From Gemmataceae bacterium (lineage in GTDB: Bacteria > Planctomycetota > Planctomycetia > Gemmatales > Gemmataceae), in the NCBI GenBank assembly GCA_025055795.1, contig JANWVV010000008.1:1-64000 (forward strand): 64,000 bases of DNA, written 5' to 3'. The translations under genes and the position numbers were made by a program. The stretch's first letter is position 1. Every line of letters begins with the position of its first letter. This document shows, piece after piece, positions 1 through 64,000 of the stretch. Below the pieces are notes generated by a model. It did no database searches, was not told where the DNA came from, and saw only the letters and a program-made list of their open reading frames with translations.

Positions 1-833
1 GCCGCGTGGTTATAGTAAAAATGCGTTCACAGGTCATTTGCTGTAATTATGGACAATAATTCTGGTGAAGTCAAACGTGGCTGGCGATTTTTGGAAAACT
101 TTTTCACTTGATCAGGAGATCAGATATAATACTGGTACTCCAGGCCGGGTGGTGGCGTGCGAGTGAGCGGCGAGCTGGACGATGGGCTGCCCGGGAGGAC
201 ACACCAGGGGGGTGACATTGAACCGGGTAGGGCCCGATGGCTGGATGATGGAAAGAGACGATTTGGGGGACACTTACGGTGCATGCAAGCAGGGGGAGCG
301 TGATGGCCGGATAGTGCTTGGCAGGCGTGGAAGGCTCGGCACAGAGGGCTTGTGAGATCAGGTATACCAGTGGCCCACGCGGCAGATGCGACCCACCAAT
401 CCCTCCGCCCAAGCCAAAAACATAGTAGCGTTTAGTTTAATCTAAATTATATTGAGTCTGAAGCAAATAATTTAAATTAAACTTAAATTTACGGCTATGA
501 TTAGATTTGATCAATATGACGAATCTGCGACAAGCTTTGCAACGGTGGTTGCGTAGGGTATTGGAGGATGGATTGTGGGTTGTGGTTTCGTGGCGCGGTT
601 GACAAGACAGCATACAAGTGTGCAGAGTACAGGGAGCGGTGGCAAGCGGACGGAGTGTGTAATGGCCAATACAATGTCGTGGGATTGTGCAGGTGTTGTG
701 GGTGATTGCGTCCTGCAATCCGTTAATGTGAAGTGGAGATTGCTGCGAGTTGGTTTGGTGTCCTCGCGTTCCTTCTGCCTGGAGGCGTAGCTGCCGATCA
801 GAAGGGAAATCCAGTGGTGGCTGAGGTCTGTCC
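1..833. other. Left-edge non-coding region with an AT-rich block
   Basis: No open frame here has a convincing start, ribosome site or recognisable protein; the short frames present have the composition of chance frames. Positions about 430-520 are strongly AT-rich, unlike the rest of the window, and hold short A/T palindromic words. The stretch precedes the MoxR gene at 834 and may hold its promoter, but no -35/-10 pair near that start can be defended. Confidence 0.4.
109..130 (+). promoter_or_regulatory. Possible -10 box beside a short palindrome
   Basis: TGATC-AGGA-GATCA (109-122) is a perfect 5-bp inverted repeat, followed at once by TATAAT at 125-130. The layout is that of a -10 element with an operator-like palindrome, but there is no good -35 at the right distance and no gene starts within 700 bases on the plus strand. 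Confidence 0.18.
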
Positions 834-1862
834 GTGTCTGCTCCAGATCGATTTACGGAATATTTGAATCAGTTTGCCGCCGACCGGCAGGCGATGGTCG
901 AGCAACTACGGCGTGTAATCGTCGGGCAGACCGAGGTGATTGAGCAAGTGCTGGCAGCCATTTTCACGCGTGGGCATTGCCTGCTGGTGGGTGTACCCGG
1001 CCTGGCCAAGACCTTGCTAGTCAGTTCGATAGCCCAGATTCTTAGTGTGAGTTTCAAGCGGATCCAGTTTACGCCGGACTTGATGCCGTCGGACATCACG
1101 GGGACGATGGTGCTGGAGGAGACACCGGAAGGGAAGCGTGAATTCCGGTTTGTGCGTGGTCCGATTTTTGCCAACATTGTTTTGGCGGATGAGATCAACC
1201 GGACACCTCCGAAGACGCAGGCGGCCCTGCTGGAAGCGATGCAGGAGCGTCAAGTAACGGCCGGTTCGGAAACGCTCAAGCTGCCCGATCCGTTTTTTGT
1301 GATTGCCACGCAGAATCCGATCGAGCAAGAGGGGACCTATCCGCTTCCCGAAGCGCAATTGGACCGGTTCATGTTTAACGTCAAGGTGGACTATCCCTCG
1401 CTGGAAGAGGAGCGTCAGATTGTGGCATTAAGCACGCGGGGGGAGCGTCCGGAACTGAGCAAGGTGATGAGTGCCGAGCGGATACTGGCGTGGCAGAAGC
1501 TGGTCAAAAAGATCGAGGTGCCACAATTTGTGGTGGATTACATCGTGCGTCTGGTTCGGGCGACGCGTCCGAAGGATCCCTCGGCTCCGGAGCTGGTGCG
1601 TCGGTTGGTGGATTGGGGCGCGGGTCCGCGTGCGGGGTTGTTTTTGGCCCAGGCCGGGCAGGCATTTGCAGCGATGGAAGGTCGGCCCAGCGTCGCGATC
1701 GACGACATCCGCAAGGCGGCGATCCCCGTGTTGCGGCACCGAGTCAGTGCGAACTTTCAGGCGCAGGCCGAGGGAAAGACCAGCGACGACATCATTCAGG
1801 AGTTGTTGCGTTTGATCAGCGAGCCGGAACCCCGCAAGTACGTGGAGAAGGGGCGTCGCTGA
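834..1862 (+). CDS. MoxR-family AAA+ ATPase
   Basis: This 342-residue protein is a typical MoxR ATPase in length and layout. The Walker A motif GVPGLAKT lies near residue 55, the Walker B VLADEINR near 117, and the sensor-1 ATQNP near 152, followed by the helical lid domain. MoxR proteins are chaperone-like ATPases that usually work with VWA-domain or DUF58 partners in metal insertion or envelope stress. No such partner lies in this window; the next gene is an MFS transporter 22 bases downstream on the same strand. The start is a GTG at 834. The family is certain; the substrate is not known. Confidence 0.93.
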
Positions 1863-1884
1863 GGCCCGGTGGGCACTGGTAGCA

Positions 1885-3219
1885 GTGGGTTCAGCAGTCA
1901 CAGGAGCAGCCGGGGTGTTATGGCGGCAGTTGCGAGCGAAGACGTTTCGCTCGTTGCGACATAGCAACTACCGCCGGTACTTCATGGGTCAGATCATTTC
2001 GTTTGCCGGCTCCTGGATGCAATCGGCCGCGTTGCTGTGGCTGGTGTACGACCGGACAGGCGATCCGCGTTGGCCGTCGTGGATCCTGGCGGCTCAAGTG
2101 GGTCCGACGGTGCTGCTGGGGGCTTGGGGCGGTGGCCTGGCGGATCGGTACAACAAGCGGCAACTGGTGTTTTGGACCCAAAGCGCCTTTCTGTGCCATG
2201 CTGTGGTGCTGGCAGTGTTAACGGCCTGTCAATGGACCTGGCCGGTATTGATCCTGGCTCTGATGCTGATCAGCGGGGTGATTCAGGCGGTGGATCTGCC
2301 GGCCCGTCTGGCCTTTGTACCTGAATTGGTGCCACGTGACGATCTGATCAACGCCGTGGGGCTGAATGCCTTACTGTTCAACAGTGCTCGGGCGGTGGGT
2401 CCCGCCTTGGCCGCCCTGGTGTTTATGGGGAGTGAGCTGTTCGAGCAGGCCGTGGGCTGGCCCGCCGGATGGGACGCCGTCCAGGCGGCTGCAGTCGTCT
2501 GCTTTACGCTCAATGCGGCTAGTTTTGTAGCCGTGCTGATGGCTTTGCGGCGGATAGTCGTCACCGAGCCGCGTACCGGCCCCCGTCTCCAGCCGCGTGG
2601 CGATGTCTGGCAGGGACTGCGCTACCTGTGCCACCGGCCACGACTAGGCGTGCTGGTAGTGCTGACCCTGGGATTGTGCATATTCGGCTGGCCGCTGCTG
2701 ACTTTACTGCCGGCCTATACCCGGCTGCATCTGGGACGCGGCGAGCAAATCTACAGTCTGCTGCTAGCTCTGCTGGGAGCAGGGGCACTTAGCGGAGCCC
2801 TGACGACAGCGACGTTTGGCACCGCGGCCCGCCGGCGACTATTCCTGCGACTGGGTGCCCTGGCCACCACGGCCGGCCTGGTACTGCTGAGCCAAACCAG
2901 CAACCTGCCGACGGCGGCTGCGGGGTGCATAGCCGTCGGCTTTGGCCTGATTTTGTACCTGTCCACCGGCCAGGCTACGCTGCAACTGGCGGCTCCTAAC
3001 CAGGTGCGGGGCCGACTGATGGCCCTGTGGGCCATGACCCTTAGTGCGAGTGCACCGATTGGCCATCTGCTGGCCGGTCAGGCCGTAGTATGGTTGGGTG
3101 TGGTGAATGTCCTGATCCTGGCGGCAAGCGGCTGTGGCTTGGTCGCCATCGTACTGTTACTGGCGGCACCTGTGGGCGGTAGCGAGGATGAAGCCTTGGC
3201 GGAACACCAAGCCGCATGA
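1885..3219 (+). CDS. MFS transporter (MFS_3/EntS-like)
   Basis: This is a 444-residue integral membrane protein with about 12 hydrophobic segments. Its N-terminus reads SLRHSNYRRYFMGQIISFAG, followed by WMQSAALLWLVYD, the pattern of the enterobactin-exporter-like branch of the major facilitator superfamily. The cytoplasmic loop GGGLADRYNKRQLV (about residue 87) is the family A-motif equivalent, and a second loop occurs after the sixth helix. It probably exports a small molecule; the substrate cannot be told. It starts with GTG at 1885, 22 bases after the MoxR stop, so the two are probably co-transcribed. The C-terminus is convergent with the gene at 3321-4427. Confidence 0.9.
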   Translation: MGSAVTGAAGVLWRQLRAKTFRSLRHSNYRRYFMGQIISFAGSWMQSAALLWLVYDRTGDPRWPSWILAAQVGPTVLLGAWGGGLADRYNKRQLVFWTQSAFLCHAVVLAVLTACQWTWPVLILALMLISGVIQAVDLPARLAFVPELVPRDDLINAVGLNALLFNSARAVGPALAALVFMGSELFEQAVGWPAGWDAVQAAAVVCFTLNAASFVAVLMALRRIVVTEPRTGPRLQPRGDVWQGLRYLCHRPRLGVLVVLTLGLCIFGWPLLTLLPAYTRLHLGRGEQIYSLLLALLGAGALSGALTTATFGTAARRRLFLRLGALATTAGLVLLSQTSNLPTAAAGCIAVGFGLILYLSTGQATLQLAAPNQVRGRLMALWAMTLSASAPIGHLLAGQAVVWLGVVNVLILAASGCGLVAIVLLLAAPVGGSEDEALAEHQAA

Positions 3220-3320
3220 GTAGTCCCAAGATGGCTAAGCCGTGGGTACTAATACGGTCTGCACGGGATCCTCTCATATGTGGTCGAGCTAGCCTTTGCT
3301 CTCGTATGGTGGTCGTCCGT

Positions 3321-4427
3321 CTACTGCGGCAGCGGCCCGGGGACCAACGGCGGGATCGGCAACGGCGACACCTGATCAGCCGCGGGGGAAGGTGACAATG
3401 GCGGTGCAGCGAGGGCCGGGACCGCCGGCGTGGTTGGATGCGGTGAGGGCGTTGACCCCGGAGCCGGAGCGGCCGGTAACGTCTCCCTGGCCGCGGGGGC
3501 TGGGCTTGCAGCGGTTGTGTTGACGGACGGACGAGCTGACGGTGTAATCTCCAGGACCTGCAAGCTGGTCCTTTTGCCGGTGTTGGGACAAGCCGACGAG
3601 GTGGATGGCGTCCCCCCCTCCAGATTGACCGGTCCCCCACCCAGGCGGAACACGCCCATGCCGGGACCGGTCGACTCCGGTGCGCCCGGGCGGGGCGTTG
3701 CTGCAGCGGCATCCGAAAGGGTCCCGCCGGCTGACCCCAGAATCAGACGCGTTTCGGGAGCATAAATCGGGAAGCCGCCTCCTTCCGGTTCGTAACGGAC
3801 ACGCAAACGCACATGGGTGACGTCCGGACGATAAGTCGGCCACGGCAAAAAGATGACATAGCATTCGCCGAAGCGTTCGTCGATTGTGCGTAAGGCTTTG
3901 AGGACGTCCTTTTTGAATTCCCAGCGTTCAGGTGTCAGGGGCGGTACCCCTGGGGGCCGGGGTGTCTCGTCGATCAGATCGACGATCAGTCGGCCGTTGG
4001 CCACAGCCGGTCGCGCCTCGGCGGTGTACAGGAACACTTGACCCGCCAGGCCCGGTTGCAGAGCTCCCTGAGCCGCCGGGTTCGGCAAGTATTCGACTTT
4101 GTTCCGCCAGGCGGTGGCTATCTCGGCCACGGGTCGATTCGTCTCCCTGGACCACAACTTGTTCACAGGGCTGACAGCCGCCCAGGAGCGGAACGGTCCC
4201 GCCGTACCACTGGTCCCCGTGTCCGCGGCAACAGCCGCAGTAGCGATGGATGTCGCTCCCGCCGGTTGGATGGCCGTGGTGGGGGGAGTAGGGGCCGCCA
4301 TCGGTGGAACACTGGACTCCTTGCTCCACCAGGTCTGCATGGTGGAACACCCGCTGGTCAGACTAGTCAGGGCGTAGCCAAGTAAGAGGGGAAGCCACGG
4401 GCGGGTCAATGCCCGAAGGGATTCCAT
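3321..4427 (-). CDS. Lipoprotein of unknown function, last gene after the secretin
   Basis: This 368-residue protein has a hydrophobic N-terminus ending in LTSGC, a good lipobox with Cys near residue 27, so it is probably an envelope lipoprotein. A soluble region (about residues 80-235) contains the conserved-looking segments GQVFLYTAEARPAVANGRL and ERFGECYVIFLPWPTYRPD. The last 130 residues are rich in Pro, Ala, Gly and Ser and look disordered. Its ATG at 4427 lies inside the end of the secretin gene (22-base overlap) and is preceded by AAGGAGGG, so the two are translated from one message. By position it may be a secretin partner or pilotin, but it does not look like a known pilotin. Function is inferred from context only. 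Confidence 0.75.
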   Translation of the reverse strand: MESLRALTRPWLPLLLGYALTSLTSGCSTMQTWWSKESSVPPMAAPTPPTTAIQPAGATSIATAAVAADTGTSGTAGPFRSWAAVSPVNKLWSRETNRPVAEIATAWRNKVEYLPNPAAQGALQPGLAGQVFLYTAEARPAVANGRLIVDLIDETPRPPGVPPLTPERWEFKKDVLKALRTIDERFGECYVIFLPWPTYRPDVTHVRLRVRYEPEGGGFPIYAPETRLILGSAGGTLSDAAAATPRPGAPESTGPGMGVFRLGGGPVNLEGGTPSTSSACPNTGKRTSLQVLEITPSARPSVNTTAASPAPAARETLPAAPAPGSTPSPHPTTPAVPALAAPPLSPSPAADQVSPLPIPPLVPGPLPQ

Positions 4428-7400
4428 GCACGGCCCTCCTTGGTTCCGAACAAGCGCCGGCGTGCCGGTTCCGCAGCGGTGCCGCTGGCCGCCGGATTGG
4501 CCGCTGGCAACGACGCGTCCTGCGTCGTGGCAGGGTAGACCAACTGGTAGGGTTTACCCGGCAGGGAAACAATCGTGCCCGCCGGTGACACTGGTGTGTT
4601 AGTAGACGCTGTTGCTCCCGGAGCAGCAGGCGTTCCCGTGGCCGGCAGCGCGTTCACGACGCCTCCCGGCATCGGCGACCCCGCAAAAGAGCTAGCCGTC
4701 GGCGGCAAAACCGTCCCCGTAGTATCACCAGAGCTTCCCATGGGGACGGCACCAGCCGGCAACGGTGTCGGAGCGGGCAACTGCACCGGCGTACCAGACG
4801 GTGCAGCACCCGTTGGTAACGGCGTGGGAGCGGGCAACTGCGTCGCCGGCAACGGTGTCGGAGCGGGCAACTGGGTCGCCGGTAATGGCGTCGGTGGAGT
4901 AGCAGCCGGAGCGTTCCCCGGTGTCCCCGTTGGCAACGGTGGAATCGTGGGGACGGTGGCCGTGGGCGCGGCTGAGGTCGGCCCTGGCGGTGGCGTGCCC
5001 GCCGGAGGAAGAGGCGTAGGGGACGGCAGCGGCGCTGCCGGGGGTGGGGACGCTGGTGCCGTCGGCGTTGCTGGTGTTGTTACTGGACTGCTGCCAGTGG
5101 GCGGAACTGGTACCACTTTGGCCCCTTCCATCGCCGGCCCGATGATCTCCATGCCGTGCCCATGCAGTCGGGCAATGTCCTGCACGCACCAGTTCATGCG
5201 AGCAGCTTCCTCCGCCAGCAAACGGGCATGATCTGCTTCGCTCCGCACGATGTGCGGCGTCATAATGATCAACACCTCCCGCCGCTGCACCTGATGCTGC
5301 CGGTAGCGGAACAAAGCCCCGACATAGGGAATGTCTTTGAGAAACGGCAAGCCATTCTCCAAACGACTGTCTTGTCGGGTAATCAGACCACCGAGCACCA
5401 CAGTTTCGCCATCAGCGGCCACGACGGTCGTCTGCACCGTCTGGATGTTGAAAGCCGGTGCCAATAGTCCGCCGCCCAGGCTGACCAGGTTGGGACTGAC
5501 GCTGGACACCTGCGGTTCGATCCGCATGACGATCTTGCCATCGGGCGAAATCCGCGGGGTCACTCGCATGACCACACCCACCTGACGATACTGAATCCCT
5601 TGCTGGGTGGTCAGCCCGGTAACGTTGACGTTGGTGGGCACTGGGAAGTCCTGGCCGACCTGAATGAAGCCCACCTGGTTATCCATCACCTGTACTTGCG
5701 GTCGGCTGAGGATTTCGACCCGCCCCTGTGCCTGTAAGGCACGCAACACCACATTGAGGGACTGACTGGAAGCCGTGAAAATGAAGCCCCCAAACGATTG
5801 CGAACCGATCCGGCCAACCCCCAGGTTAGACAAGCCCTGGAATCCGACAATCCCCGGACCGGCTACACCTGTACCCAACGGTGCCGTGGTGTTGAAGTTG
5901 AAACCCGGGTTGGTGGGCCCGCGCTGGAATAACACCGGACTTTGCAACCCTACCTCCAGGCCGAACTCCATCGCATTGTTCAACTGGACGTCGGCAATCA
6001 TGACCTGGATCATGACCTGGGGCGGCTGGGCATCCAACCGTTCGATAATCCGTTTGATGTCCTTGAACAACCGGGGCGTCGCACTGACCAGCAGGGTGTT
6101 GGAGACCGGCTCGGCCACCAAGACCACATCCCGCTGTAAGCGTTGATAGGCGTCCAGGAAGCTCCCGCCCAGCGTCGGCGTGGTCGCCGTCAGGACGTTG
6201 AGTGAATCGACGATGAACTGATTGACGGCGTTCTGGACGTCGGCGGCCGAGGTGTTCTTCAGTTTGAAAACCTCGTAGAAGCGTTCTTCGACCTCGGTAT
6301 CCTCCAAGCGGGCGATCAGGGCCTCGATCAGATCCATATCGGTCCGCGAGCCGGCCACGATCAGCGAGTTGGTGCGGTCGTCCACCGACAAGCGGAGATC
6401 GACCAGCAACGCTCCCTCGGCCACCTCGCCGGTAGGAGTGAGCAAGGGCCGCGGCTGGCCCGCCTGCAAGGCTCCGGCTGCTCCCAGTCCTCCCAGACCA
6501 CCAACACCGCCCACGCCCACCTGCTGCTGCCCCGTGAACAACTGCCGGATCAAATTGGCCATCAACGAGGCCTGGGCCTTCCTCAAATGAAACACCTTGA
6601 CAATGGAACGGGCCGCAGACACCGTATCCAGCTCCTCGATCAACTTTTCAATCAACGTCATGGTCTTGGCCGGAGCCATGACGATGATGGCATTGATCCG
6701 CGTGGAGGGAATCAGGTGCACGTCGGATAGCAGACCGCTTTCCGCCACCAGTTTGCCATCGACACTCGAGTAGAGGCGCAGAGTGTGGCTTTTAGTGACC
6801 AGGCCGCCTCCAATGGCCGTGCCCACAGTAGGTACGACCGTTTGCACCAACGCACCTTCCTGTTGCTGGGCGGCGGCACCACCGGGCTGCAGAGCGGCCA
6901 GGCCGGCACCCGGCTGCTGGGCTCCCAGCCCCCCAAGACCAGCCGCTCCGAGCCCTCCCAAGCCGCCCAACCCTGCTGCACCACCCAGACCACCAGCACC
7001 CAAAGCTCCGCCGGCAGCTCCCAGGCCGCCAAGACCGGCCAGGCCTCCCAGCCCCCCAACGCCGCCCACACCCGTGACCAGCCCCGCCGTACCACCCGCC
7101 GCCGGGGCCACCGGCTGCTGGAGTTGGGCTTGCACTAGCGGGTTGACCACGTTCACGTTCAGCGCATTGCTGATGACCTGGGCAATCTCGGAAGCAATCC
7201 CATTGCGGATGCGAATGACGCGCACCTCCTGGATGGCCTGCGATTCAGAGGTGTCCAGGTCGTGGATCAGTCGCTCAATGTCCTCCAGGTCGGCCCGGGG
7301 CCCCTGGACGTAGACCGTATTGGTCGGAATGTCGAAGGTCACGCGGAACTGGTTCTGGGTAATCGGATCACCGGGAAAACGGGCGTTCCAGAACTGTTGC

Positions 7401-10400
7401 AACTGCAGGGCGACGATCTGGGCCGAGGCCTTTTTGAGCCGAAAGGCACGGGGGAAGACGGCCTCGGCGTTAGGTCGGTCGATGCGCCGGATTTCCCGCA
7501 GGATGTCGTTGAAGCGGGCTTGGGGCGCGGCGACCAGAATGGAGTTGAAGCGGGGCAGGGCCAGGAAATAGATGCCGCGGTTCTGCTGAGCCTGCACCCC
7601 GGCCAGGCCGGGCAGCCCGGCCACGCCCCCGACCCCCGTTACCGGCTGCTGGGCCAGGTAGGTGCCACCGGGACCGGCGATCAGCACCCGGGAAAACAAG
7701 GTGGTCAGCCAATTGGCTACCGCGTTGCAATCCTGATATTCCAGCGGGATGACTTCCAGACGGGGCTGGGCGTCCCGCGAAATTTCCCGCAGGGTTTCAA
7801 TCAGGTCCAGCACCAGTTGCAAATCGGTGGCGTTGGTGGCACGCAAAATGATGGCGTTCAACTCTGGGAGGGGAACAACAGTAACCGGTCCGCGGGGTGC
7901 CAGTTCCCCAGGCAGGGGGGCTGGCGGTACTGGCTGACCCGGTGGTAATGGCGGCTGCATCGGAGGTGGTTGCATCCCCGCGGCAGTGACCACGCCGCTA
8001 GCATTGGCTGGCTGAGAGGAAGGGGTGGTTCCCCCAGCCGGTTGAATAGTGGGCGTGAGGACGGTTTGCTCATTTGTGCTCAGAAGGGAACGACGACGCG
8101 TCGAGGGCGGACCATCCAGAACCGGATCGTAGACCACCGTGTCTGGGGCGGGAGCCATGGACGAATCGGCTGCGGAATTGCGATCCGCTGGGCTGCCTGC
8201 AGGATGGTGAGTGGACGTCGCGGTATGGTAGCGATTGCTGTGGGCCGAAGGGGCCTCCGTGCCCCTGGAGTCAAAATTTCGGGGGCCCTCCGGTGGGTCG
8301 GCTATGGCCTGACGGCCACCGCGTCCACCGCCTCCGCGTCCGCCTCCGCCTCCTAGGCCACCTCCACCCAAGCCACCGCGCCCTCCTCCACCGAAACCGC
8401 CTCCCATGGCCGGACCGCCCAGTCCCCCGCCGAAACCGCCCCCCATGGCCGGGCCACGACCGCCGAAACCACCACCACCAAACGGACCACCACCACCGCC
8501 AAAACCACCACCGCCAAACGGACCACCACCACCAAAGCCCCCAGCACCGAAACCACCCATGCCGAAACCGCCGGGGCCGCGGTTACCAAAGCCGCCCATG
8601 CCGAAGCCCCCCATCCGATTCTGCTGCGGGTTGATCCCCTGCACGGCCAGCACGGCCGCTTGTACCACGTTGGGGTCCAGATTCCCCAGCTTGACCAGAC
8701 GGGCCACGTCGGTGGTACTGGTGGCAGCCCGGTCCAGTTGCTCCACCAACGCCTTGATGTCTTTGAACAATGGCTCCGAGCAGTTGAGAATCAGGCTGTT
8801 GGTCCGGTCATCGACACTTACTGTCAACGCCGGGGGTCGCTGATTCTGCTGGTTAGCCTGCGGCAAGGGGGCGAAGGGGAAGACAATCGGAGCGGCCGGC
8901 TGATTGCCACCGGAACTGAGGGCCGAGCGGTACACGTCGCGGATGATAGCTGCCATCTCGGCCGCGTCCGCATTTTTGACAGGCAATATCCAGGTTTTGA
9001 GGGCCAGGGCATCCTCATCCGGTCCACGGTCGATGTAATTGGCCAGCAAGCTTTCTATAGCCAACAGGTCGGCAGGACTGGCCTTGACCACAACCAGGGC
9101 ATTAGTGCTTTTAATGGCCACGACGCGGATGCGGTTCGGGTTAGTGCCAGCAGGTGCACTATCGCCGCCGCCGCCCCCGCCGAACAGGCCACCGAGCAGG
9201 CCCAACGGTCCTCCCCCGCCCAGCAGTCCGCCCAAGCCTCCACGGCCACCGCCTGGCCCGCCTTGCTGACGCCGCTGCGGACCGTTGAAAATCTCCGTAA
9301 TCTCCGCAGCCGCTTCCTCCGCCGACACGTTCTTCAACTTGATCACTTTGAACAGGTTCTCCGTCGGCGGCGTTCCCACCGTGTAGGTCCGCATCAGACC
9401 GGTCAGGATGTCCAACGCCTCCGTGTCTTCACTCTGGATGATGATGCGGTTGCCCACCACTTGGATGATGACCGGCTTGCCGGTGAGGCCTCCTTTGGGG
9501 GGTTCACCCTTGGCCGTGTCGCCTTTTTTGGGTTCAGTCTGGGCACTGACGTAATGCAGTGGCGGCCCGGATGGTGAATCCGCCATGGGCTTAGGGTCAA
9601 GCGTGGGGTCAGCGTGCGACACTCCTGGCACACCTTCCAGCGGATTGACACCACGGCTGCCACTTTGTCGCTGTCCTGGCGGGTTATTCCCTCCGCCGGG
9701 CGTCGGGGCAGGAGCCGGAGGTGGTGTCCGCGGTTGTGGCGGGGTGGGTGCGTTCGGGTCGACGACAATCGCTGGCTTGCCCAACTGCTGCAGGGTGCGG
9801 GCCAGGTGCTCGGCCAGGATCGAGGCACTGCCATCCGGCAGCGTGAAAGTACGGATGCGTGGATCGAGCTGTCCGCCCGGTCGTTCACCCAGATCAGCCA
9901 GGATTTTCTTGACGTCATTAATTTGGGCGGTTGTACCCTTGACGAGCAGGCCGGGGGTGACTCCGGTGGTGTGGGCCTCCACGGTCGGTCCCCCCGCCGT
10001 GCCGGTGCTCGGATACAACTTGGCGACAGTCGCGGCCGTCGAGGTCGGATCCAGCACACTCAGGGGAATGAACTCCGTGGTGACCGTCGTTTCGCCGCCC
10101 TGGGTCAGGCTACGCATCTTTTCCACGATCGCTAGATGCTCTTCCGGCGTCGCGGACACAATCACCTCGTTAGTCTGGGGTAAGGCAATAATCCGGAGAG
10201 TGGGGTGATCGGCCTGCAGGGCCTGAGCAATAGCCTGGGCCGTACCGGCAGGCACCGGATACTTACGCAGTTCCGGATCGCGGATGATCAGAGGCGGCTG
10301 GAAGGGATCACGGGGCTTGTCGAAATCCTCGATGATCTTTTTGGCCAACTGGATTTTCTCCGGCGGTGCAGTGATCGTCACCGAGTTGGCCTTGGCGTCC

Positions 10401-11500
10401 ACGGCAATCTGCACACTTTTGACCCGTCCGGCGGCTACTGCCGGTCCGGCACGGTCGAAGCCTCCCCCCCGTCGGTCGCCACGGCCATCGAAGCCCCCCC
10501 CACCGCCAAAACGCGGATCGAAACCACCGCCGAAGCGTGGATCGAAGCCCCCCCCACCGCCAAAACGCGGATCGAAAAAGGTCATGGGTGTCGGCTGCGT
10601 ACCGGCAACGGTTACCTGGGCATTGTCGGACAGCAAGGTTTTCAGATGCTCGGCCACTTCCTGGGCCCGTTTGTAGCGGCAAACGTGTGTCAGAATGTCC
10701 CCTTGCGACAGCTCGTTTTCTACCTTCTGCAACGCCTCCAGGATCCGCTGAATGTTGCCGGCGGTATCCAGAATCACTAAAGCGTTCAGCTTGGACAGGC
10801 TGGAGACCATGCCGAAGGGGGAAAGCATCCGCTGGACTTCCGGACCGGTCTCTTCCACTGATAGTGTCTTGAGGGGAACGATGACCTGAACCAGCTCGGT
10901 ACGACCTCGACTGGGCAGTTCGCTCAATTCGATCCGCGGTACCCAGGAAGCGTCGATCTTCTCGTCGGAAGGGTGAATGTAAAAGCTGATCTGCCGGCGG
11001 ATCAGAATGAAGCGTTGCTGGATCAATGCTTCATTGAGCAGATCCACCACTTCGCCGAGGGTGAACTTGCGGTCCTTTGGCGGGAGCAGGGTAACACTAC
11101 CGGTGGGTCGCACCGTCAGGATGGGGGTCAGGCCACTTTCCTTGGCAAACCACTCCAGCACGTCATCCCAATGAGCATTCTTGAAGTTGACGGTGATGGT
11201 CCGTTCAGAGCTGGATTTGTCGGCTGGTTTGTCCGAGGGCTTGTCGGCCGGTTTGTCCACCGGTTTATCCGAAGGAGAGATGGCCGTGCTGCCGCCAGGG
11301 CCGGCGGTTTTGCCACCCAGCTCGCCCGGTTTGACCGGCGGCTGCATCGGGCGGGTGTTACCCCCCGGCGTCTGGGCCATTAGCCCCGGAACGACGACCA
11401 GGCCGCCAAGCATAAGTGCGACCCGCAAACACGTCCATGAAGTCCCTCTCTTTCCCCCCTGAACCAGAGGCGTACCACTGGTTCTCACAAGTGATACCAT
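4406..11500 (-). CDS. gspD: Giant type II secretion secretin (GspD-like) with many N-domains
   Basis: This 2364-residue outer-membrane channel protein is 3-4 times the usual GspD length. A signal sequence (about residues 27-43) is followed by a DKP repeat (75-96), an N0-like domain (100-180), then about thirteen further N1/KH-like repeats. Each has the pattern of a strand such as FKLKNTSAADV, a helix, a TNSLIV-like strand and a closing helix ending in an LD motif. The secretin core is at about 1825-2120 (QPPQVMIQVMIADVQ; VGQDFPVPTNVNV; DGETVVLGGLI; FLKDIPYVGALF). A Pro/Thr-rich tail follows (2130-2364). Gly-rich inserts interrupt several repeats. I chose the ATG at 11500, which has GGAGGGG about 8 bases upstream, over an upstream frame extension of 61 residues lacking a signal peptide. 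It overlaps the downstream lipoprotein gene. Confidence 0.92.
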   Translation of the reverse strand: MVSLVRTSGTPLVQGGKRGTSWTCLRVALMLGGLVVVPGLMAQTPGGNTRPMQPPVKPGELGGKTAGPGGSTAISPSDKPVDKPADKPSDKPADKSSSERTITVNFKNAHWDDVLEWFAKESGLTPILTVRPTGSVTLLPPKDRKFTLGEVVDLLNEALIQQRFILIRRQISFYIHPSDEKIDASWVPRIELSELPSRGRTELVQVIVPLKTLSVEETGPEVQRMLSPFGMVSSLSKLNALVILDTAGNIQRILEALQKVENELSQGDILTHVCRYKRAQEVAEHLKTLLSDNAQVTVAGTQPTPMTFFDPRFGGGGGFDPRFGGGFDPRFGGGGGFDGRGDRRGGGFDRAGPAVAAGRVKSVQIAVDAKANSVTITAPPEKIQLAKKIIEDFDKPRDPFQPPLIIRDPELRKYPVPAGTAQAIAQALQADHPTLRIIALPQTNEVIVSATPEEHLAIVEKMRSLTQGGETTVTTEFIPLSVLDPTSTAATVAKLYPSTGTAGGPTVEAHTTGVTPGLLVKGTTAQINDVKKILADLGERPGGQLDPRIRTFTLPDGSASILAEHLARTLQQLGKPAIVVDPNAPTPPQPRTPPPAPAPTPGGGNNPPGQRQSGSRGVNPLEGVPGVSHADPTLDPKPMADSPSGPPLHYVSAQTEPKKGDTAKGEPPKGGLTGKPVIIQVVGNRIIIQSEDTEALDILTGLMRTYTVGTPPTENLFKVIKLKNVSAEEAAAEITEIFNGPQRRQQGGPGGGRGGLGGLLGGGGPLGLLGGLFGGGGGGDSAPAGTNPNRIRVVAIKSTNALVVVKASPADLLAIESLLANYIDRGPDEDALALKTWILPVKNADAAEMAAIIRDVYRSALSSGGNQPAAPIVFPFAPLPQANQQNQRPPALTVSVDDRTNSLILNCSEPLFKDIKALVEQLDRAATSTTDVARLVKLGNLDPNVVQAAVLAVQGINPQQNRMGGFGMGGFGNRGPGGFGMGGFGAGGFGGGGPFGGGGFGGGGGPFGGGGFGGRGPAMGGGFGGGLGGPAMGGGFGGGGRGGLGGGGLGGGGGRGGGGRGGRQAIADPPEGPRNFDSRGTEAPSAHSNRYHTATSTHHPAGSPADRNSAADSSMAPAPDTVVYDPVLDGPPSTRRRSLLSTNEQTVLTPTIQPAGGTTPSSQPANASGVVTAAGMQPPPMQPPLPPGQPVPPAPLPGELAPRGPVTVVPLPELNAIILRATNATDLQLVLDLIETLREISRDAQPRLEVIPLEYQDCNAVANWLTTLFSRVLIAGPGGTYLAQQPVTGVGGVAGLPGLAGVQAQQNRGIYFLALPRFNSILVAAPQARFNDILREIRRIDRPNAEAVFPRAFRLKKASAQIVALQLQQFWNARFPGDPITQNQFRVTFDIPTNTVYVQGPRADLEDIERLIHDLDTSESQAIQEVRVIRIRNGIASEIAQVISNALNVNVVNPLVQAQLQQPVAPAAGGTAGLVTGVGGVGGLGGLAGLGGLGAAGGALGAGGLGGAAGLGGLGGLGAAGLGGLGAQQPGAGLAALQPGGAAAQQQEGALVQTVVPTVGTAIGGGLVTKSHTLRLYSSVDGKLVAESGLLSDVHLIPSTRINAIIVMAPAKTMTLIEKLIEELDTVSAARSIVKVFHLRKAQASLMANLIRQLFTGQQQVGVGGVGGLGGLGAAGALQAGQPRPLLTPTGEVAEGALLVDLRLSVDDRTNSLIVAGSRTDMDLIEALIARLEDTEVEERFYEVFKLKNTSAADVQNAVNQFIVDSLNVLTATTPTLGGSFLDAYQRLQRDVVLVAEPVSNTLLVSATPRLFKDIKRIIERLDAQPPQVMIQVMIADVQLNNAMEFGLEVGLQSPVLFQRGPTNPGFNFNTTAPLGTGVAGPGIVGFQGLSNLGVGRIGSQSFGGFIFTASSQSLNVVLRALQAQGRVEILSRPQVQVMDNQVGFIQVGQDFPVPTNVNVTGLTTQQGIQYRQVGVVMRVTPRISPDGKIVMRIEPQVSSVSPNLVSLGGGLLAPAFNIQTVQTTVVAADGETVVLGGLITRQDSRLENGLPFLKDIPYVGALFRYRQHQVQRREVLIIMTPHIVRSEADHARLLAEEAARMNWCVQDIARLHGHGMEIIGPAMEGAKVVPVPPTGSSPVTTPATPTAPASPPPAAPLPSPTPLPPAGTPPPGPTSAAPTATVPTIPPLPTGTPGNAPAATPPTPLPATQLPAPTPLPATQLPAPTPLPTGAAPSGTPVQLPAPTPLPAGAVPMGSSGDTTGTVLPPTASSFAGSPMPGGVVNALPATGTPAAPGATASTNTPVSPAGTIVSLPGKPYQLVYPATTQDASLPAANPAASGTAAEPARRRLFGTKEGRAWNPFGH
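4758..4897 (-). repeat. 33-base tandem repeat in the secretin tail
   Basis: Copies of a 33-base unit lie at 4758-4790, 4815-4847 and 4848-4880, with a partial copy to about 4897. On the protein level they give an APTPLPATQLP-like 11-residue repeat in the Pro/Thr-rich C-terminal tail. Copies differ mainly at synonymous positions. Confidence 0.85.
6890..7090 (-). repeat. Gly/Leu/Ala-rich low-complexity insert in the secretin
   Basis: This encodes a run of GGLGGL and GLGAAG-type repeats at about residues 1470-1537, inserted within one of the N-type repeats just upstream of a conserved strand. It is in frame and probably forms a flexible loop. Confidence 0.8.
8320..8590 (-). repeat. Gly/Phe-rich low-complexity insert in the secretin
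   Basis: This encodes GGFGMGG, GGGPFGGGG and PAMGGGFGG-type repeats at about residues 970-1060. The DNA has short imperfect repeats such as CCACCACCACCAAA. It sits between N-type repeats in a long linker that is otherwise charged and Pro-rich. Confidence 0.8.
10440..10580 (-). repeat. FDPRFGGGGG repeat in the secretin
   Basis: Three FDPRFGG(G) units and one FDGRG variant are encoded here (about residues 307-353), inserted in the third N-type repeat. The DNA repeat CCGCCAAAACGCGGATCGAA occurs twice about 50 bases apart. Confidence 0.8.
11211..11275 (-). repeat. 12-base tandem repeat encoding DKPx units
   Basis: Five successive degenerate 12-base units give SDKP-VDKP-ADKP-SDKP-ADK just after the secretin signal peptide (about residues 75-96). 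It is a charged, probably extended linker before the N0-like domain. Confidence 0.8.
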
Positions 11501-12078
11501 CGTCAGTTCCCCCTCCCTTGGTGCCCCAGCCGTAAAAGCGCGGGCCACCCCACATCGATGCATGTCTGCTCCACCCGGATTTAATCCTGAATCATCCCTA
11601 GCTGCGGCGGCATTCCCCCGGACATCTCGTTTGATCGGGCATGACGCGCGGTTGCTACTCCAACGGCTCCTCAAAGTACCCATAGCCGTTTTATCTTTAG
11701 CCTTCAGCCAGTGGCATCCAACGTGCCACCGGCCTCACCGGCGACGACCGCTTTTCATCTTTTGCCCGGACAGCGTATGTTCTCGCCCGGCTGGTACACC
11801 TACGCCGGCTGCATACCGTCCCCTCCACGGTGAGGCAACAGAATTTGGCCGGCTTGCTGCCATTTTTAATGATCCGGTTGTAGCCGCGGGCCACTCGGCG
11901 TTGCCGCAGCCTTGTTCAAACGACTTCTCAATCCGACCCGCTGCAACTCGGTACCAGCGCAGTTATAGTCATCGAGTCCCCTAGGCGCATTGTACCGCCT
12001 ACTGAGGCTTCCGTGGTGAGAAGCTGATGAGAAAAGGCATCGGCGATTGGCTAACCCGGGTAAGGGGGGGTAGTAGAG
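11501..12078. other. Intergenic region between secretin and PilO-like gene
   Basis: No supported gene was found in these 578 bases; the longest frame, on the plus strand, has no recognisable content. A 6-bp hairpin, GTGGCA/TGCCAC, is at 11711-11729. The region should contain the leader of the secretin gene on the minus strand; I could not pick a defensible promoter. Confidence 0.4.
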
Positions 12079-13761
12079 TCATTGCCGGTCGTCTTCCGGC
12101 AGGCGGCGTAGGACTACGGTTCCAGTGACAGCGATGCGACGGAGAATGTTATCGATTTCTTCCGCTTTCAGTTGCCCTTTTTCCAGGGTGTCCTTGAGCG
12201 ATTTGCCATGCTCCCAGCGATAGTAGACCGGCCGGGGGATCAAGGTAGCGGGATTACCCAGCAAGGCGGCCAGTGGATCAGCCGGTCCTTGGCGAGCGGG
12301 GTTCCCTCGCCCCCCGAAGTTGCCCCGGCCCGCTGCGGCTCCCTCGGTTTTCCCGGTCGGCCGGGCATCGGCCAGGATGATCCCGTATTCGTCGATGGCG
12401 ACGACGCGAAAGGTCCGGGACGTGGCCGAGGTACCCTCATCCGAAATGACCAGCAAGCCGGGAGGATGGGTCCGGCGGTAGTTGGCATCCTCTTTCATGC
12501 TACGGGCGGTCCACGGGATCTCCTTGCGTACAGTGATGGTGGTGCTGGTAGCACTGATGACGTAGCGGAAATTATTGAAGTGATCCTTGATGATGGCCTG
12601 GGCGGTGCCGTCGGAGCCTGTGGAAACAATCGGCAAGGTAATCAGCCAGGCGATGTCCGGCTTGGGTGGTGCCGGTGGCGTAGCCGGAGGCTCGAGGCTG
12701 ACGCGGAAGGAACGCTTCACTTCTACTCCATCGGCGGAAACGGCGGTCACCGTCACGGTGGAGGTGGCCGAGTCGGGCGTGTCGGGCCCGACGGCAGGCA
12801 GGGTTATGGTCCAATTCTCGTTGTCGACTTCCAGGGCCTCTTCCGCAATGAGGGAGCCCGTCACCGTGGCGGAAATTTCCGCATCTTCGGAGCCATCACC
12901 GCTCAGACGTACACGGACCACATATGGCTTGCCATCGCGACGCAGCGTTACGTCCGGCAAGGGGGCCATGGCAAATGGCACCGGTTTTTTCGGCATATAG
13001 GGCGGAAGCACCCCGTAGAAAATGTCGTTTTGCACGATGTAACGATAATCGCGGGGGGGGAAAGCCAGCACGGGTTCGGCACGCGTCCACTGCAGCAAGC
13101 GGGTCTGTTCCGGGTTTTTTTGCAACAGTTGCAGCCCCAGGTTCCCGGCTACGGCCGCCACCACGTTGGTTACGGGGAACAAGGAGGTACGGGATTTGAC
13201 CCCATCCACCGCTATCGCATCGCTGGTGATCGTCACTTTCAGTCCATTGCGGCTCGGATCCCGCTCGTTCCGTTCTATCCTCAAGCTGCTGATCTGATGT
13301 AACAAATCGAGTTGGTAGTAAGCATAAAGGAAGTCGACCAATTGCCACAGATTGACATTTTCGATGTTGATGACGAAGCGATGCTGTTTGTAAGCTGGGC
13401 GCTTGGGAGCTACTTCCGGAATGATCGGCGGACGGGCCTGCACAATTCCAACGGACGAAAACTTGAAGTCGCGGATGCCCGCCTGCAGCAGCAACCGTTC
13501 CAATAGTTGGGCGTACTGGGCTTGAGCAATGGTATCATCCGGGGGCAGACTTTGCCGTTGCACTTCCGCCACGGCGCCGCGGTCCTTGAGCATCTGCATC
13601 AGTTGCAGTTCCAGATCGTCAATGTCCTTTTGCAACTGCTGACGCATGCCATGGGCATTCTGCAACGGCGAATAAACGAACCAATAACCGCCCACGCCGG
13701 CGACCGCTACCACCATCAAGCCGAGCAAAGCCAGAGCGGAACGGAATTCACGCGGTGTCAT
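12079..13761 (-). CDS. PilO/GspM-like inner-membrane assembly protein with long extension
   Basis: This 560-residue protein starts with a short cytoplasmic piece, one membrane helix (about residues 9-29, ALALLGLMVVAVAGVGGYWF) and a coiled coil (about 35-65, LQKDIDDLELQLMQMLKDRG). That is the layout of PilO/GspM platform proteins. A PilO-like ferredoxin-fold region follows to about residue 190 (LLERLLLQAGIRDFKF; FVINIENVNLWQLVDFLYAYYQL). The remaining 350 residues are extra and contain a beta-rich, Ig-like-looking segment (about 270-350). PilO itself is near 200 residues. I chose the ATG at 13761 over a GTG two codons upstream. It lies downstream of the PilM-PilN fusion gene, matching the usual pilM-N-O order. 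Confidence 0.8.
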   Translation of the reverse strand: MTPREFRSALALLGLMVVAVAGVGGYWFVYSPLQNAHGMRQQLQKDIDDLELQLMQMLKDRGAVAEVQRQSLPPDDTIAQAQYAQLLERLLLQAGIRDFKFSSVGIVQARPPIIPEVAPKRPAYKQHRFVINIENVNLWQLVDFLYAYYQLDLLHQISSLRIERNERDPSRNGLKVTITSDAIAVDGVKSRTSLFPVTNVVAAVAGNLGLQLLQKNPEQTRLLQWTRAEPVLAFPPRDYRYIVQNDIFYGVLPPYMPKKPVPFAMAPLPDVTLRRDGKPYVVRVRLSGDGSEDAEISATVTGSLIAEEALEVDNENWTITLPAVGPDTPDSATSTVTVTAVSADGVEVKRSFRVSLEPPATPPAPPKPDIAWLITLPIVSTGSDGTAQAIIKDHFNNFRYVISATSTTITVRKEIPWTARSMKEDANYRRTHPPGLLVISDEGTSATSRTFRVVAIDEYGIILADARPTGKTEGAAAGRGNFGGRGNPARQGPADPLAALLGNPATLIPRPVYYRWEHGKSLKDTLEKGQLKAEEIDNILRRIAVTGTVVLRRLPEDDRQ

Positions 13762-14042
13762 CGTCACGTCGCCTGTATTGCGGGATTACGATGGTTCCTT
13801 TCCAATGCAGTAACACTCTTTACCTTCAGAGTCAGTACCGTAACGGGACCGTGCTCCGCTTTGAGCTTCCAATTTCCAAAGGATTTTCATATCGGCAGGG
13901 CCATGGACTGACAGATCGTGGTCCGGGCTGGCTGCCTTCATGGGATGGCGTGGTCTCCGTTGTTTTTCTCTGCATGCTGCCTTTACCCATTCGGTCAATG
14001 GCTATCTTGTTGTGGCTGCCGGTCCACGGGGGCGGATCCGGA

Positions 14043-15620
14043 TCAGCGGTTTTTGCCTTTGCTGTCCTTAGCGTCCTTCCCGTCCTTGGTGGGAGGAGGG
14101 GGATAGCCCCGCCGGTCCGGAGGGGTGAACTTATCCGGTGCCCGTGTGTACTCCTTGGGCGGACGGGCATTGACGTTGGCCGAGATAGCGTAGTCCGAAT
14201 TGGGAGCGATAGTTGTCTGACGCACGCCAGCGTAGTATTTGGACTCGCCGTAATGCAATTCGCTGTATAGATGGGTGGCTGCCTGATTGTTGGGTGCTTT
14301 GAATTTGAGCTCCACCTTCGCCTGATGGGTCTGCTTGCCCGTTTTGCTGTCTGGGGGGATGGCCGAGGCAAGAAACTGCGTGGCATAGATCCCTTTACCG
14401 TGCGGGAAACGATCGCTCCAGTCGTAGAGCTCGTCGAGCCAATTGACACCGCGGCTTTGCCATTCTCGCACGGCTTTAAGGCGTTTGGCATCCGGTTCCA
14501 GCAGTTTCATTTCGTTTTCCAGATCTTGTTTGCGGCGTTGCAACTGGACCAGGTCCCGTTCGGCCTGGCTTACCTGGAGGTATCCGAACACACCGCCGAT
14601 CAGCAACAGCAGTCCGGCCAGGGTTGCCGCGGCGGCCAGGCGGATTTTGTAGGGGTCCCGCTGGGTTTGCGGCTGCCGCGGGCTGACAAAGTTGATGGCA
14701 TGCTGCCGGGCAGCCTGAGCGGCCAGCATCCCCACCAGGGCCGCACAACGCCCCCGCAAGCTCTGATGAAGCTGGGGGACAAACCCCTGCAACGGATCAT
14801 GGGCATGCACGGCCAGTTGCAAGGCGGCGCGTAAGCGGGGGGCATAACGGCCATCTGCCTCATAAACGTGCAATCCGGCCAGCGGATAGGCGCCGGCTAC
14901 ACTGGCGTACAAGGTCAGATTGCGGCGTACCTCGGCCAGCAACGTGGTCTCAGTCGCCAGGACGGGTGCCGGCAGATCCCGGGTGAACAGAACTTCACCA
15001 CGGCGTACCACCGTGAATTCACCGCCTGCCGGACTAACCAGTAAGGTGGCCACGGCACTATCGCCTGGTTCGGGCAACGGGGCCAGGCCATGGGCATGAG
15101 CCCGGGTCAGTTCGGCGGCCACGGCATAGGGCCGTGGAGTAACCGCTATCAGTTTCAAACCAGCAGCAGTGCAGAATTTCTGGATCGCGTTCAGAACGTC
15201 CCGCCGCAGCACCACGACCATGCTGCGCCGCTCGCCTTCGGGCCCACTACCCTCCAGCGGCGTGTAGTCGATGACTACGTCATCCGGCGAGTCGGATAGC
15301 TCTCGGATCGCCTGGTACTTGACCACATTGGGTTCTTCAGTCGGCGGCACCGCCGGGTAGCGGACTTCCTTGAGTATGACGCGGCCCCGACCGACCACCA
15401 CCAAGGCGGGGGCCGGCGCGATATCCGCCTCCCTAAGCCGCTGCCGCAACTGCTCCCCCAAGGTCTCCGCGTTATCGGGCGTCAATACGGGGGGCGGTAC
15501 ACCATCCCCCTCCAGCCAGGTCAGCACCTGATCGACGCGGATCTGGCCCAGTCGACTGATACTCCCGGCAGCGACCAGCAGGCCATCTGGTGTCAGATCA
15601 ATGACAATGTAACGTGCCAC
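14043..15620 (-). CDS. PilM-PilN (GspL-like) fusion protein
   Basis: This 525-residue protein has two parts. Residues 1 to about 315 look like a PilM/GspL actin-fold domain (MARYIVIDLTPDGLLVAAG; VKYQAIRELSDSPDDVVIDY). Then comes one membrane helix near 330-350 (LAAAATLAGLLLLIGGVFGYL), a coiled coil (QLQRRKQDLENEMKLLEPD), and a periplasmic PilN-like ferredoxin-type domain. This joins the cytoplasmic PilM and membrane PilN parts in one chain, as GspL does. The last 40 residues are rich in Pro, Lys and Asp. The start is a GTG at 15620 with GAGGAG 12 bases upstream. It should link the GspE ATPase to the pseudopilus platform with the PilO-like protein downstream. Confidence 0.85.
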   Translation of the reverse strand: MARYIVIDLTPDGLLVAAGSISRLGQIRVDQVLTWLEGDGVPPPVLTPDNAETLGEQLRQRLREADIAPAPALVVVGRGRVILKEVRYPAVPPTEEPNVVKYQAIRELSDSPDDVVIDYTPLEGSGPEGERRSMVVVLRRDVLNAIQKFCTAAGLKLIAVTPRPYAVAAELTRAHAHGLAPLPEPGDSAVATLLVSPAGGEFTVVRRGEVLFTRDLPAPVLATETTLLAEVRRNLTLYASVAGAYPLAGLHVYEADGRYAPRLRAALQLAVHAHDPLQGFVPQLHQSLRGRCAALVGMLAAQAARQHAINFVSPRQPQTQRDPYKIRLAAAATLAGLLLLIGGVFGYLQVSQAERDLVQLQRRKQDLENEMKLLEPDAKRLKAVREWQSRGVNWLDELYDWSDRFPHGKGIYATQFLASAIPPDSKTGKQTHQAKVELKFKAPNNQAATHLYSELHYGESKYYAGVRQTTIAPNSDYAISANVNARPPKEYTRAPDKFTPPDRRGYPPPPTKDGKDAKDSKGKNR

Positions 15621-16123
15621 GGGTCGGTTTCACTCCTCAATCATCTTTTGGGTTACGGGTTGTATCTGGGCCCTGTTTTGGCCTCATGCCATGGGCAACA
15701 GTACGCTAATGACAGAAACACTTTGTCACAACCATCTCCAGCTTGCCGTCGTCGTTGGGGTTACCAGCTTGCACGTCAACGATGCTCTTCAAGTTATCAC
15801 GAATCGCCATCGGCAGCGTACCTGGCGAAGCCAGAGGTTACTCATTGTTAGTCGTTACCTCGAGTTATTTAGCTTGTTACGTTTCATTGTTCCCGGAGTT
15901 TGGGCATTTGCCAATTGTTATTGTCCCCTCAATTGTGGTCGTAAGCGATGGTGGCGGTTAGCCTGGGCGGTGTGTTCGTCATCGCCCGCATGCCTGATCG
16001 CCATGCTGCCTGGTCCATACAGAGCGGATGTTCAAGATCGCCTGGCATCCAGGGCTGGGCCGCTGCGAGCAGCTCTGTGGCCTCCTTTGGACAATGGATG
16101 ACACAACGTTTCCCCCTGCTCCC
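15621..16123. other. Intergenic region between gspK and the PilM-PilN gene
   Basis: No gene is supported in this 503-base stretch. It is less G+C-rich than its neighbours and separates the G-H-I-J-K pseudopilin run from the platform and secretin genes, so a second minus-strand promoter may lie here. No clear -35/-10 pair was picked. Confidence 0.4.
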
Positions 16124-17773
16124 TCACGGTGTGGTTGTGCCAGCAATGGCCTGCGGCGAGTAGGCCCGCGGGTAATCCAGGTCGCCTAAATCCCGGAAGT
16201 AAAGAATCCGGGGTGCTCCCAAGTTGCTGTCGATGACCGCCTCTACGCGGGCAGTTGGTCCTCCCTGGGCGAAGTATCCCACCACTTCTACGCGATAGAC
16301 CATGCTAGTCCCTGTGACGTACCGCTCGAGACTGCGGAACTTGCTGATGGACAGCCCCCCTTGCGTCAGTAACCAGGCTCCTGTCATCGCCTCCAGGGAA
16401 AAAGGGATGACGCTGTCGCGAGCCGCCAGAATGTTGTCGACCTCGGTTTCCGTCAGGCCGGGCAATCCGAGCAGGGCTTCCCGCGGAGCAGTGTTGACGT
16501 TCAACCGTGGTACCATTTCGACCGCTTCGCGGGTGGAAATTTTATCCAGCAGTATGGGCAGCAACTGAGCTTGCCGAGCTGGATCGTTCAGCGGCGAATA
16601 GTAGACAGTCGCTGTGGGGGGATTAGTGCGGCTATTGCGTTGCAGAACAATGGCGGTATTGACCAGATCGAAAATGGAATTAATGGCGCGACCGCTAGTG
16701 GCGGCCGTGGCCAGACGGGCTTCCACGGCGTTAATCAGCTCGTCCGCTCCGACCGCTACATAAACGGTCTGTTGCATTCCCCCCTTCCCCATCCCACCGC
16801 CACCTTTGGTGCTTGTAGACGACTGAATCTGTCCATCGGCGGTGACCCGCAACAAGTTATTGCTGCCGAACAGCTTGGCTGCCACAATGTAGGCGGCCAT
16901 GTCGGCATCCAACCCGGAATTGAGTAAAGCCTGATAGATACCGACAATGTCATCGCCGTTGATCCAAATGCGGAGGATGCCGGAAGAGTCGACGTTCACT
17001 TCGCGTCCATAGACGGTCAAGTAGTCACTCCAGCCGCGATCCACTATCCCTGCATTTTCATCATCCACACCATTGCGGTTACGATCGGTTCCATACAGTA
17101 GCTGGGGGGTGACCCCCTTGACGAGTAACAATTCGTCCAGGCTATTTAACGGCCCGTTTTTGGCGGAGTAGGGTTGGGCCAGGCTTCGGTAGTATGCACT
17201 TTCGGCCCCGTTTGTCCGGGGGGTGTCGTCGCTGTCTACCCAATCGACGATGGCGTCCGCCACATCAGCGGTCATGTTTGGTAGCTTCATCAGGGCGTTG
17301 TAAAGCGTTTCTCCGCTGGGATCCAAGGCGATCAGGGCATTGATGTTGATTTTGCCACCTTCGTCGCTCATGCCGTAGCGTTGCTGGTACCCCCCGCCAC
17401 TAAGGGGCGTGACGTTGATAATGGAAAAGTAAGCTTGTTTGCTGTTGGGATTAGTCGGATCCTGAGGGACAGGAATGTCCTGGAAATATGAGGGATTGTC
17501 ATAAGGGTTGCCGACATCCAGAGCCAGCAGGTCCGGGTTGGCCAGCAAGGCCGCTGCATAATGCACTCCCGAAACGGCAGCCGCCCGCACTTGGGCATAA
17601 TCGGCACTACGGACGCCTGCCCGCATCTCCGAGACCATTGCATCACTGAAGCGATAGGCTACCAGGGATAGCACCAGAATGACGATCAAAACGGCGATCA
17701 GAACGTATCCGGGGCGTAATCGGTCTGATCGTCTGTTAGGCGTGCTAACTGGAACGGTTTGTGGCGTGGTCAT
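16124..17773 (-). CDS. gspK: Type II secretion minor pseudopilin GspK
   Basis: This 549-residue protein has the GspK layout. The N-terminal processing site and helix RPG-YVLIAVLIVILVLSLVAY has Ala, not Glu, at mature position 5, which is characteristic of GspK at the pseudopilus tip. The family landmark SDEGGKININA is near residue 137, followed by DWVDSDD and a helix-hairpin-helix-like segment, and a second RLNVNTAPREALLGLPGLT near 425. GspK is usually about 330 residues, so this one is long. Its ATG at 17773 overlaps the gspJ stop by 4 bases (ATGA), so it is translated in the same operon. Confidence 0.92.
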   Translation of the reverse strand: MTTPQTVPVSTPNRRSDRLRPGYVLIAVLIVILVLSLVAYRFSDAMVSEMRAGVRSADYAQVRAAAVSGVHYAAALLANPDLLALDVGNPYDNPSYFQDIPVPQDPTNPNSKQAYFSIINVTPLSGGGYQQRYGMSDEGGKININALIALDPSGETLYNALMKLPNMTADVADAIVDWVDSDDTPRTNGAESAYYRSLAQPYSAKNGPLNSLDELLLVKGVTPQLLYGTDRNRNGVDDENAGIVDRGWSDYLTVYGREVNVDSSGILRIWINGDDIVGIYQALLNSGLDADMAAYIVAAKLFGSNNLLRVTADGQIQSSTSTKGGGGMGKGGMQQTVYVAVGADELINAVEARLATAATSGRAINSIFDLVNTAIVLQRNSRTNPPTATVYYSPLNDPARQAQLLPILLDKISTREAVEMVPRLNVNTAPREALLGLPGLTETEVDNILAARDSVIPFSLEAMTGAWLLTQGGLSISKFRSLERYVTGTSMVYRVEVVGYFAQGGPTARVEAVIDSNLGAPRILYFRDLGDLDYPRAYSPQAIAGTTTP

Positions 17774-19191
17774 CTTCCCCCTCCACCCCGCACGCCACTG
17801 GGACCACCGCCCAGGCCGCCACCGCCCAAACCACCACTTCCGGCTCCGCCGCGGCCTCCACCACCGCCAGCTCCGGCTCCGCCACTGCCGCCACCGCCCA
17901 AACCACTACTTCCGGCTCCGCCGCGGCCTCCACCACCGCTACCACCCAAACCCTTGCCAATACCCGCCGAACCCGATTTACCAGTACCTTTGCCCGTACC
18001 GGCCCCTGCACTCCCCTTGCCTGTAGCCCCGCCAGTACTGCCAGAGCTGCTGCCACCGGTCGTGTCGTCCCCACCGGTGGTTCCACCGCTGCCATCATCC
18101 GGCGTCGTGGGAACACCCGAGGGCACCACGGGATCGACCAGAGTGACGGTCGCATTCCCCGGAGCCGTACGAATCGGAATAACCTGACTGATGGTACGAT
18201 AGAGCGGTTCCTGCGGACGCTGCGGATCGGTTAGCTCAAACGTCAGGGTGATACGGATGGCCCGTGGCGGCCCTGCCATGCCGCTGCCGGTAGCACTCAG
18301 ACCAGAGCCATCCCAAGTGGTACTCCAAGATGAACCATCGTAATATTCAAACAATACGTCAACGATGTGCTCAGCAACCAGAGCCGATTCCTCATTACTA
18401 CGATCGGGATAGGTTGAATTACCGATCTGATCAGCGGTTACCCAAGAACGTTCTTCGCGACACAGGCCGCCATTCGCTCCACGCCAATAGACAATCCGGC
18501 GGAGATCGGCGGTCTGTTGACTTTCCACGACGGTCGAGCCAAGCAGAACGCCGGGAGTGCTCAACGCGGTTGGCACCCGACTGGCAAAGATCACCAAACG
18601 AGGCGGGTCATCGTCGTACCCGAAAATGCCTGCATGGAACGGTAACAGGGGACTATTGGCGGCAGAGTTGGTTGTCGTGCCAGAGGTAGTTGGATCGGTG
18701 CTCAGGCTATCGCCCGTAGTGGTAGCATCGGCGTTGTTACTGTTCGTTGCACCGCTGGTCGAGCTGCTGTTGCCAGAAGTACTGTCGCCACTACCACTGG
18801 TGGCACTACTGCCACTGCTGCCGCCCGCGCCACTAGCGGCATTGGCCAGTTTGGGAGGTAGCGGCCCTAGAGACTGGCCCAGATCCAAAGCGATGCGGTT
18901 GAACACCCCGCGGGCCAGATCTTCCGTTTGGGCCATTTCCCGACTGATTTGCGTCTGGGTGAGCGTCATGTAGAAGGCCAGGTACAACCCTCCCAGCAGG
19001 AACGAACCAATCAGGGTGGCCACGAGCAATTCCAGCAGGGTGTATGCAGGTCGCCGGCCGAGGCCGCTGGTGTCAAGGGGAGGCCCGAGCACGGCACTGC
19101 CTTTGGCGTCGCTGCCGGAAACTGCCCGTTGGCGGGTTGGAGCGGCCGCTCCCGACAGCATCGGTTTCAATACTGGTCCGGCGGACCTCAT
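17770..19191 (-). CDS. gspJ: GspJ-like pseudopilin with Gly/Lys-rich tail
   Basis: This 473-residue protein has a prepilin signal near residue 48, RPA-YTLLELLVATLIGSFLLGG, with Glu at mature position 5 and Ala at -1. The mid-section has the GspJ-type strands RRIVYWRGANGGLCREER and VLFEYYDGSSW. It contains a Ser/Gly/Asn/Thr-rich insert (about 125-175) and ends in about 110 residues of Gly, Ser and Lys repeats (GKGTGKSG, GGGGRGGAGS). GspJ normally ends near 200-240 residues. I chose the ATG at 19191, which overlaps the gspI stop (ATGA), over one 22 codons upstream. The long leader before the cleavage site is unusual. Confidence 0.87.
   Translation of the reverse strand: MRSAGPVLKPMLSGAAAPTRQRAVSGSDAKGSAVLGPPLDTSGLGRRPAYTLLELLVATLIGSFLLGGLYLAFYMTLTQTQISREMAQTEDLARGVFNRIALDLGQSLGPLPPKLANAASGAGGSSGSSATSGSGDSTSGNSSSTSGATNSNNADATTTGDSLSTDPTTSGTTTNSAANSPLLPFHAGIFGYDDDPPRLVIFASRVPTALSTPGVLLGSTVVESQQTADLRRIVYWRGANGGLCREERSWVTADQIGNSTYPDRSNEESALVAEHIVDVLFEYYDGSSWSTTWDGSGLSATGSGMAGPPRAIRITLTFELTDPQRPQEPLYRTISQVIPIRTAPGNATVTLVDPVVPSGVPTTPDDGSGGTTGGDDTTGGSSSGSTGGATGKGSAGAGTGKGTGKSGSAGIGKGLGGSGGGGRGGAGSSGLGGGGSGGAGAGGGGGRGGAGSGGLGGGGLGGGPSGVRGGGGR
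17775..18060 (-). repeat. Repeat-rich DNA encoding the GspJ glycine tail
   Basis: A stretch of about 45-50 bases near 17820-17868 is repeated almost exactly near 17895-17943 (shared words CCGCCCAAACCA and TTCCGGCTCCGCCGCGGCC). The two copies encode GGRGGAGSSGLGGGG-like segments, pointing to a tandem duplication within the tail. Confidence 0.85.
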
Positions 19192-19691
19192 GAGCCACCC
19201 CCTGTCGTCCCATTGCTGGACGGATCCGGCCGGGTCGCCTCGCCTGCGGTCCCCCAAAGCGTAGGATCCAGGATGTACTGACTTAATGTAACAGTTACCG
19301 TCTGTCCTTTGACTTCCCGGCTAACACTGACGCTCACCAGATACAGATTCGGGATGTCCGCACTTTGGACGGTTAATGTCCAGTTCCAATTGGCGTCGTC
19401 GCCATCGAAGGTGCCGCTTCCGCTTTCCAAGGGGACGATCCCGCATTCGACCTCGGCCAGTTTGGCCTGAGCCAGGCGTGCTCCCCGGCTCTGATAGCGT
19501 GCTTCCAGCTCTAGATCGGCCCCCATATCGACCAGACGAGCAATCGCTACCAGTGCGGTCAGGAAAATGGCCAGGGCCAACAGTACCTCGATCAGAGACA
19601 GTCCATAGCGGCGAGCGCCTGGACGTTGAGCCGGAACACACGCCTTGGGATAGACTCGGCCGTGGGGCGTGTTCCCCCTATATGCTCTCAT
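19188..19691 (-). CDS. gspI: Type II secretion minor pseudopilin GspI
   Basis: This 167-residue protein has a leader of about 26 residues, then RRYG-LSLIEVLLALAIFLTAL, a standard prepilin motif with Gly at -1 and Glu at mature position 5. Downstream, RGARLAQAKLAEVECGI is the conserved GspI helix region. The ATG at 19691 overlaps the gspH stop (ATGA), which fixes the start; a frame extension upstream reads into gspH. It forms the pseudopilus tip complex with GspJ and GspK encoded next. Confidence 0.88.
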   Translation of the reverse strand: MRAYRGNTPHGRVYPKACVPAQRPGARRYGLSLIEVLLALAIFLTALVAIARLVDMGADLELEARYQSRGARLAQAKLAEVECGIVPLESGSGTFDGDDANWNWTLTVQSADIPNLYLVSVSVSREVKGQTVTVTLSQYILDPTLWGTAGEATRPDPSSNGTTGGGS

Positions 19692-20236
19692 GGCCGCATT
19701 CCCGTTGTCCCTGATCCCGTCGGGGTCCGGATGATCGCCGCTGTGCCGGTTATTCCTCGGATCCGTACATAAATGGGCGCGTTGTTCCCCTCCCGGACCT
19801 CCACCAACACCTGATCTTCCTTGCAAGTACCATCCGGCTTCAGGGTGGCTACGGTAATCCACTCACCGTCCTGAACCTGCTCGCTGTCGCCGGTGGAGAC
19901 CACGGCCAAGGTGGCTTTGTCCAAGCGATCTTCCGTTACGGCCGCGGTAAACACGGGGGGGTCATCGGCACTGTAAGCGGCAAACTCAGGTGTATCCGGG
20001 GCTACGCGCACGCGGGTCCCATCGCTGGAGATGGCCACACGGAACCATTGCCCCCGCTCCATCGCCTTGCTACGGGCATCGGCAATGCGTGCTCGTAACA
20101 AATCGGCCGCTGCCTTCTGACGGGTATCGGCGTAGTTCCCCTCCAACGTCAGGCTTACGGCCAGGCCTACAATCAAAAGCACGGCCAGAACCACCAGAAG
20201 TTCTAGCAGGGTATACGCCTGCCATCGTTGCTGCAT
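19688..20236 (-). CDS. gspH: Type II secretion minor pseudopilin GspH
   Basis: This 182-residue protein has a very short leader and the prepilin motif WQA-YTLLELLVVLAVLLIVGLA. Ala is at -1 and Glu at mature position 5. The following helix (AAADLLRARIADARSKAMERG) and the strand WFRVAISSDG match the GspH pattern. The ATG at 20236 is preceded directly by a purine-rich GGAGGAAGG. Its stop overlaps gspI by 4 bases. A 164-base gap with a hairpin separates it from gspG upstream. Confidence 0.88.
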   Translation of the reverse strand: MQQRWQAYTLLELLVVLAVLLIVGLAVSLTLEGNYADTRQKAAADLLRARIADARSKAMERGQWFRVAISSDGTRVRVAPDTPEFAAYSADDPPVFTAAVTEDRLDKATLAVVSTGDSEQVQDGEWITVATLKPDGTCKEDQVLVEVREGNNAPIYVRIRGITGTAAIIRTPTGSGTTGMRP

Positions 20237-20278
20237 CCTTCCTCCCCCAGCTCAGTTGTTCTTCAGCCCCCCAGTCTT

Positions 20279-20308
20279 GCCGGCGAACGATATGTCTTCC
20301 TCGCCGGC
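20279..20308 (-). terminator. Hairpin between gspG and gspH
   Basis: GCCGGCGA at 20279-20286 and TCGCCGGC at 20301-20308 form a perfect 8-bp GC-rich stem with a 14-base loop. A second 5-bp hairpin (ACGGC/GCCGT) is at 20324-20339. There is no T run, so it is not a standard intrinsic terminator. It could partly stop or process the transcript after the major pseudopilin gene. Confidence 0.35.
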
Positions 20309-20400
20309 CACCTGGTTGTGCCAACGGCTCTCAGGCCGTCAGACGTACACATGAACGATCCTTACGGAAAGCAACTAGCCGCCTCGCTTTTGCCCCGCGC

Positions 20401-20832
20401 TTACCGGAGCGGCCACTGCAACGGCGGCTTGTTAATGTTATGTTGCGGACAGAAGACTACTGGACGCTCTTTATAATTACCTTCTACTTCGTCGGTAGTA
20501 CGCACCAATTGCCAATAGTAGCGTGTACCCCACGGGGAAATCAGCCCTTGAGTTCCCTGTTCCAGATACGGAGCAATCAGAGCCAACCCCTGTTCTCCTT
20601 CCGGCGGCCATTCCCCGTGCTTCAGATAGTATGTCTTCAGTGCCTGCTCGATGGCCCGCATGTCATTTTGCGCCCGACCCTCTTTCGCTTCCTCTAGATA
20701 ACGGAACAACGCAATACTGGCGGCCGAAGCCAAAATCACCAGAATGGCCACGACTATCAGCACTTCCAGCAACGTAAAGGCCTGACGGGGACGCGTCCGC
20801 TGCAACTCCCGCGATACCGCACGCAACACCAT
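20401..20832 (-). CDS. gspG: Type II secretion major pseudopilin GspG
   Basis: This 143-residue protein has the length and pattern of GspG. The leader is followed by RQA-FTLLEVLIVVAILVILA with Ala at -1 and Glu at mature position 5. Next come LEEAKEGRAQNDMRAIEQAL and YYLKHGEWPPEGEQGLALI, the GspG helix and the conserved P-x-x-xQGL region, then SPWGTRYYW. GspG subunits build the pseudopilus shaft. I chose the ATG at 20832 with AGGAG 9 bases upstream over an ATG seven codons earlier. It is first in the minus-strand run and divergent from gspE. Confidence 0.92.
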   Translation of the reverse strand: MVLRAVSRELQRTRPRQAFTLLEVLIVVAILVILASAASIALFRYLEEAKEGRAQNDMRAIEQALKTYYLKHGEWPPEGEQGLALIAPYLEQGTQGLISPWGTRYYWQLVRTTDEVEGNYKERPVVFCPQHNINKPPLQWPLR

Positions 20833-21644
20833 GGTAGTAATCTCCTGCGTCACACACTCTCATGAGGGAAGACATCTTGGGGGGAAACTCACCACATTCC
20901 CCCATGTTAGCCCATCCTTACATACCCGTTATAGCCAGCGAGGGTTTAATCAATTATGAGAATTGTGATCCGCGGCTGGGCCTCCGACCACTTCTCATCC
21001 CCTATTCATGGTCAAGCCATCCCTCACCCACACGGCAAAGATGAACATCTTAATTTTACCCTGTCTTCCCTTCGGTCTGAACAAGAGACTATCCCCGGAT
21101 CCCCTCCACCGAGGCGTGATCTATGCATAACTCGCTAGCAATTCCTCACCCTGAACAGTTGATGGCGGCCGGTTTCAGCGACTTTTCATCTTTGGGAGAT
21201 TAAAATTACGTGCAAAATCGGATTAAAATCGTGTACATTGGATAAGTCCATCCCGACGAAACGTTGAGGCAAGGGTCCAGGTATATTCGCGTACCGAACA
21301 CAACGACAATAGGGCTTGGAGGTACCTGCCAACGTCCCCAGAACCCTATTGACCATGCACAGGAGCAACCGCAAGCTCAGCCAGGATAGGGCTGGACTAA
21401 ACTAGATGTCCGATGACTCGCTCCCTGGTAAAGTGACCAGCAGCTATCCAACTGAACGCGATGCGATATGTCTGTCAATGGCACCGCCTATCGCCGCAAC
21501 CGAATCGGATCTGGTTTCACGCCAATTTCATATGAACATGCATTCACGCATTAGGTAATGGGAGCATGTCGGCAGCAGGTAACCAACTGTCTGGGTAACA
21601 GGGCAAGAGCGATTCGGGGAACAGAAGAGGGAGCCACCGTGGTA
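20833..21644. other. Divergent intergenic region between gspG and gspE
   Basis: About 810 bases with no supported gene separate the two divergent halves of the secretion cluster, so promoters for both should lie here. It is AT-rich around 21190-21240. No clean -35/-10 pair was found for either direction. Confidence 0.45.
21198..21229. repeat. Direct repeat in the gspE upstream region
   Basis: GATTAAAAT occurs at 21198-21206 and again at 21221-21229, 23 bases apart, each followed by a CGTG within a few bases. The spacing of about two helical turns in a local AT-rich patch suggests a protein-binding or UP-element-like site, 420 bases before gspE. Confidence 0.35.
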
Positions 21645-23510
21645 ATGGGAGCTAACGAGGGAGCCATGACGAGCACAAGCAGCATCGGGATAGCCAGCGG
21701 TGCCCAGCAGCAATTGCTGGCCATGCTGCAGCGACGCGGATTGCTCAGCGAAGAGCATCTGCGGCGGGCAGCCGAGGTTCTGGCGGCAGCACCGGACCTG
21801 CCCCCCCATCAGGTCCTTGTGGACAAAGGCTTCATCAAAGAGGAAATTCTCCTGCCCGTGCTGGCTGAAGAACTGGGGCTGGAACTTGTCGACCTGACCC
21901 GCGTGCAGATCGACCGCAGTCTGCTGGAGCAAATGCCCCAGCGGCTGGTACACCGCAAAAATCTGATGCCCCTCAGCCGGCACAATGGCACCCTGATCGT
22001 CGCCACAGGTGATCCGTTCGATGCCTATGCCATCGACGAATTCCAGACACTGACTGGTCTGCACGTTTTACCGGTGCTGGCCCCGCCACGGGAGATTGCC
22101 CGTCTCATCAAGCAGCATTTTGGGGTGGGGGGAGATACGGTAGCAGCCCTGACCGAGGAAGCCAAGGACCGGCAGGAAGAAATTGAGTTTCTCGAAGCTC
22201 TGGAAGCCGACGACAGCGAAATGGCCAAGCAGGCCCAGGAAGCCTCGGTCGTCCGGCTGGTCAACCAGATCCTCATTGAGGCAGCCAACGAACGGGCCAG
22301 CGACATCCACATTGAAACCGAAGAACACGGCCTGCGCATCCGCTATCGCATCGATGGCTTACTCCAGGAACAGAATCTGCCGCCGGAGATCAACCGGTTT
22401 GCTGCCGCTATCATCAGCCGCATCAAGATCATGGCCCGGCTCAACATTGCCGAAAAACGTCTACCACAAGACGGTCGCATCAAAATGAAGGTCCAAGGCC
22501 GGGACATCGACGTCCGTGTCTCGATTATTCCCATGATCCACGGGGAAGGCGTTTGCTTGCGTCTGCTGGACAAGGGACGCATGGAATTCAACCTGGCGGC
22601 CGTCGGCATGCTGCCGGACACCTACCACACCTTCAAGCAACTGATCGATCGACCCCACGGCATTGTGCTGGTCACCGGTCCGACAGGATCGGGCAAGTCG
22701 ACCACTTTGTACTCGGCCCTCAATGAAATCAAGGACGAAACCCTCAAGATCATCACGGTCGAGGACCCCGTGGAATACAATCAAGTGGGCATCAGTCAGA
22801 TCCAGACGCATACGAAAATCGGTCTGACGTTTGCCAACGCCTTACGGGCCATTCTGCGTCATGACCCGGACGTGATCCTGGTGGGGGAAATTCGCGACCT
22901 GGAGACGGCCGAGATGGCCATCCATGCCTCGCTGACCGGCCACCTGGTCTTCAGTACGTTGCACACCAACGACGCCCCCAGCTCCTTTACCCGACTGATT
23001 GACATGGGCGTCGAGCCGTTTCTGGTCTCCTCCACCGTGGAAGGGGTAATGGCCCAGCGGCTGGTGCGCACCATCTGCCCGGACTGCAAGACGACGACAA
23101 CGCTTCCCCAGGAAGAACTGCCTTTGGATTTCCCGCTACGCAAAAGGAATGGCAGCGGCCTGAGTGCCCTAGCCAACCTCCCCCCAGCGCTGGCTAAAAT
23201 CCTGCAGGAGTACGAAGCGACCATGGCCCAGCAACCGGGTCCTGAAGGCACCGTCACCCTATGGCGGGGCAGCGGCTGCCGCTCCTGCCGCCAGACCGGT
23301 TACCGCGGACGCAGCGGTATCTTCGAGCTGCTGGTGACCAATGACGTCATTCGCGACCTGGTCACTCAACGCGTCAATGCGGGTGTCATTCGCCTGGAAG
23401 CGTTGAAAGCCGGTATGATCACCCTGCGGCAGGATGGCTGGCGTAAGGTGCTTAAAGGGCTGACCACTATCGACGAAGTAGCCCGGATCACTGCAGGGGA
23501 CATTTCGTAA
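21645..23510 (+). CDS. gspE: Type II secretion ATPase GspE
   Basis: This hexameric ATPase (621 residues) drives pseudopilus assembly. It has an N-terminal GspE domain (about 20-150: LLSEEHLRRAAEVL; IKEEILLPVLAEELGLELVDL), the Walker A GPTGSGKSTT near residue 345, an Asp box ITVEDPVEY, Walker B DVILVGEIRDLETAEMA, and a His box HTNDAPSS. A C-terminal tetracysteine zinc site is formed by CPDC and CRSC, as in true GspE proteins. The start is uncertain: ATG 21645 and GTG 21639 both follow GAGGGAG, and ATG 21666 is another option. The gene is followed by gspF 115 bases downstream. Confidence 0.95.
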   Translation: MGANEGAMTSTSSIGIASGAQQQLLAMLQRRGLLSEEHLRRAAEVLAAAPDLPPHQVLVDKGFIKEEILLPVLAEELGLELVDLTRVQIDRSLLEQMPQRLVHRKNLMPLSRHNGTLIVATGDPFDAYAIDEFQTLTGLHVLPVLAPPREIARLIKQHFGVGGDTVAALTEEAKDRQEEIEFLEALEADDSEMAKQAQEASVVRLVNQILIEAANERASDIHIETEEHGLRIRYRIDGLLQEQNLPPEINRFAAAIISRIKIMARLNIAEKRLPQDGRIKMKVQGRDIDVRVSIIPMIHGEGVCLRLLDKGRMEFNLAAVGMLPDTYHTFKQLIDRPHGIVLVTGPTGSGKSTTLYSALNEIKDETLKIITVEDPVEYNQVGISQIQTHTKIGLTFANALRAILRHDPDVILVGEIRDLETAEMAIHASLTGHLVFSTLHTNDAPSSFTRLIDMGVEPFLVSSTVEGVMAQRLVRTICPDCKTTTTLPQEELPLDFPLRKRNGSGLSALANLPPALAKILQEYEATMAQQPGPEGTVTLWRGSGCRSCRQTGYRGRSGIFELLVTNDVIRDLVTQRVNAGVIRLEALKAGMITLRQDGWRKVLKGLTTIDEVARITAGDIS

Positions 23511-23625
23511 TTGCCCCCTATGCGACATTTGCTGTCAATCCGAGGCTCAGGGAGCACAAAACCGGGATAAGCCAAAGGAAGACATAGCGATCTGGGAGCA
23601 TCAGCAAGGGGGTGGATAAACGCAT

Positions 23626-24849
23626 ATGCCGGATTTCACCTACGAAGCGCTTGCCCGGACGGGCAGCCGGACGACCGGAATAGTAACGGCCAACAGCGAA
23701 CGGGAAGTCGCCGCGATTCTGGATAGTCGGGGACTGTTCCCGTTGCGTATTGCACTGGCCAAGACCCAGGCGACTGGTCCGTCCGCTACGGGGGGCTGGC
23801 TGGCCCGACGGGTCAAAGGCCGACAACTGGCCGCCTTCTACTCCCAGATGGCCGACTTGCTCCGCTCCGGCGTGCCCCTGTTGCGTTCCCTGGAATTGCT
23901 GGAAAAGCAGAGTACCAACCCGACACTGCAAGCGGTGATCCGTGACGTGCGCAACCGGGTCGCCGATGGGACCGGTCTGGCGCAGGCTATGGCCTTCCAC
24001 CCTCGTGTCTTCAACGAACTGGTGGTGGGCATGGTGCGGGCCGGTCAGGAGGGCGGTTTTCTGGAAGATGTCCTCAAACGCATTGCCAATTTCGTCGAGC
24101 ATCAGGAAGACCTCAAGGCCAAGGTAGTCGGAGCATTGGCTTACCCCGTTTTCCTGGCGGTGGCCGGCTTCGCTGTCCTCAACATCCTGGTCATCTTCTT
24201 CGTCCCCAAATTCGCTAAGATCTTCGAGAAACTGGAGGAAAAAGGAGAACTGCCCACCCTGACGGTCTATCTGATGGCATTCAGCCATTTTCTGCAGAAC
24301 TACTGGTGGCTGGTGCTGGGCGGGGCGGTAACGGCCCTGGTACTATTTCGGCGTTGGGCCCGCACCGAGCAGGGACGCCTGATCGTCGACCGCCTGAAAG
24401 TCCGCCTGCCGTTGTTCGGCCCCATTTTCCTGTCGCTGGCGTTGTCACGCTTCTGCCGGATTCTCGGCACCCTGCTGCACAACGGCATTCCCATCCTCAA
24501 AGCCTTGAACATCGCCAAGGACTCGACGGGCAACCGCGTACTAGCTCAGGCGATCGAGAAAAGTGCCGAAAATGTCACCGCCGGGCAGAAACTGGCAGAT
24601 CCGCTACGCCGCTGCGGCTACTTCCCACCCGACGTGGTCGAAATGATCACCATCGCCGAAGAGTCCAACAGTCTGGAAACCGTCCTGGTAGACATTGCTG
24701 ACGGTCTGGAAAAACGCACCAGCCGCAATCTGGAGCTGATGGTCAAGTTACTGGAACCGATCATGCTGTTGGTGATGGCCGGTGTCACTCTGCTGATTGT
24801 CATGGGCCTGCTGCTGCCGGTATTCAAAATGGGTAGCACGGTGGGCTGA
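23626..24849 (+). CDS. gspF: Type II secretion inner-membrane platform protein GspF
   Basis: At 407 residues this is a standard-length GspF/PilC protein. It begins with the typical MPDFTYEALARTGSRTTGIV strand region. Two T2SF domains follow (about 70-190 and 275-395), each with the PLLRSLELLEKQ or PILKALNIAKDS helix start and the VPKF/GLLLPVF hydrophobic segments. Three membrane helices are apparent, near 165-190, 225-240 and 380-400. GspF sits under the pseudopilus and is engaged by GspE, encoded just upstream. It is the last gene of the plus-strand part and converges with the HNH gene. Confidence 0.95.
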   Translation: MPDFTYEALARTGSRTTGIVTANSEREVAAILDSRGLFPLRIALAKTQATGPSATGGWLARRVKGRQLAAFYSQMADLLRSGVPLLRSLELLEKQSTNPTLQAVIRDVRNRVADGTGLAQAMAFHPRVFNELVVGMVRAGQEGGFLEDVLKRIANFVEHQEDLKAKVVGALAYPVFLAVAGFAVLNILVIFFVPKFAKIFEKLEEKGELPTLTVYLMAFSHFLQNYWWLVLGGAVTALVLFRRWARTEQGRLIVDRLKVRLPLFGPIFLSLALSRFCRILGTLLHNGIPILKALNIAKDSTGNRVLAQAIEKSAENVTAGQKLADPLRRCGYFPPDVVEMITIAEESNSLETVLVDIADGLEKRTSRNLELMVKLLEPIMLLVMAGVTLLIVMGLLLPVFKMGSTVG

Positions 24850-24967
24850 ACCAAGCAGGTCAGCGCCGTGGTGCCGAGGGGGAACACACCACCTGGGCGT
24901 ACCCCTGCAAGAGCAGGACGGTTGCTTTATCGTGCGGGTCCGCAGCACTATTGTTTCTGTTCGACGT

Positions 24968-25606
24968 TTATTTCAGTTCGACGTTCCAGTAGGCCTCGTT
25001 GAGGAAATTCTGCCAGGCACTGTATTTCTTTTGCGTCAGTTTCAGACTGAGGATGGGGTTGCGTTTGGGCTTTTCCGGCTTGCGGATGAGGGTCATGTTG
25101 GCCTGTTTGGGGGTCCGGCCGCCCTTACGGATGTTGCACTCCAGGCAGGCACAGACGACGTTTTCCCAGGTGGTCTGCCCCCCCTGACTGCGGGGAATAA
25201 CATGGTCCAGGCTCAGTTCCTGGGTGGGGAAGCGGCGACCGCAGTACTGGCATTGATTGTTGTCACGGGCGAAGATGTTCCGTCGGTTGAACTTCACGGT
25301 CTGCCTGGGCATTTTGTCGTAGCGCAACAGGCGGATGACCCGGGGCACCTGCAGTTCGCGGGAAGGGGTGCGGATCCAGTCCTCGTCCTCATTGCGAAAG
25401 TGAGTGGCCCGGAAAGCACTTAACTCCGCCCAGGATTGAAAGTCGTAGGTGGTGAAATATCCGCCTTCCTCGACATGGACCACCTCGGCGAGGTTTTTGC
25501 ACAACAGACAGAAGGCTCGGCGGACGGAGATGATGTGCACAGCGATGAACATCCGGTTGAGCACCAGCACGCTCGCGTCCAAAGCCGAGTGCGGCGGGAC
25601 ATTCAT
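24968..25606 (-). CDS. HNH endonuclease
   Basis: This 212-residue protein has an HNH nuclease domain near residues 125-175. It has two zinc-type Cys pairs (CQYC and CLEC) around the catalytic LSLDHVIPRSQGG, followed by ENVVCACLECNIRKGG. The N-terminal half (VLVLNRMFIAVHIISVRRAFCLLCKN) resembles the region found before HNH domains in a common stand-alone family of unknown target. The ATG at 25606 has GGGAG about 10 bases upstream; a longer frame start lacks support. There is no methylase or intron context, so this is probably a house HNH protein, not part of a restriction system. Confidence 0.88.
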   Translation of the reverse strand: MNVPPHSALDASVLVLNRMFIAVHIISVRRAFCLLCKNLAEVVHVEEGGYFTTYDFQSWAELSAFRATHFRNEDEDWIRTPSRELQVPRVIRLLRYDKMPRQTVKFNRRNIFARDNNQCQYCGRRFPTQELSLDHVIPRSQGGQTTWENVVCACLECNIRKGGRTPKQANMTLIRKPEKPKRNPILSLKLTQKKYSAWQNFLNEAYWNVELK

Positions 25607-25918
25607 GGCGGGGCTACTCCCCCTTAAAGCTCCGCCGGGGGCACGCAACCCCTAGTTCCGTTCCCCTGGCAGACAGGCAGCTTTTGTCATCATCATACCG
25701 TCCATTTCAAGGCCCGCTACCATTCTCCCGCCAGAACTTACCTAAAATTCATTAACAGGAGGCCGCACGGCCAGGAACACACCCCCTTGGAACAGGCAGG
25801 TCACGACGACCCAGGCCCCACTGAGGTCCCGCCATAACATGGGCCGTACAATACACCCCACAGTGGCAGCGACCAGAAACGGGGGCGACATCCACGCATC
25901 CTTTACGCAAGGCACACT

Positions 25919-27766
25919 ATGGCTTCACCAAAAGTAGTCGGCATTGATCTGGGCACCACATATAGCCTGGCTGCCTACGTTGAAGGGGGGCAGCCCGTGG
26001 TGGTGCGTGACAGTCACGGCACCGCTTTGATCCCCAGTTGCATTAGCTTTTTCGAGGACGGCAGCGTTCTGGTCGGCTCGGCGGCCAAAGCCCGGGCCTT
26101 GGCCGACCCCGAACACACCATCTTCAGCATCAAGCGTCTGATGGGCCGGACCCTCAAAGATCTGCACAAAGAACTGCAACTGATTCCCCATCAGATCGTT
26201 GAGCGGGAAACGGCCGACGGACGCAAGGTATTGCACGTGCGCATCGCTGGTCGGGAATATACCCCCGAGGAACTGTCAGCGATGATCCTGCGGGAGGTCC
26301 GGCAACGGGCGGGGAATCCCACGCAGGCGGTGATCACGGTGCCCGCCTACTTCGACGACGCCCAACGACAGGCCACTCGCGATGCCGGCCGTATCGCTGG
26401 GCTGGACGTTTTACGCATCCTGAACGAACCGACCGCCGCCGCTTTGGCCTACGGCTTGGACCGCCGACGCCAAGGCACCATTGTCGTCTACGACCTTGGG
26501 GGCGGCACCTTCGACTGCTCTATTTTGTCACTCTCCGACGGAGTGTTTCAGGTACTGGCCACCCATGGCGACACCTTCCTGGGGGGTGACGACTTCGACC
26601 GCGCCCTGATGGAACTGATCGCCCGTGAGCAAGGGTGGGAGCTGTCGCCGCGTGACCCATTACTGTTGCAGCATTTACGGGATGCTGCCGAGGCGGCCAA
26701 AATCGCCTTGTCCAGTCAGGAGAGCACCGTGTTGCGTCTGGACGTGCCGGCCACGGTCGACCGACCGGCCCGTCAGGTCGCCCGGACTCTGCAGCGCCAG
26801 GAACTCGAGCAACTCCTCCAGCCGTTCATCGACCGCACGCTCGAATGCTGCCGGGCCGCTCTGCGAGATGCCCAACTGACTCCCCAGCAGATCGATGAAG
26901 TGGTGCTCGTCGGCGGCTCCACCCGTATCCCCTACGTTCGCCGACGCGTGGCCGAATTCTTCGGCAAAACGCCCCATACCGAACTGAACCCCGACGAAGT
27001 GGTGGCTCTCGGGGCTGCCATTCAGGCCGACATCCTAACGAGCGGCCGCCGCGACATGCTTCTCCTGGACGTCGTACCCCTGTCCTTGGGCATCGAAACT
27101 CTTGGCGGCGTCGTCGATAAAGTCATCCATCGCAACACCACCATTCCGTGTCGGGCTACTACCCGCTATACCACCTTTGTCGATAACCAAACGGCCATCG
27201 TCCTCAACATTTACCAGGGTGAACGGGAACTGACCAAGGACTGCCGCTTCCTCGGTACGTTCAAGCTAACCGGCATTCCGCCCATGCCTGCTCAGTTCCC
27301 CCAGGTGGATGTCACCTTCCTGGTCGACCAGAACGGCCTGCTCACCGTTACCGCTAAGGAGCAACGCAGCGGTGTCCAGGCTCAGGTGACCGTCCAGCCG
27401 GCCCACGGCCTGACCCGGGAAGAGGTCGAACAGTTGGTCCTGGAAAGCATTGAGCACGCCCAGGAAGACTTCACTGCCCGCCGACTGATTGAACTACGCA
27501 ATAAGGCCGAGGCCGACTTGCGTCACACCGCCAAGGCTCTGACGCAGGCCGGCGATCAACTCACCCCCGAACAACGCCAGGCCATCGATGCCGCCGTCGA
27601 AAACCTGCGTCAGGCCATCGCTCAGAACGACCTGACCGTCCTGCAAAACGCCCTCGACGCTTTCAACACCGCGACCCAGCCCTTGGCTACCCTGTTAATG
27701 AATGAAGTGCTCCGCCGTGCCATCGCTGGCAAAACGGAACAAGCCCTCGATCCGACTACCATCTGA
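25919..27766 (+). CDS. hscA: Hsp70-family chaperone, HscA type
   Basis: This 615-residue Hsp70 has the nucleotide-binding domain at residues 1-375 (GIDLGTTYS; VPAYFDDAQRQATRDA; VYDLGGGTFDCS; VLVGGSTRIP). The substrate domain is near 385-500 (LLLDVVPLSLGIETLGGVVDKVI; YQGERELTKDC) and a shortened helical end follows. Length and the segments MLLLDVVPLSLGIETLGG, GERELTKDCR and FDDAQRQ match HscA better than DnaK, and it lacks the DnaK acidic C-terminal tail. HscA helps transfer Fe-S clusters from the IscU scaffold. The iscX-like gene follows 103 bases later, which supports this reading. No iscS, iscU or hscB is in the window. Confidence 0.85.
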   Translation: MASPKVVGIDLGTTYSLAAYVEGGQPVVVRDSHGTALIPSCISFFEDGSVLVGSAAKARALADPEHTIFSIKRLMGRTLKDLHKELQLIPHQIVERETADGRKVLHVRIAGREYTPEELSAMILREVRQRAGNPTQAVITVPAYFDDAQRQATRDAGRIAGLDVLRILNEPTAAALAYGLDRRRQGTIVVYDLGGGTFDCSILSLSDGVFQVLATHGDTFLGGDDFDRALMELIAREQGWELSPRDPLLLQHLRDAAEAAKIALSSQESTVLRLDVPATVDRPARQVARTLQRQELEQLLQPFIDRTLECCRAALRDAQLTPQQIDEVVLVGGSTRIPYVRRRVAEFFGKTPHTELNPDEVVALGAAIQADILTSGRRDMLLLDVVPLSLGIETLGGVVDKVIHRNTTIPCRATTRYTTFVDNQTAIVLNIYQGERELTKDCRFLGTFKLTGIPPMPAQFPQVDVTFLVDQNGLLTVTAKEQRSGVQAQVTVQPAHGLTREEVEQLVLESIEHAQEDFTARRLIELRNKAEADLRHTAKALTQAGDQLTPEQRQAIDAAVENLRQAIAQNDLTVLQNALDAFNTATQPLATLLMNEVLRRAIAGKTEQALDPTTI

Positions 27767-27789
27767 AGCATCTGCCGGCTTGGGTCCTA

Positions 27790-27831
27790 TATAATCCCAC
27801 CTGTTCAAGAGCTAATGCCTGTAGCTTGAAC
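27790..27831 (+). promoter_or_regulatory. -10-like box and bulged hairpin between hscA and iscX
   Basis: TATAAT is at 27790-27795 but no fitting -35 is seen. Just after it, GTTCAAG..CT at 27803-27813 pairs with AGCTTGAAC at 27823-27831 (9 pairs with a 2-base bulge). This may set iscX expression apart from hscA. There is no T run. Confidence 0.3.
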
Positions 27832-27868
27832 CCACACTAACCGTTACATCCGCTCAGGAGAACCGACC

Positions 27869-28090
27869 ATGACCTGGACCGATGCTCGCGAAATAGGCCG
27901 ACTCCTGTTCGAGCAATACGATACGCTCAACCCCTTGACTGTCCGCTTCACCGATCTGCACAAATTCGTCCTCAACCTCGAGGGGTTCGAGGGCAAACCT
28001 CATGAATCGAACGAAAAACTCCTCGAAGCCATCCAGATGGCCTGGTACGAAGAATGGCTCGAGGAATACGGCGACCAACAGAACAAATAA
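27869..28090 (+). CDS. iscX: IscX (YfhJ) Fe-S assembly protein
   Basis: This 73-residue acidic protein matches the IscX pattern closely. It starts WTDAREIGRLLFEQYD, followed by TVRFTDLHKFVLNLEGFEG and SNEKLLEAIQMAWYEEW, as in E. coli IscX (66 residues). IscX binds IscS and iron and modulates cluster assembly. An AGGAG precedes the ATG by about 8 bases. It lies directly after the HscA-like gene, as in isc operons, which supports both assignments. Confidence 0.93.
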   Translation: MTWTDAREIGRLLFEQYDTLNPLTVRFTDLHKFVLNLEGFEGKPHESNEKLLEAIQMAWYEEWLEEYGDQQNK

Positions 28091-28511
28091 GCCTCTTCCT
28101 CATGACCAACAGCTTAAGTTGTTCACCCGCACGCCGCTTCGGCAATCGAGCCGGATCGTCTGGTTGGCCACAACGCGCCAAAGCCGTTCTGACACACTCT
28201 CCTTGCACCTTGGAGGATGAGTTGCGCTTTATCTCAGTGCCAAGTATTTGCGTATACTGCAACATTGGCGTCCTGAACCGCACACCAACCTACAGCCTAT
28301 CCTTGGATGAGCCAAATTCTGATATATCAAGATATTCAATGTATAACTCTTCGCACTTGGTAACGCCAAGCGGGATCGCCCCATGTCGCTGTTTACGGCA
28401 GGATTGACCGCAGCTACACCCGTCAGCGAGATGTAACTCGTTACGGCGTAAGCGAGTCAGAAGATAGTTTCATCCCGCAATCTCCCTAGGCGTAGCGACC
28501 CATAAACGCGC
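28091..28511. other. Intergenic region upstream of the tetR promoter
   Basis: No gene is supported. Around 28310-28350 the sequence becomes AT-rich with short palindromic words such as GATATATC. Nothing else could be assigned. Confidence 0.4.
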
Positions 28512-28541
28512 TTGTCAAGGCAAGCCAATGGAGGCTATAAT
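28512..28541 (+). promoter_or_regulatory. Sigma-70-type promoter for the tetR-efflux genes
   Basis: TTGTCA at 28512-28517 and TATAAT at 28536-28541 are separated by 18 bases. The likely start of transcription is near 28548, giving a leader of about 180 bases before the TetR start codon. The -10 box overlaps the left arm of the inverted repeat at 28537-28572. Confidence 0.6.
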
Positions 28542-28572
28542 TATCTGACGGACTGGTCCGTAAAATAATTAT
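28537..28572. promoter_or_regulatory. TetR-type operator: 36-bp near-perfect inverted repeat
   Basis: Two 17-base arms (28537-28553 and 28556-28572) flank a TG centre and match each other at all but two positions. The core is the 14-base ACGGACTGGTCCGT (28548-28561), much like known TetR/AcrR-family operators, and the outer ends are ATAATTAT on both sides. It overlaps the -10 box, so binding would block transcription. The adjacent TetR gene product is the obvious ligand, by inference. Confidence 0.6.
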
Positions 28573-28725
28573 GGCGTCGTTCGAAAACGCCACGGATGGA
28601 GGGCTATGAATCAGTTTAGATCCTTGTTCCACTGCCGTGTCAAACGCAAATAAATCGGATGTTAGCTCGAGGCAAGCATTTGTAGTGAAAATTATACTTT
28701 TGTTCATAGCGCAGGAGAGGCGGTC

Positions 28726-29523
28726 ATGGCTGTACCGCAGGGTTCAGAGGACAAAAAGGCAGTGGACCCAAGTCCGTTGGAGGAGCGTCCTGGCCCAGGT
28801 CGGCCCAAGGACCCCACTTTGGAAGCCCGGCGGAAGGCCCAGATCCTGGATGTCGCGGCCCGAGTGTTCGCTGCCCATGGCTTTGCCAACACCACGGTGC
28901 AGACGATTGCCAATTACCTCGGCGTGGGGAATGGCACGGTCTACCGCTACTTTCCCACTAAAGATCAGTTGTTTTTGGCAGCCGTGGAACGCGGCTTGCA
29001 AGAGCTGACTGACGAAATGGATCGGGTTTTACAGCAACCCGGTGACCCCCTTGACATTCTGCACGAAGCGGTCCGCACCTACTTACGCTTTTTCCAACGT
29101 CGGCCGGAGATGGCGGAGTTGTTCATTCAGGAACGGGCCGCCTTTCCCCAACACCATCGCCCGTTGTATTTTGCGTCTCGCTACGATGATGAGAAGTTCC
29201 GTCGCCATCAGGAGTTCTACCAGCGGTTGTTGGCCACGGGGCGTATCCGGGCATTGCCCTTCGAGCAATTGTTTCACACTGTCGGCGATCTATTGTACGG
29301 CACGATTTTGACCAATCTGTTATCGGGCCGGCCCGCCGATCCGGAAGCACAAACCCAAGCGATTGTGGACCTGATCTTAAACGGTTTGTTGCAACGTCCG
29401 GATGCCCCCTCACCCCTGCCGCAGCAGGCACAGCCAGTGCACAAAGTGGCCTGCGGTCAGTCCGCTGGACAATCAGCGTTGGATCGGAACGGTCAGGCTC
29501 CACCGCAGACGCACTCCGAATGA
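28726..29523 (+). CDS. TetR/AcrR-family transcriptional regulator
   Basis: This 265-residue regulator has an N-terminal helix-turn-helix (about residues 35-80: AARVFAAHGFANTTVQTIAN; LGVGNGTVYRYFPTKDQLF), the TetR signature. The C-terminal half is the ligand-binding helical domain. There is an extra N-terminal stretch of about 30 polar residues and a Pro/Gln-rich tail. The start ATG has AGGAGAGG just upstream. It is followed by an MFP-RND efflux pair, so it probably represses that pump and itself through the inverted repeat upstream. The inducer is unknown. Confidence 0.93.
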   Translation: MAVPQGSEDKKAVDPSPLEERPGPGRPKDPTLEARRKAQILDVAARVFAAHGFANTTVQTIANYLGVGNGTVYRYFPTKDQLFLAAVERGLQELTDEMDRVLQQPGDPLDILHEAVRTYLRFFQRRPEMAELFIQERAAFPQHHRPLYFASRYDDEKFRRHQEFYQRLLATGRIRALPFEQLFHTVGDLLYGTILTNLLSGRPADPEAQTQAIVDLILNGLLQRPDAPSPLPQQAQPVHKVACGQSAGQSALDRNGQAPPQTHSE

Positions 29524-29589
29524 TTAACGGTTCGGGAGACAGCCGTGCAAACCACAACTGTTGACAGGCAACCGCAGGAGGATGTTAGG

Positions 29590-30939
29590 GTGATGGCCGG
29601 GTGGGGCCGCCCGAGCGGTCAACACTTAGCTATCGTGGCAAGGGGTGCCCGGCCCCGTTCAGTGCACAGATCGATTCTTTGGGCAGGGGTGATTGTTCTG
29701 GTCGCCGTTGTGGGTTGTCAAAAGGCGACACCAACCAGCGAGCTGACGGAACAGGCCGTTCCGGTCGAGACGGTAGCTGTGCAAAGCCGAGCGCTTATGC
29801 GTAGCATTGCCGTGATGGGGACCTTGAACGCCTACGAGGAGTTGCCCTTGGCGGCCAAGGTGGATGGACGGGTGCTGCAGATCTATCACGATGTGGGCGA
29901 TCGGGTAGCGGTTGGCACCGTCCTGATGGAGCTGGACAGCACCGATTATCGCCTGGCCGTGGCCCAGGCCCGGGCCGCTTACGAGGGGGAACTGCAACGG
30001 CTCAAGCTGGACCGCCTGCCGCTATCCGTGGCGGAGTTTGAGCGGCATCTGGTGAACATCGATGCGGTGGCCCAGGCCCGGGCCAATTGGGAGTTAGCCG
30101 AGAAGGAATTGGCGCGGGCCGAGTTGGAGATTGCGCGGGGTGTGGGCTCACCCCAGAATCTGGACAGTGCCCGGTCCCGTGTCAAGGCGGCTCGGGCGGC
30201 CGTGGAGCTGGCCGAGACGGAGGCCCGTGTCGTCTGGGCCAATGCCCGCCGACTAAAGGCCGTGGTGGAGGACGCGGAGCAGCGGCTGGAAGAGACGCAA
30301 CTGCGGGTGCCGGCTCCGCCATTATGGTATGCCTGGTCGGCCCTGATCGGTGTAGCGGGCAACCCAATCCGTCCCGCCGTGGCCCATCGCCACGTCAGCT
30401 TGGGTGAAATGGTGCGTTCCACACCGGTCACCCTCGCCTATCGCCTGGTCGTCGACCAGATCCTCAAGCTACGGGTAGCGGTGCCGGAGAAGTACCGTCC
30501 GCAGATCAAGCGGGGCGACCCAGTGGAATTACACGTGGACGCCTGGCCCCAACGCACCTTCCACGGCCGGGTGGTTCGGATCGCCCCCCTGGTGGACATG
30601 TCGACACGGACCTTTCCGGTGGAAATTGAAGTTCCCAATTACGACCATTCCCTGTTAGCTGGCAACTTCGCCCAAGCTCGCATCCTGTCAGCAGTTACGG
30701 ACACCATCCTGACCGTACCGCCGGCGGCCCTGGTCAGTTTTGCCGGTGTCCACAAGGTGTTTGTGGTGCGTGAGGGTCAGGCCCGCAGCATTACCGTGGA
30801 AGTGGGCCTGCGCGAGAAGGAGTGGGTGGAAATTCGTGGGCCGCTGCAGGCGGGCGAGTCGGTGGTCATCAGTGGCCAACTACGCCTGATCGACGGCACA
30901 CCCGTTCGGGTCAAGTCGCCGATGCGCCCCCAGCAGTGA
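29590..30939 (+). CDS. RND efflux periplasmic adaptor (MFP, lipoprotein)
   Basis: This protein of about 449 residues has a membrane segment ending in VAVVGC (Cys about residue 43), a lipobox, so it is anchored in the envelope. It has the adaptor layout: first lipoyl half (AKVDGRVLQIYHDVGDRVAVGT), a long coiled-coil hairpin (AYEGELQRLKLDR; ARANWELAEKELARAELEI), and a beta-barrel region (KLRVAVPEKYRPQIKRGD; GRVVRIAPLVDMSTRTFPVEIEV). It joins an inner-membrane RND pump to an outer-membrane channel. The GTG at 29590 follows AGGAGG by 8 bases; ATG 29593 and a GTG at 29545 are alternatives. It lies 2 bases upstream of the pump frame. Confidence 0.9.
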   Translation: MMAGWGRPSGQHLAIVARGARPRSVHRSILWAGVIVLVAVVGCQKATPTSELTEQAVPVETVAVQSRALMRSIAVMGTLNAYEELPLAAKVDGRVLQIYHDVGDRVAVGTVLMELDSTDYRLAVAQARAAYEGELQRLKLDRLPLSVAEFERHLVNIDAVAQARANWELAEKELARAELEIARGVGSPQNLDSARSRVKAARAAVELAETEARVVWANARRLKAVVEDAEQRLEETQLRVPAPPLWYAWSALIGVAGNPIRPAVAHRHVSLGEMVRSTPVTLAYRLVVDQILKLRVAVPEKYRPQIKRGDPVELHVDAWPQRTFHGRVVRIAPLVDMSTRTFPVEIEVPNYDHSLLAGNFAQARILSAVTDTILTVPPAALVSFAGVHKVFVVREGQARSITVEVGLREKEWVEIRGPLQAGESVVISGQLRLIDGTPVRVKSPMRPQQ

Positions 30940-30976
30940 AGTGTCGTTGCCCGCGGTGCAGAAAAGGAACCCGTGC

Positions 30977-33900
30977 ATGAGCGTCTGGGACATTTGCATC
31001 CGCCGTCCGGTGTTCACCACCATGCTGATGCTCGGGCCGGTGGTACTGGGTATCGCTTCCTATGGCCGGCTAGGGGTGGAACTGTTTCCCAACGTCGACA
31101 TTCCGGTAGTCATCATCACCACGACGTTGCGGGGGGCCTCGGCCGAGGAGATGGAAACGTCGGTCACGCGACCCATCGAGGAAGCGGTCAACACGGTGGC
31201 CGGCATCGACGAACTCCGTTCCACTACCCGTGAAGGCCTGTCGATTGTCGTGATCGGTTTTAAACTGGAGCGGGACGGAGAACAAGCCGCCCAGGACGTG
31301 CGTGACCGGATCTCGACACTGCTGCCCCGCTTGCCTAGCGGGACTGATCCGCCAGTGGTAGAAAAGTTTGACCTGAACACCGCGCCCATCCTGACGCTGG
31401 TGGTTTCTGGAGGTCCCGGCCGCGAGCTCCGCGAGGTCACCGAGATCGCCCGTAAGCGTCTCAAGGAAGACCTGGAGTCGGTCCTGGGCGTGGGGGCGGT
31501 CATTCTGGTAGGGGGGGAAACACGGGCCATCAACGTGCTGGTCCGGCCGGCCGATCTACGCGCCCGCGGCCTGACGGTCGAAGACGTCCGCCATGCCCTG
31601 CAAGCCCAAAACCTCGAACTACCGGGCGGCCGCATCGAAAGCGGCACCCTGGAGTTTGGCGTGCGTACCCTGGGACGGATTCCGACCCCTGCCGATTTCG
31701 CCGATCTGGTAATCACCACCCGTTCCACCCCCGATGGCGGCAAATATGCCATTCGTCTGAAGGACGTGGCCGACGTCGAAGATGGCATCGAGGAGCCACG
31801 GGGCCTGTCCCGCCTGGATGGCCAGAAAGCCGTCAGCCTGATCATCCAAAAGCAATCCGGGGCTAACACCGTGCAGGTATCCCGGGCGGTCAAGCAACGG
31901 CTGGAGAAAATCCGCAGCACCCTGCCGGCCGACATCCGGGTCGAGGTCATTCGCGATCAGGCCCGTTTCATCGAAGCCTCCATCAACGAGGTGAAGTTCC
32001 ACCTGCTGCTGGCTGCCTTTCTGGTTGTCGGGGTCATCTACTTGTTCATCCGCGACTGGCGTACCACCCTGATTGCAGCAACGGCCGTGCCCTGCAGCAT
32101 AGTTGCCGCATTCGCCTTCATGGACCTGATGGGCTTCACCCTTAACACTATGACCCTGCTGGGGCTGATCCTGGCCGTAGGGATTGTCATCGACGACGCG
32201 GTGGTCGTTCTGGAAAACATCTTCCGTCACATGGAGGAGTATGGCCAGACAGCCTGGGAGGCGGCCTCGACCGCCACACGCGAGATTGCCCTGGCCGTGA
32301 TGGCCACCACTTTCTCTCTGGTAGTCATCTTTGCCCCCATCGCCTTCATGAGCGGCCTGGTGGGACGCTTCTTCAACAGTTTCGGCTTCGTGGTTGGCTT
32401 TACCGTGCTGATGAGTCTGGTCGTCAGTTTCACCCTCACACCCATGCTGTGTGCCCGCTTTCTCAAGCCGCTGACTAGACAGAACCATCAGGCTCTCCAT
32501 GAGGCTGGGATACCCCGTGGCCTGCTGACTGACACTTACGTTTACCTGCTCCGCTGGTCGTTGCGGCACCGCTGGGTCATCGTGCTAGCGACGTTAGTGA
32601 CCTTTGCCAGCACCCCCGTGTGGTTTTTGCTGGCCGGTGCCGATTTCCTGCCCAAGGACGACCAGAGCGAATTCGAAGTGGCCCTGCGGCTGCCTCCGGG
32701 CACCTCGCTGGCCCAGGCCGATCGCCTCTGCCAGGAGCTGGAACACAAACTGCGTCAGGTTCGCGGAGTTGTCAGCATCTTCACTACCATTGGCCCCACT
32801 GACGGCAAGTCGACCAAGGGAGAAGGGGACGTCACCCAGGCCATGATCTACTGCCAGATGATCGATCTACGACAACGCGACTTCAGTCAGCGGGACGCCA
32901 TGGACGAGGCTCGCCGCATCCTGGCCGAATATCCCGACATCCGCTCGGCCGTGCAGGATGTCCGCGTGGTCAGCTCCAGTGCCTTCAAAAATGCCCAGTT
33001 GGACTTCAGTCTGAGTGGCCCGGACAGCCAGAAACTGGAGGAGTACGCCCAGCGGATCGTGCAATGGATGCGGTCGCGTCCGGATTTATACTGCGACATC
33101 GACACCAATGCAGCCGTCCGCAATCCGGAATTACAGGTGCGGATCGACCGCAACCGGGCCGCTGATCTGGGCATCGACGTGCACAGCATCGCCGCCACCC
33201 TCAGCCTGCTGGTGGGGGGACAACCGGTAAGTAAATACAAGGAAGGTAGCGAGCAGTACGACGTGTGGCTGCGGGCCGCTGCTGCCTACCGGGATCGTCC
33301 CGCCTTGCTGGAAGAGCTGACCGTTCCTAGCCGGGATGGCCGCCTGGTGGAACTGCGCAACATTGCCGCGGTCGTGGCTGAGCCGGGACCGGCTGCCATC
33401 GAACGCTTCAAGCGGCAGCGACAGATTGCCATTCAGGCTAACTTCCCCCGTGGGGTCAACCTTGGACAGGCCCTCAGCGAAATGCGTGCCTTCCTGGCAA
33501 CCCTCGAGCTGCCACCGGAATACCGCAGCGAATTCCTCGGTGACGCCCAACTGATGGCCGACTCCAATACCAACTTCGCCATTGCCTTCGTGTTGGCCTT
33601 CATCTTTATGTACATGATTCTGGCGGCGCAGTTCGAATCGTTTGTCCATCCGATCACCATCCTGCTGGCTGTGCCGCTGACCATTCCGTTTGCCCTTATT
33701 TCGCTATGGTTGTTGCGCACTCCCTTGGACGTATATGCCATGATCGGTATGTTCATGCTGTTCGGGATCGTCAAGAAAAACGGCATTCTGCAAATCGACT
33801 ATACCAACACGTTGCGGGCACGCGGTCGGGAGCGCGACGCGGCCATCATCGAAGCCAATGCCGTTCGTCTGCGACCCATCCTGATGACAACCATCATGCT

Positions 33901-34327
33901 GGTAGCAGCCATGATCCCGATTGCCACCGGCCGTGGCCCCGGCGCTGCCTCCCGCGCCAGCATGGCCAAGGTCATTCTCGGCGGCCAGATGCTCTCGCTG
34001 CTGCTTACCCTGCTAGTGACTCCCGTGGCCTACTCCCTGTGGGACGACCTGGTCCGCTGGTGGCAGCGCCGAGCCTGGCCCCCCGGGCCCCTTCGCCGCT
34101 GGTACTCCCGCCGTCAAGACGCCGCGGCGGAATTCACCTCCCCGGCCACAGCAACCTCTCAGCCCGCAACCATCACCCAAGGCCCGACCGAGCCGTCCTC
34201 TGCTACCCTTGTTGATAGTTGGAGCAACCACCTGGTGAGTGCGAAACCTGACCGCAATGGCGAACTGGCCCACACCGGGGCCGCAGGTCCGACTGCTGCT
34301 ACCGATCCTGAACCGTCACCACCTTGA
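30977..34327 (+). CDS. RND multidrug efflux permease (HAE1/AcrB family)
   Basis: This 1116-residue inner-membrane proton-driven pump starts with SVWDICIRRPVFTTMLML and ELFPNVDIPVV, as in AcrB-type HAE1 proteins. The proton-relay pair DD is in TM4 (VGIVIDDAVVVLEN, near residue 404), and the Lys partner is in TM10 (KKNGILQIDYTN, near 933). The porter domain carries the duplicated ferredoxin-like folds, and the conserved GPGAASRASMAKVILGG is in TM11. The C-terminal tail of about 90 residues after the last helix is longer than usual. I chose the ATG at 30977 over a GTG at 30941. No TolC-like gene is nearby, so the outer channel must come from elsewhere. Confidence 0.94.
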   Translation: MSVWDICIRRPVFTTMLMLGPVVLGIASYGRLGVELFPNVDIPVVIITTTLRGASAEEMETSVTRPIEEAVNTVAGIDELRSTTREGLSIVVIGFKLERDGEQAAQDVRDRISTLLPRLPSGTDPPVVEKFDLNTAPILTLVVSGGPGRELREVTEIARKRLKEDLESVLGVGAVILVGGETRAINVLVRPADLRARGLTVEDVRHALQAQNLELPGGRIESGTLEFGVRTLGRIPTPADFADLVITTRSTPDGGKYAIRLKDVADVEDGIEEPRGLSRLDGQKAVSLIIQKQSGANTVQVSRAVKQRLEKIRSTLPADIRVEVIRDQARFIEASINEVKFHLLLAAFLVVGVIYLFIRDWRTTLIAATAVPCSIVAAFAFMDLMGFTLNTMTLLGLILAVGIVIDDAVVVLENIFRHMEEYGQTAWEAASTATREIALAVMATTFSLVVIFAPIAFMSGLVGRFFNSFGFVVGFTVLMSLVVSFTLTPMLCARFLKPLTRQNHQALHEAGIPRGLLTDTYVYLLRWSLRHRWVIVLATLVTFASTPVWFLLAGADFLPKDDQSEFEVALRLPPGTSLAQADRLCQELEHKLRQVRGVVSIFTTIGPTDGKSTKGEGDVTQAMIYCQMIDLRQRDFSQRDAMDEARRILAEYPDIRSAVQDVRVVSSSAFKNAQLDFSLSGPDSQKLEEYAQRIVQWMRSRPDLYCDIDTNAAVRNPELQVRIDRNRAADLGIDVHSIAATLSLLVGGQPVSKYKEGSEQYDVWLRAAAAYRDRPALLEELTVPSRDGRLVELRNIAAVVAEPGPAAIERFKRQRQIAIQANFPRGVNLGQALSEMRAFLATLELPPEYRSEFLGDAQLMADSNTNFAIAFVLAFIFMYMILAAQFESFVHPITILLAVPLTIPFALISLWLLRTPLDVYAMIGMFMLFGIVKKNGILQIDYTNTLRARGRERDAAIIEANAVRLRPILMTTIMLVAAMIPIATGRGPGAASRASMAKVILGGQMLSLLLTLLVTPVAYSLWDDLVRWWQRRAWPPGPLRRWYSRRQDAAAEFTSPATATSQPATITQGPTEPSSATLVDSWSNHLVSAKPDRNGELAHTGAAGPTAATDPEPSPP

Positions 34328-34469
34328 CTAGCCCGCTGGACTTTTTGCCCGCTCCCAGTGGCTTTACCATAATCTGAGTGAATTGAAGGATAATCTGCCT
34401 TTTTCCGGCACATTTATGATAAAATAGACGTTGCGAAGTATACCCTCCTGCCTGGTTGAGTGTCAGCCA

Positions 34470-36005
34470 ATGCCTTCCGACTCGATTGCCGGGTTTTTAC
34501 ATCAGGCCCAGAGCCAGCGGCTGTTATTTCCGGAGCAAATTGAGCGGTTGCTTCAGGAACCGGATTGGCCCCAGCAAGGCCTGGAGCAGTTTTGTGAGTA
34601 TCTGCTCGAACGGGGTGTACTCACGCCGTATCAGGCCCAGGCGTTGCGGGAAGGGCGTGGACATGAGCTGAACGTGGGCGGCTATCCGGTCATTGAAGCT
34701 CTCGGGCCTTGCCCGGGCGGACACGCATTCAAGGTGTTGCACCCGACGCTCCGTCTGCCCCTGGTGATGCGGCGCATCCGCTGGGAGGATGCTCAACTAG
34801 GCGAGCCAGCGGAAGTATTTTTCCAGCGACTGCGACGCTGGGGGCAATGGCAGCACCCTCATGTGGTGGCCGCCCTGGACATTGGTCGCACCGACGACGA
34901 AATTTTCATTGTGCTCGATCCCCTTGCTGATCACGCCGACGTCCAAACACTGACAGCGGAGCTGGGTGGGCCGATGCCGGCTCCGCTGGCCGTGGACGTC
35001 CTACGGGCATTGGCCGCTACCTTGCGTCTGCTGCACGAGCAAGGAGGCTGCCACGGAGCCATCTGTCCGGCTCACTTGCTTTTGGGTCCGTTACGCGACA
35101 AAACCTTACCCGATGGCAGCCACCGGCGACGTCCTAGCCGTGATGCCACTATCAAGCTAGCCGAACTGGGTCTACTCCCGCGGCTGGCTCCCATCCGCCA
35201 ACAACCGCCGCCCCTCGACCGGCTAGCCTACCTGCCCCCCGAATGCCTGGACGATCCAAGCCCCACCGCCGCTGGGGACGTTTATGCCCTGGGAGCCACC
35301 CTCTACTTCCTGTTGACTGCCCGTCCGCCTTTCAAAGGGGACACCCCGCAAGCCATTATTGATGCCATCAGCACGGCACCGCTCAAACCGCTAGCGCGAC
35401 TACGCCCCGACGCGCCGGAACCTCTCGCCACCCTCGTGGAGCGAATGCTGGAGCGTGATCCTGTCCGACGGCCATCGGCAGCGGAGGTGGAACAGGTAGC
35501 CGCGGAACTGAGTACCATCGTGGCCCCTGCCATCTCCTCACAGGGCCCACTCCCAGAATCACCCCCACACGCTGCCGCGTCGCTGCCACCGGCAACCGAC
35601 CTGGCCGATGAGGCCCCCCCTGTGGCAGAACCGGTCTCCGGCCGGCATTTGCCTGTTGCTATCCCGGTCAGTGCGGCTCCCGCGGATAGAACAAGCGATT
35701 GGAATGAGACCTGGTCCGGACATCTAGCAGCCACGGCGGGCCAAGCACCTCCCCGCCGAGCACGACCACTTACGGACCAGGAACGGGCTCGCTCCCGGCG
35801 TCTGTTCATCCTCGGTGGTCTGCTCCACCTTACTGCCGTTACCCTACTGTTACTATGGATCTTTGGAGCCTTCAGCAGTAGCCCGGCACCGGAACCGGAT
35901 CCCGCACCCAAAAAAGAACAAAAAAACCAACCCCCCAAAACCAAGCGGGGACTATCCACGACCGGAAACCATCTTTTACTATGGTGCCCTGCCTGTCTCA
36001 ACTGA
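34470..36005 (+). CDS. Protein kinase-like membrane protein, probable pseudokinase
   Basis: This 511-residue protein has a Ser/Thr kinase fold. Residues about 75-345 follow the kinase plan: a glycine-loop region (GYPVIEALGPCPGGHAFKV), a C-helix, a catalytic loop region, an APE-like YLPPECLDD, and the F-helix DVYALGATLYFLLTARPPF. The catalytic residues are missing: the strand lysine is Arg (LVMRRIRW), HRD reads CHGAICPAHLL, and DFG reads AEL. An N-terminal helical segment (about 5-60) precedes it. A Pro/Ala-rich linker and one membrane helix (near 445-467) end the protein, with a short Lys-rich tail. Probably a signalling scaffold. The ATG at 34470 is preferred over an upstream TTG. Confidence 0.8.
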   Translation: MPSDSIAGFLHQAQSQRLLFPEQIERLLQEPDWPQQGLEQFCEYLLERGVLTPYQAQALREGRGHELNVGGYPVIEALGPCPGGHAFKVLHPTLRLPLVMRRIRWEDAQLGEPAEVFFQRLRRWGQWQHPHVVAALDIGRTDDEIFIVLDPLADHADVQTLTAELGGPMPAPLAVDVLRALAATLRLLHEQGGCHGAICPAHLLLGPLRDKTLPDGSHRRRPSRDATIKLAELGLLPRLAPIRQQPPPLDRLAYLPPECLDDPSPTAAGDVYALGATLYFLLTARPPFKGDTPQAIIDAISTAPLKPLARLRPDAPEPLATLVERMLERDPVRRPSAAEVEQVAAELSTIVAPAISSQGPLPESPPHAAASLPPATDLADEAPPVAEPVSGRHLPVAIPVSAAPADRTSDWNETWSGHLAATAGQAPPRRARPLTDQERARSRRLFILGGLLHLTAVTLLLLWIFGAFSSSPAPEPDPAPKKEQKNQPPKTKRGLSTTGNHLLLWCPACLN

Positions 36006-36856
36006 CGACTCTGCCCCAGTCCTTTGACGCCGACATACACACCGCCGCCCAGGTCGGTTGGCCCGCACTGGAGGTATGGCTGACCAAGCTGGAGCAGCAT
36101 CTGGAAAAGCACACTATAGCCGAAACCCAACAACTGGTGCACGACAGCGGTGTCCGCCTGGTGGCTGCTGCCGGGCAAGGGGGGCTGTTCGTCGAAGAGA
36201 CATTGGCCCGCCGGAGTCATTGGGAGCATTTTCGCCGCCGCCTGGAGCTGTGCCAAGCATTGAGCATTCCCGTGCTGGTGGTGGCCCTGGACTTGCCTGC
36301 TAGCTGGTCGCGGCAGGCCAGTGCCGAGCTGATCGCTCAGTTGCAGCGGGCCGCCGACTGGGCCCAAGCCTTCGGAGTACGCCTGGCTATCGAGTTCCAG
36401 GCCAACGCCCCTTTTTGCAACTGCCTGGATACGGCGGTGACTCTGATTCACAGTTGCCGCCATCCGGCTTTACAGGTATGCCTGGACCTGTTTCACTTTT
36501 ACAAAGGGCCTAGCAAAACGGAGGACCTGCACCGGCTCCATCTTGAGCACCTGGGACATGTTCAGGTGTGTGACGTCGCTGGCCTGCCGCGCGAAGTGTG
36601 GACCGACGCCGACCGTATCTTCCCCGGCGAAGGGGATCTGCCGCTGCCGGAGCTTCTGGCACCCTTGATCCGCCTGGGTTACACCGGTCCGATCAGTCTG
36701 GAGGTACCCAATCCGCAGTTATGGCAGGCTGGTGCTACCCAGGTGATGCACTTGGCCTGGAACGCCTGGCAGAACTGCTGGAACAACCTGCGCACTCGTT
36801 CCACAGACTCGACACCGCAATACCCGGCCCGTGCCACCTCACAGGGAACAACCTAG
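35981..36856 (+). CDS. Sugar phosphate isomerase/epimerase family (xylose isomerase-like TIM barrel)
   Basis: This 291-residue protein has the AP-endonuclease-2/xylose isomerase-like barrel pattern. Its strands read ALEVWL, GVRLVAAAG, PVLVVALD, GVRLAIEFQ (metal-ligand Glu), LQVCLDLFHFYKG (metal-ligand Asp/His), HVQVCDVAG and GPISLEVPN (final Glu). The family includes inosose, tagatose and hydroxypyruvate epimerases and isomerases, so the substrate is open. The ATG overlaps the end of the kinase-like gene by 25 bases in another frame, which suggests translational coupling. Confidence 0.87.
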   Translation: MVPCLSQLTTLPQSFDADIHTAAQVGWPALEVWLTKLEQHLEKHTIAETQQLVHDSGVRLVAAAGQGGLFVEETLARRSHWEHFRRRLELCQALSIPVLVVALDLPASWSRQASAELIAQLQRAADWAQAFGVRLAIEFQANAPFCNCLDTAVTLIHSCRHPALQVCLDLFHFYKGPSKTEDLHRLHLEHLGHVQVCDVAGLPREVWTDADRIFPGEGDLPLPELLAPLIRLGYTGPISLEVPNPQLWQAGATQVMHLAWNAWQNCWNNLRTRSTDSTPQYPARATSQGTT

Positions 36857-36867
36857 CGTTGTGCCAC

Positions 36868-38223
36868 TTATTCCACTTGTGGGCTGGAGGAAACGTCGCG
36901 GCTGGTATTACGTCGCTCAATCACAGCCTGCCATTCCGCCGCTTCCTGTTGCAGCAGAGCGATTTCGTCTTGAAGTTCCTGGATGCGTTGCTGGATGCGT
37001 GCCAGACGTTTTTCGGGAGTCTGGCCGAGCAGGCGACTGACACCTTCCAGCAGCAACAGGGCGTGAAAGGCTTTGGTTACCAGGCCCCGAAGCCGGTATA
37101 GTTGCTGCATACGGGCAATCTGCTCAGGACTGATGGCCCGGCTCAAGCGTACCAATCGGGCCAGCGGTGCCGCGTCGACCCAGCGGGTCAGGAGAAACTC
37201 CAGCATCGGGAGCACCACAATCGCCACGTCCAGCCAGCGGTCCTTGATCAAGGTAAGGGGCCGCGGATGCACCGACGCCTTCAGGATGAACTCCGTAGCA
37301 AAGGCAATCCAGATCACTGCGATACCGAGGTCCAGCCCCAAAGCCACTGCCGGATTACGCTTCACTTCCTCCGCCTTGAGATATTCCAGCAGCAATAGGG
37401 GCAGGATCAGAAAAGCGAACAGGACCATCGGAACGGCAAAGACTCGTTCCAGACGTTTGAACAAAGGCATCCCTGGCTGGCACCAACCCATGCGGGGTAA
37501 CCAGATTAGTCCAAAGCGAGGATCGACCCAGCCCATCCGCCACGGGGGCATCAGCAACACCAGCAGGCTCCGTAAAAGAATGGATCGGCGGGGCAATCGC
37601 CGGTCACGCTGCAGTATCCCGAGCATCACTTCCCCGGCAAAGACTGGCCATAATACGATCAAGCAGCCATAGATGAGGTACAATTCGATGGGCGCAACGC
37701 TGGGCGTGGTCGCACGATGCACCAGTCCCGCGACGACCAGCAGATACCCAAACGCCAAGGTGAACATGAAGGCGGCACGGAAGGTATCACGGGGCCGAGG
37801 CCCTTGCGGGCTGACGCTAGTGTCGAGTTCGGCCACGGATGAAACGCTGCAAACTGGCCCTTGCCCCGCTGTTGCACTATCTGCCTCTTCAATTGACCTG
37901 ATCTGTGCAGGCACAGTGGCGGTTGCCGTGGCCTCTGGGTCGCTCGGACGGCCCACCGCGTGCTCTATCTTTTGGCTTGGCGAAGGACCGCTATCGTAGG
38001 ATGCTGTTTTGCCGGTGTTACCTCTCGAAACCGGCCCCGCCTCCGGCAAGTCGGCCTCCGCGGCCGAAAAAGCTTGTGCCGCCGCAGGAACTTGCTGCGG
38101 TGTGGCTTGCGGGTGGGCGGTAACGGCTGGAGAAGAAACAGAGATATTCGCCGGCTGTTCAGAATTGGCCAGTGGGTGACCCGGCGGCGGGACCGAGGGA
38201 TCGGGAGTTTCCGCTGGGGGCAT
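36868..38223 (-). CDS. Membrane protein with voltage-sensor-like domain, no pore seen
   Basis: This 451-residue protein has a long, low-complexity polar N-terminus (about 1-140), then five hydrophobic segments starting near 150. The later part resembles the S2-S4 of an ion channel sensor: IWIAFATEFILKASV, then WLDVAIVVLPMLEFLL, then an S4-like LARLVRLSRAI with spaced Arg. A coiled coil (RLARIQQRIQELQDEIALLQQE) ends the protein. No TVGYG-type selectivity filter or S5-S6 pair is visible. It is 46 bases downstream of hemC on the same strand. A relative of voltage-sensor-only proteins is possible; function is uncertain. Confidence 0.75.
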   Translation of the reverse strand: MPPAETPDPSVPPPGHPLANSEQPANISVSSPAVTAHPQATPQQVPAAAQAFSAAEADLPEAGPVSRGNTGKTASYDSGPSPSQKIEHAVGRPSDPEATATATVPAQIRSIEEADSATAGQGPVCSVSSVAELDTSVSPQGPRPRDTFRAAFMFTLAFGYLLVVAGLVHRATTPSVAPIELYLIYGCLIVLWPVFAGEVMLGILQRDRRLPRRSILLRSLLVLLMPPWRMGWVDPRFGLIWLPRMGWCQPGMPLFKRLERVFAVPMVLFAFLILPLLLLEYLKAEEVKRNPAVALGLDLGIAVIWIAFATEFILKASVHPRPLTLIKDRWLDVAIVVLPMLEFLLTRWVDAAPLARLVRLSRAISPEQIARMQQLYRLRGLVTKAFHALLLLEGVSRLLGQTPEKRLARIQQRIQELQDEIALLQQEAAEWQAVIERRNTSRDVSSSPQVE

Positions 38224-38269
38224 ACGCTCGATCTCCGCAGCGGGGAAGGATCAGGGCTTTACCAAGCGG

Positions 38270-39184
38270 CTAACGGGGAAGCAATTCGTCCGCACCTTCG
38301 GCCCGCAAGCGAGCCGCCACTTCGATCCCGATCGCTTGAGGCATGGTAAGGGGCCCCTGGTGGGTAGCACTGATGCAGCGGCGGCCGTCCGGGGACAGGA
38401 CCACCCCCCGCAGCCACAACTGGTGATCAATAATGCGGGAGTGTGCCCCGATGGGCACCAGGCAGCCACCGCCCAAAGCGGCCAGCATGGCCCGCTCGGC
38501 CTGGACACACGCCCACGTCATCGGATCATTGATTTGTTGCAGCAATTGTCGGGTAGCGGTGTCGTCGCTGCGGCATTCGATGCCGATGGCACCCTGGCCC
38601 ACCGCCGGAAGCATCCAGCGGGGATCCAGCACTTCGCGGATCCACTGGTGCAAGCCGAGACGGACCAACCCGGCTTCCGCCAGGATGATCGCATCGTAAA
38701 GGCCGGACTGTAACTTGCGTAGGCGTGTGTCCACGTTACCACGAAGGTCTTGCAGGTGCAGATCGGGTCGGCGGTGGCACAGCTGTGCTCGGCGTCGCAG
38801 GGAACTGGTGCCGACCACAGCTCCCTCGGGCAACGCTTCAAAGTGGTCATAACGGACAGAGACGAAGGCATCGCCACTCGGCCCCCGAGGTAAAACCGCT
38901 ACCCATTCGACCCCTGGGGTCGGCACCGTGGGCAAGTCCTTAAGACTGTGCACCGCGACGTCCACGCGTCGCTCCAGCAATGCCTGTTGGATCGCCTTGG
39001 TGAATACCCCGAAGCCGCCCATGGACGATAGAGCCGAAGCCTGATCCCGATCGCCATGGGTTTCAATGACCACCACTTCCACGGGCCGCGGGGCTACCAG
39101 CGGTGCCAAACAAGCCACAACCTGCTGAGCCTGCCACAACGCCAACGAACTACCACGCGTCCCGATCCGTAACGGCTCTTGCAT
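38270..39184 (-). CDS. hemC: Hydroxymethylbilane synthase (porphobilinogen deaminase)
   Basis: This 304-residue enzyme joins four porphobilinogen molecules into hydroxymethylbilane in the heme and tetrapyrrole pathway. The family hallmarks are clear: IGTRGSSLALWQAQ at the N-terminus, VHSLKDLPT with the catalytic Asp, GTSSLRRRAQL, DLRGNVDTRLRKL, and the dipyrromethane-cofactor Cys in LGGGCLVPIGAHS near residue 245. Length is standard (about 310). It lies in a minus-strand group between a HIT protein and a membrane protein; no other heme gene is nearby. Confidence 0.97.
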   Translation of the reverse strand: MQEPLRIGTRGSSLALWQAQQVVACLAPLVAPRPVEVVVIETHGDRDQASALSSMGGFGVFTKAIQQALLERRVDVAVHSLKDLPTVPTPGVEWVAVLPRGPSGDAFVSVRYDHFEALPEGAVVGTSSLRRRAQLCHRRPDLHLQDLRGNVDTRLRKLQSGLYDAIILAEAGLVRLGLHQWIREVLDPRWMLPAVGQGAIGIECRSDDTATRQLLQQINDPMTWACVQAERAMLAALGGGCLVPIGAHSRIIDHQLWLRGVVLSPDGRRCISATHQGPLTMPQAIGIEVAARLRAEGADELLPR

Positions 39185-39300
39185 CCGGTCGTCTGTCCCC
39201 TCTGTCCGGTCTGAACTGTTCCCATCACCAGCTATGGTTTCGGCGTTACTGTCTGGTTACAGGCATCAACTTGTTGTCAGCTTTTTGACCAAAAATTTCG

Positions 39301-39804
39301 TCAGGCGATTGCGACGGGGGCTCCGTGACCCTGCAGCCAGTTACGGAGACGACGGACGCATTCGTCGACAGGCAGATGACCGGTCTGAAAGCGAAGCCGT
39401 TGGCCGCTGTCTCGCTCGGCCATTTCCAAGGTGAACCAGACCGGTCGGCGGCGATCCGGATCGTGATCATACCGCGGTATCAGATGCCAATGCAAATGCG
39501 GCACCTGATTGCCTAAAAGCTCATAGTTCAACTTTACCGGCCGAAAGCATTCGCCTATCGCTTCGGCCAGCATGGCCATTTCTTCGAGAAAAGGTGTGCG
39601 TCGCGGCCCTAGCTGGCTCAACTCCGTGGCATGCTCCCGACTCACCAACACGCAATATCCCGTGTAGTACTGCCAGGAACCCAGCACTGCCACACTGTGG
39701 GGAAAGGTCCAGACCCAGTGAGGCCCCCAAAAGCCCACCGGATCAGATAACCCCTCGCAAAACGGACACGTTGTTTCCACGGCTTGCAATCCCGGTTGTG
39801 CCAT
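39301..39804 (-). CDS. HIT family protein (histidine triad)
   Basis: This 167-residue protein carries the histidine triad HLHWHLIPR near residue 103, preceded by LNYELLGNQVPH, the usual HIT-family strand and loop. An N-terminal zinc-type CPFCEG is also seen. HIT proteins are nucleotide hydrolases or transferases acting on AMP or GMP conjugates; the substrate here is unknown. The ATG at 39804 is the more natural start; a frame extension adds 13 residues. The gene sits 116 bases before hemC on the same strand. Confidence 0.87.
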   Translation of the reverse strand: MAQPGLQAVETTCPFCEGLSDPVGFWGPHWVWTFPHSVAVLGSWQYYTGYCVLVSREHATELSQLGPRRTPFLEEMAMLAEAIGECFRPVKLNYELLGNQVPHLHWHLIPRYDHDPDRRRPVWFTLEMAERDSGQRLRFQTGHLPVDECVRRLRNWLQGHGAPVAIA

Positions 39805-39845
39805 TCCATTTCTCGCCCAGCACTTATCCAAACCAGACCACATAT

Positions 39846-39869
39846 CCCGGAGTTAGTCCCTACTCCGGG
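39846..39869. other. Perfect 8-bp hairpin between TPM and HIT genes
   Basis: CCCGGAGT at 39846-39853 and ACTCCGGG at 39862-39869 form a stem with an 8-base loop. It lies about 190 bases after the stop of the TPM-domain gene and 42 bases before the HIT start on the minus strand. There is no T run, so it may be an RNA-processing or weak terminating hairpin. Confidence 0.35.
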
Positions 39870-40057
39870 TCGACGGTTCAGAAGTTCAAGCGGTGATGTG
39901 GAGCGCCATCGCGGCGGCTTTAACCGGAAAGCCGGACAAAATAAACCACGGCACTGGGCAATTCGAAATTGGGCAGATAGTCACAACATGGGCAATCCGG
40001 CTGCGCTCCAAGCCAAGAGCAGCCGAACCCGTGCGTGACAGGGCGAGAGGGCAAGTT

Positions 40058-41134
40058 TCAGAAGTCGCCACCTCCCCCGCCGAGGTCGCCGCCACCATCC
40101 CAATCTCCGCCACCCCAATCACCGCCGGCACCACCGGACCAATCGTCCCCGGCACCACCGCCGCCGGTGTCATCGAAGCTACCCCCAGCACCGGCATCGC
40201 CGCTGAAATCCCCCTCCCCGGCTGCCCGGCCACTTTCAGGAGTTGACGAGCTGCCCGCGGTGTCGCTTGTGCCGCTGAACCAGCTACTGGCACCGCCGAA
40301 CAAATGGTTATACAGCCACATGCCGGCCATGGCTCCGAAGAGACCTCCTAACAATGAGGACAGGAACCCACCTCCACCGCCGCCGGGCGACCCCGCTCCC
40401 CCGCCCATGCCGCTGAACGCTCGGATCAGCCCAACTATCAGCCATACCGCCAGCAGCACCAGCAATCCAATACAGATCCACCCGGCTAGCGAACTACCTG
40501 TCTCCGAGAATCGATCGCCGTTGCCCCCTGCGACACCGTGGTTAGCTTCCTGACGCGTTTTCGTGCTTGCCGGAGGCGACGTGCCCTTCAGATCCCGGAC
40601 TATATACTCCACGGCCCGTATCAAGGCCTCGTCCCGGACTTGCATCGCCTTTTGCTTGTCGTCCTTCTCTACCGCTGCCGCTTCACGGAATCCTTTGAGC
40701 AGCAGGTCACGCAGGTGCTTTTCGTTGTCACTGGTAAAGCCGCGATCCCGGGTGGCTTTGTCCACTAGTACCTGAATGTAACCGGGGCTCCGATTAACCA
40801 GCACATAGATGCCACGGGCCTTATCGGCTGTGGCCAGTTCGCGAGCAAGCTCCAGGAAAAATTTGGCTCGCTCTTTTTCCCCCGAGGGTACTTCGCCGCG
40901 CGGTGGCGTGTTAAACAGGTCGAAAGTAACCTCCAGAGCAACGGACGCCTCCTTTTCTACAACGGCGCGTGCCTTGCGGATGCCTTCGTCGCTAAACAAC
41001 TGCGTTTTGTCGTTGCCATAAACGTGGAGTTTTGCCGTTTTAGAACTTTGCGCCTGGACCGGTGCCATCAGGGCCCCTGCCCACCAGAGCATCAGGGTGC
41101 CGAGCAACCAGCGAGGCCTTGCCGCATGATTCAT
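40058..41134 (-). CDS. TPM-domain secreted/membrane protein with Gly/Asp-rich tail
   Basis: This 358-residue protein has a signal peptide (about 8-27, WLLGTLMLWWAGALMAPVQA). A TPM-like domain (about residues 40-165) has the strands ASVALEVTFDLF, ARGIYVLVNRSPGYIQVLV and the helix LRDLLLKGFREAAA. After a polar linker there is one membrane helix near 215-235 (CIGLLVLLAVWLIVGLI) and a long Gly-rich tail ending in WGGGDWDGGGD-type repeats. TPM proteins are often membrane-bound phosphatase-like or quality-control factors. The ATG at 41134 has GGAG 8 bases upstream; a frame extension upstream was not used. Confidence 0.8.
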   Translation of the reverse strand: MNHAARPRWLLGTLMLWWAGALMAPVQAQSSKTAKLHVYGNDKTQLFSDEGIRKARAVVEKEASVALEVTFDLFNTPPRGEVPSGEKERAKFFLELARELATADKARGIYVLVNRSPGYIQVLVDKATRDRGFTSDNEKHLRDLLLKGFREAAAVEKDDKQKAMQVRDEALIRAVEYIVRDLKGTSPPASTKTRQEANHGVAGGNGDRFSETGSSLAGWICIGLLVLLAVWLIVGLIRAFSGMGGGAGSPGGGGGGFLSSLLGGLFGAMAGMWLYNHLFGGASSWFSGTSDTAGSSSTPESGRAAGEGDFSGDAGAGGSFDDTGGGGAGDDWSGGAGGDWGGGDWDGGGDLGGGGGDF

Positions 41135-41477
41135 GGCCAGGTCTCCTTTGTACGTCGAAGCCCTCTCCTCCACTTGGCCGGTCCCCGGACGGTTCACCAG
41201 CACAAGTTCCGGTGATCCTACCCTGTCTTACTGACCGGTTCGTCCTTGGTGAAGGAAGTCCATGCTTTGTACCCACGTTGGGCCCAGCAGTTGTTCCTCC
41301 ATTTTAGGGCTTCGTTACACTGCCTGACGTATTTTATGCTGCCGCCGGGTCGGCTGCCGGTTTTTTCTCCGCTCCGCCGTGATTCTCGTGGCTCCAGCGA
41401 AACTTCCATTGCAACTATGTTCTATGCTTAAAGCGATTGAATAACCCTTTTTGGTCCAGATCAAAAACTCGCCCCAT
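41135..41477. other. Divergent intergenic region between the TPM and AAA genes
   Basis: This is a 343-base region between divergently transcribed genes. No gene is supported. A CCGG hairpin with a following six-T run lies at 41345-41366, but no plus-strand gene ends before it. Promoters for both neighbours probably lie here; none could be defined. Confidence 0.35.
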
Positions 41478-41540
41478 GGGTCAATCGGCACACGAGTTCG
41501 GTGCAAATCCGACCCTATCGCTCCTGAAACAGGGAGATAG
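41478..41540 (+). promoter_or_regulatory. Structured RNA leader before the AAA ATPase
   Basis: Several complementary segments lie just before the start codon at 41549. GGGT/CGG at 41478-41488 pairs with CCGACCC at 41509-41515; alternatively TCGG 41498-41501 pairs with CCGA 41509-41512. A second hairpin pairs CTATC-CTC at 41515-41523 with the GGGAGATAG end at 41532-41540 and covers a GGGAG Shine-Dalgarno-like motif. The internal GGTGCAAATCC resembles one conserved piece of cobalamin riboswitches, but the rest of that motif is not seen. Confidence 0.35.
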
Positions 41541-41548
41541 TAGGAACC

Positions 41549-43201
41549 ATGCGTTTTATCATCGCTCCCGAGTTTTATGAACAGATGAAGCAAATACCGG
41601 ACCATCCGGTGGATTGCTACGTCCGTCCGGGGGAATATTTGCATCATTTGTATATAGACGGGGTCAAATACGTGATTGCCCCGGCGGTGTACGACTGTTT
41701 GCGTGAAGCCGAGGCCAAGGGGGATACGGAAGCGATCGCCCATCTGCGGCTCCACTGGCGGCATTACGAGGCCTTGCGAGCGGAGGCGGAACAACTGGGG
41801 GTCCTTTCTGAAGACGTCACCCTCTTGGGAGATCCGCCACCTGGAGACCAGGAAGCCCTGCCCAGTCCGGGAAATGCCTTCGTCCCACCTGTTCCCGGGC
41901 GGTGGGAAGACCTGGGACTGGAATTACCTTTGCTCTACGACCTGATCCTACGCACGCTTTTCATGCGGGGTCAACTGAGCGGGGGCGAACTGGCCCGTAC
42001 CCTGGCCCTCCCCTTCGGCGTGCTCAACCCGCTGCTGCAAAACATGCGTCGGCAGGGGCTGATCGATATCGTGGCCCAGCACGGCCATGCCGGAGATGCC
42101 GGCTTTGTCTACGCCATCAAACCGCCCAAGGGGAACGACGCCGTTGCCGTGGCCATGGAAAAAACCACCTACGTCGGTCCGGCCCCCGTACCGTATGCCG
42201 ATTATGTGGAGATCGTGCTGGCGCAGTCGATCCGCCGGCTCGTGGTTACCCGCCGGACCATCCGCGAGGCCTTTCACGATCTGGTTCTGGCCGAAGACCT
42301 ATTGAATCAGATCGGCCCGGCCATCAACTCAGCGCAGTCGATCTTTTTCTTTGGCTACCCCGGCAACGGCAAATCGAGTATCGCCGAACGGATCACGCGG
42401 CTGATGCATGACACCATCTACATTCCCCACGCTGTGGAAGTGCAGGGACAGATCATCAGGCTGTATGATCCGATACTGCACCGGCAGCCCCAGACGCCCG
42501 CCGGGGAGGCTGCCCCTGACAGCGAGCGGCTACTTCCAACAGCGGCACTGGCTGACCCCCGCTTTGTCCGCATCCAGCGTCCTACCATCATCGTGGGGGG
42601 CGAACTGACCCTGGACATGCTCGATTTACGCTACAACGTGACCGCCAAGGTCTACGAAGCTCCCTTGCAAATGAAAGCCAATGGCGGCGTCTTCATGATC
42701 GACGACTTCGGCCGCCAACAGGTCCGTCCCATGGATCTGCTCAACCGCTGGATCATCCCCCTGGAAAAACACTACGACTACCTGACTACCTCCAACGGCA
42801 ACAAAATCGAAGTCCCCTTCGACCAACTGCTTATATTTAGCACCAATCTCGACCCCCACCAACTGGCCGACGAAGCCTTCCTCCGACGGATCAAGTTTAA
42901 AATCGAGGTCCGCAACCCGGACGAACAGCAGTACCGCCAGGTCTGGCAACTGGTATGTCAGATGCGTCGCATTCCCTACGACGCAGAAGGCATCGACTAC
43001 CTGATCAATAAATGGTATCGCCCCTATCATCGGCCCTTCCGCATGTGTCAGCCTCGCGATCTGCTCGAGCAGATGATTGCTATTGCCAAGTACAACATGG
43101 AGCGGGTCAACTTCAGCCCTGATTTGATAGATGCCGCCTGTGCTACATATTTTGTCAGTCAGGAGAAGAAAGATTTTGGTGCCCAGGTGCGGCTGAGTTA
43201 G
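41549..43201 (+). CDS. AAA ATPase with an uncharacterised N-terminal region
   Basis: This 550-residue protein has a C-terminal AAA domain. Walker A is GYPGNGKSS near residue 268, Walker B VFMIDDFGRQ near 381, and sensor-1 LLIFSTNLDP near 427, with an Arg pair FLRRIKFK after it. Residues about 120-190 look like a winged-helix segment (LYDLILRTLFMRGQLSGGEL; LNPLLQNMRRQGLIDI). The first 80 residues (FYEQMKQIPDHPVDCYVRP) I do not recognise. Its partner is unknown, and it stands alone on the plus strand behind a structured leader. The AAA assignment is firm; the role is not. Confidence 0.83.
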   Translation: MRFIIAPEFYEQMKQIPDHPVDCYVRPGEYLHHLYIDGVKYVIAPAVYDCLREAEAKGDTEAIAHLRLHWRHYEALRAEAEQLGVLSEDVTLLGDPPPGDQEALPSPGNAFVPPVPGRWEDLGLELPLLYDLILRTLFMRGQLSGGELARTLALPFGVLNPLLQNMRRQGLIDIVAQHGHAGDAGFVYAIKPPKGNDAVAVAMEKTTYVGPAPVPYADYVEIVLAQSIRRLVVTRRTIREAFHDLVLAEDLLNQIGPAINSAQSIFFFGYPGNGKSSIAERITRLMHDTIYIPHAVEVQGQIIRLYDPILHRQPQTPAGEAAPDSERLLPTAALADPRFVRIQRPTIIVGGELTLDMLDLRYNVTAKVYEAPLQMKANGGVFMIDDFGRQQVRPMDLLNRWIIPLEKHYDYLTTSNGNKIEVPFDQLLIFSTNLDPHQLADEAFLRRIKFKIEVRNPDEQQYRQVWQLVCQMRRIPYDAEGIDYLINKWYRPYHRPFRMCQPRDLLEQMIAIAKYNMERVNFSPDLIDAACATYFVSQEKKDFGAQVRLS

Positions 43202-43300
43202 ACCAGCGTCCTGTGGCCAGGCTCTGGCACGGCGGGATGCAGCATTGACGAGGGGCAAGTTTGGCAAACCGCAAGGCTATCTGGAATTGCATCGCAACGG

Positions 43301-44608
43301 CTATTTGGATTCCATGGTTCGGCGGCGGGCCCGTACACAATGCGGAAACAACTCCTCCTGGATGAGATTGCCTGCCGTATCGAAGGGCAGGGGCCGGGGG
43401 CTGCCCACGAGGGCCAGGTCCGTGCGTTGGCGGGCCTCTTGGGCCAGGGGAGCCGAAACCCACAACTCGGCCACTTCCAGCGTGTTGGGGATGACACACA
43501 GTTTGATCTGCTGCGGGTCAGGCTGCCAGCAGGTTTGCAAGCAGGCGGCGATCACTTCGCGATCGGTGTCGAAGGCCAAGGGGAGCTTGCTCCGCCATAG
43601 GAAGCGGGCCGTCAGGTTGTTCATGCGGAAGGGCACCGGATCAATGGCGGCCAAGGCCCGCCGCGTCGTCAGATCAGCGATGCCGATGCCCGTGGCGTTG
43701 CCGTGACTTTCCGGCGAAACGTCCAACAAGCCGATCCGAGTGATCCGGGGCACGTTTGTTTCCATTTCCGGCGAGGCTTCAATGAGCATGCGTCCCACGA
43801 CGTTGGGGTCCAACCCAGCCCCCGAATAGTTTTTACCGCATTCGCCGACGATCAGCACGTCCAGGGCGGCAAAGGGAATGCGTCCCATCAGCTGCCGGGC
43901 CTGTTCCAGCAACTGCGGTTCCCGCTCCCACAGCTCGTCGCGGTCGACCACCTCAACATGGGCGGTTTCTTCCCGCGCGTTTTCCAAAATGGCCAGGCCG
44001 CCGAGAAATGGAGCCTTTTCCAGCACCACTTTGGCCGATTCGGGCATCATCTCCCGCAGACCACGGGTTCCGAAGCTGTGGACCTGGTCGGCCCCCAGAC
44101 GCTTACCCAAGCCGATGACCAGCATTTTCAGGATGCCACTTTCGAAACGGCCCCGGAAATCCGTATGTGGCTTGATTCGGGAAATAGTCACCACGCCATC
44201 GGCTGCCAGGGCGTTGCGGTCCCACCACACTGGCTGGTTCCAGGAGTTGTAACCGATGCAAACGGCATCCATGTCGGTAAGGACAGGCACGCCCAAATGG
44301 GCTTCGTCGATCTGATAGCTGGCCAGTAGTTCGCGTTGCCCCTCAGCGGTGGCCCCGCCATGCGAGCCCATCGCGGCCACAATGAACGGTTGCGTCCCGC
44401 ATTCCCGCAGCACGCTTAAAGTGGCCCGCACGATAGTCAGATAGTGGCGAATCCCTCGACTACCGCAGGCCACGGCTATCCGCATACCCGGTCGCAACCG
44501 GCTCAGCGTGCGGGATTGCTGCCAGGCCCGCGTTACTGCTGCTGCTACGTCGTCCACTTCAGGCTGTGGCGCCACTTGACGGACAAGTTGCACTAACGGA
44601 AAATCCAC
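43301..44608 (-). CDS. LarA-like/DUF2088 domain protein
   Basis: This 435-residue protein resembles the LarA (nickel-dependent lactate racemase) N-terminal domain. Residues 49-90 read IAVACGSRGIRHYLTIVRA and FIVAAMGSHGGATAEGQ, with GSHGG as a family-typical loop. Other conserved-looking pieces are VTISRIKPHTDFRGRFESG, LVIGLGKRLGADQVHSFG and VGECGKNYSGAGLDPNVVGR. The region typical of pyridinium-thiocarboxylate nickel cofactor binding could not be confirmed by eye. It lies 99 bases after the M28 peptidase gene on the same strand. Substrate unknown. Confidence 0.7.
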   Translation of the reverse strand: MDFPLVQLVRQVAPQPEVDDVAAAVTRAWQQSRTLSRLRPGMRIAVACGSRGIRHYLTIVRATLSVLRECGTQPFIVAAMGSHGGATAEGQRELLASYQIDEAHLGVPVLTDMDAVCIGYNSWNQPVWWDRNALAADGVVTISRIKPHTDFRGRFESGILKMLVIGLGKRLGADQVHSFGTRGLREMMPESAKVVLEKAPFLGGLAILENAREETAHVEVVDRDELWEREPQLLEQARQLMGRIPFAALDVLIVGECGKNYSGAGLDPNVVGRMLIEASPEMETNVPRITRIGLLDVSPESHGNATGIGIADLTTRRALAAIDPVPFRMNNLTARFLWRSKLPLAFDTDREVIAACLQTCWQPDPQQIKLCVIPNTLEVAELWVSAPLAQEARQRTDLALVGSPRPLPFDTAGNLIQEELFPHCVRARRRTMESK

Positions 44609-44707
44609 GACACTTCAACCTCCCCCTGATTGAACGCTACGCAGCAGGGATAGCCAAAAACTGACCATTGCACAGCCCGATCGCTGATAGTGTGACCGTC
44701 CTTCCCC

Positions 44708-46735
44708 TTACTCGGGGATAACCTTCAGGGTTAACCGTTGGCCTTTACGGACCACAGTCACCTCTATTGGTGTTCCGGCCTTTTGCCGACTCATGACGGT
44801 CATATAGGTACTGATGTTCTGAATGGTTTCGCCGGCGATGCCAATGATGACGTCTCCATCTTTGATGCCAGCTTTGTCCGCGGGTCCGCCGGGGGTGACA
44901 CCATCGACCAGTACGCCTCCTTCTTCGCTTTCATAATTGCCGGGACGGATACCCAAGCGGGGCATCTGAGCCCGAGGCGACGTCTGTGCCCGCGGGTCGG
45001 TCGGGTCACGCCATGCTTCCCGCGTCACCTGATAACGGGGCTTTTCGGGCAGCACCATAACGGCCTGCACGAGTCGCTCGGCATAGTCAATTACTTCGGC
45101 CATGGCCTCATAGTTGAGCGTCTCCGCTTTGTCGGAGGGGCGATGATAGTCGCCATGGGTGCCGGTGTACAAAAACAGGACAGGCACTCTTTTGCGGTAA
45201 AAAGAGTCATGGTCACTAGGTCCAGTGCCGCTGGCCAGGGTACGCAGGTACAAGCCTGGGCGTCCGTTGGCCTGATGGACCAGTTGTTCCAAGCCGGTGG
45301 CCGTACCGACGCCATAGACCAGTAGCCGGTCTTTCTTTTCCCAGCCCAACCAGTCAGCCGGCACTCGCCGAGCCCGTCCGATCATGTCCATGTTGATCAT
45401 CAGGGCGGTTTTATCCAGAGGGTAGAGCGGCTCTTTGCAGTAGTGGAGGGAACCATACAAGCCGCGTTCCTCGGCGCTGAAAGCGATGAACAGGAGCCGA
45501 CGGCCCGGGCGTTGCGGCTGAGCAGCGAAGCGCCAGGCCAACTCGATCAGTCCGGTGGTGCCGCTGGCATTGTCATCGGCTCCGTGGTGGATTTTGCCGC
45601 GGGCATTGGCCCCCCCCAGGCTGCCGAAGGTGCCATAACCGATGTGGTCGTAGTGGGCCCCGATGATCACCGTCTCGTCGGCCAATGGTCCAGAACCTTC
45701 CAGCATGCCAACGACGTTTTTACATTTGTACTCGGTCCGCTCCACTCGGACAGCCGCCTGCAGCCGCCAGCCCTGCAGCACCAGGGACTGAGGATGTAGT
45801 TGCTGATCGATCGCCTTTTCTACGTCCGCCAAGGTGCGTTGCTGGGTACGCAACAGGCGATCGAGGATCTCTCGTTTGAGGAACAGGACCGGAAAGGGAG
45901 CTGGCGGATTCCCCAAAGCATGGTTGGCAAATTGGGGTAACGGATCCCGCTCCCCCGCCGAGCTACGGTCGTTCACCAGAATGACCGCCACTGCACCATG
46001 CTGCTGAGCGTTGGCAATTTTACTGACAAAGGTCGCATGACTGCTTTCTTCAGGCGTAGCGGCAAGACGATCAAAACGACGTTCACCCCGTTCGTCAGGT
46101 CGCGGGGTCCGTCGGAGCATCACCACCACCTTCCCACGCACGTCCAGACCGGCGTAATCATCATATTTCAGCTCAGGAGCCGTTATACCGTAGCCGACGA
46201 ACACCAACGGAGCCTGCACCTGACCACTGCTACTGAAGCCCATCACGGAGAACTCTGTACCGGCGTCCAGCTCCAGCCGGATGTGATCGGGACCGTGTAA
46301 GACCGCGTGGGGGCGCTCGCTGAGCCGAGCCGAGGCGGTCACAACAAACGGTTGAAAGTAACTGCCATCCTTTGCCGCTGGTTGCAGGCCCGCTTTGCGG
46401 AACTCCTCAGCAATGTAGGCGGCTGCCTTTTCGATCCCCTGGGTGTCGATGCCCCGTCCTTCGCACTCGGCGCTGGCCAGAAAACCAACGTGCTGCTTAA
46501 GCCGCTCGATGACCGCTTCCCGTTTCAGATTCAACGCGGTCCGTTCGCTCCGGCCGCTCTCCGCGGCCAGAGTGGATGCTGTCGCAGACAGGGCGGGTCG
46601 TTCCCCAACTAGCTGCTCCGACGCATCTGCCTGGTACCACCGGACTGTCGTCAACCCCACTCCGACCAGTACCATCAATAAAGTGGCCAACCAGCCGACC
46701 CGATAACCCGGCATGATGCACCAGCGGCTTGCCAT
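44708..46735 (-). CDS. M28-family zinc aminopeptidase with PA-like and PDZ domains
   Basis: This secreted or anchored protein of 675 residues begins with a membrane-type segment (GWLATLLMVLVGVGLTTV). A PA-like domain (about 150-270) is followed by the M28 catalytic domain. Its metal ligands are visible: GAHYDHIGYG near 360, HHGADDNASG, FSAEERGLYG (Glu pair), NMDMIGR and HGDYHRPSD near 527. The last 90 residues are a PDZ domain (GVLVDGVTPGGPADKAGIKDGDVIIGIAG). Such enzymes trim N-terminal residues from peptides in the periplasm. The ATG at 46735 follows GAGGGG by 9 bases; a TTG upstream was not used. Confidence 0.92.
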   Translation of the reverse strand: MASRWCIMPGYRVGWLATLLMVLVGVGLTTVRWYQADASEQLVGERPALSATASTLAAESGRSERTALNLKREAVIERLKQHVGFLASAECEGRGIDTQGIEKAAAYIAEEFRKAGLQPAAKDGSYFQPFVVTASARLSERPHAVLHGPDHIRLELDAGTEFSVMGFSSSGQVQAPLVFVGYGITAPELKYDDYAGLDVRGKVVVMLRRTPRPDERGERRFDRLAATPEESSHATFVSKIANAQQHGAVAVILVNDRSSAGERDPLPQFANHALGNPPAPFPVLFLKREILDRLLRTQQRTLADVEKAIDQQLHPQSLVLQGWRLQAAVRVERTEYKCKNVVGMLEGSGPLADETVIIGAHYDHIGYGTFGSLGGANARGKIHHGADDNASGTTGLIELAWRFAAQPQRPGRRLLFIAFSAEERGLYGSLHYCKEPLYPLDKTALMINMDMIGRARRVPADWLGWEKKDRLLVYGVGTATGLEQLVHQANGRPGLYLRTLASGTGPSDHDSFYRKRVPVLFLYTGTHGDYHRPSDKAETLNYEAMAEVIDYAERLVQAVMVLPEKPRYQVTREAWRDPTDPRAQTSPRAQMPRLGIRPGNYESEEGGVLVDGVTPGGPADKAGIKDGDVIIGIAGETIQNISTYMTVMSRQKAGTPIEVTVVRKGQRLTLKVIPE

Positions 46736-47206
46736 GGGAGGTGACCCCTCACTAGCGAGAGTGAACCCAGTTGCTACTGCTGCTTTATTATCCCCCGACC
46801 CTGCTGCCAAGGACAAGCCACCGCTGGCTATGGCCCCCGGATCACTGCGATCCCTCGATCACTCCCTGGCAACTAAATGACCACAGTCCACCACTTCTAC
46901 TAACCCATCATTGCTGCTGAATTGAGTCATCGAACTCATGCTGCCTGACTGCTACCAGCCTTGCTTTTCGCTCTCCCTACAGCAGGACGCGATCCGGGAT
47001 GCAATCTTTTAATAGCGGCGCATGAGAATACAGATCGGATTGAAACCTAAGATAAGATATGACAGGGATGATGTTCACTATTTTGATAAAAGTGCTTATT
47101 CGACTACTAACAGTCAGAGAGCCTGGCGGAAAAACACAACATAACCTGTTAACCGCCCTGCGCGGACACTTGGCTTACTGACCCTAGAACTGTGATCGAT
47201 TTGTGG
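46736..47206. other. Intergenic region upstream of the M28 peptidase
   Basis: No gene is supported in these 471 bases. The section at 47030-47110 is AT-rich compared with its flanks and is a candidate place for the minus-strand promoter of the peptidase gene. No clear box pair was picked. Confidence 0.4.
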
Positions 47207-48571
47207 TCAAGGCGTGGGCAGCGGGCGGAGAAAATGCATGAGCAGATAAGTAGGGTCCAAAGGCGGGGGAGCGTAACCGTAAGGGTAGGGCGGAGTAGCG
47301 TAGGGCATCGGCAGATGATAGGCTGTGTAACTGTTGGGTGGTCCGACGGGGGTAGGCGGTGGTACGGTGCCATTGGTCGCTGGCCCACTTGGATGAGTTG
47401 GCCCAGCGTTGCTGGTGGCACCCACCGGCGGCAGGGGTGCTAACGGCGGTAATCTAGCCGGCATCGAAGCAGTAGGGGACACGGTCGCGGCGGGAACCGA
47501 TGTGACCGGCGGCGGTGTATTACCCGTCGTCGCAGTCGTGGTTCGATCGTCGAGCGTAGGCCAGGTAGAACTGTTCGAGGTATTGCCGCTAGAAGTTGGC
47601 CCCAAGGGCCAGGAACTGTTGACCGCTGGTGGATTTGACCCGGTAGGAGCCGATTTGGCCGGAGAAATGCGAGGCATATTAGCTCCAGATGGTCCGCCGC
47701 TCGGCAGAGAGGGTTGTAGGGGGGCCGAGGCAGGGTCCGAACCAGCGGCATTTGGTAGGGGCAGTTGGGGTAAAGTTCGACCGGAACTGCCTGACGGTAA
47801 AGCGGGCGGGTGGCTATTCGGACCACCGGGTCCGTTGGGCCAGGGAGGGGTAGGAGGGCTACCGATGGGCGGCGACACGGGCAAGGTCCCGGCAGGCGAG
47901 CCGCCGCTAACAGCGGGCACATAAGCTGGGATAGTGCCCGCGCCTGAGGGAACACCTGAAGTGGGTGGGCTACTTGGGGGCAAACCGACTCCTGGTACAG
48001 CCGAGGGAGCCGGAAAGCCCGCCGGCACACCACCAACAGTGCCGGCTGCCGCTGGCGCTGGCATCCCACCTGCAGGACCAACCCCAGGAAGGGCACCACC
48101 GGGGGGTGCCTCCCGGAAACGCGTCAGATCGTGCCGCCGAATGACAATCCCCGTACCATTAGGGCCTGACCCCATGGTGTAAACACCAAACTGGCCCGTC
48201 GTGGTTTCAGCCAGGTAAAGGGCTGATTGGCCCTGCGTAATGTAGCCAGTGGTCATCATGAAGTGGACGTCGGCCTGACGTGCCAAGCCGAATTCCGCAG
48301 TCAGGTCCACTTCGGCCCAACCGATGATTTTGCCGCTATTGCGGTCGATGACCGTACCGAGCAGCTTGCCGGCTTTGTAATCCAGAAGCCAGACACCGTC
48401 GGTGGGGATGCGGGGGTTGATGGCCACCGCACCGGTAGCCATGATGTAGTCGCCATAACGGTCATTGGAAGCGGCCTCCGTCGGTTGACCGGAACTGACA
48501 AACCAGTTGGCTATCCCCGCCCCGCCGGCTGCTGCCAATGCAATTAATCCCACTCGCAATACCCCACGCAT
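47207..48571 (-). CDS. Secreted proline-rich protein of unknown function
   Basis: This 454-residue protein has an N-terminal hydrophobic segment (VLRVGLIALAAAGGAGIANW) that may be a signal or anchor. Residues about 35-135 form a folded-looking region (DYIMATGAVAINPRIPTDG; VWLLDYKAGKLLGTVIDRNSG; ALYLAETTTGQFGVYTMG) that I do not recognise. The remaining 300 residues are Pro, Gly, Ser and Thr-rich, ending in a Tyr/Pro-rich segment. The ATG at 48571 has GGGGGGAG 8 bases upstream; the frame extends 83 residues further but lacks support. It follows the exosortase gene. Confidence 0.72.
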   Translation of the reverse strand: MRGVLRVGLIALAAAGGAGIANWFVSSGQPTEAASNDRYGDYIMATGAVAINPRIPTDGVWLLDYKAGKLLGTVIDRNSGKIIGWAEVDLTAEFGLARQADVHFMMTTGYITQGQSALYLAETTTGQFGVYTMGSGPNGTGIVIRRHDLTRFREAPPGGALPGVGPAGGMPAPAAAGTVGGVPAGFPAPSAVPGVGLPPSSPPTSGVPSGAGTIPAYVPAVSGGSPAGTLPVSPPIGSPPTPPWPNGPGGPNSHPPALPSGSSGRTLPQLPLPNAAGSDPASAPLQPSLPSGGPSGANMPRISPAKSAPTGSNPPAVNSSWPLGPTSSGNTSNSSTWPTLDDRTTTATTGNTPPPVTSVPAATVSPTASMPARLPPLAPLPPVGATSNAGPTHPSGPATNGTVPPPTPVGPPNSYTAYHLPMPYATPPYPYGYAPPPLDPTYLLMHFLRPLPTP

Positions 48572-48990
48572 AACCACCACTCCCCCCTTGGCCACTCTCT
48601 TCGAGGCATCCTCTATGAACCTACTCCCTCCCCTTGCGCTGCATGTCTCAGAAGCCTCGCTAAATACAACCTGATCCCGGCAACTGACCACCTGAGCGTT
48701 TGTTCGGCCAACATCGAAGCGGTGTCCATATAACTGGATTTGCGGATTTGTCCAGAGCAGTCTTCTGATATCTGTAAGTACAAAGAGAGGCTGAATCCTG
48801 ACTAAATTCTGAAACATCACTCTAGGAGTAAAAACTCGTCTTCAGTTGGTATATCGCATTAAACTCACTCAAGTTAAACATCCACAATTTCACTCGAGAA
48901 GACATCAGCCACTGTGCAAGCAACCTAACGACTCAAGACCTGAGCGTTCAGAGGATGATGGGGCAGTTGTCTAGGAGAGGGACCTTACCA
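48572..48990. other. Intergenic region between the exosortase and proline-rich genes
   Basis: No supported gene was found in these 419 bases. The part at about 48760-48900 is AT-rich and probably contains the promoter of the proline-rich protein gene on the minus strand. Nothing more specific can be said. Confidence 0.35.
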
Positions 48991-50700
48991 TTAGTCGGAA
49001 CTTTTATTGTCCACCGACAAGGATGGATTAGATAAAGGGGTGGCCCAGGGGCAACCCCGATACACCTGCTGGGCCAACTGATGCAAAAAGTGGTAGGAAG
49101 CGGGCCGCAGGCGTTCAGCTGGTCCCCAACATGGTGTGCCCACCCATACGGTCAAGCGGGCGCGTACCTGCGGTGGCTCCCGCCGCCATAGCCGCTCCAC
49201 AACCCAACCGTGTGAATCCCCATGCAGTTGCGCCTGACGTTCGTCTGCTTCTGTCCAGACGTGCTGACCTTCTTGCGTCCAGTACCAGACCAGGTACTGC
49301 TGCGATCCCTGTCCGAACAACCGTTCCGTAATTGGAAGCGTGCCAGCAGGCAACGCCAGGGACACCCGGCGCCGTTCCAGACAGACAAAACCGCGGTTGG
49401 GCCAGCACACGTCGGGATGGTGATACCCTCTGACCATCCGCGGTGACGACCAGAAAATCACCCACACTTCCCACGGCTGGCCCCACGGATCGGTGTACAG
49501 GCGATGCACGATCTGATCGGGGGTCAACTGCTCGCGCACGCCGGCGGCCACAGCCAGCTCCTGACCGCTGTACGTAGCAAACTGGTAGGGAATCCGGTCC
49601 AGAGCGGCTTCGGCCCGAATCTCCGCCTGCTGACGGCAGCCCAGCAACCAAGCCACCCCGGCAGTCACCAGCACCCATTGCAAAAATGCAACAAGACTTG
49701 GGTTCAGGGACCAAATATCTTGAACACGCTGACCGGCCTCCGCTGTTGCATTCGCCGACGTCCCCTGCCCCCCTCCGGATGAAGAAGAAGGTTGTGAAAC
49801 GGTTCCCTCGAGCACCCCATATTGCTGTCCCCAATTGCCGGGTGGACCGCAACAGCATCCAGAGGGCCTAGCACGCAACCATGCTGTCAAAAACCACAGC
49901 ACCGCGACGCCCATCAGGACCGTCAGCAGTCCCAAAGCAGTGTGGAACACACCCTCAAGCGCTACTGGCCCTGCCCACTGACTGAGCACACCACTTGCAA
50001 AAACTCGTGTAGCATTGAGCAGGACGATCACAGGAACGGCCAGGATCAGTCCGCATACACCCCGCTGCCAGGACAATCCACGCCAATAGGCCAGGAAGGC
50101 GGCTACAGCCAGCAAGGCAGTCAGTGAGCGGATTCCACTACACACTTCAACCACGTTCAGGTCACAGCCGTCTAATCGGAGCACGCACCCTTGCCGCTGC
50201 ACGGGCAGGCCGCTGCCCCGTAAGGCCCGTTCGGCCAACCTGGTCGTCAAATGCTGGAGTCCCTCCTGGAGGGGGAGCATGAGTCGTTGGGGCCACGGCA
50301 AGGCAAACAAGATAAATAGCAGCGGGAATGCCAAATGCCGTAGCAACCGCGGTCCCCCCACAATCAGCACAGTCCCGGCCACCAGCATCAGCCAGGAGCC
50401 GAGCAACCACCACAGCAACAATGGTCGAGGGGATACTTGGGCTTGCAGAAAGGTACCTACCGCCAGCAGGAGGGCACCGGTTAGGGCCAGCAGCCAGCCC
50501 AACCAGCGAAAAGGCGCTAACCCTGAGCAAGCTCGGTGCTGGCATCGCTGCCAGAGTATTCCAGCCGCGACGGCGACGATTAGCAACCGGTCGGCGTACT
50601 CCGGATACCACCCCCAGAAACGCACCAAAGGGATCAGCCACAAAGTGGCACCAGCGGCCAGCAGAACGGTACCGTTACGCCATAGTGACCACATGGTCAT
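48991..50700 (-). CDS. Exosortase with C-terminal EpsI-like domain
   Basis: This 569-residue protein has an N-terminal exosortase, a multi-pass membrane cysteine transpeptidase thought to process PEP-CTERM proteins. The catalytic residues are visible: Cys in VVEVCSGIRSL (near 185), Arg in LLNATRVFASG (near 230) and His in GVFHTALG (near 248). After a linker rich in Gly and Ser, residues about 340-565 resemble the EpsI domain (methanolan-biosynthesis-like; PYQFATYSGQEL; VMIFWSS-type VWVIFWSSPRMVRGYHHPDVCWP). It is the last gene of an operon with two TPR proteins, 20 bases after the second. No PEP-CTERM substrate was seen here. Confidence 0.92.
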   Translation of the reverse strand: MTMWSLWRNGTVLLAAGATLWLIPLVRFWGWYPEYADRLLIVAVAAGILWQRCQHRACSGLAPFRWLGWLLALTGALLLAVGTFLQAQVSPRPLLLWWLLGSWLMLVAGTVLIVGGPRLLRHLAFPLLFILFALPWPQRLMLPLQEGLQHLTTRLAERALRGSGLPVQRQGCVLRLDGCDLNVVEVCSGIRSLTALLAVAAFLAYWRGLSWQRGVCGLILAVPVIVLLNATRVFASGVLSQWAGPVALEGVFHTALGLLTVLMGVAVLWFLTAWLRARPSGCCCGPPGNWGQQYGVLEGTVSQPSSSSGGGQGTSANATAEAGQRVQDIWSLNPSLVAFLQWVLVTAGVAWLLGCRQQAEIRAEAALDRIPYQFATYSGQELAVAAGVREQLTPDQIVHRLYTDPWGQPWEVWVIFWSSPRMVRGYHHPDVCWPNRGFVCLERRRVSLALPAGTLPITERLFGQGSQQYLVWYWTQEGQHVWTEADERQAQLHGDSHGWVVERLWRREPPQVRARLTVWVGTPCWGPAERLRPASYHFLHQLAQQVYRGCPWATPLSNPSLSVDNKSSD

Positions 50701-50720
50701 TGGGTGTGGGTGTGGATCAG

Positions 50721-52523
50721 CTAGGGGGCGTGCTTTCCGGTTTCTGGAAGCGGTTTAGGGACGGCTAATTGCTGAGCAAGCAGTTCCGCTTCCTTGCGGT
50801 AAAACATCGGATCTTTGCTTTGAAGTGCGGTTTCCAGCAGGGAGCGTGCGTCGTCCCAGTTGCCCCGTGCTTGGAGCACCACGGCGGCCAGATAAGCACC
50901 GTCGGGACTGAGAGGGCCTACACCAAGCACGGAGCGAGCTACTCGTTCGGCTTCCGCTTCGCGACCTGCGCGGTACAAGGCATAGGCCAGCACTGCCCGG
51001 CCATCGGACAACAGCGGCTGCAACCGGACATTGTTCTCCGCCAAGGCCACTGCCCGCTGACGCGTCTTGGCATCGCCGCTTTCGGCTAACAGCAATGCCA
51101 GATTAACCAAGGCAAACGGGTAGGAGGGATAATCACGCACCAACTCCTCAAAGATACGGATAGCGGTGGCGTAATCACGCTGATGGCGGGCACAGTAGCC
51201 GAGCAGGGCCCGGGTATCACGGCTGTCCGGCTCCAGGCGTTGGACGGCTTGTACCTGGGGCTGGGCCTGGTCGTAACGCCCTTGCTCCAGCAAAAAAACG
51301 GCGTACAGTCGCCGTACCCGTACGTCCTCCGGATAACTCGTGGCCGCTTTGCTGAACCACTTGGTCGCCTGGTCGTAATCACGCCGTAATACGCATAACT
51401 GGGCCAGTTGTAACTCGGCAGGCTCGATAGTGGGATCATCGCGGCGCGCCTGCTCCCACTGCTGCAAGGCTTCCTCGGTTCGATCCAGCAGAAACAGTAA
51501 TCGGGCCAGACGCTGACGGATGACCGCATTGCGGGCGTCGGTCTGGAGGATTTCCCGCAGTTGGGCCAACGCATTGAGGAAATCGCGTCGAGCTTCATAA
51601 GCCGCGGCCAGGCCAAGACGGGCTTGCAACCGGACCTGCTGTTTGTACCCTGCCTCCCAGCGAGGGGAATCCGATGCCTCTAATGCTGCCTGACAATTCA
51701 AAATCATGTCGGTCAGGCGACCTTCCAGAAAAGCGAAATGGGCATTGGTCAAAAACACTTCGGGATGGCGGGGGTCATCGCGGGCAGCCTGCTCTAGAAA
51801 AGCACGGGCCTGAGGCAGTTGACCCGCTTCGGCACACCAGCGAGCCAGCAATACCTTGGGTGGTACCGAGGACTGGGGGGTCAGCTTTGCCGCCTCTTCT
51901 AGCAGTCGTTGGGCTTCTTCCCATCGCCCCGCTAGAAAAGCGTCCCGTGCCCGCTTCTGATCAGGACTCAGTCCGGATTCGTTTTCCCCTGCACCCTTAT
52001 TTTGTTTCCCGGTCGCGGAATTGGCCGGTTGGCCCCCCGGCTGTTGAACGAAAAAAACATGCGGCACCCCTCCCCTTTCAGCTAGCCATGGCACAGTTGC
52101 AGCAATACCGCGGCACACATTAGTCACTTCCAGACGGTGCGGCGCAACCCGAGGCGGTAACACCTCTGGGAAGTTTCCTCCATCGTTGCCGCGGACATTC
52201 TGAGTGAAGGCCTGGCTGCCCCCTTTTTGGACCACAAATGGCCAATCCTGCTTGTAGCCAGCTGCTAGTACCACGTTTCTACTGAGCGACCAAGCACCGG
52301 CCAAGGGCCTACCCTGCCGATCTGCGACCAGAAGTTCGGCCACAGACGGCTTGGCAACAAGGATTGCCGCCTGAGCAGGATGCATCAACAAACAAAAGCC
52401 CAAGTTTATCAACATAATCCAACGCATAGCAGATGCATAGCAGCAAGCAGGACGTTTTTGTTGTGTGCAGGCGGTCCGCCGATCGAATGGTGGGGGGAGC
52501 AAGGGCATGAGGTTAGCGGTCAT
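50721..52523 (-). CDS. TPR-repeat protein upstream of the exosortase
   Basis: This 600-residue protein has tetratricopeptide repeats over about residues 195-590, for example AAYEARRDFLNALAQLREIL, PEDVRVRRLYAVFLLEQGRY and LGYCARHQRDYATAIRIFEEL. A hydrophobic segment near residues 33-52 (MRWIMLINLGFCLLMHPAQA) suggests export or anchoring. A segment before the repeats (residues 57-165) is not recognised. Its ATG overlaps the stop of the previous TPR gene by 4 bases and has AGGAG 8 bases upstream, fixing the start. It probably forms a scaffold with the exosortase system. Confidence 0.85.
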   Translation of the reverse strand: MTANLMPLLPPPFDRRTACTQQKRPACCYASAMRWIMLINLGFCLLMHPAQAAILVAKPSVAELLVADRQGRPLAGAWSLSRNVVLAAGYKQDWPFVVQKGGSQAFTQNVRGNDGGNFPEVLPPRVAPHRLEVTNVCRGIAATVPWLAERGGVPHVFFVQQPGGQPANSATGKQNKGAGENESGLSPDQKRARDAFLAGRWEEAQRLLEEAAKLTPQSSVPPKVLLARWCAEAGQLPQARAFLEQAARDDPRHPEVFLTNAHFAFLEGRLTDMILNCQAALEASDSPRWEAGYKQQVRLQARLGLAAAYEARRDFLNALAQLREILQTDARNAVIRQRLARLLFLLDRTEEALQQWEQARRDDPTIEPAELQLAQLCVLRRDYDQATKWFSKAATSYPEDVRVRRLYAVFLLEQGRYDQAQPQVQAVQRLEPDSRDTRALLGYCARHQRDYATAIRIFEELVRDYPSYPFALVNLALLLAESGDAKTRQRAVALAENNVRLQPLLSDGRAVLAYALYRAGREAEAERVARSVLGVGPLSPDGAYLAAVVLQARGNWDDARSLLETALQSKDPMFYRKEAELLAQQLAVPKPLPETGKHAP

Positions 52524-54754
52524 GGAGGCAACTCCTGTTGCAGCAGATGTTTAACGGTCGCCCAATCGGCCTGTTCGCGTGCGGTACGAGTGGGCGTCAG
52601 GGTAGCCTGATATAGGGCCTCGGCGGCGGCTTGCGGTTGCTGTAATTGCAGGTATGCCCAGGCACGGGCGATCCACCAACCGGCTGGCGGACACGATTGC
52701 ATGGCGGGGTTGTGCAGCAGGGTCAAGGCCGGCTGTGCACGGTGGTTTGCTAGCAAGACGTAGGCCAGTGCCAACTGTTGAGCGGCGGTCAGGCCAGCCT
52801 GTGGCGGTTGCAGCAATGGTTTGACCAGGCGGAGGGCCACCTCCGGCTGACGGCGTCCGAAAGCATACAGGGTGGCCTGTGCCAGCAGTACCTCTGGCTG
52901 GTGTCGCTGATGCGGATTCAACAGGGCACAAGCGGCCAGAGCGGCATCGACGGCTGTCTGGTCCCATATTGCCGGTCCGCCGCTGGGGTGGGGTTGGACC
53001 AAAGCTTCTGCCAGGCGGTAGCGTACTTCCACAAACAGGCGGCAGGCTTCTGGGTGTGCCTGCACGGCTGCAGGCTGGATCTGCTGGATAACCCAGCGTA
53101 GAAGCGGCGGTGTTCCCCTGCCTTGCTCAGCCACTCCGCGCATGAATGCTATTGCGGCAGGCGGTGGCGAACCGGACGGAAACAACCGTTGGTACTGCTG
53201 GATAATCTCTTCTTGACGGGCGGTAGATACCAGGCAGCGGCCATACAAGTAGGCCAGCTCCTCATGCTGACGGAGGTAGGATGTGCCGAGGGTTTCCAGG
53301 ATTGTCCGGGCACGCGGGTATTCGCCACTGCGCAGCCACAAAGTGGCCTCGACGATACCAGCTTGAGGATAATTGGGCTGGATGGCACGGGCGCGGCGAC
53401 ACGCCTGCATTGCCTGTTCAAAGTCCTGAACCAGCAGGGCGCCCTGAGCAGCCAGGCACCACAGCCGGGGGTCGTTCCCTTGCTGTTCGGCCTGTTGCCA
53501 CAGAGCGTCCCGTACGGGGCGTAATGCCAGGGGATGACTCCGGCTGGCCAAAAAGGGAACGAGGCGTTCCCAGATTGGCAGGGGATCGGAGCTGTTTTGC
53601 AGGGCCTCGCGGTAGTAAGCAAAAGCGGTGTGCAGGTCATTCTCTTGACAGGCAATTTCAATCAGATGGAAGTAGGGATCGGGTTCGGCGGGTGCCCACC
53701 GACGCCAGCAAAGGGCGGCTTGCTGCCGGCGCCAGCGCCAGTCGCGGAGCATCGGCTCGAGTTGCTGGCTGGTCACCCGTGGCGGCGGTCGCTGCTGCCA
53801 TTGCTGCAGCAGATTTTCTCCACGGGGTGCCAACATTAGCCAGTAGCGGACAGCCTCGATGTCCTGCTGCTGGTAGGCTTGCTGCAGGGCCAGGGCGGTC
53901 AATTGATCGACTGCGGACCAGTAGCCGGCTAACGTAGCAGTGTCATCAGACCGTTGGGCTACTGCCAGAAAGCACTCCAGGAACTGGAGTTGCTGAACAG
54001 GAGGCGCTTCCGTCGCTCTGGCCGTCCGCAGTAGTGGGAGAACCCGACGCTCGATCAGGCGGCATAGGGCCTGGGTATCCCGCCCTACCAGCGGCCACAG
54101 ATGCAAAGCATAGAGTAATCCGCCGGGGGTGGTGTGGGCCTCAGGGTCTTCGGGATCGGGAAACGCCGCCAGCAGGGACTGGATGGTGGCGGGCACCCCC
54201 TCAGGGGATGCGTCGGCGGTCGGGACAACAGCCGGCACGTCTGCGGGTGTCAGCAGCGCATGGCGTTGCAAGCAAGCATGCAACCGCACGCAGTGGGCCA
54301 GCCAGTATTTCGGCTGCCGTTGCACTAACCGCTCGGCCTCCCGTTCGGCAGCCAGCAGGTTCTGTCGACGCAAATGATACTGAAGAAGAAGGGGGGCCAG
54401 TTCGCCAGTCTCTGGTGTCGATTGTTTGTCGATCCAGGCGTGGTAGAGAGCCAGGGCGGACCCACTGGCCGGATCAGCACGCAACAGTTGCTCCAATGCT
54501 GCCTCGACACCTGCTTCGTCGCGTTGATCCAATGCCAGACGGTACTGATGCCACAGATGAGTAGCAATCTCCATGCGCTGCTGGCTTTGCATCTGGCGGT
54601 GCCACAGAAAAGCCAGACACGCCCCCACCGTGGCCAGCAAAGGGATGCTCACCAGTCCCACACGGGCCAGGCCTGACCGGCGGTGCCACCAACGGCAGGT
54701 ACGCCACCACCAGCCCGACGGCCCTACTTCCGCCGTCGTGGGCGACCGCTCCAT
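52520..54754 (-). CDS. Large TPR-like protein, first gene of the exosortase operon
   Basis: This 744-residue protein has one membrane helix near residues 33-52 (GLARVGLVSIPLLATVGACLAFLW) and a long periplasmic, helical part of degenerate TPR-like units. Examples are LALYHAWIDKQS, RARAIQPNYPQAGIVEATLW and LAQATLYAFGRRQPEVALRL. Gln, Leu, Ala and Arg are frequent throughout. The ATG at 54754 has GGAG 9 bases upstream; a GTG ten codons earlier has no ribosome site. ATGA overlap with the next TPR gene shows co-translation. The function is inferred from the operon only. Confidence 0.82.
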   Translation of the reverse strand: MERSPTTAEVGPSGWWWRTCRWWHRRSGLARVGLVSIPLLATVGACLAFLWHRQMQSQQRMEIATHLWHQYRLALDQRDEAGVEAALEQLLRADPASGSALALYHAWIDKQSTPETGELAPLLLQYHLRRQNLLAAEREAERLVQRQPKYWLAHCVRLHACLQRHALLTPADVPAVVPTADASPEGVPATIQSLLAAFPDPEDPEAHTTPGGLLYALHLWPLVGRDTQALCRLIERRVLPLLRTARATEAPPVQQLQFLECFLAVAQRSDDTATLAGYWSAVDQLTALALQQAYQQQDIEAVRYWLMLAPRGENLLQQWQQRPPPRVTSQQLEPMLRDWRWRRQQAALCWRRWAPAEPDPYFHLIEIACQENDLHTAFAYYREALQNSSDPLPIWERLVPFLASRSHPLALRPVRDALWQQAEQQGNDPRLWCLAAQGALLVQDFEQAMQACRRARAIQPNYPQAGIVEATLWLRSGEYPRARTILETLGTSYLRQHEELAYLYGRCLVSTARQEEIIQQYQRLFPSGSPPPAAIAFMRGVAEQGRGTPPLLRWVIQQIQPAAVQAHPEACRLFVEVRYRLAEALVQPHPSGGPAIWDQTAVDAALAACALLNPHQRHQPEVLLAQATLYAFGRRQPEVALRLVKPLLQPPQAGLTAAQQLALAYVLLANHRAQPALTLLHNPAMQSCPPAGWWIARAWAYLQLQQPQAAAEALYQATLTPTRTAREQADWATVKHLLQQELPP

Positions 54755-54915
54755 GGATTGTGCTCCGCCTGCGTATGTGCTCACTTTTTGGAAAGCCGAT
54801 GACCCCTCGGGTTATTGCCCTTGTCATTCACCGGCGCCGGCGGTTATCTGCCACCTGTCCAGCACTTGTTCTGTCGAACAGCTCCGGCCAGATACTGGCA
54901 GATGCTTGGTCCGGC

Positions 54916-55407
54916 TCAGGTGCCACTACCCTGACTAGTTGGGGGACAGGAGCTATCCTGTTTCATGTGGCACCGTTCGTAAGCGGCGATCTTTTCCGTC
55001 CGGCGGGCGTGACGCCCTCCTTCAAACTCGGTGGTCAACCACACGCCAATAATCTTTTCCGCCATCTCTTCGCCCACCAGGTCAGCGGATAGACACAAAA
55101 CATTAGCATTGTTATGGCGGCGGCTCAACTCGGCATCTATGATATCACGACAGTTGACAGCGCGGATGCCTGCTACCTTGTTGGCGGCGATGCACATGCC
55201 ATGACCGGTGCCACAGATCAGAATGCCGCGATCGGCCTGACCGCGGGCGACAGCCTCGCCTACCGCTACGGCGTAATCCGGATAATCGACGCTAGCTGGA
55301 CTATTGACCCCCATGTCCAGCACTTCGTGGCCTAACTCTTTGAGCAGGGCAATCACGCGGTGCTTGACCGGCACGCCCCGATGATCATTCCCCAGTGCGA
55401 TCTTCAT
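54916..55407 (-). CDS. rpiB: Ribose-5-phosphate isomerase B
   Basis: This 163-residue enzyme interconverts ribose-5-phosphate and ribulose-5-phosphate in the pentose phosphate pathway. It has the RpiB/LacA pattern: MKIALGNDHRGVPVKHRVI, VDYPDYAVAVGEAVA, the Cys-containing GILICGTGHGMCIAANKV, and HNNANVLCLSADLVG. Length is slightly above the usual 145-150 because of a polar tail. The ATG at 55407 overlaps the stop of the upstream fused phosphatase gene (ATGA), so they form an operon. Confidence 0.96.
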   Translation of the reverse strand: MKIALGNDHRGVPVKHRVIALLKELGHEVLDMGVNSPASVDYPDYAVAVGEAVARGQADRGILICGTGHGMCIAANKVAGIRAVNCRDIIDAELSRRHNNANVLCLSADLVGEEMAEKIIGVWLTTEFEGGRHARRTEKIAAYERCHMKQDSSCPPTSQGSGT

Positions 55408-56492
55408 GATGGAAGCCACTCCGCAAGCAATTGCTCGACCTGTTGTCGGAGCATAGCAGCACAAGCGCGATAGACATCCAATCCCGCCCCGATCGGATCG
55501 GGCACGTCCGCCTGAGCACACAGCAGGCGGGGCGGCGGTCCCAAGCCGGGATAGTGGGTCTGCAACGCGTCGCTATGCCCTTGCGTCATCGTAATCACTT
55601 CGTCAGCGGCTGCCAACAGCCAAGGGTGCAAGCTGCGACTGCGATGGGTGCTCAGATCCACCCCATGTTCGGCCGCCACTTGCACCGCCTCGGCACTGGC
55701 CGGCCAGCCACCGCTGGTCCCCAGACCCGCTGAAGTGATCCACAAGCCCCGGCGTGGCAACTCCTCGACCGAGCATCCCAGTCGGGCCGCTGCCAACATC
55801 TTGGTCAGCCCCTCAGCCAACGGGCTGCGGCAAGTATTTCCTGTGCATACGAACACAATCAACCGTGCTGTCAAGGGTGCTAGCTCGTCGGGCGTGACGG
55901 CTCCCTCTACCACCATTTGCCAGTCGTGCGGACCGAACACCACTTGCGACGGACGGGGCTCCACCGGCAGCGCGCCGACCGACACCCCCATCGCTTCCGC
56001 GTCGTCCAGCATGTCCAAAGCTGCTTCAACGGTCGGCACAAACGTGTCCGCCACCAACCAGGCGGACAGGTCCAGCCTTTCCGCGATCTCGGCGGTCAAG
56101 GGATGTTCGGGATGCCGCAGGCGGAGCCGACCCTCCGCATCGCAAGCCCATTGCCAACCCGAGCGTTGCCCGCTCGGCCCAGTGGGCTGCTCCGGCATTG
56201 GCACCAGCGCCAACAACGGTAACGGCCAGCCGCGGCGGAACAGCCGTTCCAGACTGATCGGCGGGGGAAAGCCCCATTGACGCAACTGATCAGCTTCAGC
56301 GACCCACAAGGCGGGCCGTTCGGGCAGCCGACTACACCAGGCCTCCAGACGCGGCGAATGGAAGGGCAAAACGGCCACGTAGCCGCAATCCCCAGGGAGC
56401 ACCACAGGCGCTCCCGCCGCGGCAGCGGCCCCTATCGCTCGGCGTAACTCCTCCACCGAAATGGTGGGGTTCCATGCCAACACCATCGGCAT
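55404..56492 (-). CDS. Fusion of a degenerate YrdC/Sua5-like domain and a low-molecular-weight phosphatase
   Basis: This 362-residue protein has two parts. Residues 1 to about 205 follow the YrdC/Sua5 pattern (SVEELRRAIGAAAAAGAPVV; LPGDCGYVAVLPF), but the usual nucleotide-binding residues look worn. Residues about 208-360 are a low-molecular-weight tyrosine phosphatase with the P-loop VCTGNTCRSP, near residue 212, and the acid loop ADVPDPIG near 340. Arsenate reductases and protein-arginine phosphatases share this fold. It overlaps rpiB by 4 bases. In Bacillus, ywlC (Sua5), ywlE (phosphatase) and ywlF (RpiB) lie in one locus, the same order as here. Confidence 0.88.
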   Translation of the reverse strand: MPMVLAWNPTISVEELRRAIGAAAAAGAPVVLPGDCGYVAVLPFHSPRLEAWCSRLPERPALWVAEADQLRQWGFPPPISLERLFRRGWPLPLLALVPMPEQPTGPSGQRSGWQWACDAEGRLRLRHPEHPLTAEIAERLDLSAWLVADTFVPTVEAALDMLDDAEAMGVSVGALPVEPRPSQVVFGPHDWQMVVEGAVTPDELAPLTARLIVFVCTGNTCRSPLAEGLTKMLAAARLGCSVEELPRRGLWITSAGLGTSGGWPASAEAVQVAAEHGVDLSTHRSRSLHPWLLAAADEVITMTQGHSDALQTHYPGLGPPPRLLCAQADVPDPIGAGLDVYRACAAMLRQQVEQLLAEWLPS

Positions 56493-56739
56493 GCGGATTG
56501 TTCTCCTGACGCCCCTGCTAGCCGCTCAAAGGGGTTATCCCCGGTAAATTCCGCCCCCTTACCATCTCCCATTAGCTCGTCTTAGAAACTTCCTCACACC
56601 CCTGCCAGCAGCTCCGGGGAACAGGTTAAAAGAATCATTGCAGCTCGCCATTTGCGGCGATCACGTCCGTGGATTGGCCCCGCATCAGCGAGATGATGAC
56701 ACTGGTGGATTGATGGAAAAGGTACGGTCTGCGAGCCGA

Positions 56740-57753
56740 TCAGTCGAGCACAGCCGGATCGTGCAGATGGCGGATGATCTGATCCGTTAAAGAGGCCGTT
56801 GTCCCTTGGCCGCCCAAGTCGGGTGTTAGTCCCACACCTTGCCGTAGCGTAGCCAGGACCGCCTGCTCGATGCGCTGAGCCTCGCGGCGATAGCCGATGT
56901 ATTCGAGCATCAAGGCAGCAGTGCGGATAACTGCAATCGGGTTGGCAATCCCCTTGCCGGCGATGTCCGGGGCGCTGCCATGCACGGCCTCAAAGACCGC
57001 GTAGCGGCTGCCATAGTTGGCCCCGGGCACCACCCCTAAACCGCCAACCAGCCCGGCTGCCAGGTCCGAAACCACATCGCCAAACAGATTTTCCATCACG
57101 AGCACGTCGAAGCGGGTCGGATCAAGCACTAGTTCCATGCACAGGGTGTCGATGGGAATCTCTTCGAACTGGATGAACGGATAGTCCTCTGCCACCCGTC
57201 GGGCACACTCGAGAAACAAACCATCGGCCAGACGCATGACCTCGGCTTTGTGACAAAAAGTTACTTTACGTCGGCCCATTTGGCGTGCCAGGTCAAAGGC
57301 GAAGCGAACGATCCGCTCGGCCGCCGGCCGCGTGATCAAACGCACGCTTTCTACCACACCCGGCGTCACTTCATGCTCCAAGCCCGCATACAGTCCCTCT
57401 GTGTTTTCACGTACGACAATCAAATCGACGCGTTCGTAGGGTGTGACAATCCCTGGCAAGGTGCGCACCGGCCGCACACTGGCAAACAAGTCCAGCCCCT
57501 GGCGTAGGCGGACATTGACGGAGCGGAAGCCCCGGCCTACCGGCGTGGTGCACGGACCTTTCAGGGCGATCCGGTAGCGACGGATCATCTCCAGGGTCTG
57601 CTCTGGTAACGGTTCGCCATATAGCTCTGCTGCCGGAGCCCCGGCCATCCCCTTGATCCACTCCACAGGGAGCCCTAACGCGGCAATAACCCGACAGGCC
57701 GCCTGGGTTACTTCCGGTCCAATCCCGTCACCTTCAATCAACACGATTTGCAT
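56740..57753 (-). CDS. NAD-dependent isocitrate/isopropylmalate dehydrogenase family protein
   Basis: This 337-residue decarboxylating dehydrogenase has the family motifs: [20 protein letters not shown] at the N-terminus, [20 protein letters not shown], the tyrosine-bearing [10 protein letters not shown], and the Asp ligands in [20 protein letters not shown] and the following [18 protein letters not shown]. The substrate-loop sequence with FRSVNV is more like NAD-isocitrate dehydrogenase (IDH3-type) than LeuB, but the substrate is not certain. It stands alone. I chose the ATG at 57753, which gives the usual start, over one 11 codons upstream. Confidence 0.9.
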
Positions 57754-58172
57754 GCTCGAACCCGCTGGCCATATCCGTCTGAGCATACCGCCCGTCGGCT
57801 TCCATCCGCAGGAGGCTCGGGCTGTTCGCTCACCACCTCTGCACCGTTTGTCCGCCCTTTCTGGTCAGCATGCTGGCAACACTCGCCACTGGCAAGGCGA
57901 AAATGCGGCCCCTATCAGGCGTTCCTGTCGCCAAAGAGCGTCCCCGCACGACTTCCTGACCTGGCAGTTTAAGATGTCTGTCGGATGAGTTCGGGATATG
58001 TGGCATGCCAAGGGCCGTTCCGGCATCATGCGACCTTAGATGAGTTTCTCCAAGCGGTTCAGCAAAACATGGGGCGACTCCTTGCCAGGTTCCTGTCGGT
58101 CGAAAGCGGACAATTGCGTCTGAAGGGGAATTTGTTCCATCAAGGGCTAACAGTGCCGTCGTTGGTCTGGAG
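57754..58172. other. Intergenic region upstream of the dehydrogenase gene
   Basis: No gene is supported in these 419 bases. A plus-strand frame from 57985 overlaps the end of the cytochrome-domain gene and resembles nothing known. The region follows the stop of the large cytochrome-domain gene at 58173 and should hold its terminator and the promoter for the dehydrogenase; neither was picked. Confidence 0.35.
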
Positions 58173-61100
58173 TTACTGCCAATACAGGAATTCATTAAGG
58201 CAGAAGAGCATTTGGCAGAGGTCGGCGAGGGCCAGGGTGCGATCACGCTGGGGGTCGGCGTGGAGGAAGTCGAGGGCCAGGTGAAGTTCTTCCGGTTCCG
58301 GAAAGCGGCACAACACCTGGCGATAGGCCTGCTGGATCAATTGGGCATCCGTAAGTGAGGCATTACGGCGGAGCCGCTGAGCCAAGGCCACGGCCGCGGC
58401 ACGCACCTGCGGGTTGTTCAGCAGATGGAGCGCCTGCGGTGCGATGGTTGTCGCGGGCCGCTCCCCGACGTGGACAGTCCCGTCTGGTGCATCGAAAACG
58501 ACAAGAGCTGGTATCAAGCGGCTCCGTTTGATGGTGAAATAGATGCTTCGGCGACGGCTGTCCAACTGTAGGGTGCCGGGGCCATACATGGTCGTATCCA
58601 GTTGCCCACTCACCTGCAGGATGCTATCACGGATCACCTCGGCCGTCAGACGACGCACCGGCTGGTACCACAACAAGCGGTTATCTGGATCTTTGCGCCA
58701 CTTGTCAGGATGACGCTGTGAACTGCGGGCATAGGCTTGGGACGTAACGATTAGTTTGTGGATGGGTTTGAGTCGCCAGTTGTGGCGGATCAATTCCTGA
58801 GCGAGGAAATCGAGCAGTTCGGGATGGCTAGGGGGTTCGCCACGCTGGCCGAAGTCACTGACGGTACGAACGATCCCCTTACCAAAGTATTGTTGCCACA
58901 GGCGATTAACGATAACGCGGGCCAACAGTTGACCGGCTCCGTCTTTAGGATCGGTCAGCCAGCGAGCCAAGGCGGCCCGCTGACCCGTGGTACGGCTTCC
59001 CGGGGGCGGCGGAATGAACCAGCGTGAATGTGCCTCCGGGTCGGGCATCAGCACCTGTAGGAATGACCAGCTCGCTATCGCCACCTTCTGGTTTGGATCG
59101 CCCCGCCGTAAAAAGTGCGTCACAGGCAAAAAGTCCTCGCCTTGGGTATGCAACCGCAAGGGGGGCACCCCTTCGCTGCAGATGAGGGCTTTGATTGTCT
59201 TACGGACGGGGGCCTGGGCCGCATGCCGCTGCTCGGCTTCCAACAGTTGCTGGTAGTCCGGGTCCTGTGTGGCAAACCAGCGCAGCAAGGCCTGGCGTTG
59301 CGTCATAGTCCGGCGTTCCGCCGGCACCTGCAACGCCGCGTGGGCGGCTTCCGTAATCCACGGTGCCCGCAGGTCTGCTTGGGGACGTATTGCCAGAGCC
59401 AGCCGCGGCCGCCCCATGCCATGACCGGTGTTATGGCGAAAAGCAAGAGTTATCCGCAGCACCGTCTTTTCAGAGCTGCTACGCAGAGGCGGTTCGAAAT
59501 CGAATGCCGCGGCATGATCTTCGCCGAAGCGGGGGTCAATCGCCCAGGCACTAGCCGGGTTATTGTCGATGGCCGCAGCGACGGGTAGACCGGTTTGCTC
59601 GAAAGTGGCCCGAGGACGTACCAGCCGCACCGGCACCGGACTCCCACCCGGGGACACAACTGTTACGCTCAGGTCTGACAACGCGAAGTTACCGTTGGCA
59701 GCCCGACCAGGCCCGCTCTTGACCAAGCCGCTATCTCGCAATGCCTCCACCCGCAAGCCGCTGATTTCGGACAGACGGGTCTCAATTTCAAAGGTAAGGG
59801 TTTCTTGATCCGGGTTTTTGCCAGTGACCCGGACGCTGCCATCGGTTAGCGGCTCAACGGTGGCCCCACCGGCGGACTTCACGCTACGCAGGGTGGGGAC
59901 GTACCAGACGAACGATGGGGGGCCGTTGTGGACTGCCTCCCAAGCGGCCAGACGTTGGGGCAGTTGCTCGCACTCATACCGGGCCAATGCTTCGCGATAG
60001 GGACGATGCTCACTGTCAAATGCTGCCAAGGCCTTGCGATATCCTTGCGGATCCAGATCAATATCCAGATCACTCCGTACGGTGGTGGTGAAGGTCGCTA
60101 CCAGACGATAGTAGTCACGGCTGGGGATGGGATCGTACTTGTGGTCATGACAACGGGCACAGCCGATGCTAAGCCCCAGAAATGTGACACCGATGTTGTT
60201 GACAATGTCATCCAGTTCGTCGTAGCGGTGCTTTTCGACTTCGCTTTTGGTAATCTGGGTACTGTGGACCCCGGCAGCCAGATATCCTGTCGCCAACCAG
60301 GCAAGGGGTTCGTCGGGTGCAAGTTCGTCCCCGGCAATCTGCCAGCGGACGAAGGTATCGTAGGGCAGGTCCCGGTTGAATGCCTGGATGACAAAGTCGC
60401 GGTAGTGGTAAGCATAAGGGCGGTCGTAATCATGTTCGAAGCCGTGGCTTTCGGCAAAGCGGACCAGATCGAGCCACAAGCGGGCCCACTTTTCGCCAAA
60501 ATGCGGGGAGTTCAACAGGGCATCAACCACTTTGTCCACTGCTTGGGGTGAATCGTCCCGAAGGAAGGCATCCATCTGTTCGGGTGTGGGGGGTAACCCG
60601 ATCAGATCGAGGTAGAGTCGGCGGAGCAAATGGCGTCGGTCAGTGGGAGGGTTCGGCTCGATCCCGGCTGCTCGCAACCGAATGTTCAGCAAAGCGTCAA
60701 TCGGGTGCTCTTTGCTCGACGGCGGTGTTACCGTTCGTAATGGCTGGAATGCCCAATGGTTGCGAGCTTCGGGGGGTACCCGGGCATGAATCCAGGCATC
60801 GTTTTCTTCCGTGAAGGGTCGGTCGTAAGGGGCACCATAATCGATCCATTGGGCCAGAGCAGCGATGTCGGCCTCCACCAGTTTGGGCCGCTCGTAGGGC
60901 ATGAACGGCTCCCTCTGGTGGGTCACTAATAGCCATAGCAAGCTTTGACGATGGTTGCCCGGCACAATGGCCGGACCATGGGTTCCTCCTCGCAACAGTC
61001 CCTCACGGCTGCTCAGATCCAGGTCACCCTCAAGGCGGTTGCCGCTATGACATTTGATACACTTGGTCTGCAGGATGCCACGGATGTGCCGGCGATACAA

Positions 61101-61385
61101 TTCCAGCCCCTTGGTCATTTGGAGGGCATGGTCGGCCGGGACCCCCGCAGCCGCCGCCACAGGCCGACCAGCCGGTAGAGGCGCTCCCTTGTCTGTTGGC
61201 GTCCGGGGGGCCTCGGCCGCTGATGGAACCGCCCCCCATCCCACCAGTGCCGCTATCAATCCGGCCACCAAGACCATCGTCTGTCCAGAAAATGTAACAC
61301 CGCTCGGTGCACCGTCGCCAGCCACCAATCGACCCCTACGCCGCTTCGGCACCGCTACACCAGACCGAGCAGTCCGTTGTACCAT
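58173..61385 (-). CDS. Planctomycete cytochrome-domain protein (DUF1549/DUF1553)
   Basis: This 1070-residue exported protein is of the type found in large numbers in planctomycetes. After a signal or anchor (about 35-58), a c-type heme site CIKCHSG (near residue 108) lies in a Planctomycete cytochrome C domain. A DUF1549 (PSCyt2) domain (about 225-435) contains WARLWLDLVRFAESHGFEHD and a second heme-type CARCHDHKYDPI near 408. A beta-rich region (about 500-700) follows, then DUF1553 (PSD1, about 800-1045; VNRLWQQYFGKGIVRTVSDFG). Function of the family is not established. The ATG at 61385 has AGGAG 10 bases upstream. A probable promoter is at 61525-61552. Confidence 0.93.
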   Translation of the reverse strand: MVQRTARSGVAVPKRRRGRLVAGDGAPSGVTFSGQTMVLVAGLIAALVGWGAVPSAAEAPRTPTDKGAPLPAGRPVAAAAGVPADHALQMTKGLELYRRHIRGILQTKCIKCHSGNRLEGDLDLSSREGLLRGGTHGPAIVPGNHRQSLLWLLVTHQREPFMPYERPKLVEADIAALAQWIDYGAPYDRPFTEENDAWIHARVPPEARNHWAFQPLRTVTPPSSKEHPIDALLNIRLRAAGIEPNPPTDRRHLLRRLYLDLIGLPPTPEQMDAFLRDDSPQAVDKVVDALLNSPHFGEKWARLWLDLVRFAESHGFEHDYDRPYAYHYRDFVIQAFNRDLPYDTFVRWQIAGDELAPDEPLAWLATGYLAAGVHSTQITKSEVEKHRYDELDDIVNNIGVTFLGLSIGCARCHDHKYDPIPSRDYYRLVATFTTTVRSDLDIDLDPQGYRKALAAFDSEHRPYREALARYECEQLPQRLAAWEAVHNGPPSFVWYVPTLRSVKSAGGATVEPLTDGSVRVTGKNPDQETLTFEIETRLSEISGLRVEALRDSGLVKSGPGRAANGNFALSDLSVTVVSPGGSPVPVRLVRPRATFEQTGLPVAAAIDNNPASAWAIDPRFGEDHAAAFDFEPPLRSSSEKTVLRITLAFRHNTGHGMGRPRLALAIRPQADLRAPWITEAAHAALQVPAERRTMTQRQALLRWFATQDPDYQQLLEAEQRHAAQAPVRKTIKALICSEGVPPLRLHTQGEDFLPVTHFLRRGDPNQKVAIASWSFLQVLMPDPEAHSRWFIPPPPGSRTTGQRAALARWLTDPKDGAGQLLARVIVNRLWQQYFGKGIVRTVSDFGQRGEPPSHPELLDFLAQELIRHNWRLKPIHKLIVTSQAYARSSQRHPDKWRKDPDNRLLWYQPVRRLTAEVIRDSILQVSGQLDTTMYGPGTLQLDSRRRSIYFTIKRSRLIPALVVFDAPDGTVHVGERPATTIAPQALHLLNNPQVRAAAVALAQRLRRNASLTDAQLIQQAYRQVLCRFPEPEELHLALDFLHADPQRDRTLALADLCQMLFCLNEFLYWQ

Positions 61386-61856
61386 GATTATTCACTCCTG
61401 ACCTGCGACCACCCTTGCCTGTGTTTTTCGGGGTAGAGAAGTAACGGTAGGCGGGATTTAATCAACTCAAACGCTTGTTCGATGTTTGGCAGGCGATTCC
61501 GCTTACTAGCGTATTTTGCAATTTATCATACCACGAGGTCCTGACGTTGCAACCAATGACTCAGACGCCTGTGGAGATGGGGGCAGGCCAAAAACTGAGG
61601 GACGCTCATTAAAACTCGTGAAGTTCACTACAGGTAGGTTAATGCTGACAGGTTCCAGCTACCATCCTAAATGTCGCTAGCTTTGGTCCATTCCCGTCGC
61701 GTAGCCTACTGTACGGACGCTATCTGCGGTAAAGATCGTGTAATACTGCCCGAGAGTTCATAGGAAAAAACAGTGTCCGGTAATCCAGGGATGGGTGGGA
61801 TCCATCTGATGGTGTGATGTCAGGGGTTTGAAACAGACGGAGGAGGGCCCTTGTTT
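61386..61856. other. Divergent intergenic region between the cytochrome-domain and flavodoxin genes
   Basis: These 471 bases separate divergent genes. The only feature found besides the promoter at 61525-61552 is the strong ribosome site before the flavodoxin gene. No other gene is supported. Confidence 0.4.
61525..61552 (-). promoter_or_regulatory. Probable sigma-70-type promoter for the cytochrome-domain gene
   Basis: Read on the minus strand, TTGCAA (61552-61547) and TATGAT (61530-61525) are separated by 16 bases. Transcription would start near 61518 and leave a leader of about 130 bases. It is the best box pair in the divergent intergenic region, but there is no supporting data. Confidence 0.4.
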
Positions 61857-62417
61857 ATGGGCAAGGTGCTGGTTTTGTACGATTCTGCCAGTGGCAATAC
61901 AGCCCGGATGGCACAGTTGGTAGCGGAGGGTGCTAGCAGTGTGTCGGGTATAGAGGTGCGGCTCCGCTCCGTGGACCAGGCGAGCGCCGAGGATGTGGTA
62001 TGGTGTGACGGTCTGGCCGTCGGCAGCCCGACTAACATGGGGATTCTGTCCTGGAAGATGAAACGTTTTTGGGACGAAACAATGGGCCCCTACTGGATGA
62101 AGGTCGACGGCAAAATCGCGTGCGCGTTTTCCTCTTCGGGCGGTTTCGGCGGCGGTACGGAACTGGCCTGCCAGTCGCTGCTGACCGTCCTGATGAACTT
62201 TGGCTTTTTGGTGTTTGGCGTAACCGATTACGCCACACGTATGCATACGGCCCATTACGGGGCGATCGCGGTCCGCGAACCACGCGAGGAGGGAGTCCAG
62301 GCCGCTTGTCGCTTGCTGGGCAGACGTCTGGCAGAGTGGGTGGCAGTCTACTGCGACGGGCACCGGGAAATCCATCCGCTGCAGCGAATGCAGGAACGCC
62401 GGCCACCTGGAGAGTGA
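61857..62417 (+). CDS. Flavodoxin-like NAD(P)H:quinone oxidoreductase (WrbA-like)
   Basis: This 186-residue protein has a flavodoxin fold. The phosphate-binding loop is YDSASGNTARMAQLVAEG near residues 7-25, GLAVGSPTNMGILSWKMKRFWDET is the second flavin loop, and CAFSSSGGFGGGTEL is the third. The layout matches WrbA-type quinone reductases, but family members also act in other redox tasks. The ATG at 61857 follows GGAGGAGGG by about 10 bases; a TTG at 61851 is an alternative. It stands alone on the plus strand. Confidence 0.88.
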   Translation: MGKVLVLYDSASGNTARMAQLVAEGASSVSGIEVRLRSVDQASAEDVVWCDGLAVGSPTNMGILSWKMKRFWDETMGPYWMKVDGKIACAFSSSGGFGGGTELACQSLLTVLMNFGFLVFGVTDYATRMHTAHYGAIAVREPREEGVQAACRLLGRRLAEWVAVYCDGHREIHPLQRMQERRPPGE

Positions 62418-62474
62418 AAGGGGCTCAGACCAGCCGTCTGACTAGAGCTGCAATTTGATTGTCGCAGCTCAACA

Positions 62475-64000
62475 CTAAGGGTTCACCCCTAGACTGCGGC
62501 GAATGAACTCCAGTTGTGTCCGCTGATAATGCTGACTGCGGATCCCATGGCGGGCCGAAGGGTACACCATCATCTCGAAAGATTTGTTGGCCTTCTGCAA
62601 TGCTTCCGCCAACTGCATACTGTTCTGGACATGGACGTTGTCGTCGACCATCCCGTGGATGATCAGGAGGCGACCGTGCAAGTGCTGTGCCGCTTCCACA
62701 CAACTGCTGCGGCGATACCCCTCCGGGTTCTCCTGGGGGGTGAGCATGTACCGTTCGGTGTAGATGGAGTCATACAGGCGCCAATCGGTCACGGGGCCGG
62801 AAGCGATACCGGCGCAAAAGACCTTGGAATGGGTCAAGGCGTAGGCGGTCAGGTAGCCGCCATAGCTGTGTCCGCTCAGGCCCATGCGTTGTGGATCGGC
62901 CCAGCCCTGGTTGACCAGCCATTGGACGGCCCCCTCCAAGTCCTTCAACTCCTGCACGCCTAACTGTTTGTAGCAGCTCCAGGCGGATTGGGCCCCTTTG
63001 CCGCTGGCACTGCGTGGATCCACCCGCACCACGACGATACCACTACTGGCCAGCGACTGATCGAGCAGGCGGCCGGCACTGTACTCGTCGCGAATGGTGG
63101 GCATACGGGGACCGCCATAAATAAACAGCCAGACAGGATAACGGCGTTTGGCATCAAACCCCGGCGGATAGGTAATGGCTCCCTCCAGGACGAACCCGTC
63201 CGGCAATGGAATGCGGACCCGTTCGTGCTTGCCGAAGCGGAACCGCTCCCGCTCCCGCACCGGGTTGGTGTCCAGCCGGCGGATCGGACCACGGTCGATC
63301 TCGACTAACACCTGCTGCGGCGGAGTATACGGATCACTGAAGCGGTCAATGTACAGCTTCCCTCCTGGAGCCAGGCTGATCTGGTGCGTCTTTCCTTTCT
63401 CGCTGAGAAGTTCCACCGGACCATCGAAACGGGTACGGCAAAAGTCCACACCCGTGGGCGAAGTCAGGCGGGCGGTAAAGTAAACACGTTGTTGGTCAGC
63501 TTCAACGCGTAACACATCTTGGACGTCCCAACTACCGTGGGTAACGCGGCGTAGGCAGCGTCCGTCGGCAGCGTAATGGTACAGATGTTTCCAGCCGCTC
63601 CGTTCGCTCAGAAACAAAAACGAACCGTCCGGAAGGAAGTGTGGGGCACCTACGTCATCCACCCAGGCCGCCGTTGTTTCACGCAACAGACGACGGGGGG
63701 CTTGCTCCAGACCATCCCAAACCAGCAGATCCAACCAGGTTTGCGTCCGGTTTTGAACATACGCATAAGGGGCATACCTGGCCCGCTGGTGGTGGGGATT
63801 GTCTGGCCGAGCAGAGGAACGATCTTTGTCCTGAACCGGCTTCGATCCATCACCGGACGGCTGCTGCGAGTCACCGTGGTGTACAGGGGGCAGGTTCCTT
63901 TCCTGGTTGGGGAGTGGTCGCCAACCGACGCGCACAATCAGGGTCTGGGCCGGTGGATAGAGATCCGCAGGCAATGGGAGCCAGCGTGGCTGGCCACCCT
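62475..64000 (-). CDS. S9 family peptidase (dipeptidyl peptidase IV-like), partial
   Basis: The frame is open to the right edge of the window, so the N-terminal start lies outside. The visible part of about 508 residues ends with the alpha/beta-hydrolase catalytic domain. The active Ser is in GLSGHSYGGYLTAY (near 62870), Asp in HGMVDDNVHVQNS (near 62640), and His in SARHGIRSQH (near 62550). Upstream lie beta-propeller-like blades, for example SFLFLSERSGWKHLYHY. Family members cleave dipeptides from proteins in the periplasm. A charged, Gln/Asp/Ser-rich insert (about 63780-63900) sits within the propeller. Confidence 0.9.
   Translation of the reverse strand, partial: GGQPRWLPLPADLYPPAQTLIVRVGWRPLPNQERNLPPVHHGDSQQPSGDGSKPVQDKDRSSARPDNPHHQRARYAPYAYVQNRTQTWLDLLVWDGLEQAPRRLLRETTAAWVDDVGAPHFLPDGSFLFLSERSGWKHLYHYAADGRCLRRVTHGSWDVQDVLRVEADQQRVYFTARLTSPTGVDFCRTRFDGPVELLSEKGKTHQISLAPGGKLYIDRFSDPYTPPQQVLVEIDRGPIRRLDTNPVRERERFRFGKHERVRIPLPDGFVLEGAITYPPGFDAKRRYPVWLFIYGGPRMPTIRDEYSAGRLLDQSLASSGIVVVRVDPRSASGKGAQSAWSCYKQLGVQELKDLEGAVQWLVNQGWADPQRMGLSGHSYGGYLTAYALTHSKVFCAGIASGPVTDWRLYDSIYTERYMLTPQENPEGYRRSSCVEAAQHLHGRLLIIHGMVDDNVHVQNSMQLAEALQKANKSFEMMVYPSARHGIRSQHYQRTQLEFIRRSLGVNP

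Follow-up and report, generated by a model that had tools for sequence, protein, structure and literature searches.

The gene at positions 4406-11500 on the minus strand of the window, as we call the whole stretch of 64,000 nucleotides analysed here, encodes a protein that is close to certain to be a GspD secretin with N0 plus thirteen N-domains. It shares with the ordinary GspD/PulD/XcpQ proteins (TIGR02517; Klebsiella PulD 6hcg, E. coli GspD 5wq7) an N0 at the start, subsequent N-domains, one barrel and a gsp operon, but it has 14 instead of 4 N-domains and 2364 instead of about 650 residues. It differs further in its large Gly/Pro-rich inserts, in a conserved gene next to gspD for a lipoprotein that matches no known family, and in belonging to a system without detectable GspC. 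Multi-ring secretins are already known, Thermus PilQ having six N rings; GspDs with fourteen and with more than forty N-domains are apparently undescribed. No description of them, or of giant planctomycete secretins in general, was found in the papers searched, with most subscription journals and preprints outside the coverage.

Family assignment and domain architecture

The open reading frame extends without internal stops from 11683 to 4406 and most likely starts at 11500, which gives one unbroken frame of exactly the 2364 residues that the original prediction had assigned to a single secretin. The protein scores 472.1 bits with the NCBIfam model of the type II secretin GspD (TIGR02517, cut-off 351.35), whereas it stays below the cut-off of the PilQ model TIGR02515 (246.4 vs 284.35 bits) and of the NCBIfam models of MshL and SctC. 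PF13629 (T2SS-T3SS_pil_N, CpaC/Tad-type) was not reported for it in the Pfam scan. The gene belongs to an operon with gspE, F, G, H, I, J, K, L and M. In place of the usual four N-domains N0-N3, a number that TIGR02517 does not require, there are N0 plus 13; since the cut-off of that model is passed, we treat this departure as variation within the family.

In the same Pfam scan the protein matched Secretin_N with E 1.3e-92 and in 11 stretches, not in three to four; it has a single Secretin core (residues 1921-2086, E 1.1e-47). AlphaFold2 was run on two halves (residues 97-1240 and 1238-2130) with alignments of 25-29 Gemmataceae orthologues. The monomer models contain N0, then thirteen beta-alpha-beta-beta-alpha units and then one barrel, and thus bear out the earlier claim of an N0-like domain and about thirteen further repeats, some fourteen in all, before one core. 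The pLDDT per domain is mostly 70-95; with a pTM of 0.32-0.33 for the halves, the models do not predict the placement of the domains relative to each other. In the models, the linkers between the domains have only about 5-16 residues.

A home-made profile that was built on the C-terminal halves of the protein's own repeats recovered 13 repeats in the first round and 11 in the final strict round. By eye and with this profile, the repeats end at residues 261, 394, 466, 539, 706, 824, 923, 1237, 1341, 1416, 1625, 1733 and 1823. N-domains 1 and 5 were lost in the final round, and domain 5 rests mainly on the AlphaFold2 model.

At both ends the protein resembles known secretins. With phmmer, residues 98-302 match crystal chains of XcpQ N0-N1-N2 (E 2.7e-5) and residues 1699-2121 match N2-N3-barrel of E. 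coli GspD 5wq7 (E 2.8e-41). The ordinary N0-N1 and N2-N3-barrel are thus in place, with about ten additional domains between them. The predicted folds agree with experimental structures: N0 superimposes on N0 of ETEC GspD (4jtm; VIA-align Z 11.3, 2.1 Å over 80 residues), N-domain 3 on pIV 7ofh (2.0 Å over 60 residues) and N-domain 7 on Pseudomonas PilQ 6ve2 (1.8 Å over 61 residues, 31% identity). For the C-terminal half, Foldseek found PulD 6hcg (E 1.9e-27), and GspD structures were matched as well. The AQT at the end of the predicted signal peptide is also present in a sister species (L066). Positions are given in Table 1.

That the gene consists of fused or mis-assembled genes is extremely improbable. 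The assembly is a draft of 267 contigs and the Gly-rich sequence is repetitive, but an equal architecture is found in at least 20 genomes, and the frame has no internal stops. A frameshift that would hide two genes behind the one frame is excluded by at least 20 full-length orthologues with 2.0-2.35 thousand residues, some of them on single-contig chromosomes, which likewise refute a gene fusion.

Table 1 Features of GspD and of the genes of its operon in the window
Feature	Position (strand)	GspD residues	Characteristics and evidence
Lipoprotein gene	3321..4427 (-)		Overlaps gspD stop by 22 nt; lipobox LTSGC
C-terminal helical segment (S-domain position), Pro-rich tail and stop	4406..5230 (-)	2091-2364	Sequence, AlphaFold2
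Secretin barrel core	5231..6022 (-)	1827-2090	Pfam Secretin, phmmer 5wq7, Foldseek 6hcg
N-domain 13 (N3-like, adjoins barrel)	6029..6286 (-)	1739-1824	Profile, phmmer, AlphaFold2
N-domain 12 (N2-like in GspD alignment)	6299..6610 (-)	1631-1734	Insert 1657-1699; best Pfam Secretin_N stretch 1634-1733, AlphaFold2
N-domain 11	6623..7234 (-)	1423-1626	Gly/Leu/Ala-rich insert about 1450-1560; profile, AlphaFold2
N-domain 10	7250..7456 (-)	1349-1417	No insert; profile, AlphaFold2
N-domain 9	7475..7771 (-)	1244-1342	Insert 1271-1308; profile, AlphaFold2
N-domain 8	7781..8713 (-)	930-1240	Largest insert, GGFG-rich 960-1065, then Pro/Ser-rich to 1199; profile, AlphaFold2
N-domain 7	8720..9004 (-)	833-927	Insert 864-887; profile, AlphaFold2, fold match PilQ 6ve2
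N-domain 6	9026..9358 (-)	715-825	Gly-rich insert 743-790; profile, AlphaFold2
N-domain 5	9380..9865 (-)	546-707	Pro-rich insert 588-676; AlphaFold2 fold, profile in first round only; weakest by sequence
N-domain 4	9881..10090 (-)	471-540	Weak profile match (E 0.0065), AlphaFold2 fold
N-domain 3	10100..10279 (-)	408-467	No insert; profile, AlphaFold2, fold match pIV 7ofh
N-domain 2	10316..10699 (-)	268-395	Gly/Phe-rich insert 301-360; profile, AlphaFold2
N-domain 1 (N1-like)	10715..10900 (-)	201-262	Profile in first round, phmmer, AlphaFold2
N0	10958..11212 (-)	97-181	AlphaFold2 pLDDT about 90, fold match 4jtm, phmmer XcpQ
Predicted signal peptide	11375..11500 (-)	1-42	By eye; hydrophobic stretch, then AQT
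GspM-like, long extra C-terminal part	12079..13767 (-)		Weak T2SSM match (E 0.018); conserved position
GspL/PilM-like	14043..15620 (-)		PilM_2 E 1.3e-4; conserved position
GspK	16124..17773 (-)		T2SSK_1st 71.6 bits vs cut-off 26.2; NF037980 E 1.2e-24
GspJ-like minor pseudopilin	17770..19257 (-)		T2SSJ E 1e-4
GspI-like minor pseudopilin	19188..19862 (-)		TIGR01707 E 2.2e-9
GspH-like minor pseudopilin	19688..20236 (-)		TIGR01708 E 2.4e-7
GspG-like major pseudopilin	20401..20853 (-)		TIGR01710 E 2.8e-12
GspE ATPase	21558..23510 (+)		TIGR02533 613.9 bits, under cut-off 630; Pfam T2SSE E 1.7e-134
GspF	23626..24849 (+)		TIGR02120 373 bits; Pfam T2SSF

Glycine- and proline-rich inserts

Four Gly-rich inserts had been proposed at about residues 307-353, 745-778, 970-1060 and 1470-1537; they were located at 301-360, 743-790, 960-1065 and 1461-1540, respectively. 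Further Gly/Pro-rich inserts are found at about 588-676, 864-887, 1080-1199, 1271-1308 and 1657-1699; beyond residue 2130 the tail is Pro-rich. All of these inserts sit between alpha1 and beta2 inside eight of the thirteen domains (2, 5, 6, 7, 8, 9, 11 and 12); domains 1, 3, 4, 10 and 13 have no long insert. Throughout the Gemmataceae the same domains carry the insert in the same loop and the same domains lack it. The pattern is also kept in relatives with a GC3 of 0.55-0.57, where the insert in domain 2 is shorter; therefore, the inserts are not a drift in base composition, and low complexity driven by GC is ruled out as their origin.

According to our own reading of the phmmer alignment, the insert loop is at the position of a loop in the N3 domain of PulD. 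This PulD loop (288-303) is unresolved, and the N3 domain also carries the constriction sites of the channel. This would lead to the assumption that the Gly/Phe- and Gly/Leu-rich loops protrude into the lumen or around it, where they could act as flexible constrictions or seals.

The inserts bear on the question of whether all N-domains stack. It is conceivable that only those next to the barrel, perhaps together with N0-N1, form rings, and that the middle ones are a flexible string of beads that tethers a channel of normal length to the inner membrane. Such a tether would fit the long disordered Gly/Pro-rich inserts in eight of the thirteen domains, the poor order of the N0-N2 regions of ordinary GspDs when GspC is absent, and the existence of homologues with 41 or more N-domains. 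However, the inserts lie within the domains and none between them, and the linkers of only about 5-16 residues together with the in-register conservation of the domains fit a specific packing better than a spacer. We regard the tether as rather unlikely.

The added domains could also have been selected for binding rather than for length, as lateral platforms for substrates, peptidoglycan or partner proteins. Every repeat is indeed conserved in a position-specific manner, and domains with and without insert are fixed in their positions. But no known binding module has been inserted; the domains have plain ring-building folds that differ only in the low-complexity loops, and we consider this explanation very unlikely.

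The gsp operon and its distribution in Planctomycetota

gspD ends a complete operon of the order gspE-F / G-H-I-J-K-L-M-D and is followed by the conserved lipoprotein gene; gspG, H, I, J, K, L and M are upstream of gspD on the same strand, gspE and gspF are divergent. The order F-G-H-I-J-K-L-M-D-lipoprotein recurs on those Gemmataceae contigs that are long enough to show it. The lipoprotein has no match in Pfam or NCBIfam. Orthologues are encoded downstream of gspD in about 30 loci, some of them titled Planctomycetaceae, outside the Gemmataceae, and the protein is probably a pilotin. GspC was searched for with one HMM (PF11356), which gave no match in this 94%-complete genome but did detect the E. 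coli control. It might be that the GspM-like protein contains a divergent form of the HR domain by which GspC binds N0, or that its long C-terminal part stands in for GspC. The PilP model PF04351 gave no match in the genome, nor in its control. The GspJ-like protein has a long Gly-rich C-terminal tail that is found in some relatives, not in all; as the tail is not conserved, it was dismissed as a shared partner of the Gly-rich loops of GspD.

The operon is also informative as to the type of machine. The channel might mainly extrude fibres, like a type IV pilus, or serve in uptake, and would then form the core of crateriform structures in Gemmata and its relatives instead of a protein-secreting type II system. 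In Planctopirus and Gemmata, large crateriform structures give rise to pili-like fibres of 12 nm, and these structures connect the outer and the cytoplasmic membrane; moreover, the GspL-like protein resembles PilM, and the operon encodes GspG-like pilins. On the other hand, the protein is above the cut-off of the GspD model and below that of PilQ, the presence of GspK and of GspH/I/J-like minor pseudopilins marks the system as one for type II secretion, and no evidence ties gspD to crateriform structures. We attach a low probability to a device of this kind.

Besides the giant GspD, the genome encodes three secretins, two of which (L035 and L036) have the Tad/CpaC-type N domain PF13629. The fourth secretin of the genome (L034, contig C43, 2537-7063) is a frame of 1509 residues with a weak core and almost no recognisable N-domains. 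Secretins of about 650 residues in another family (f79) came into question as short GspDs; the one that was scanned is of the CpaC/Tad type.

Comparison with other planctomycete secretins revealed that the multi-N-domain architecture is conserved in the Gemmataceae and that longer homologues exist elsewhere in the phylum. In Gemmataceae genomes with a well-scoring match the gspD frame mostly has 2028-2331 residues, as compared to about 1900 in the sister family, 1200-1500 in other Planctomycetia and about 3270 in family f80; across the phylum, the size ranges clade by clade from about 900 to over 5000 residues. Of 312 comparisons between repeats of the Gemmataceae proteins, 310 pair a repeat with the one in its own position. 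This rules out a recent tandem duplication inside gspD and indicates that the architecture is old and vertically inherited in the family. In Zavarzinella formosa DSM 19928 (L126, 4963-18519), gspM and the lipoprotein gene are about 13 kb apart, and gspD extends over several frames in between; either it is even longer there and contains sequencing errors, or it is broken.

The GspD of the window is not the extreme, and relatives in the phylum exceed forty N-domains. Five families of another order have gspD frames of about 3500-5073 residues (L085-L088, G318, G298, G315, G292). One of these proteins, L085, is encoded on a single-contig chromosome. Its 4634 residues contain one barrel and 41 Pfam Secretin_N stretches, and it is 85% identical over its full length to the proteins of two congeners. 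By eye it has no long Gly-rich inserts, unlike the GspD of the window. In several genera the giant gspDs adjoin gspL in type II secretion operons. The long planctomycete GspDs L085-L090 (3269-5073 residues) have in common with the window protein a single barrel after many N-domains and an adjacent gspL, but they differ in having 25 to 41 or more Pfam N-domains and in falling into separate clades of the secretin-core tree. In this tree all proteins of 1.8-3.0 kilo-residues form one supported clade and the giants occur in two or three places.

A proposed model of an elongated channel

A ring of a PulD-like secretin is 2.5-3 nm high. Based on this height, fourteen rings and the barrel would give a tube of about 45-55 nm. 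In the model that we favour with moderate confidence, extra N-domain rings lengthen the periplasmic tube so that it bridges a wide periplasm. The periplasmic part of GspD would have grown from four N-domains (N0-N3) to fourteen, each of which may, like those of PulD, contribute one ring to an oligomer of roughly 15 subunits. The stacked rings would span the periplasm to a large extent or completely, with N0 near the inner-membrane platform, and would keep the pseudopilus piston and the substrates enclosed. The long tube would then replace most of the gap that is spanned by GspC in ordinary systems, in keeping with the missing PF11356 match.

There is precedent for such an elongation. PulD of Klebsiella, with four N-domains, is 20 nm long, and PilQ of Thermus thermophilus has six N rings (N0-N5) and a length of about 35 nm in a periplasm of roughly 70 nm (PMC5745081; PMC4463427). 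Both PilQ and the GspD of the window are lengthened by extra N-domains, but PilQ has only six rings and 757 residues, is a secretin of type IV pili and DNA uptake and has a divergent N0. A structural match was also found to the secretin DR_0774 of Deinococcus radiodurans (8co1), another multi-N-domain protein, which differs in its about 740 residues and far fewer N-domains.

The ring-building fold in every repeat, the short linkers, the location of N0 and barrel at opposite ends and the precedent of Thermus PilQ lend good support to the original prediction of a very long channel in the periplasm; the greatly multiplied N-domain stack is most simply read as such a channel. The planctomycete periplasm can be greatly enlarged, and the suggested tie between it and the long GspD is plausible. 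However, a wide periplasm alone leaves the size range of GspD across the phylum, from about 900 to over 5000 residues, unexplained. The homologues with 40 or more N-domains would build tubes of more than 100 nm, which strains the model of one ring per domain: either they form very long tubes or the ring-per-domain rule fails.

It is tempting to speculate that Planctomycetota repeatedly expanded the stack of GspD, to 14 rings in Gemmatales and to 40 or more elsewhere, and that the secretin alone is an envelope-spanning tube of tens to more than 100 nm, with Gly/Phe-rich lumen loops as soft gates and GspC dispensable, possibly as the core of crateriform structures. As a whole, this picture is tentative and may well prove wrong; if true, it would describe a self-spanning type II secretion machine. 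The giant GspD is a concrete and testable candidate for moving folded enzymes or fibres across the enlarged planctomycete periplasm and for the make-up of the crateriform connection, and the form with fourteen N-domains is conserved through the Gemmataceae, including the culturable Gemmata sp. and Limnoglobus roseus. With about 4 to over 40 domains, the GspDs of the phylum form a natural series in which the effect of ring number on the length of a secretin channel can be studied. Provided that each domain forms a ring, we estimate that the largest homologues, with about 4600-5000 residues and some 15 copies, would rank among the largest bacterial channel assemblies known.
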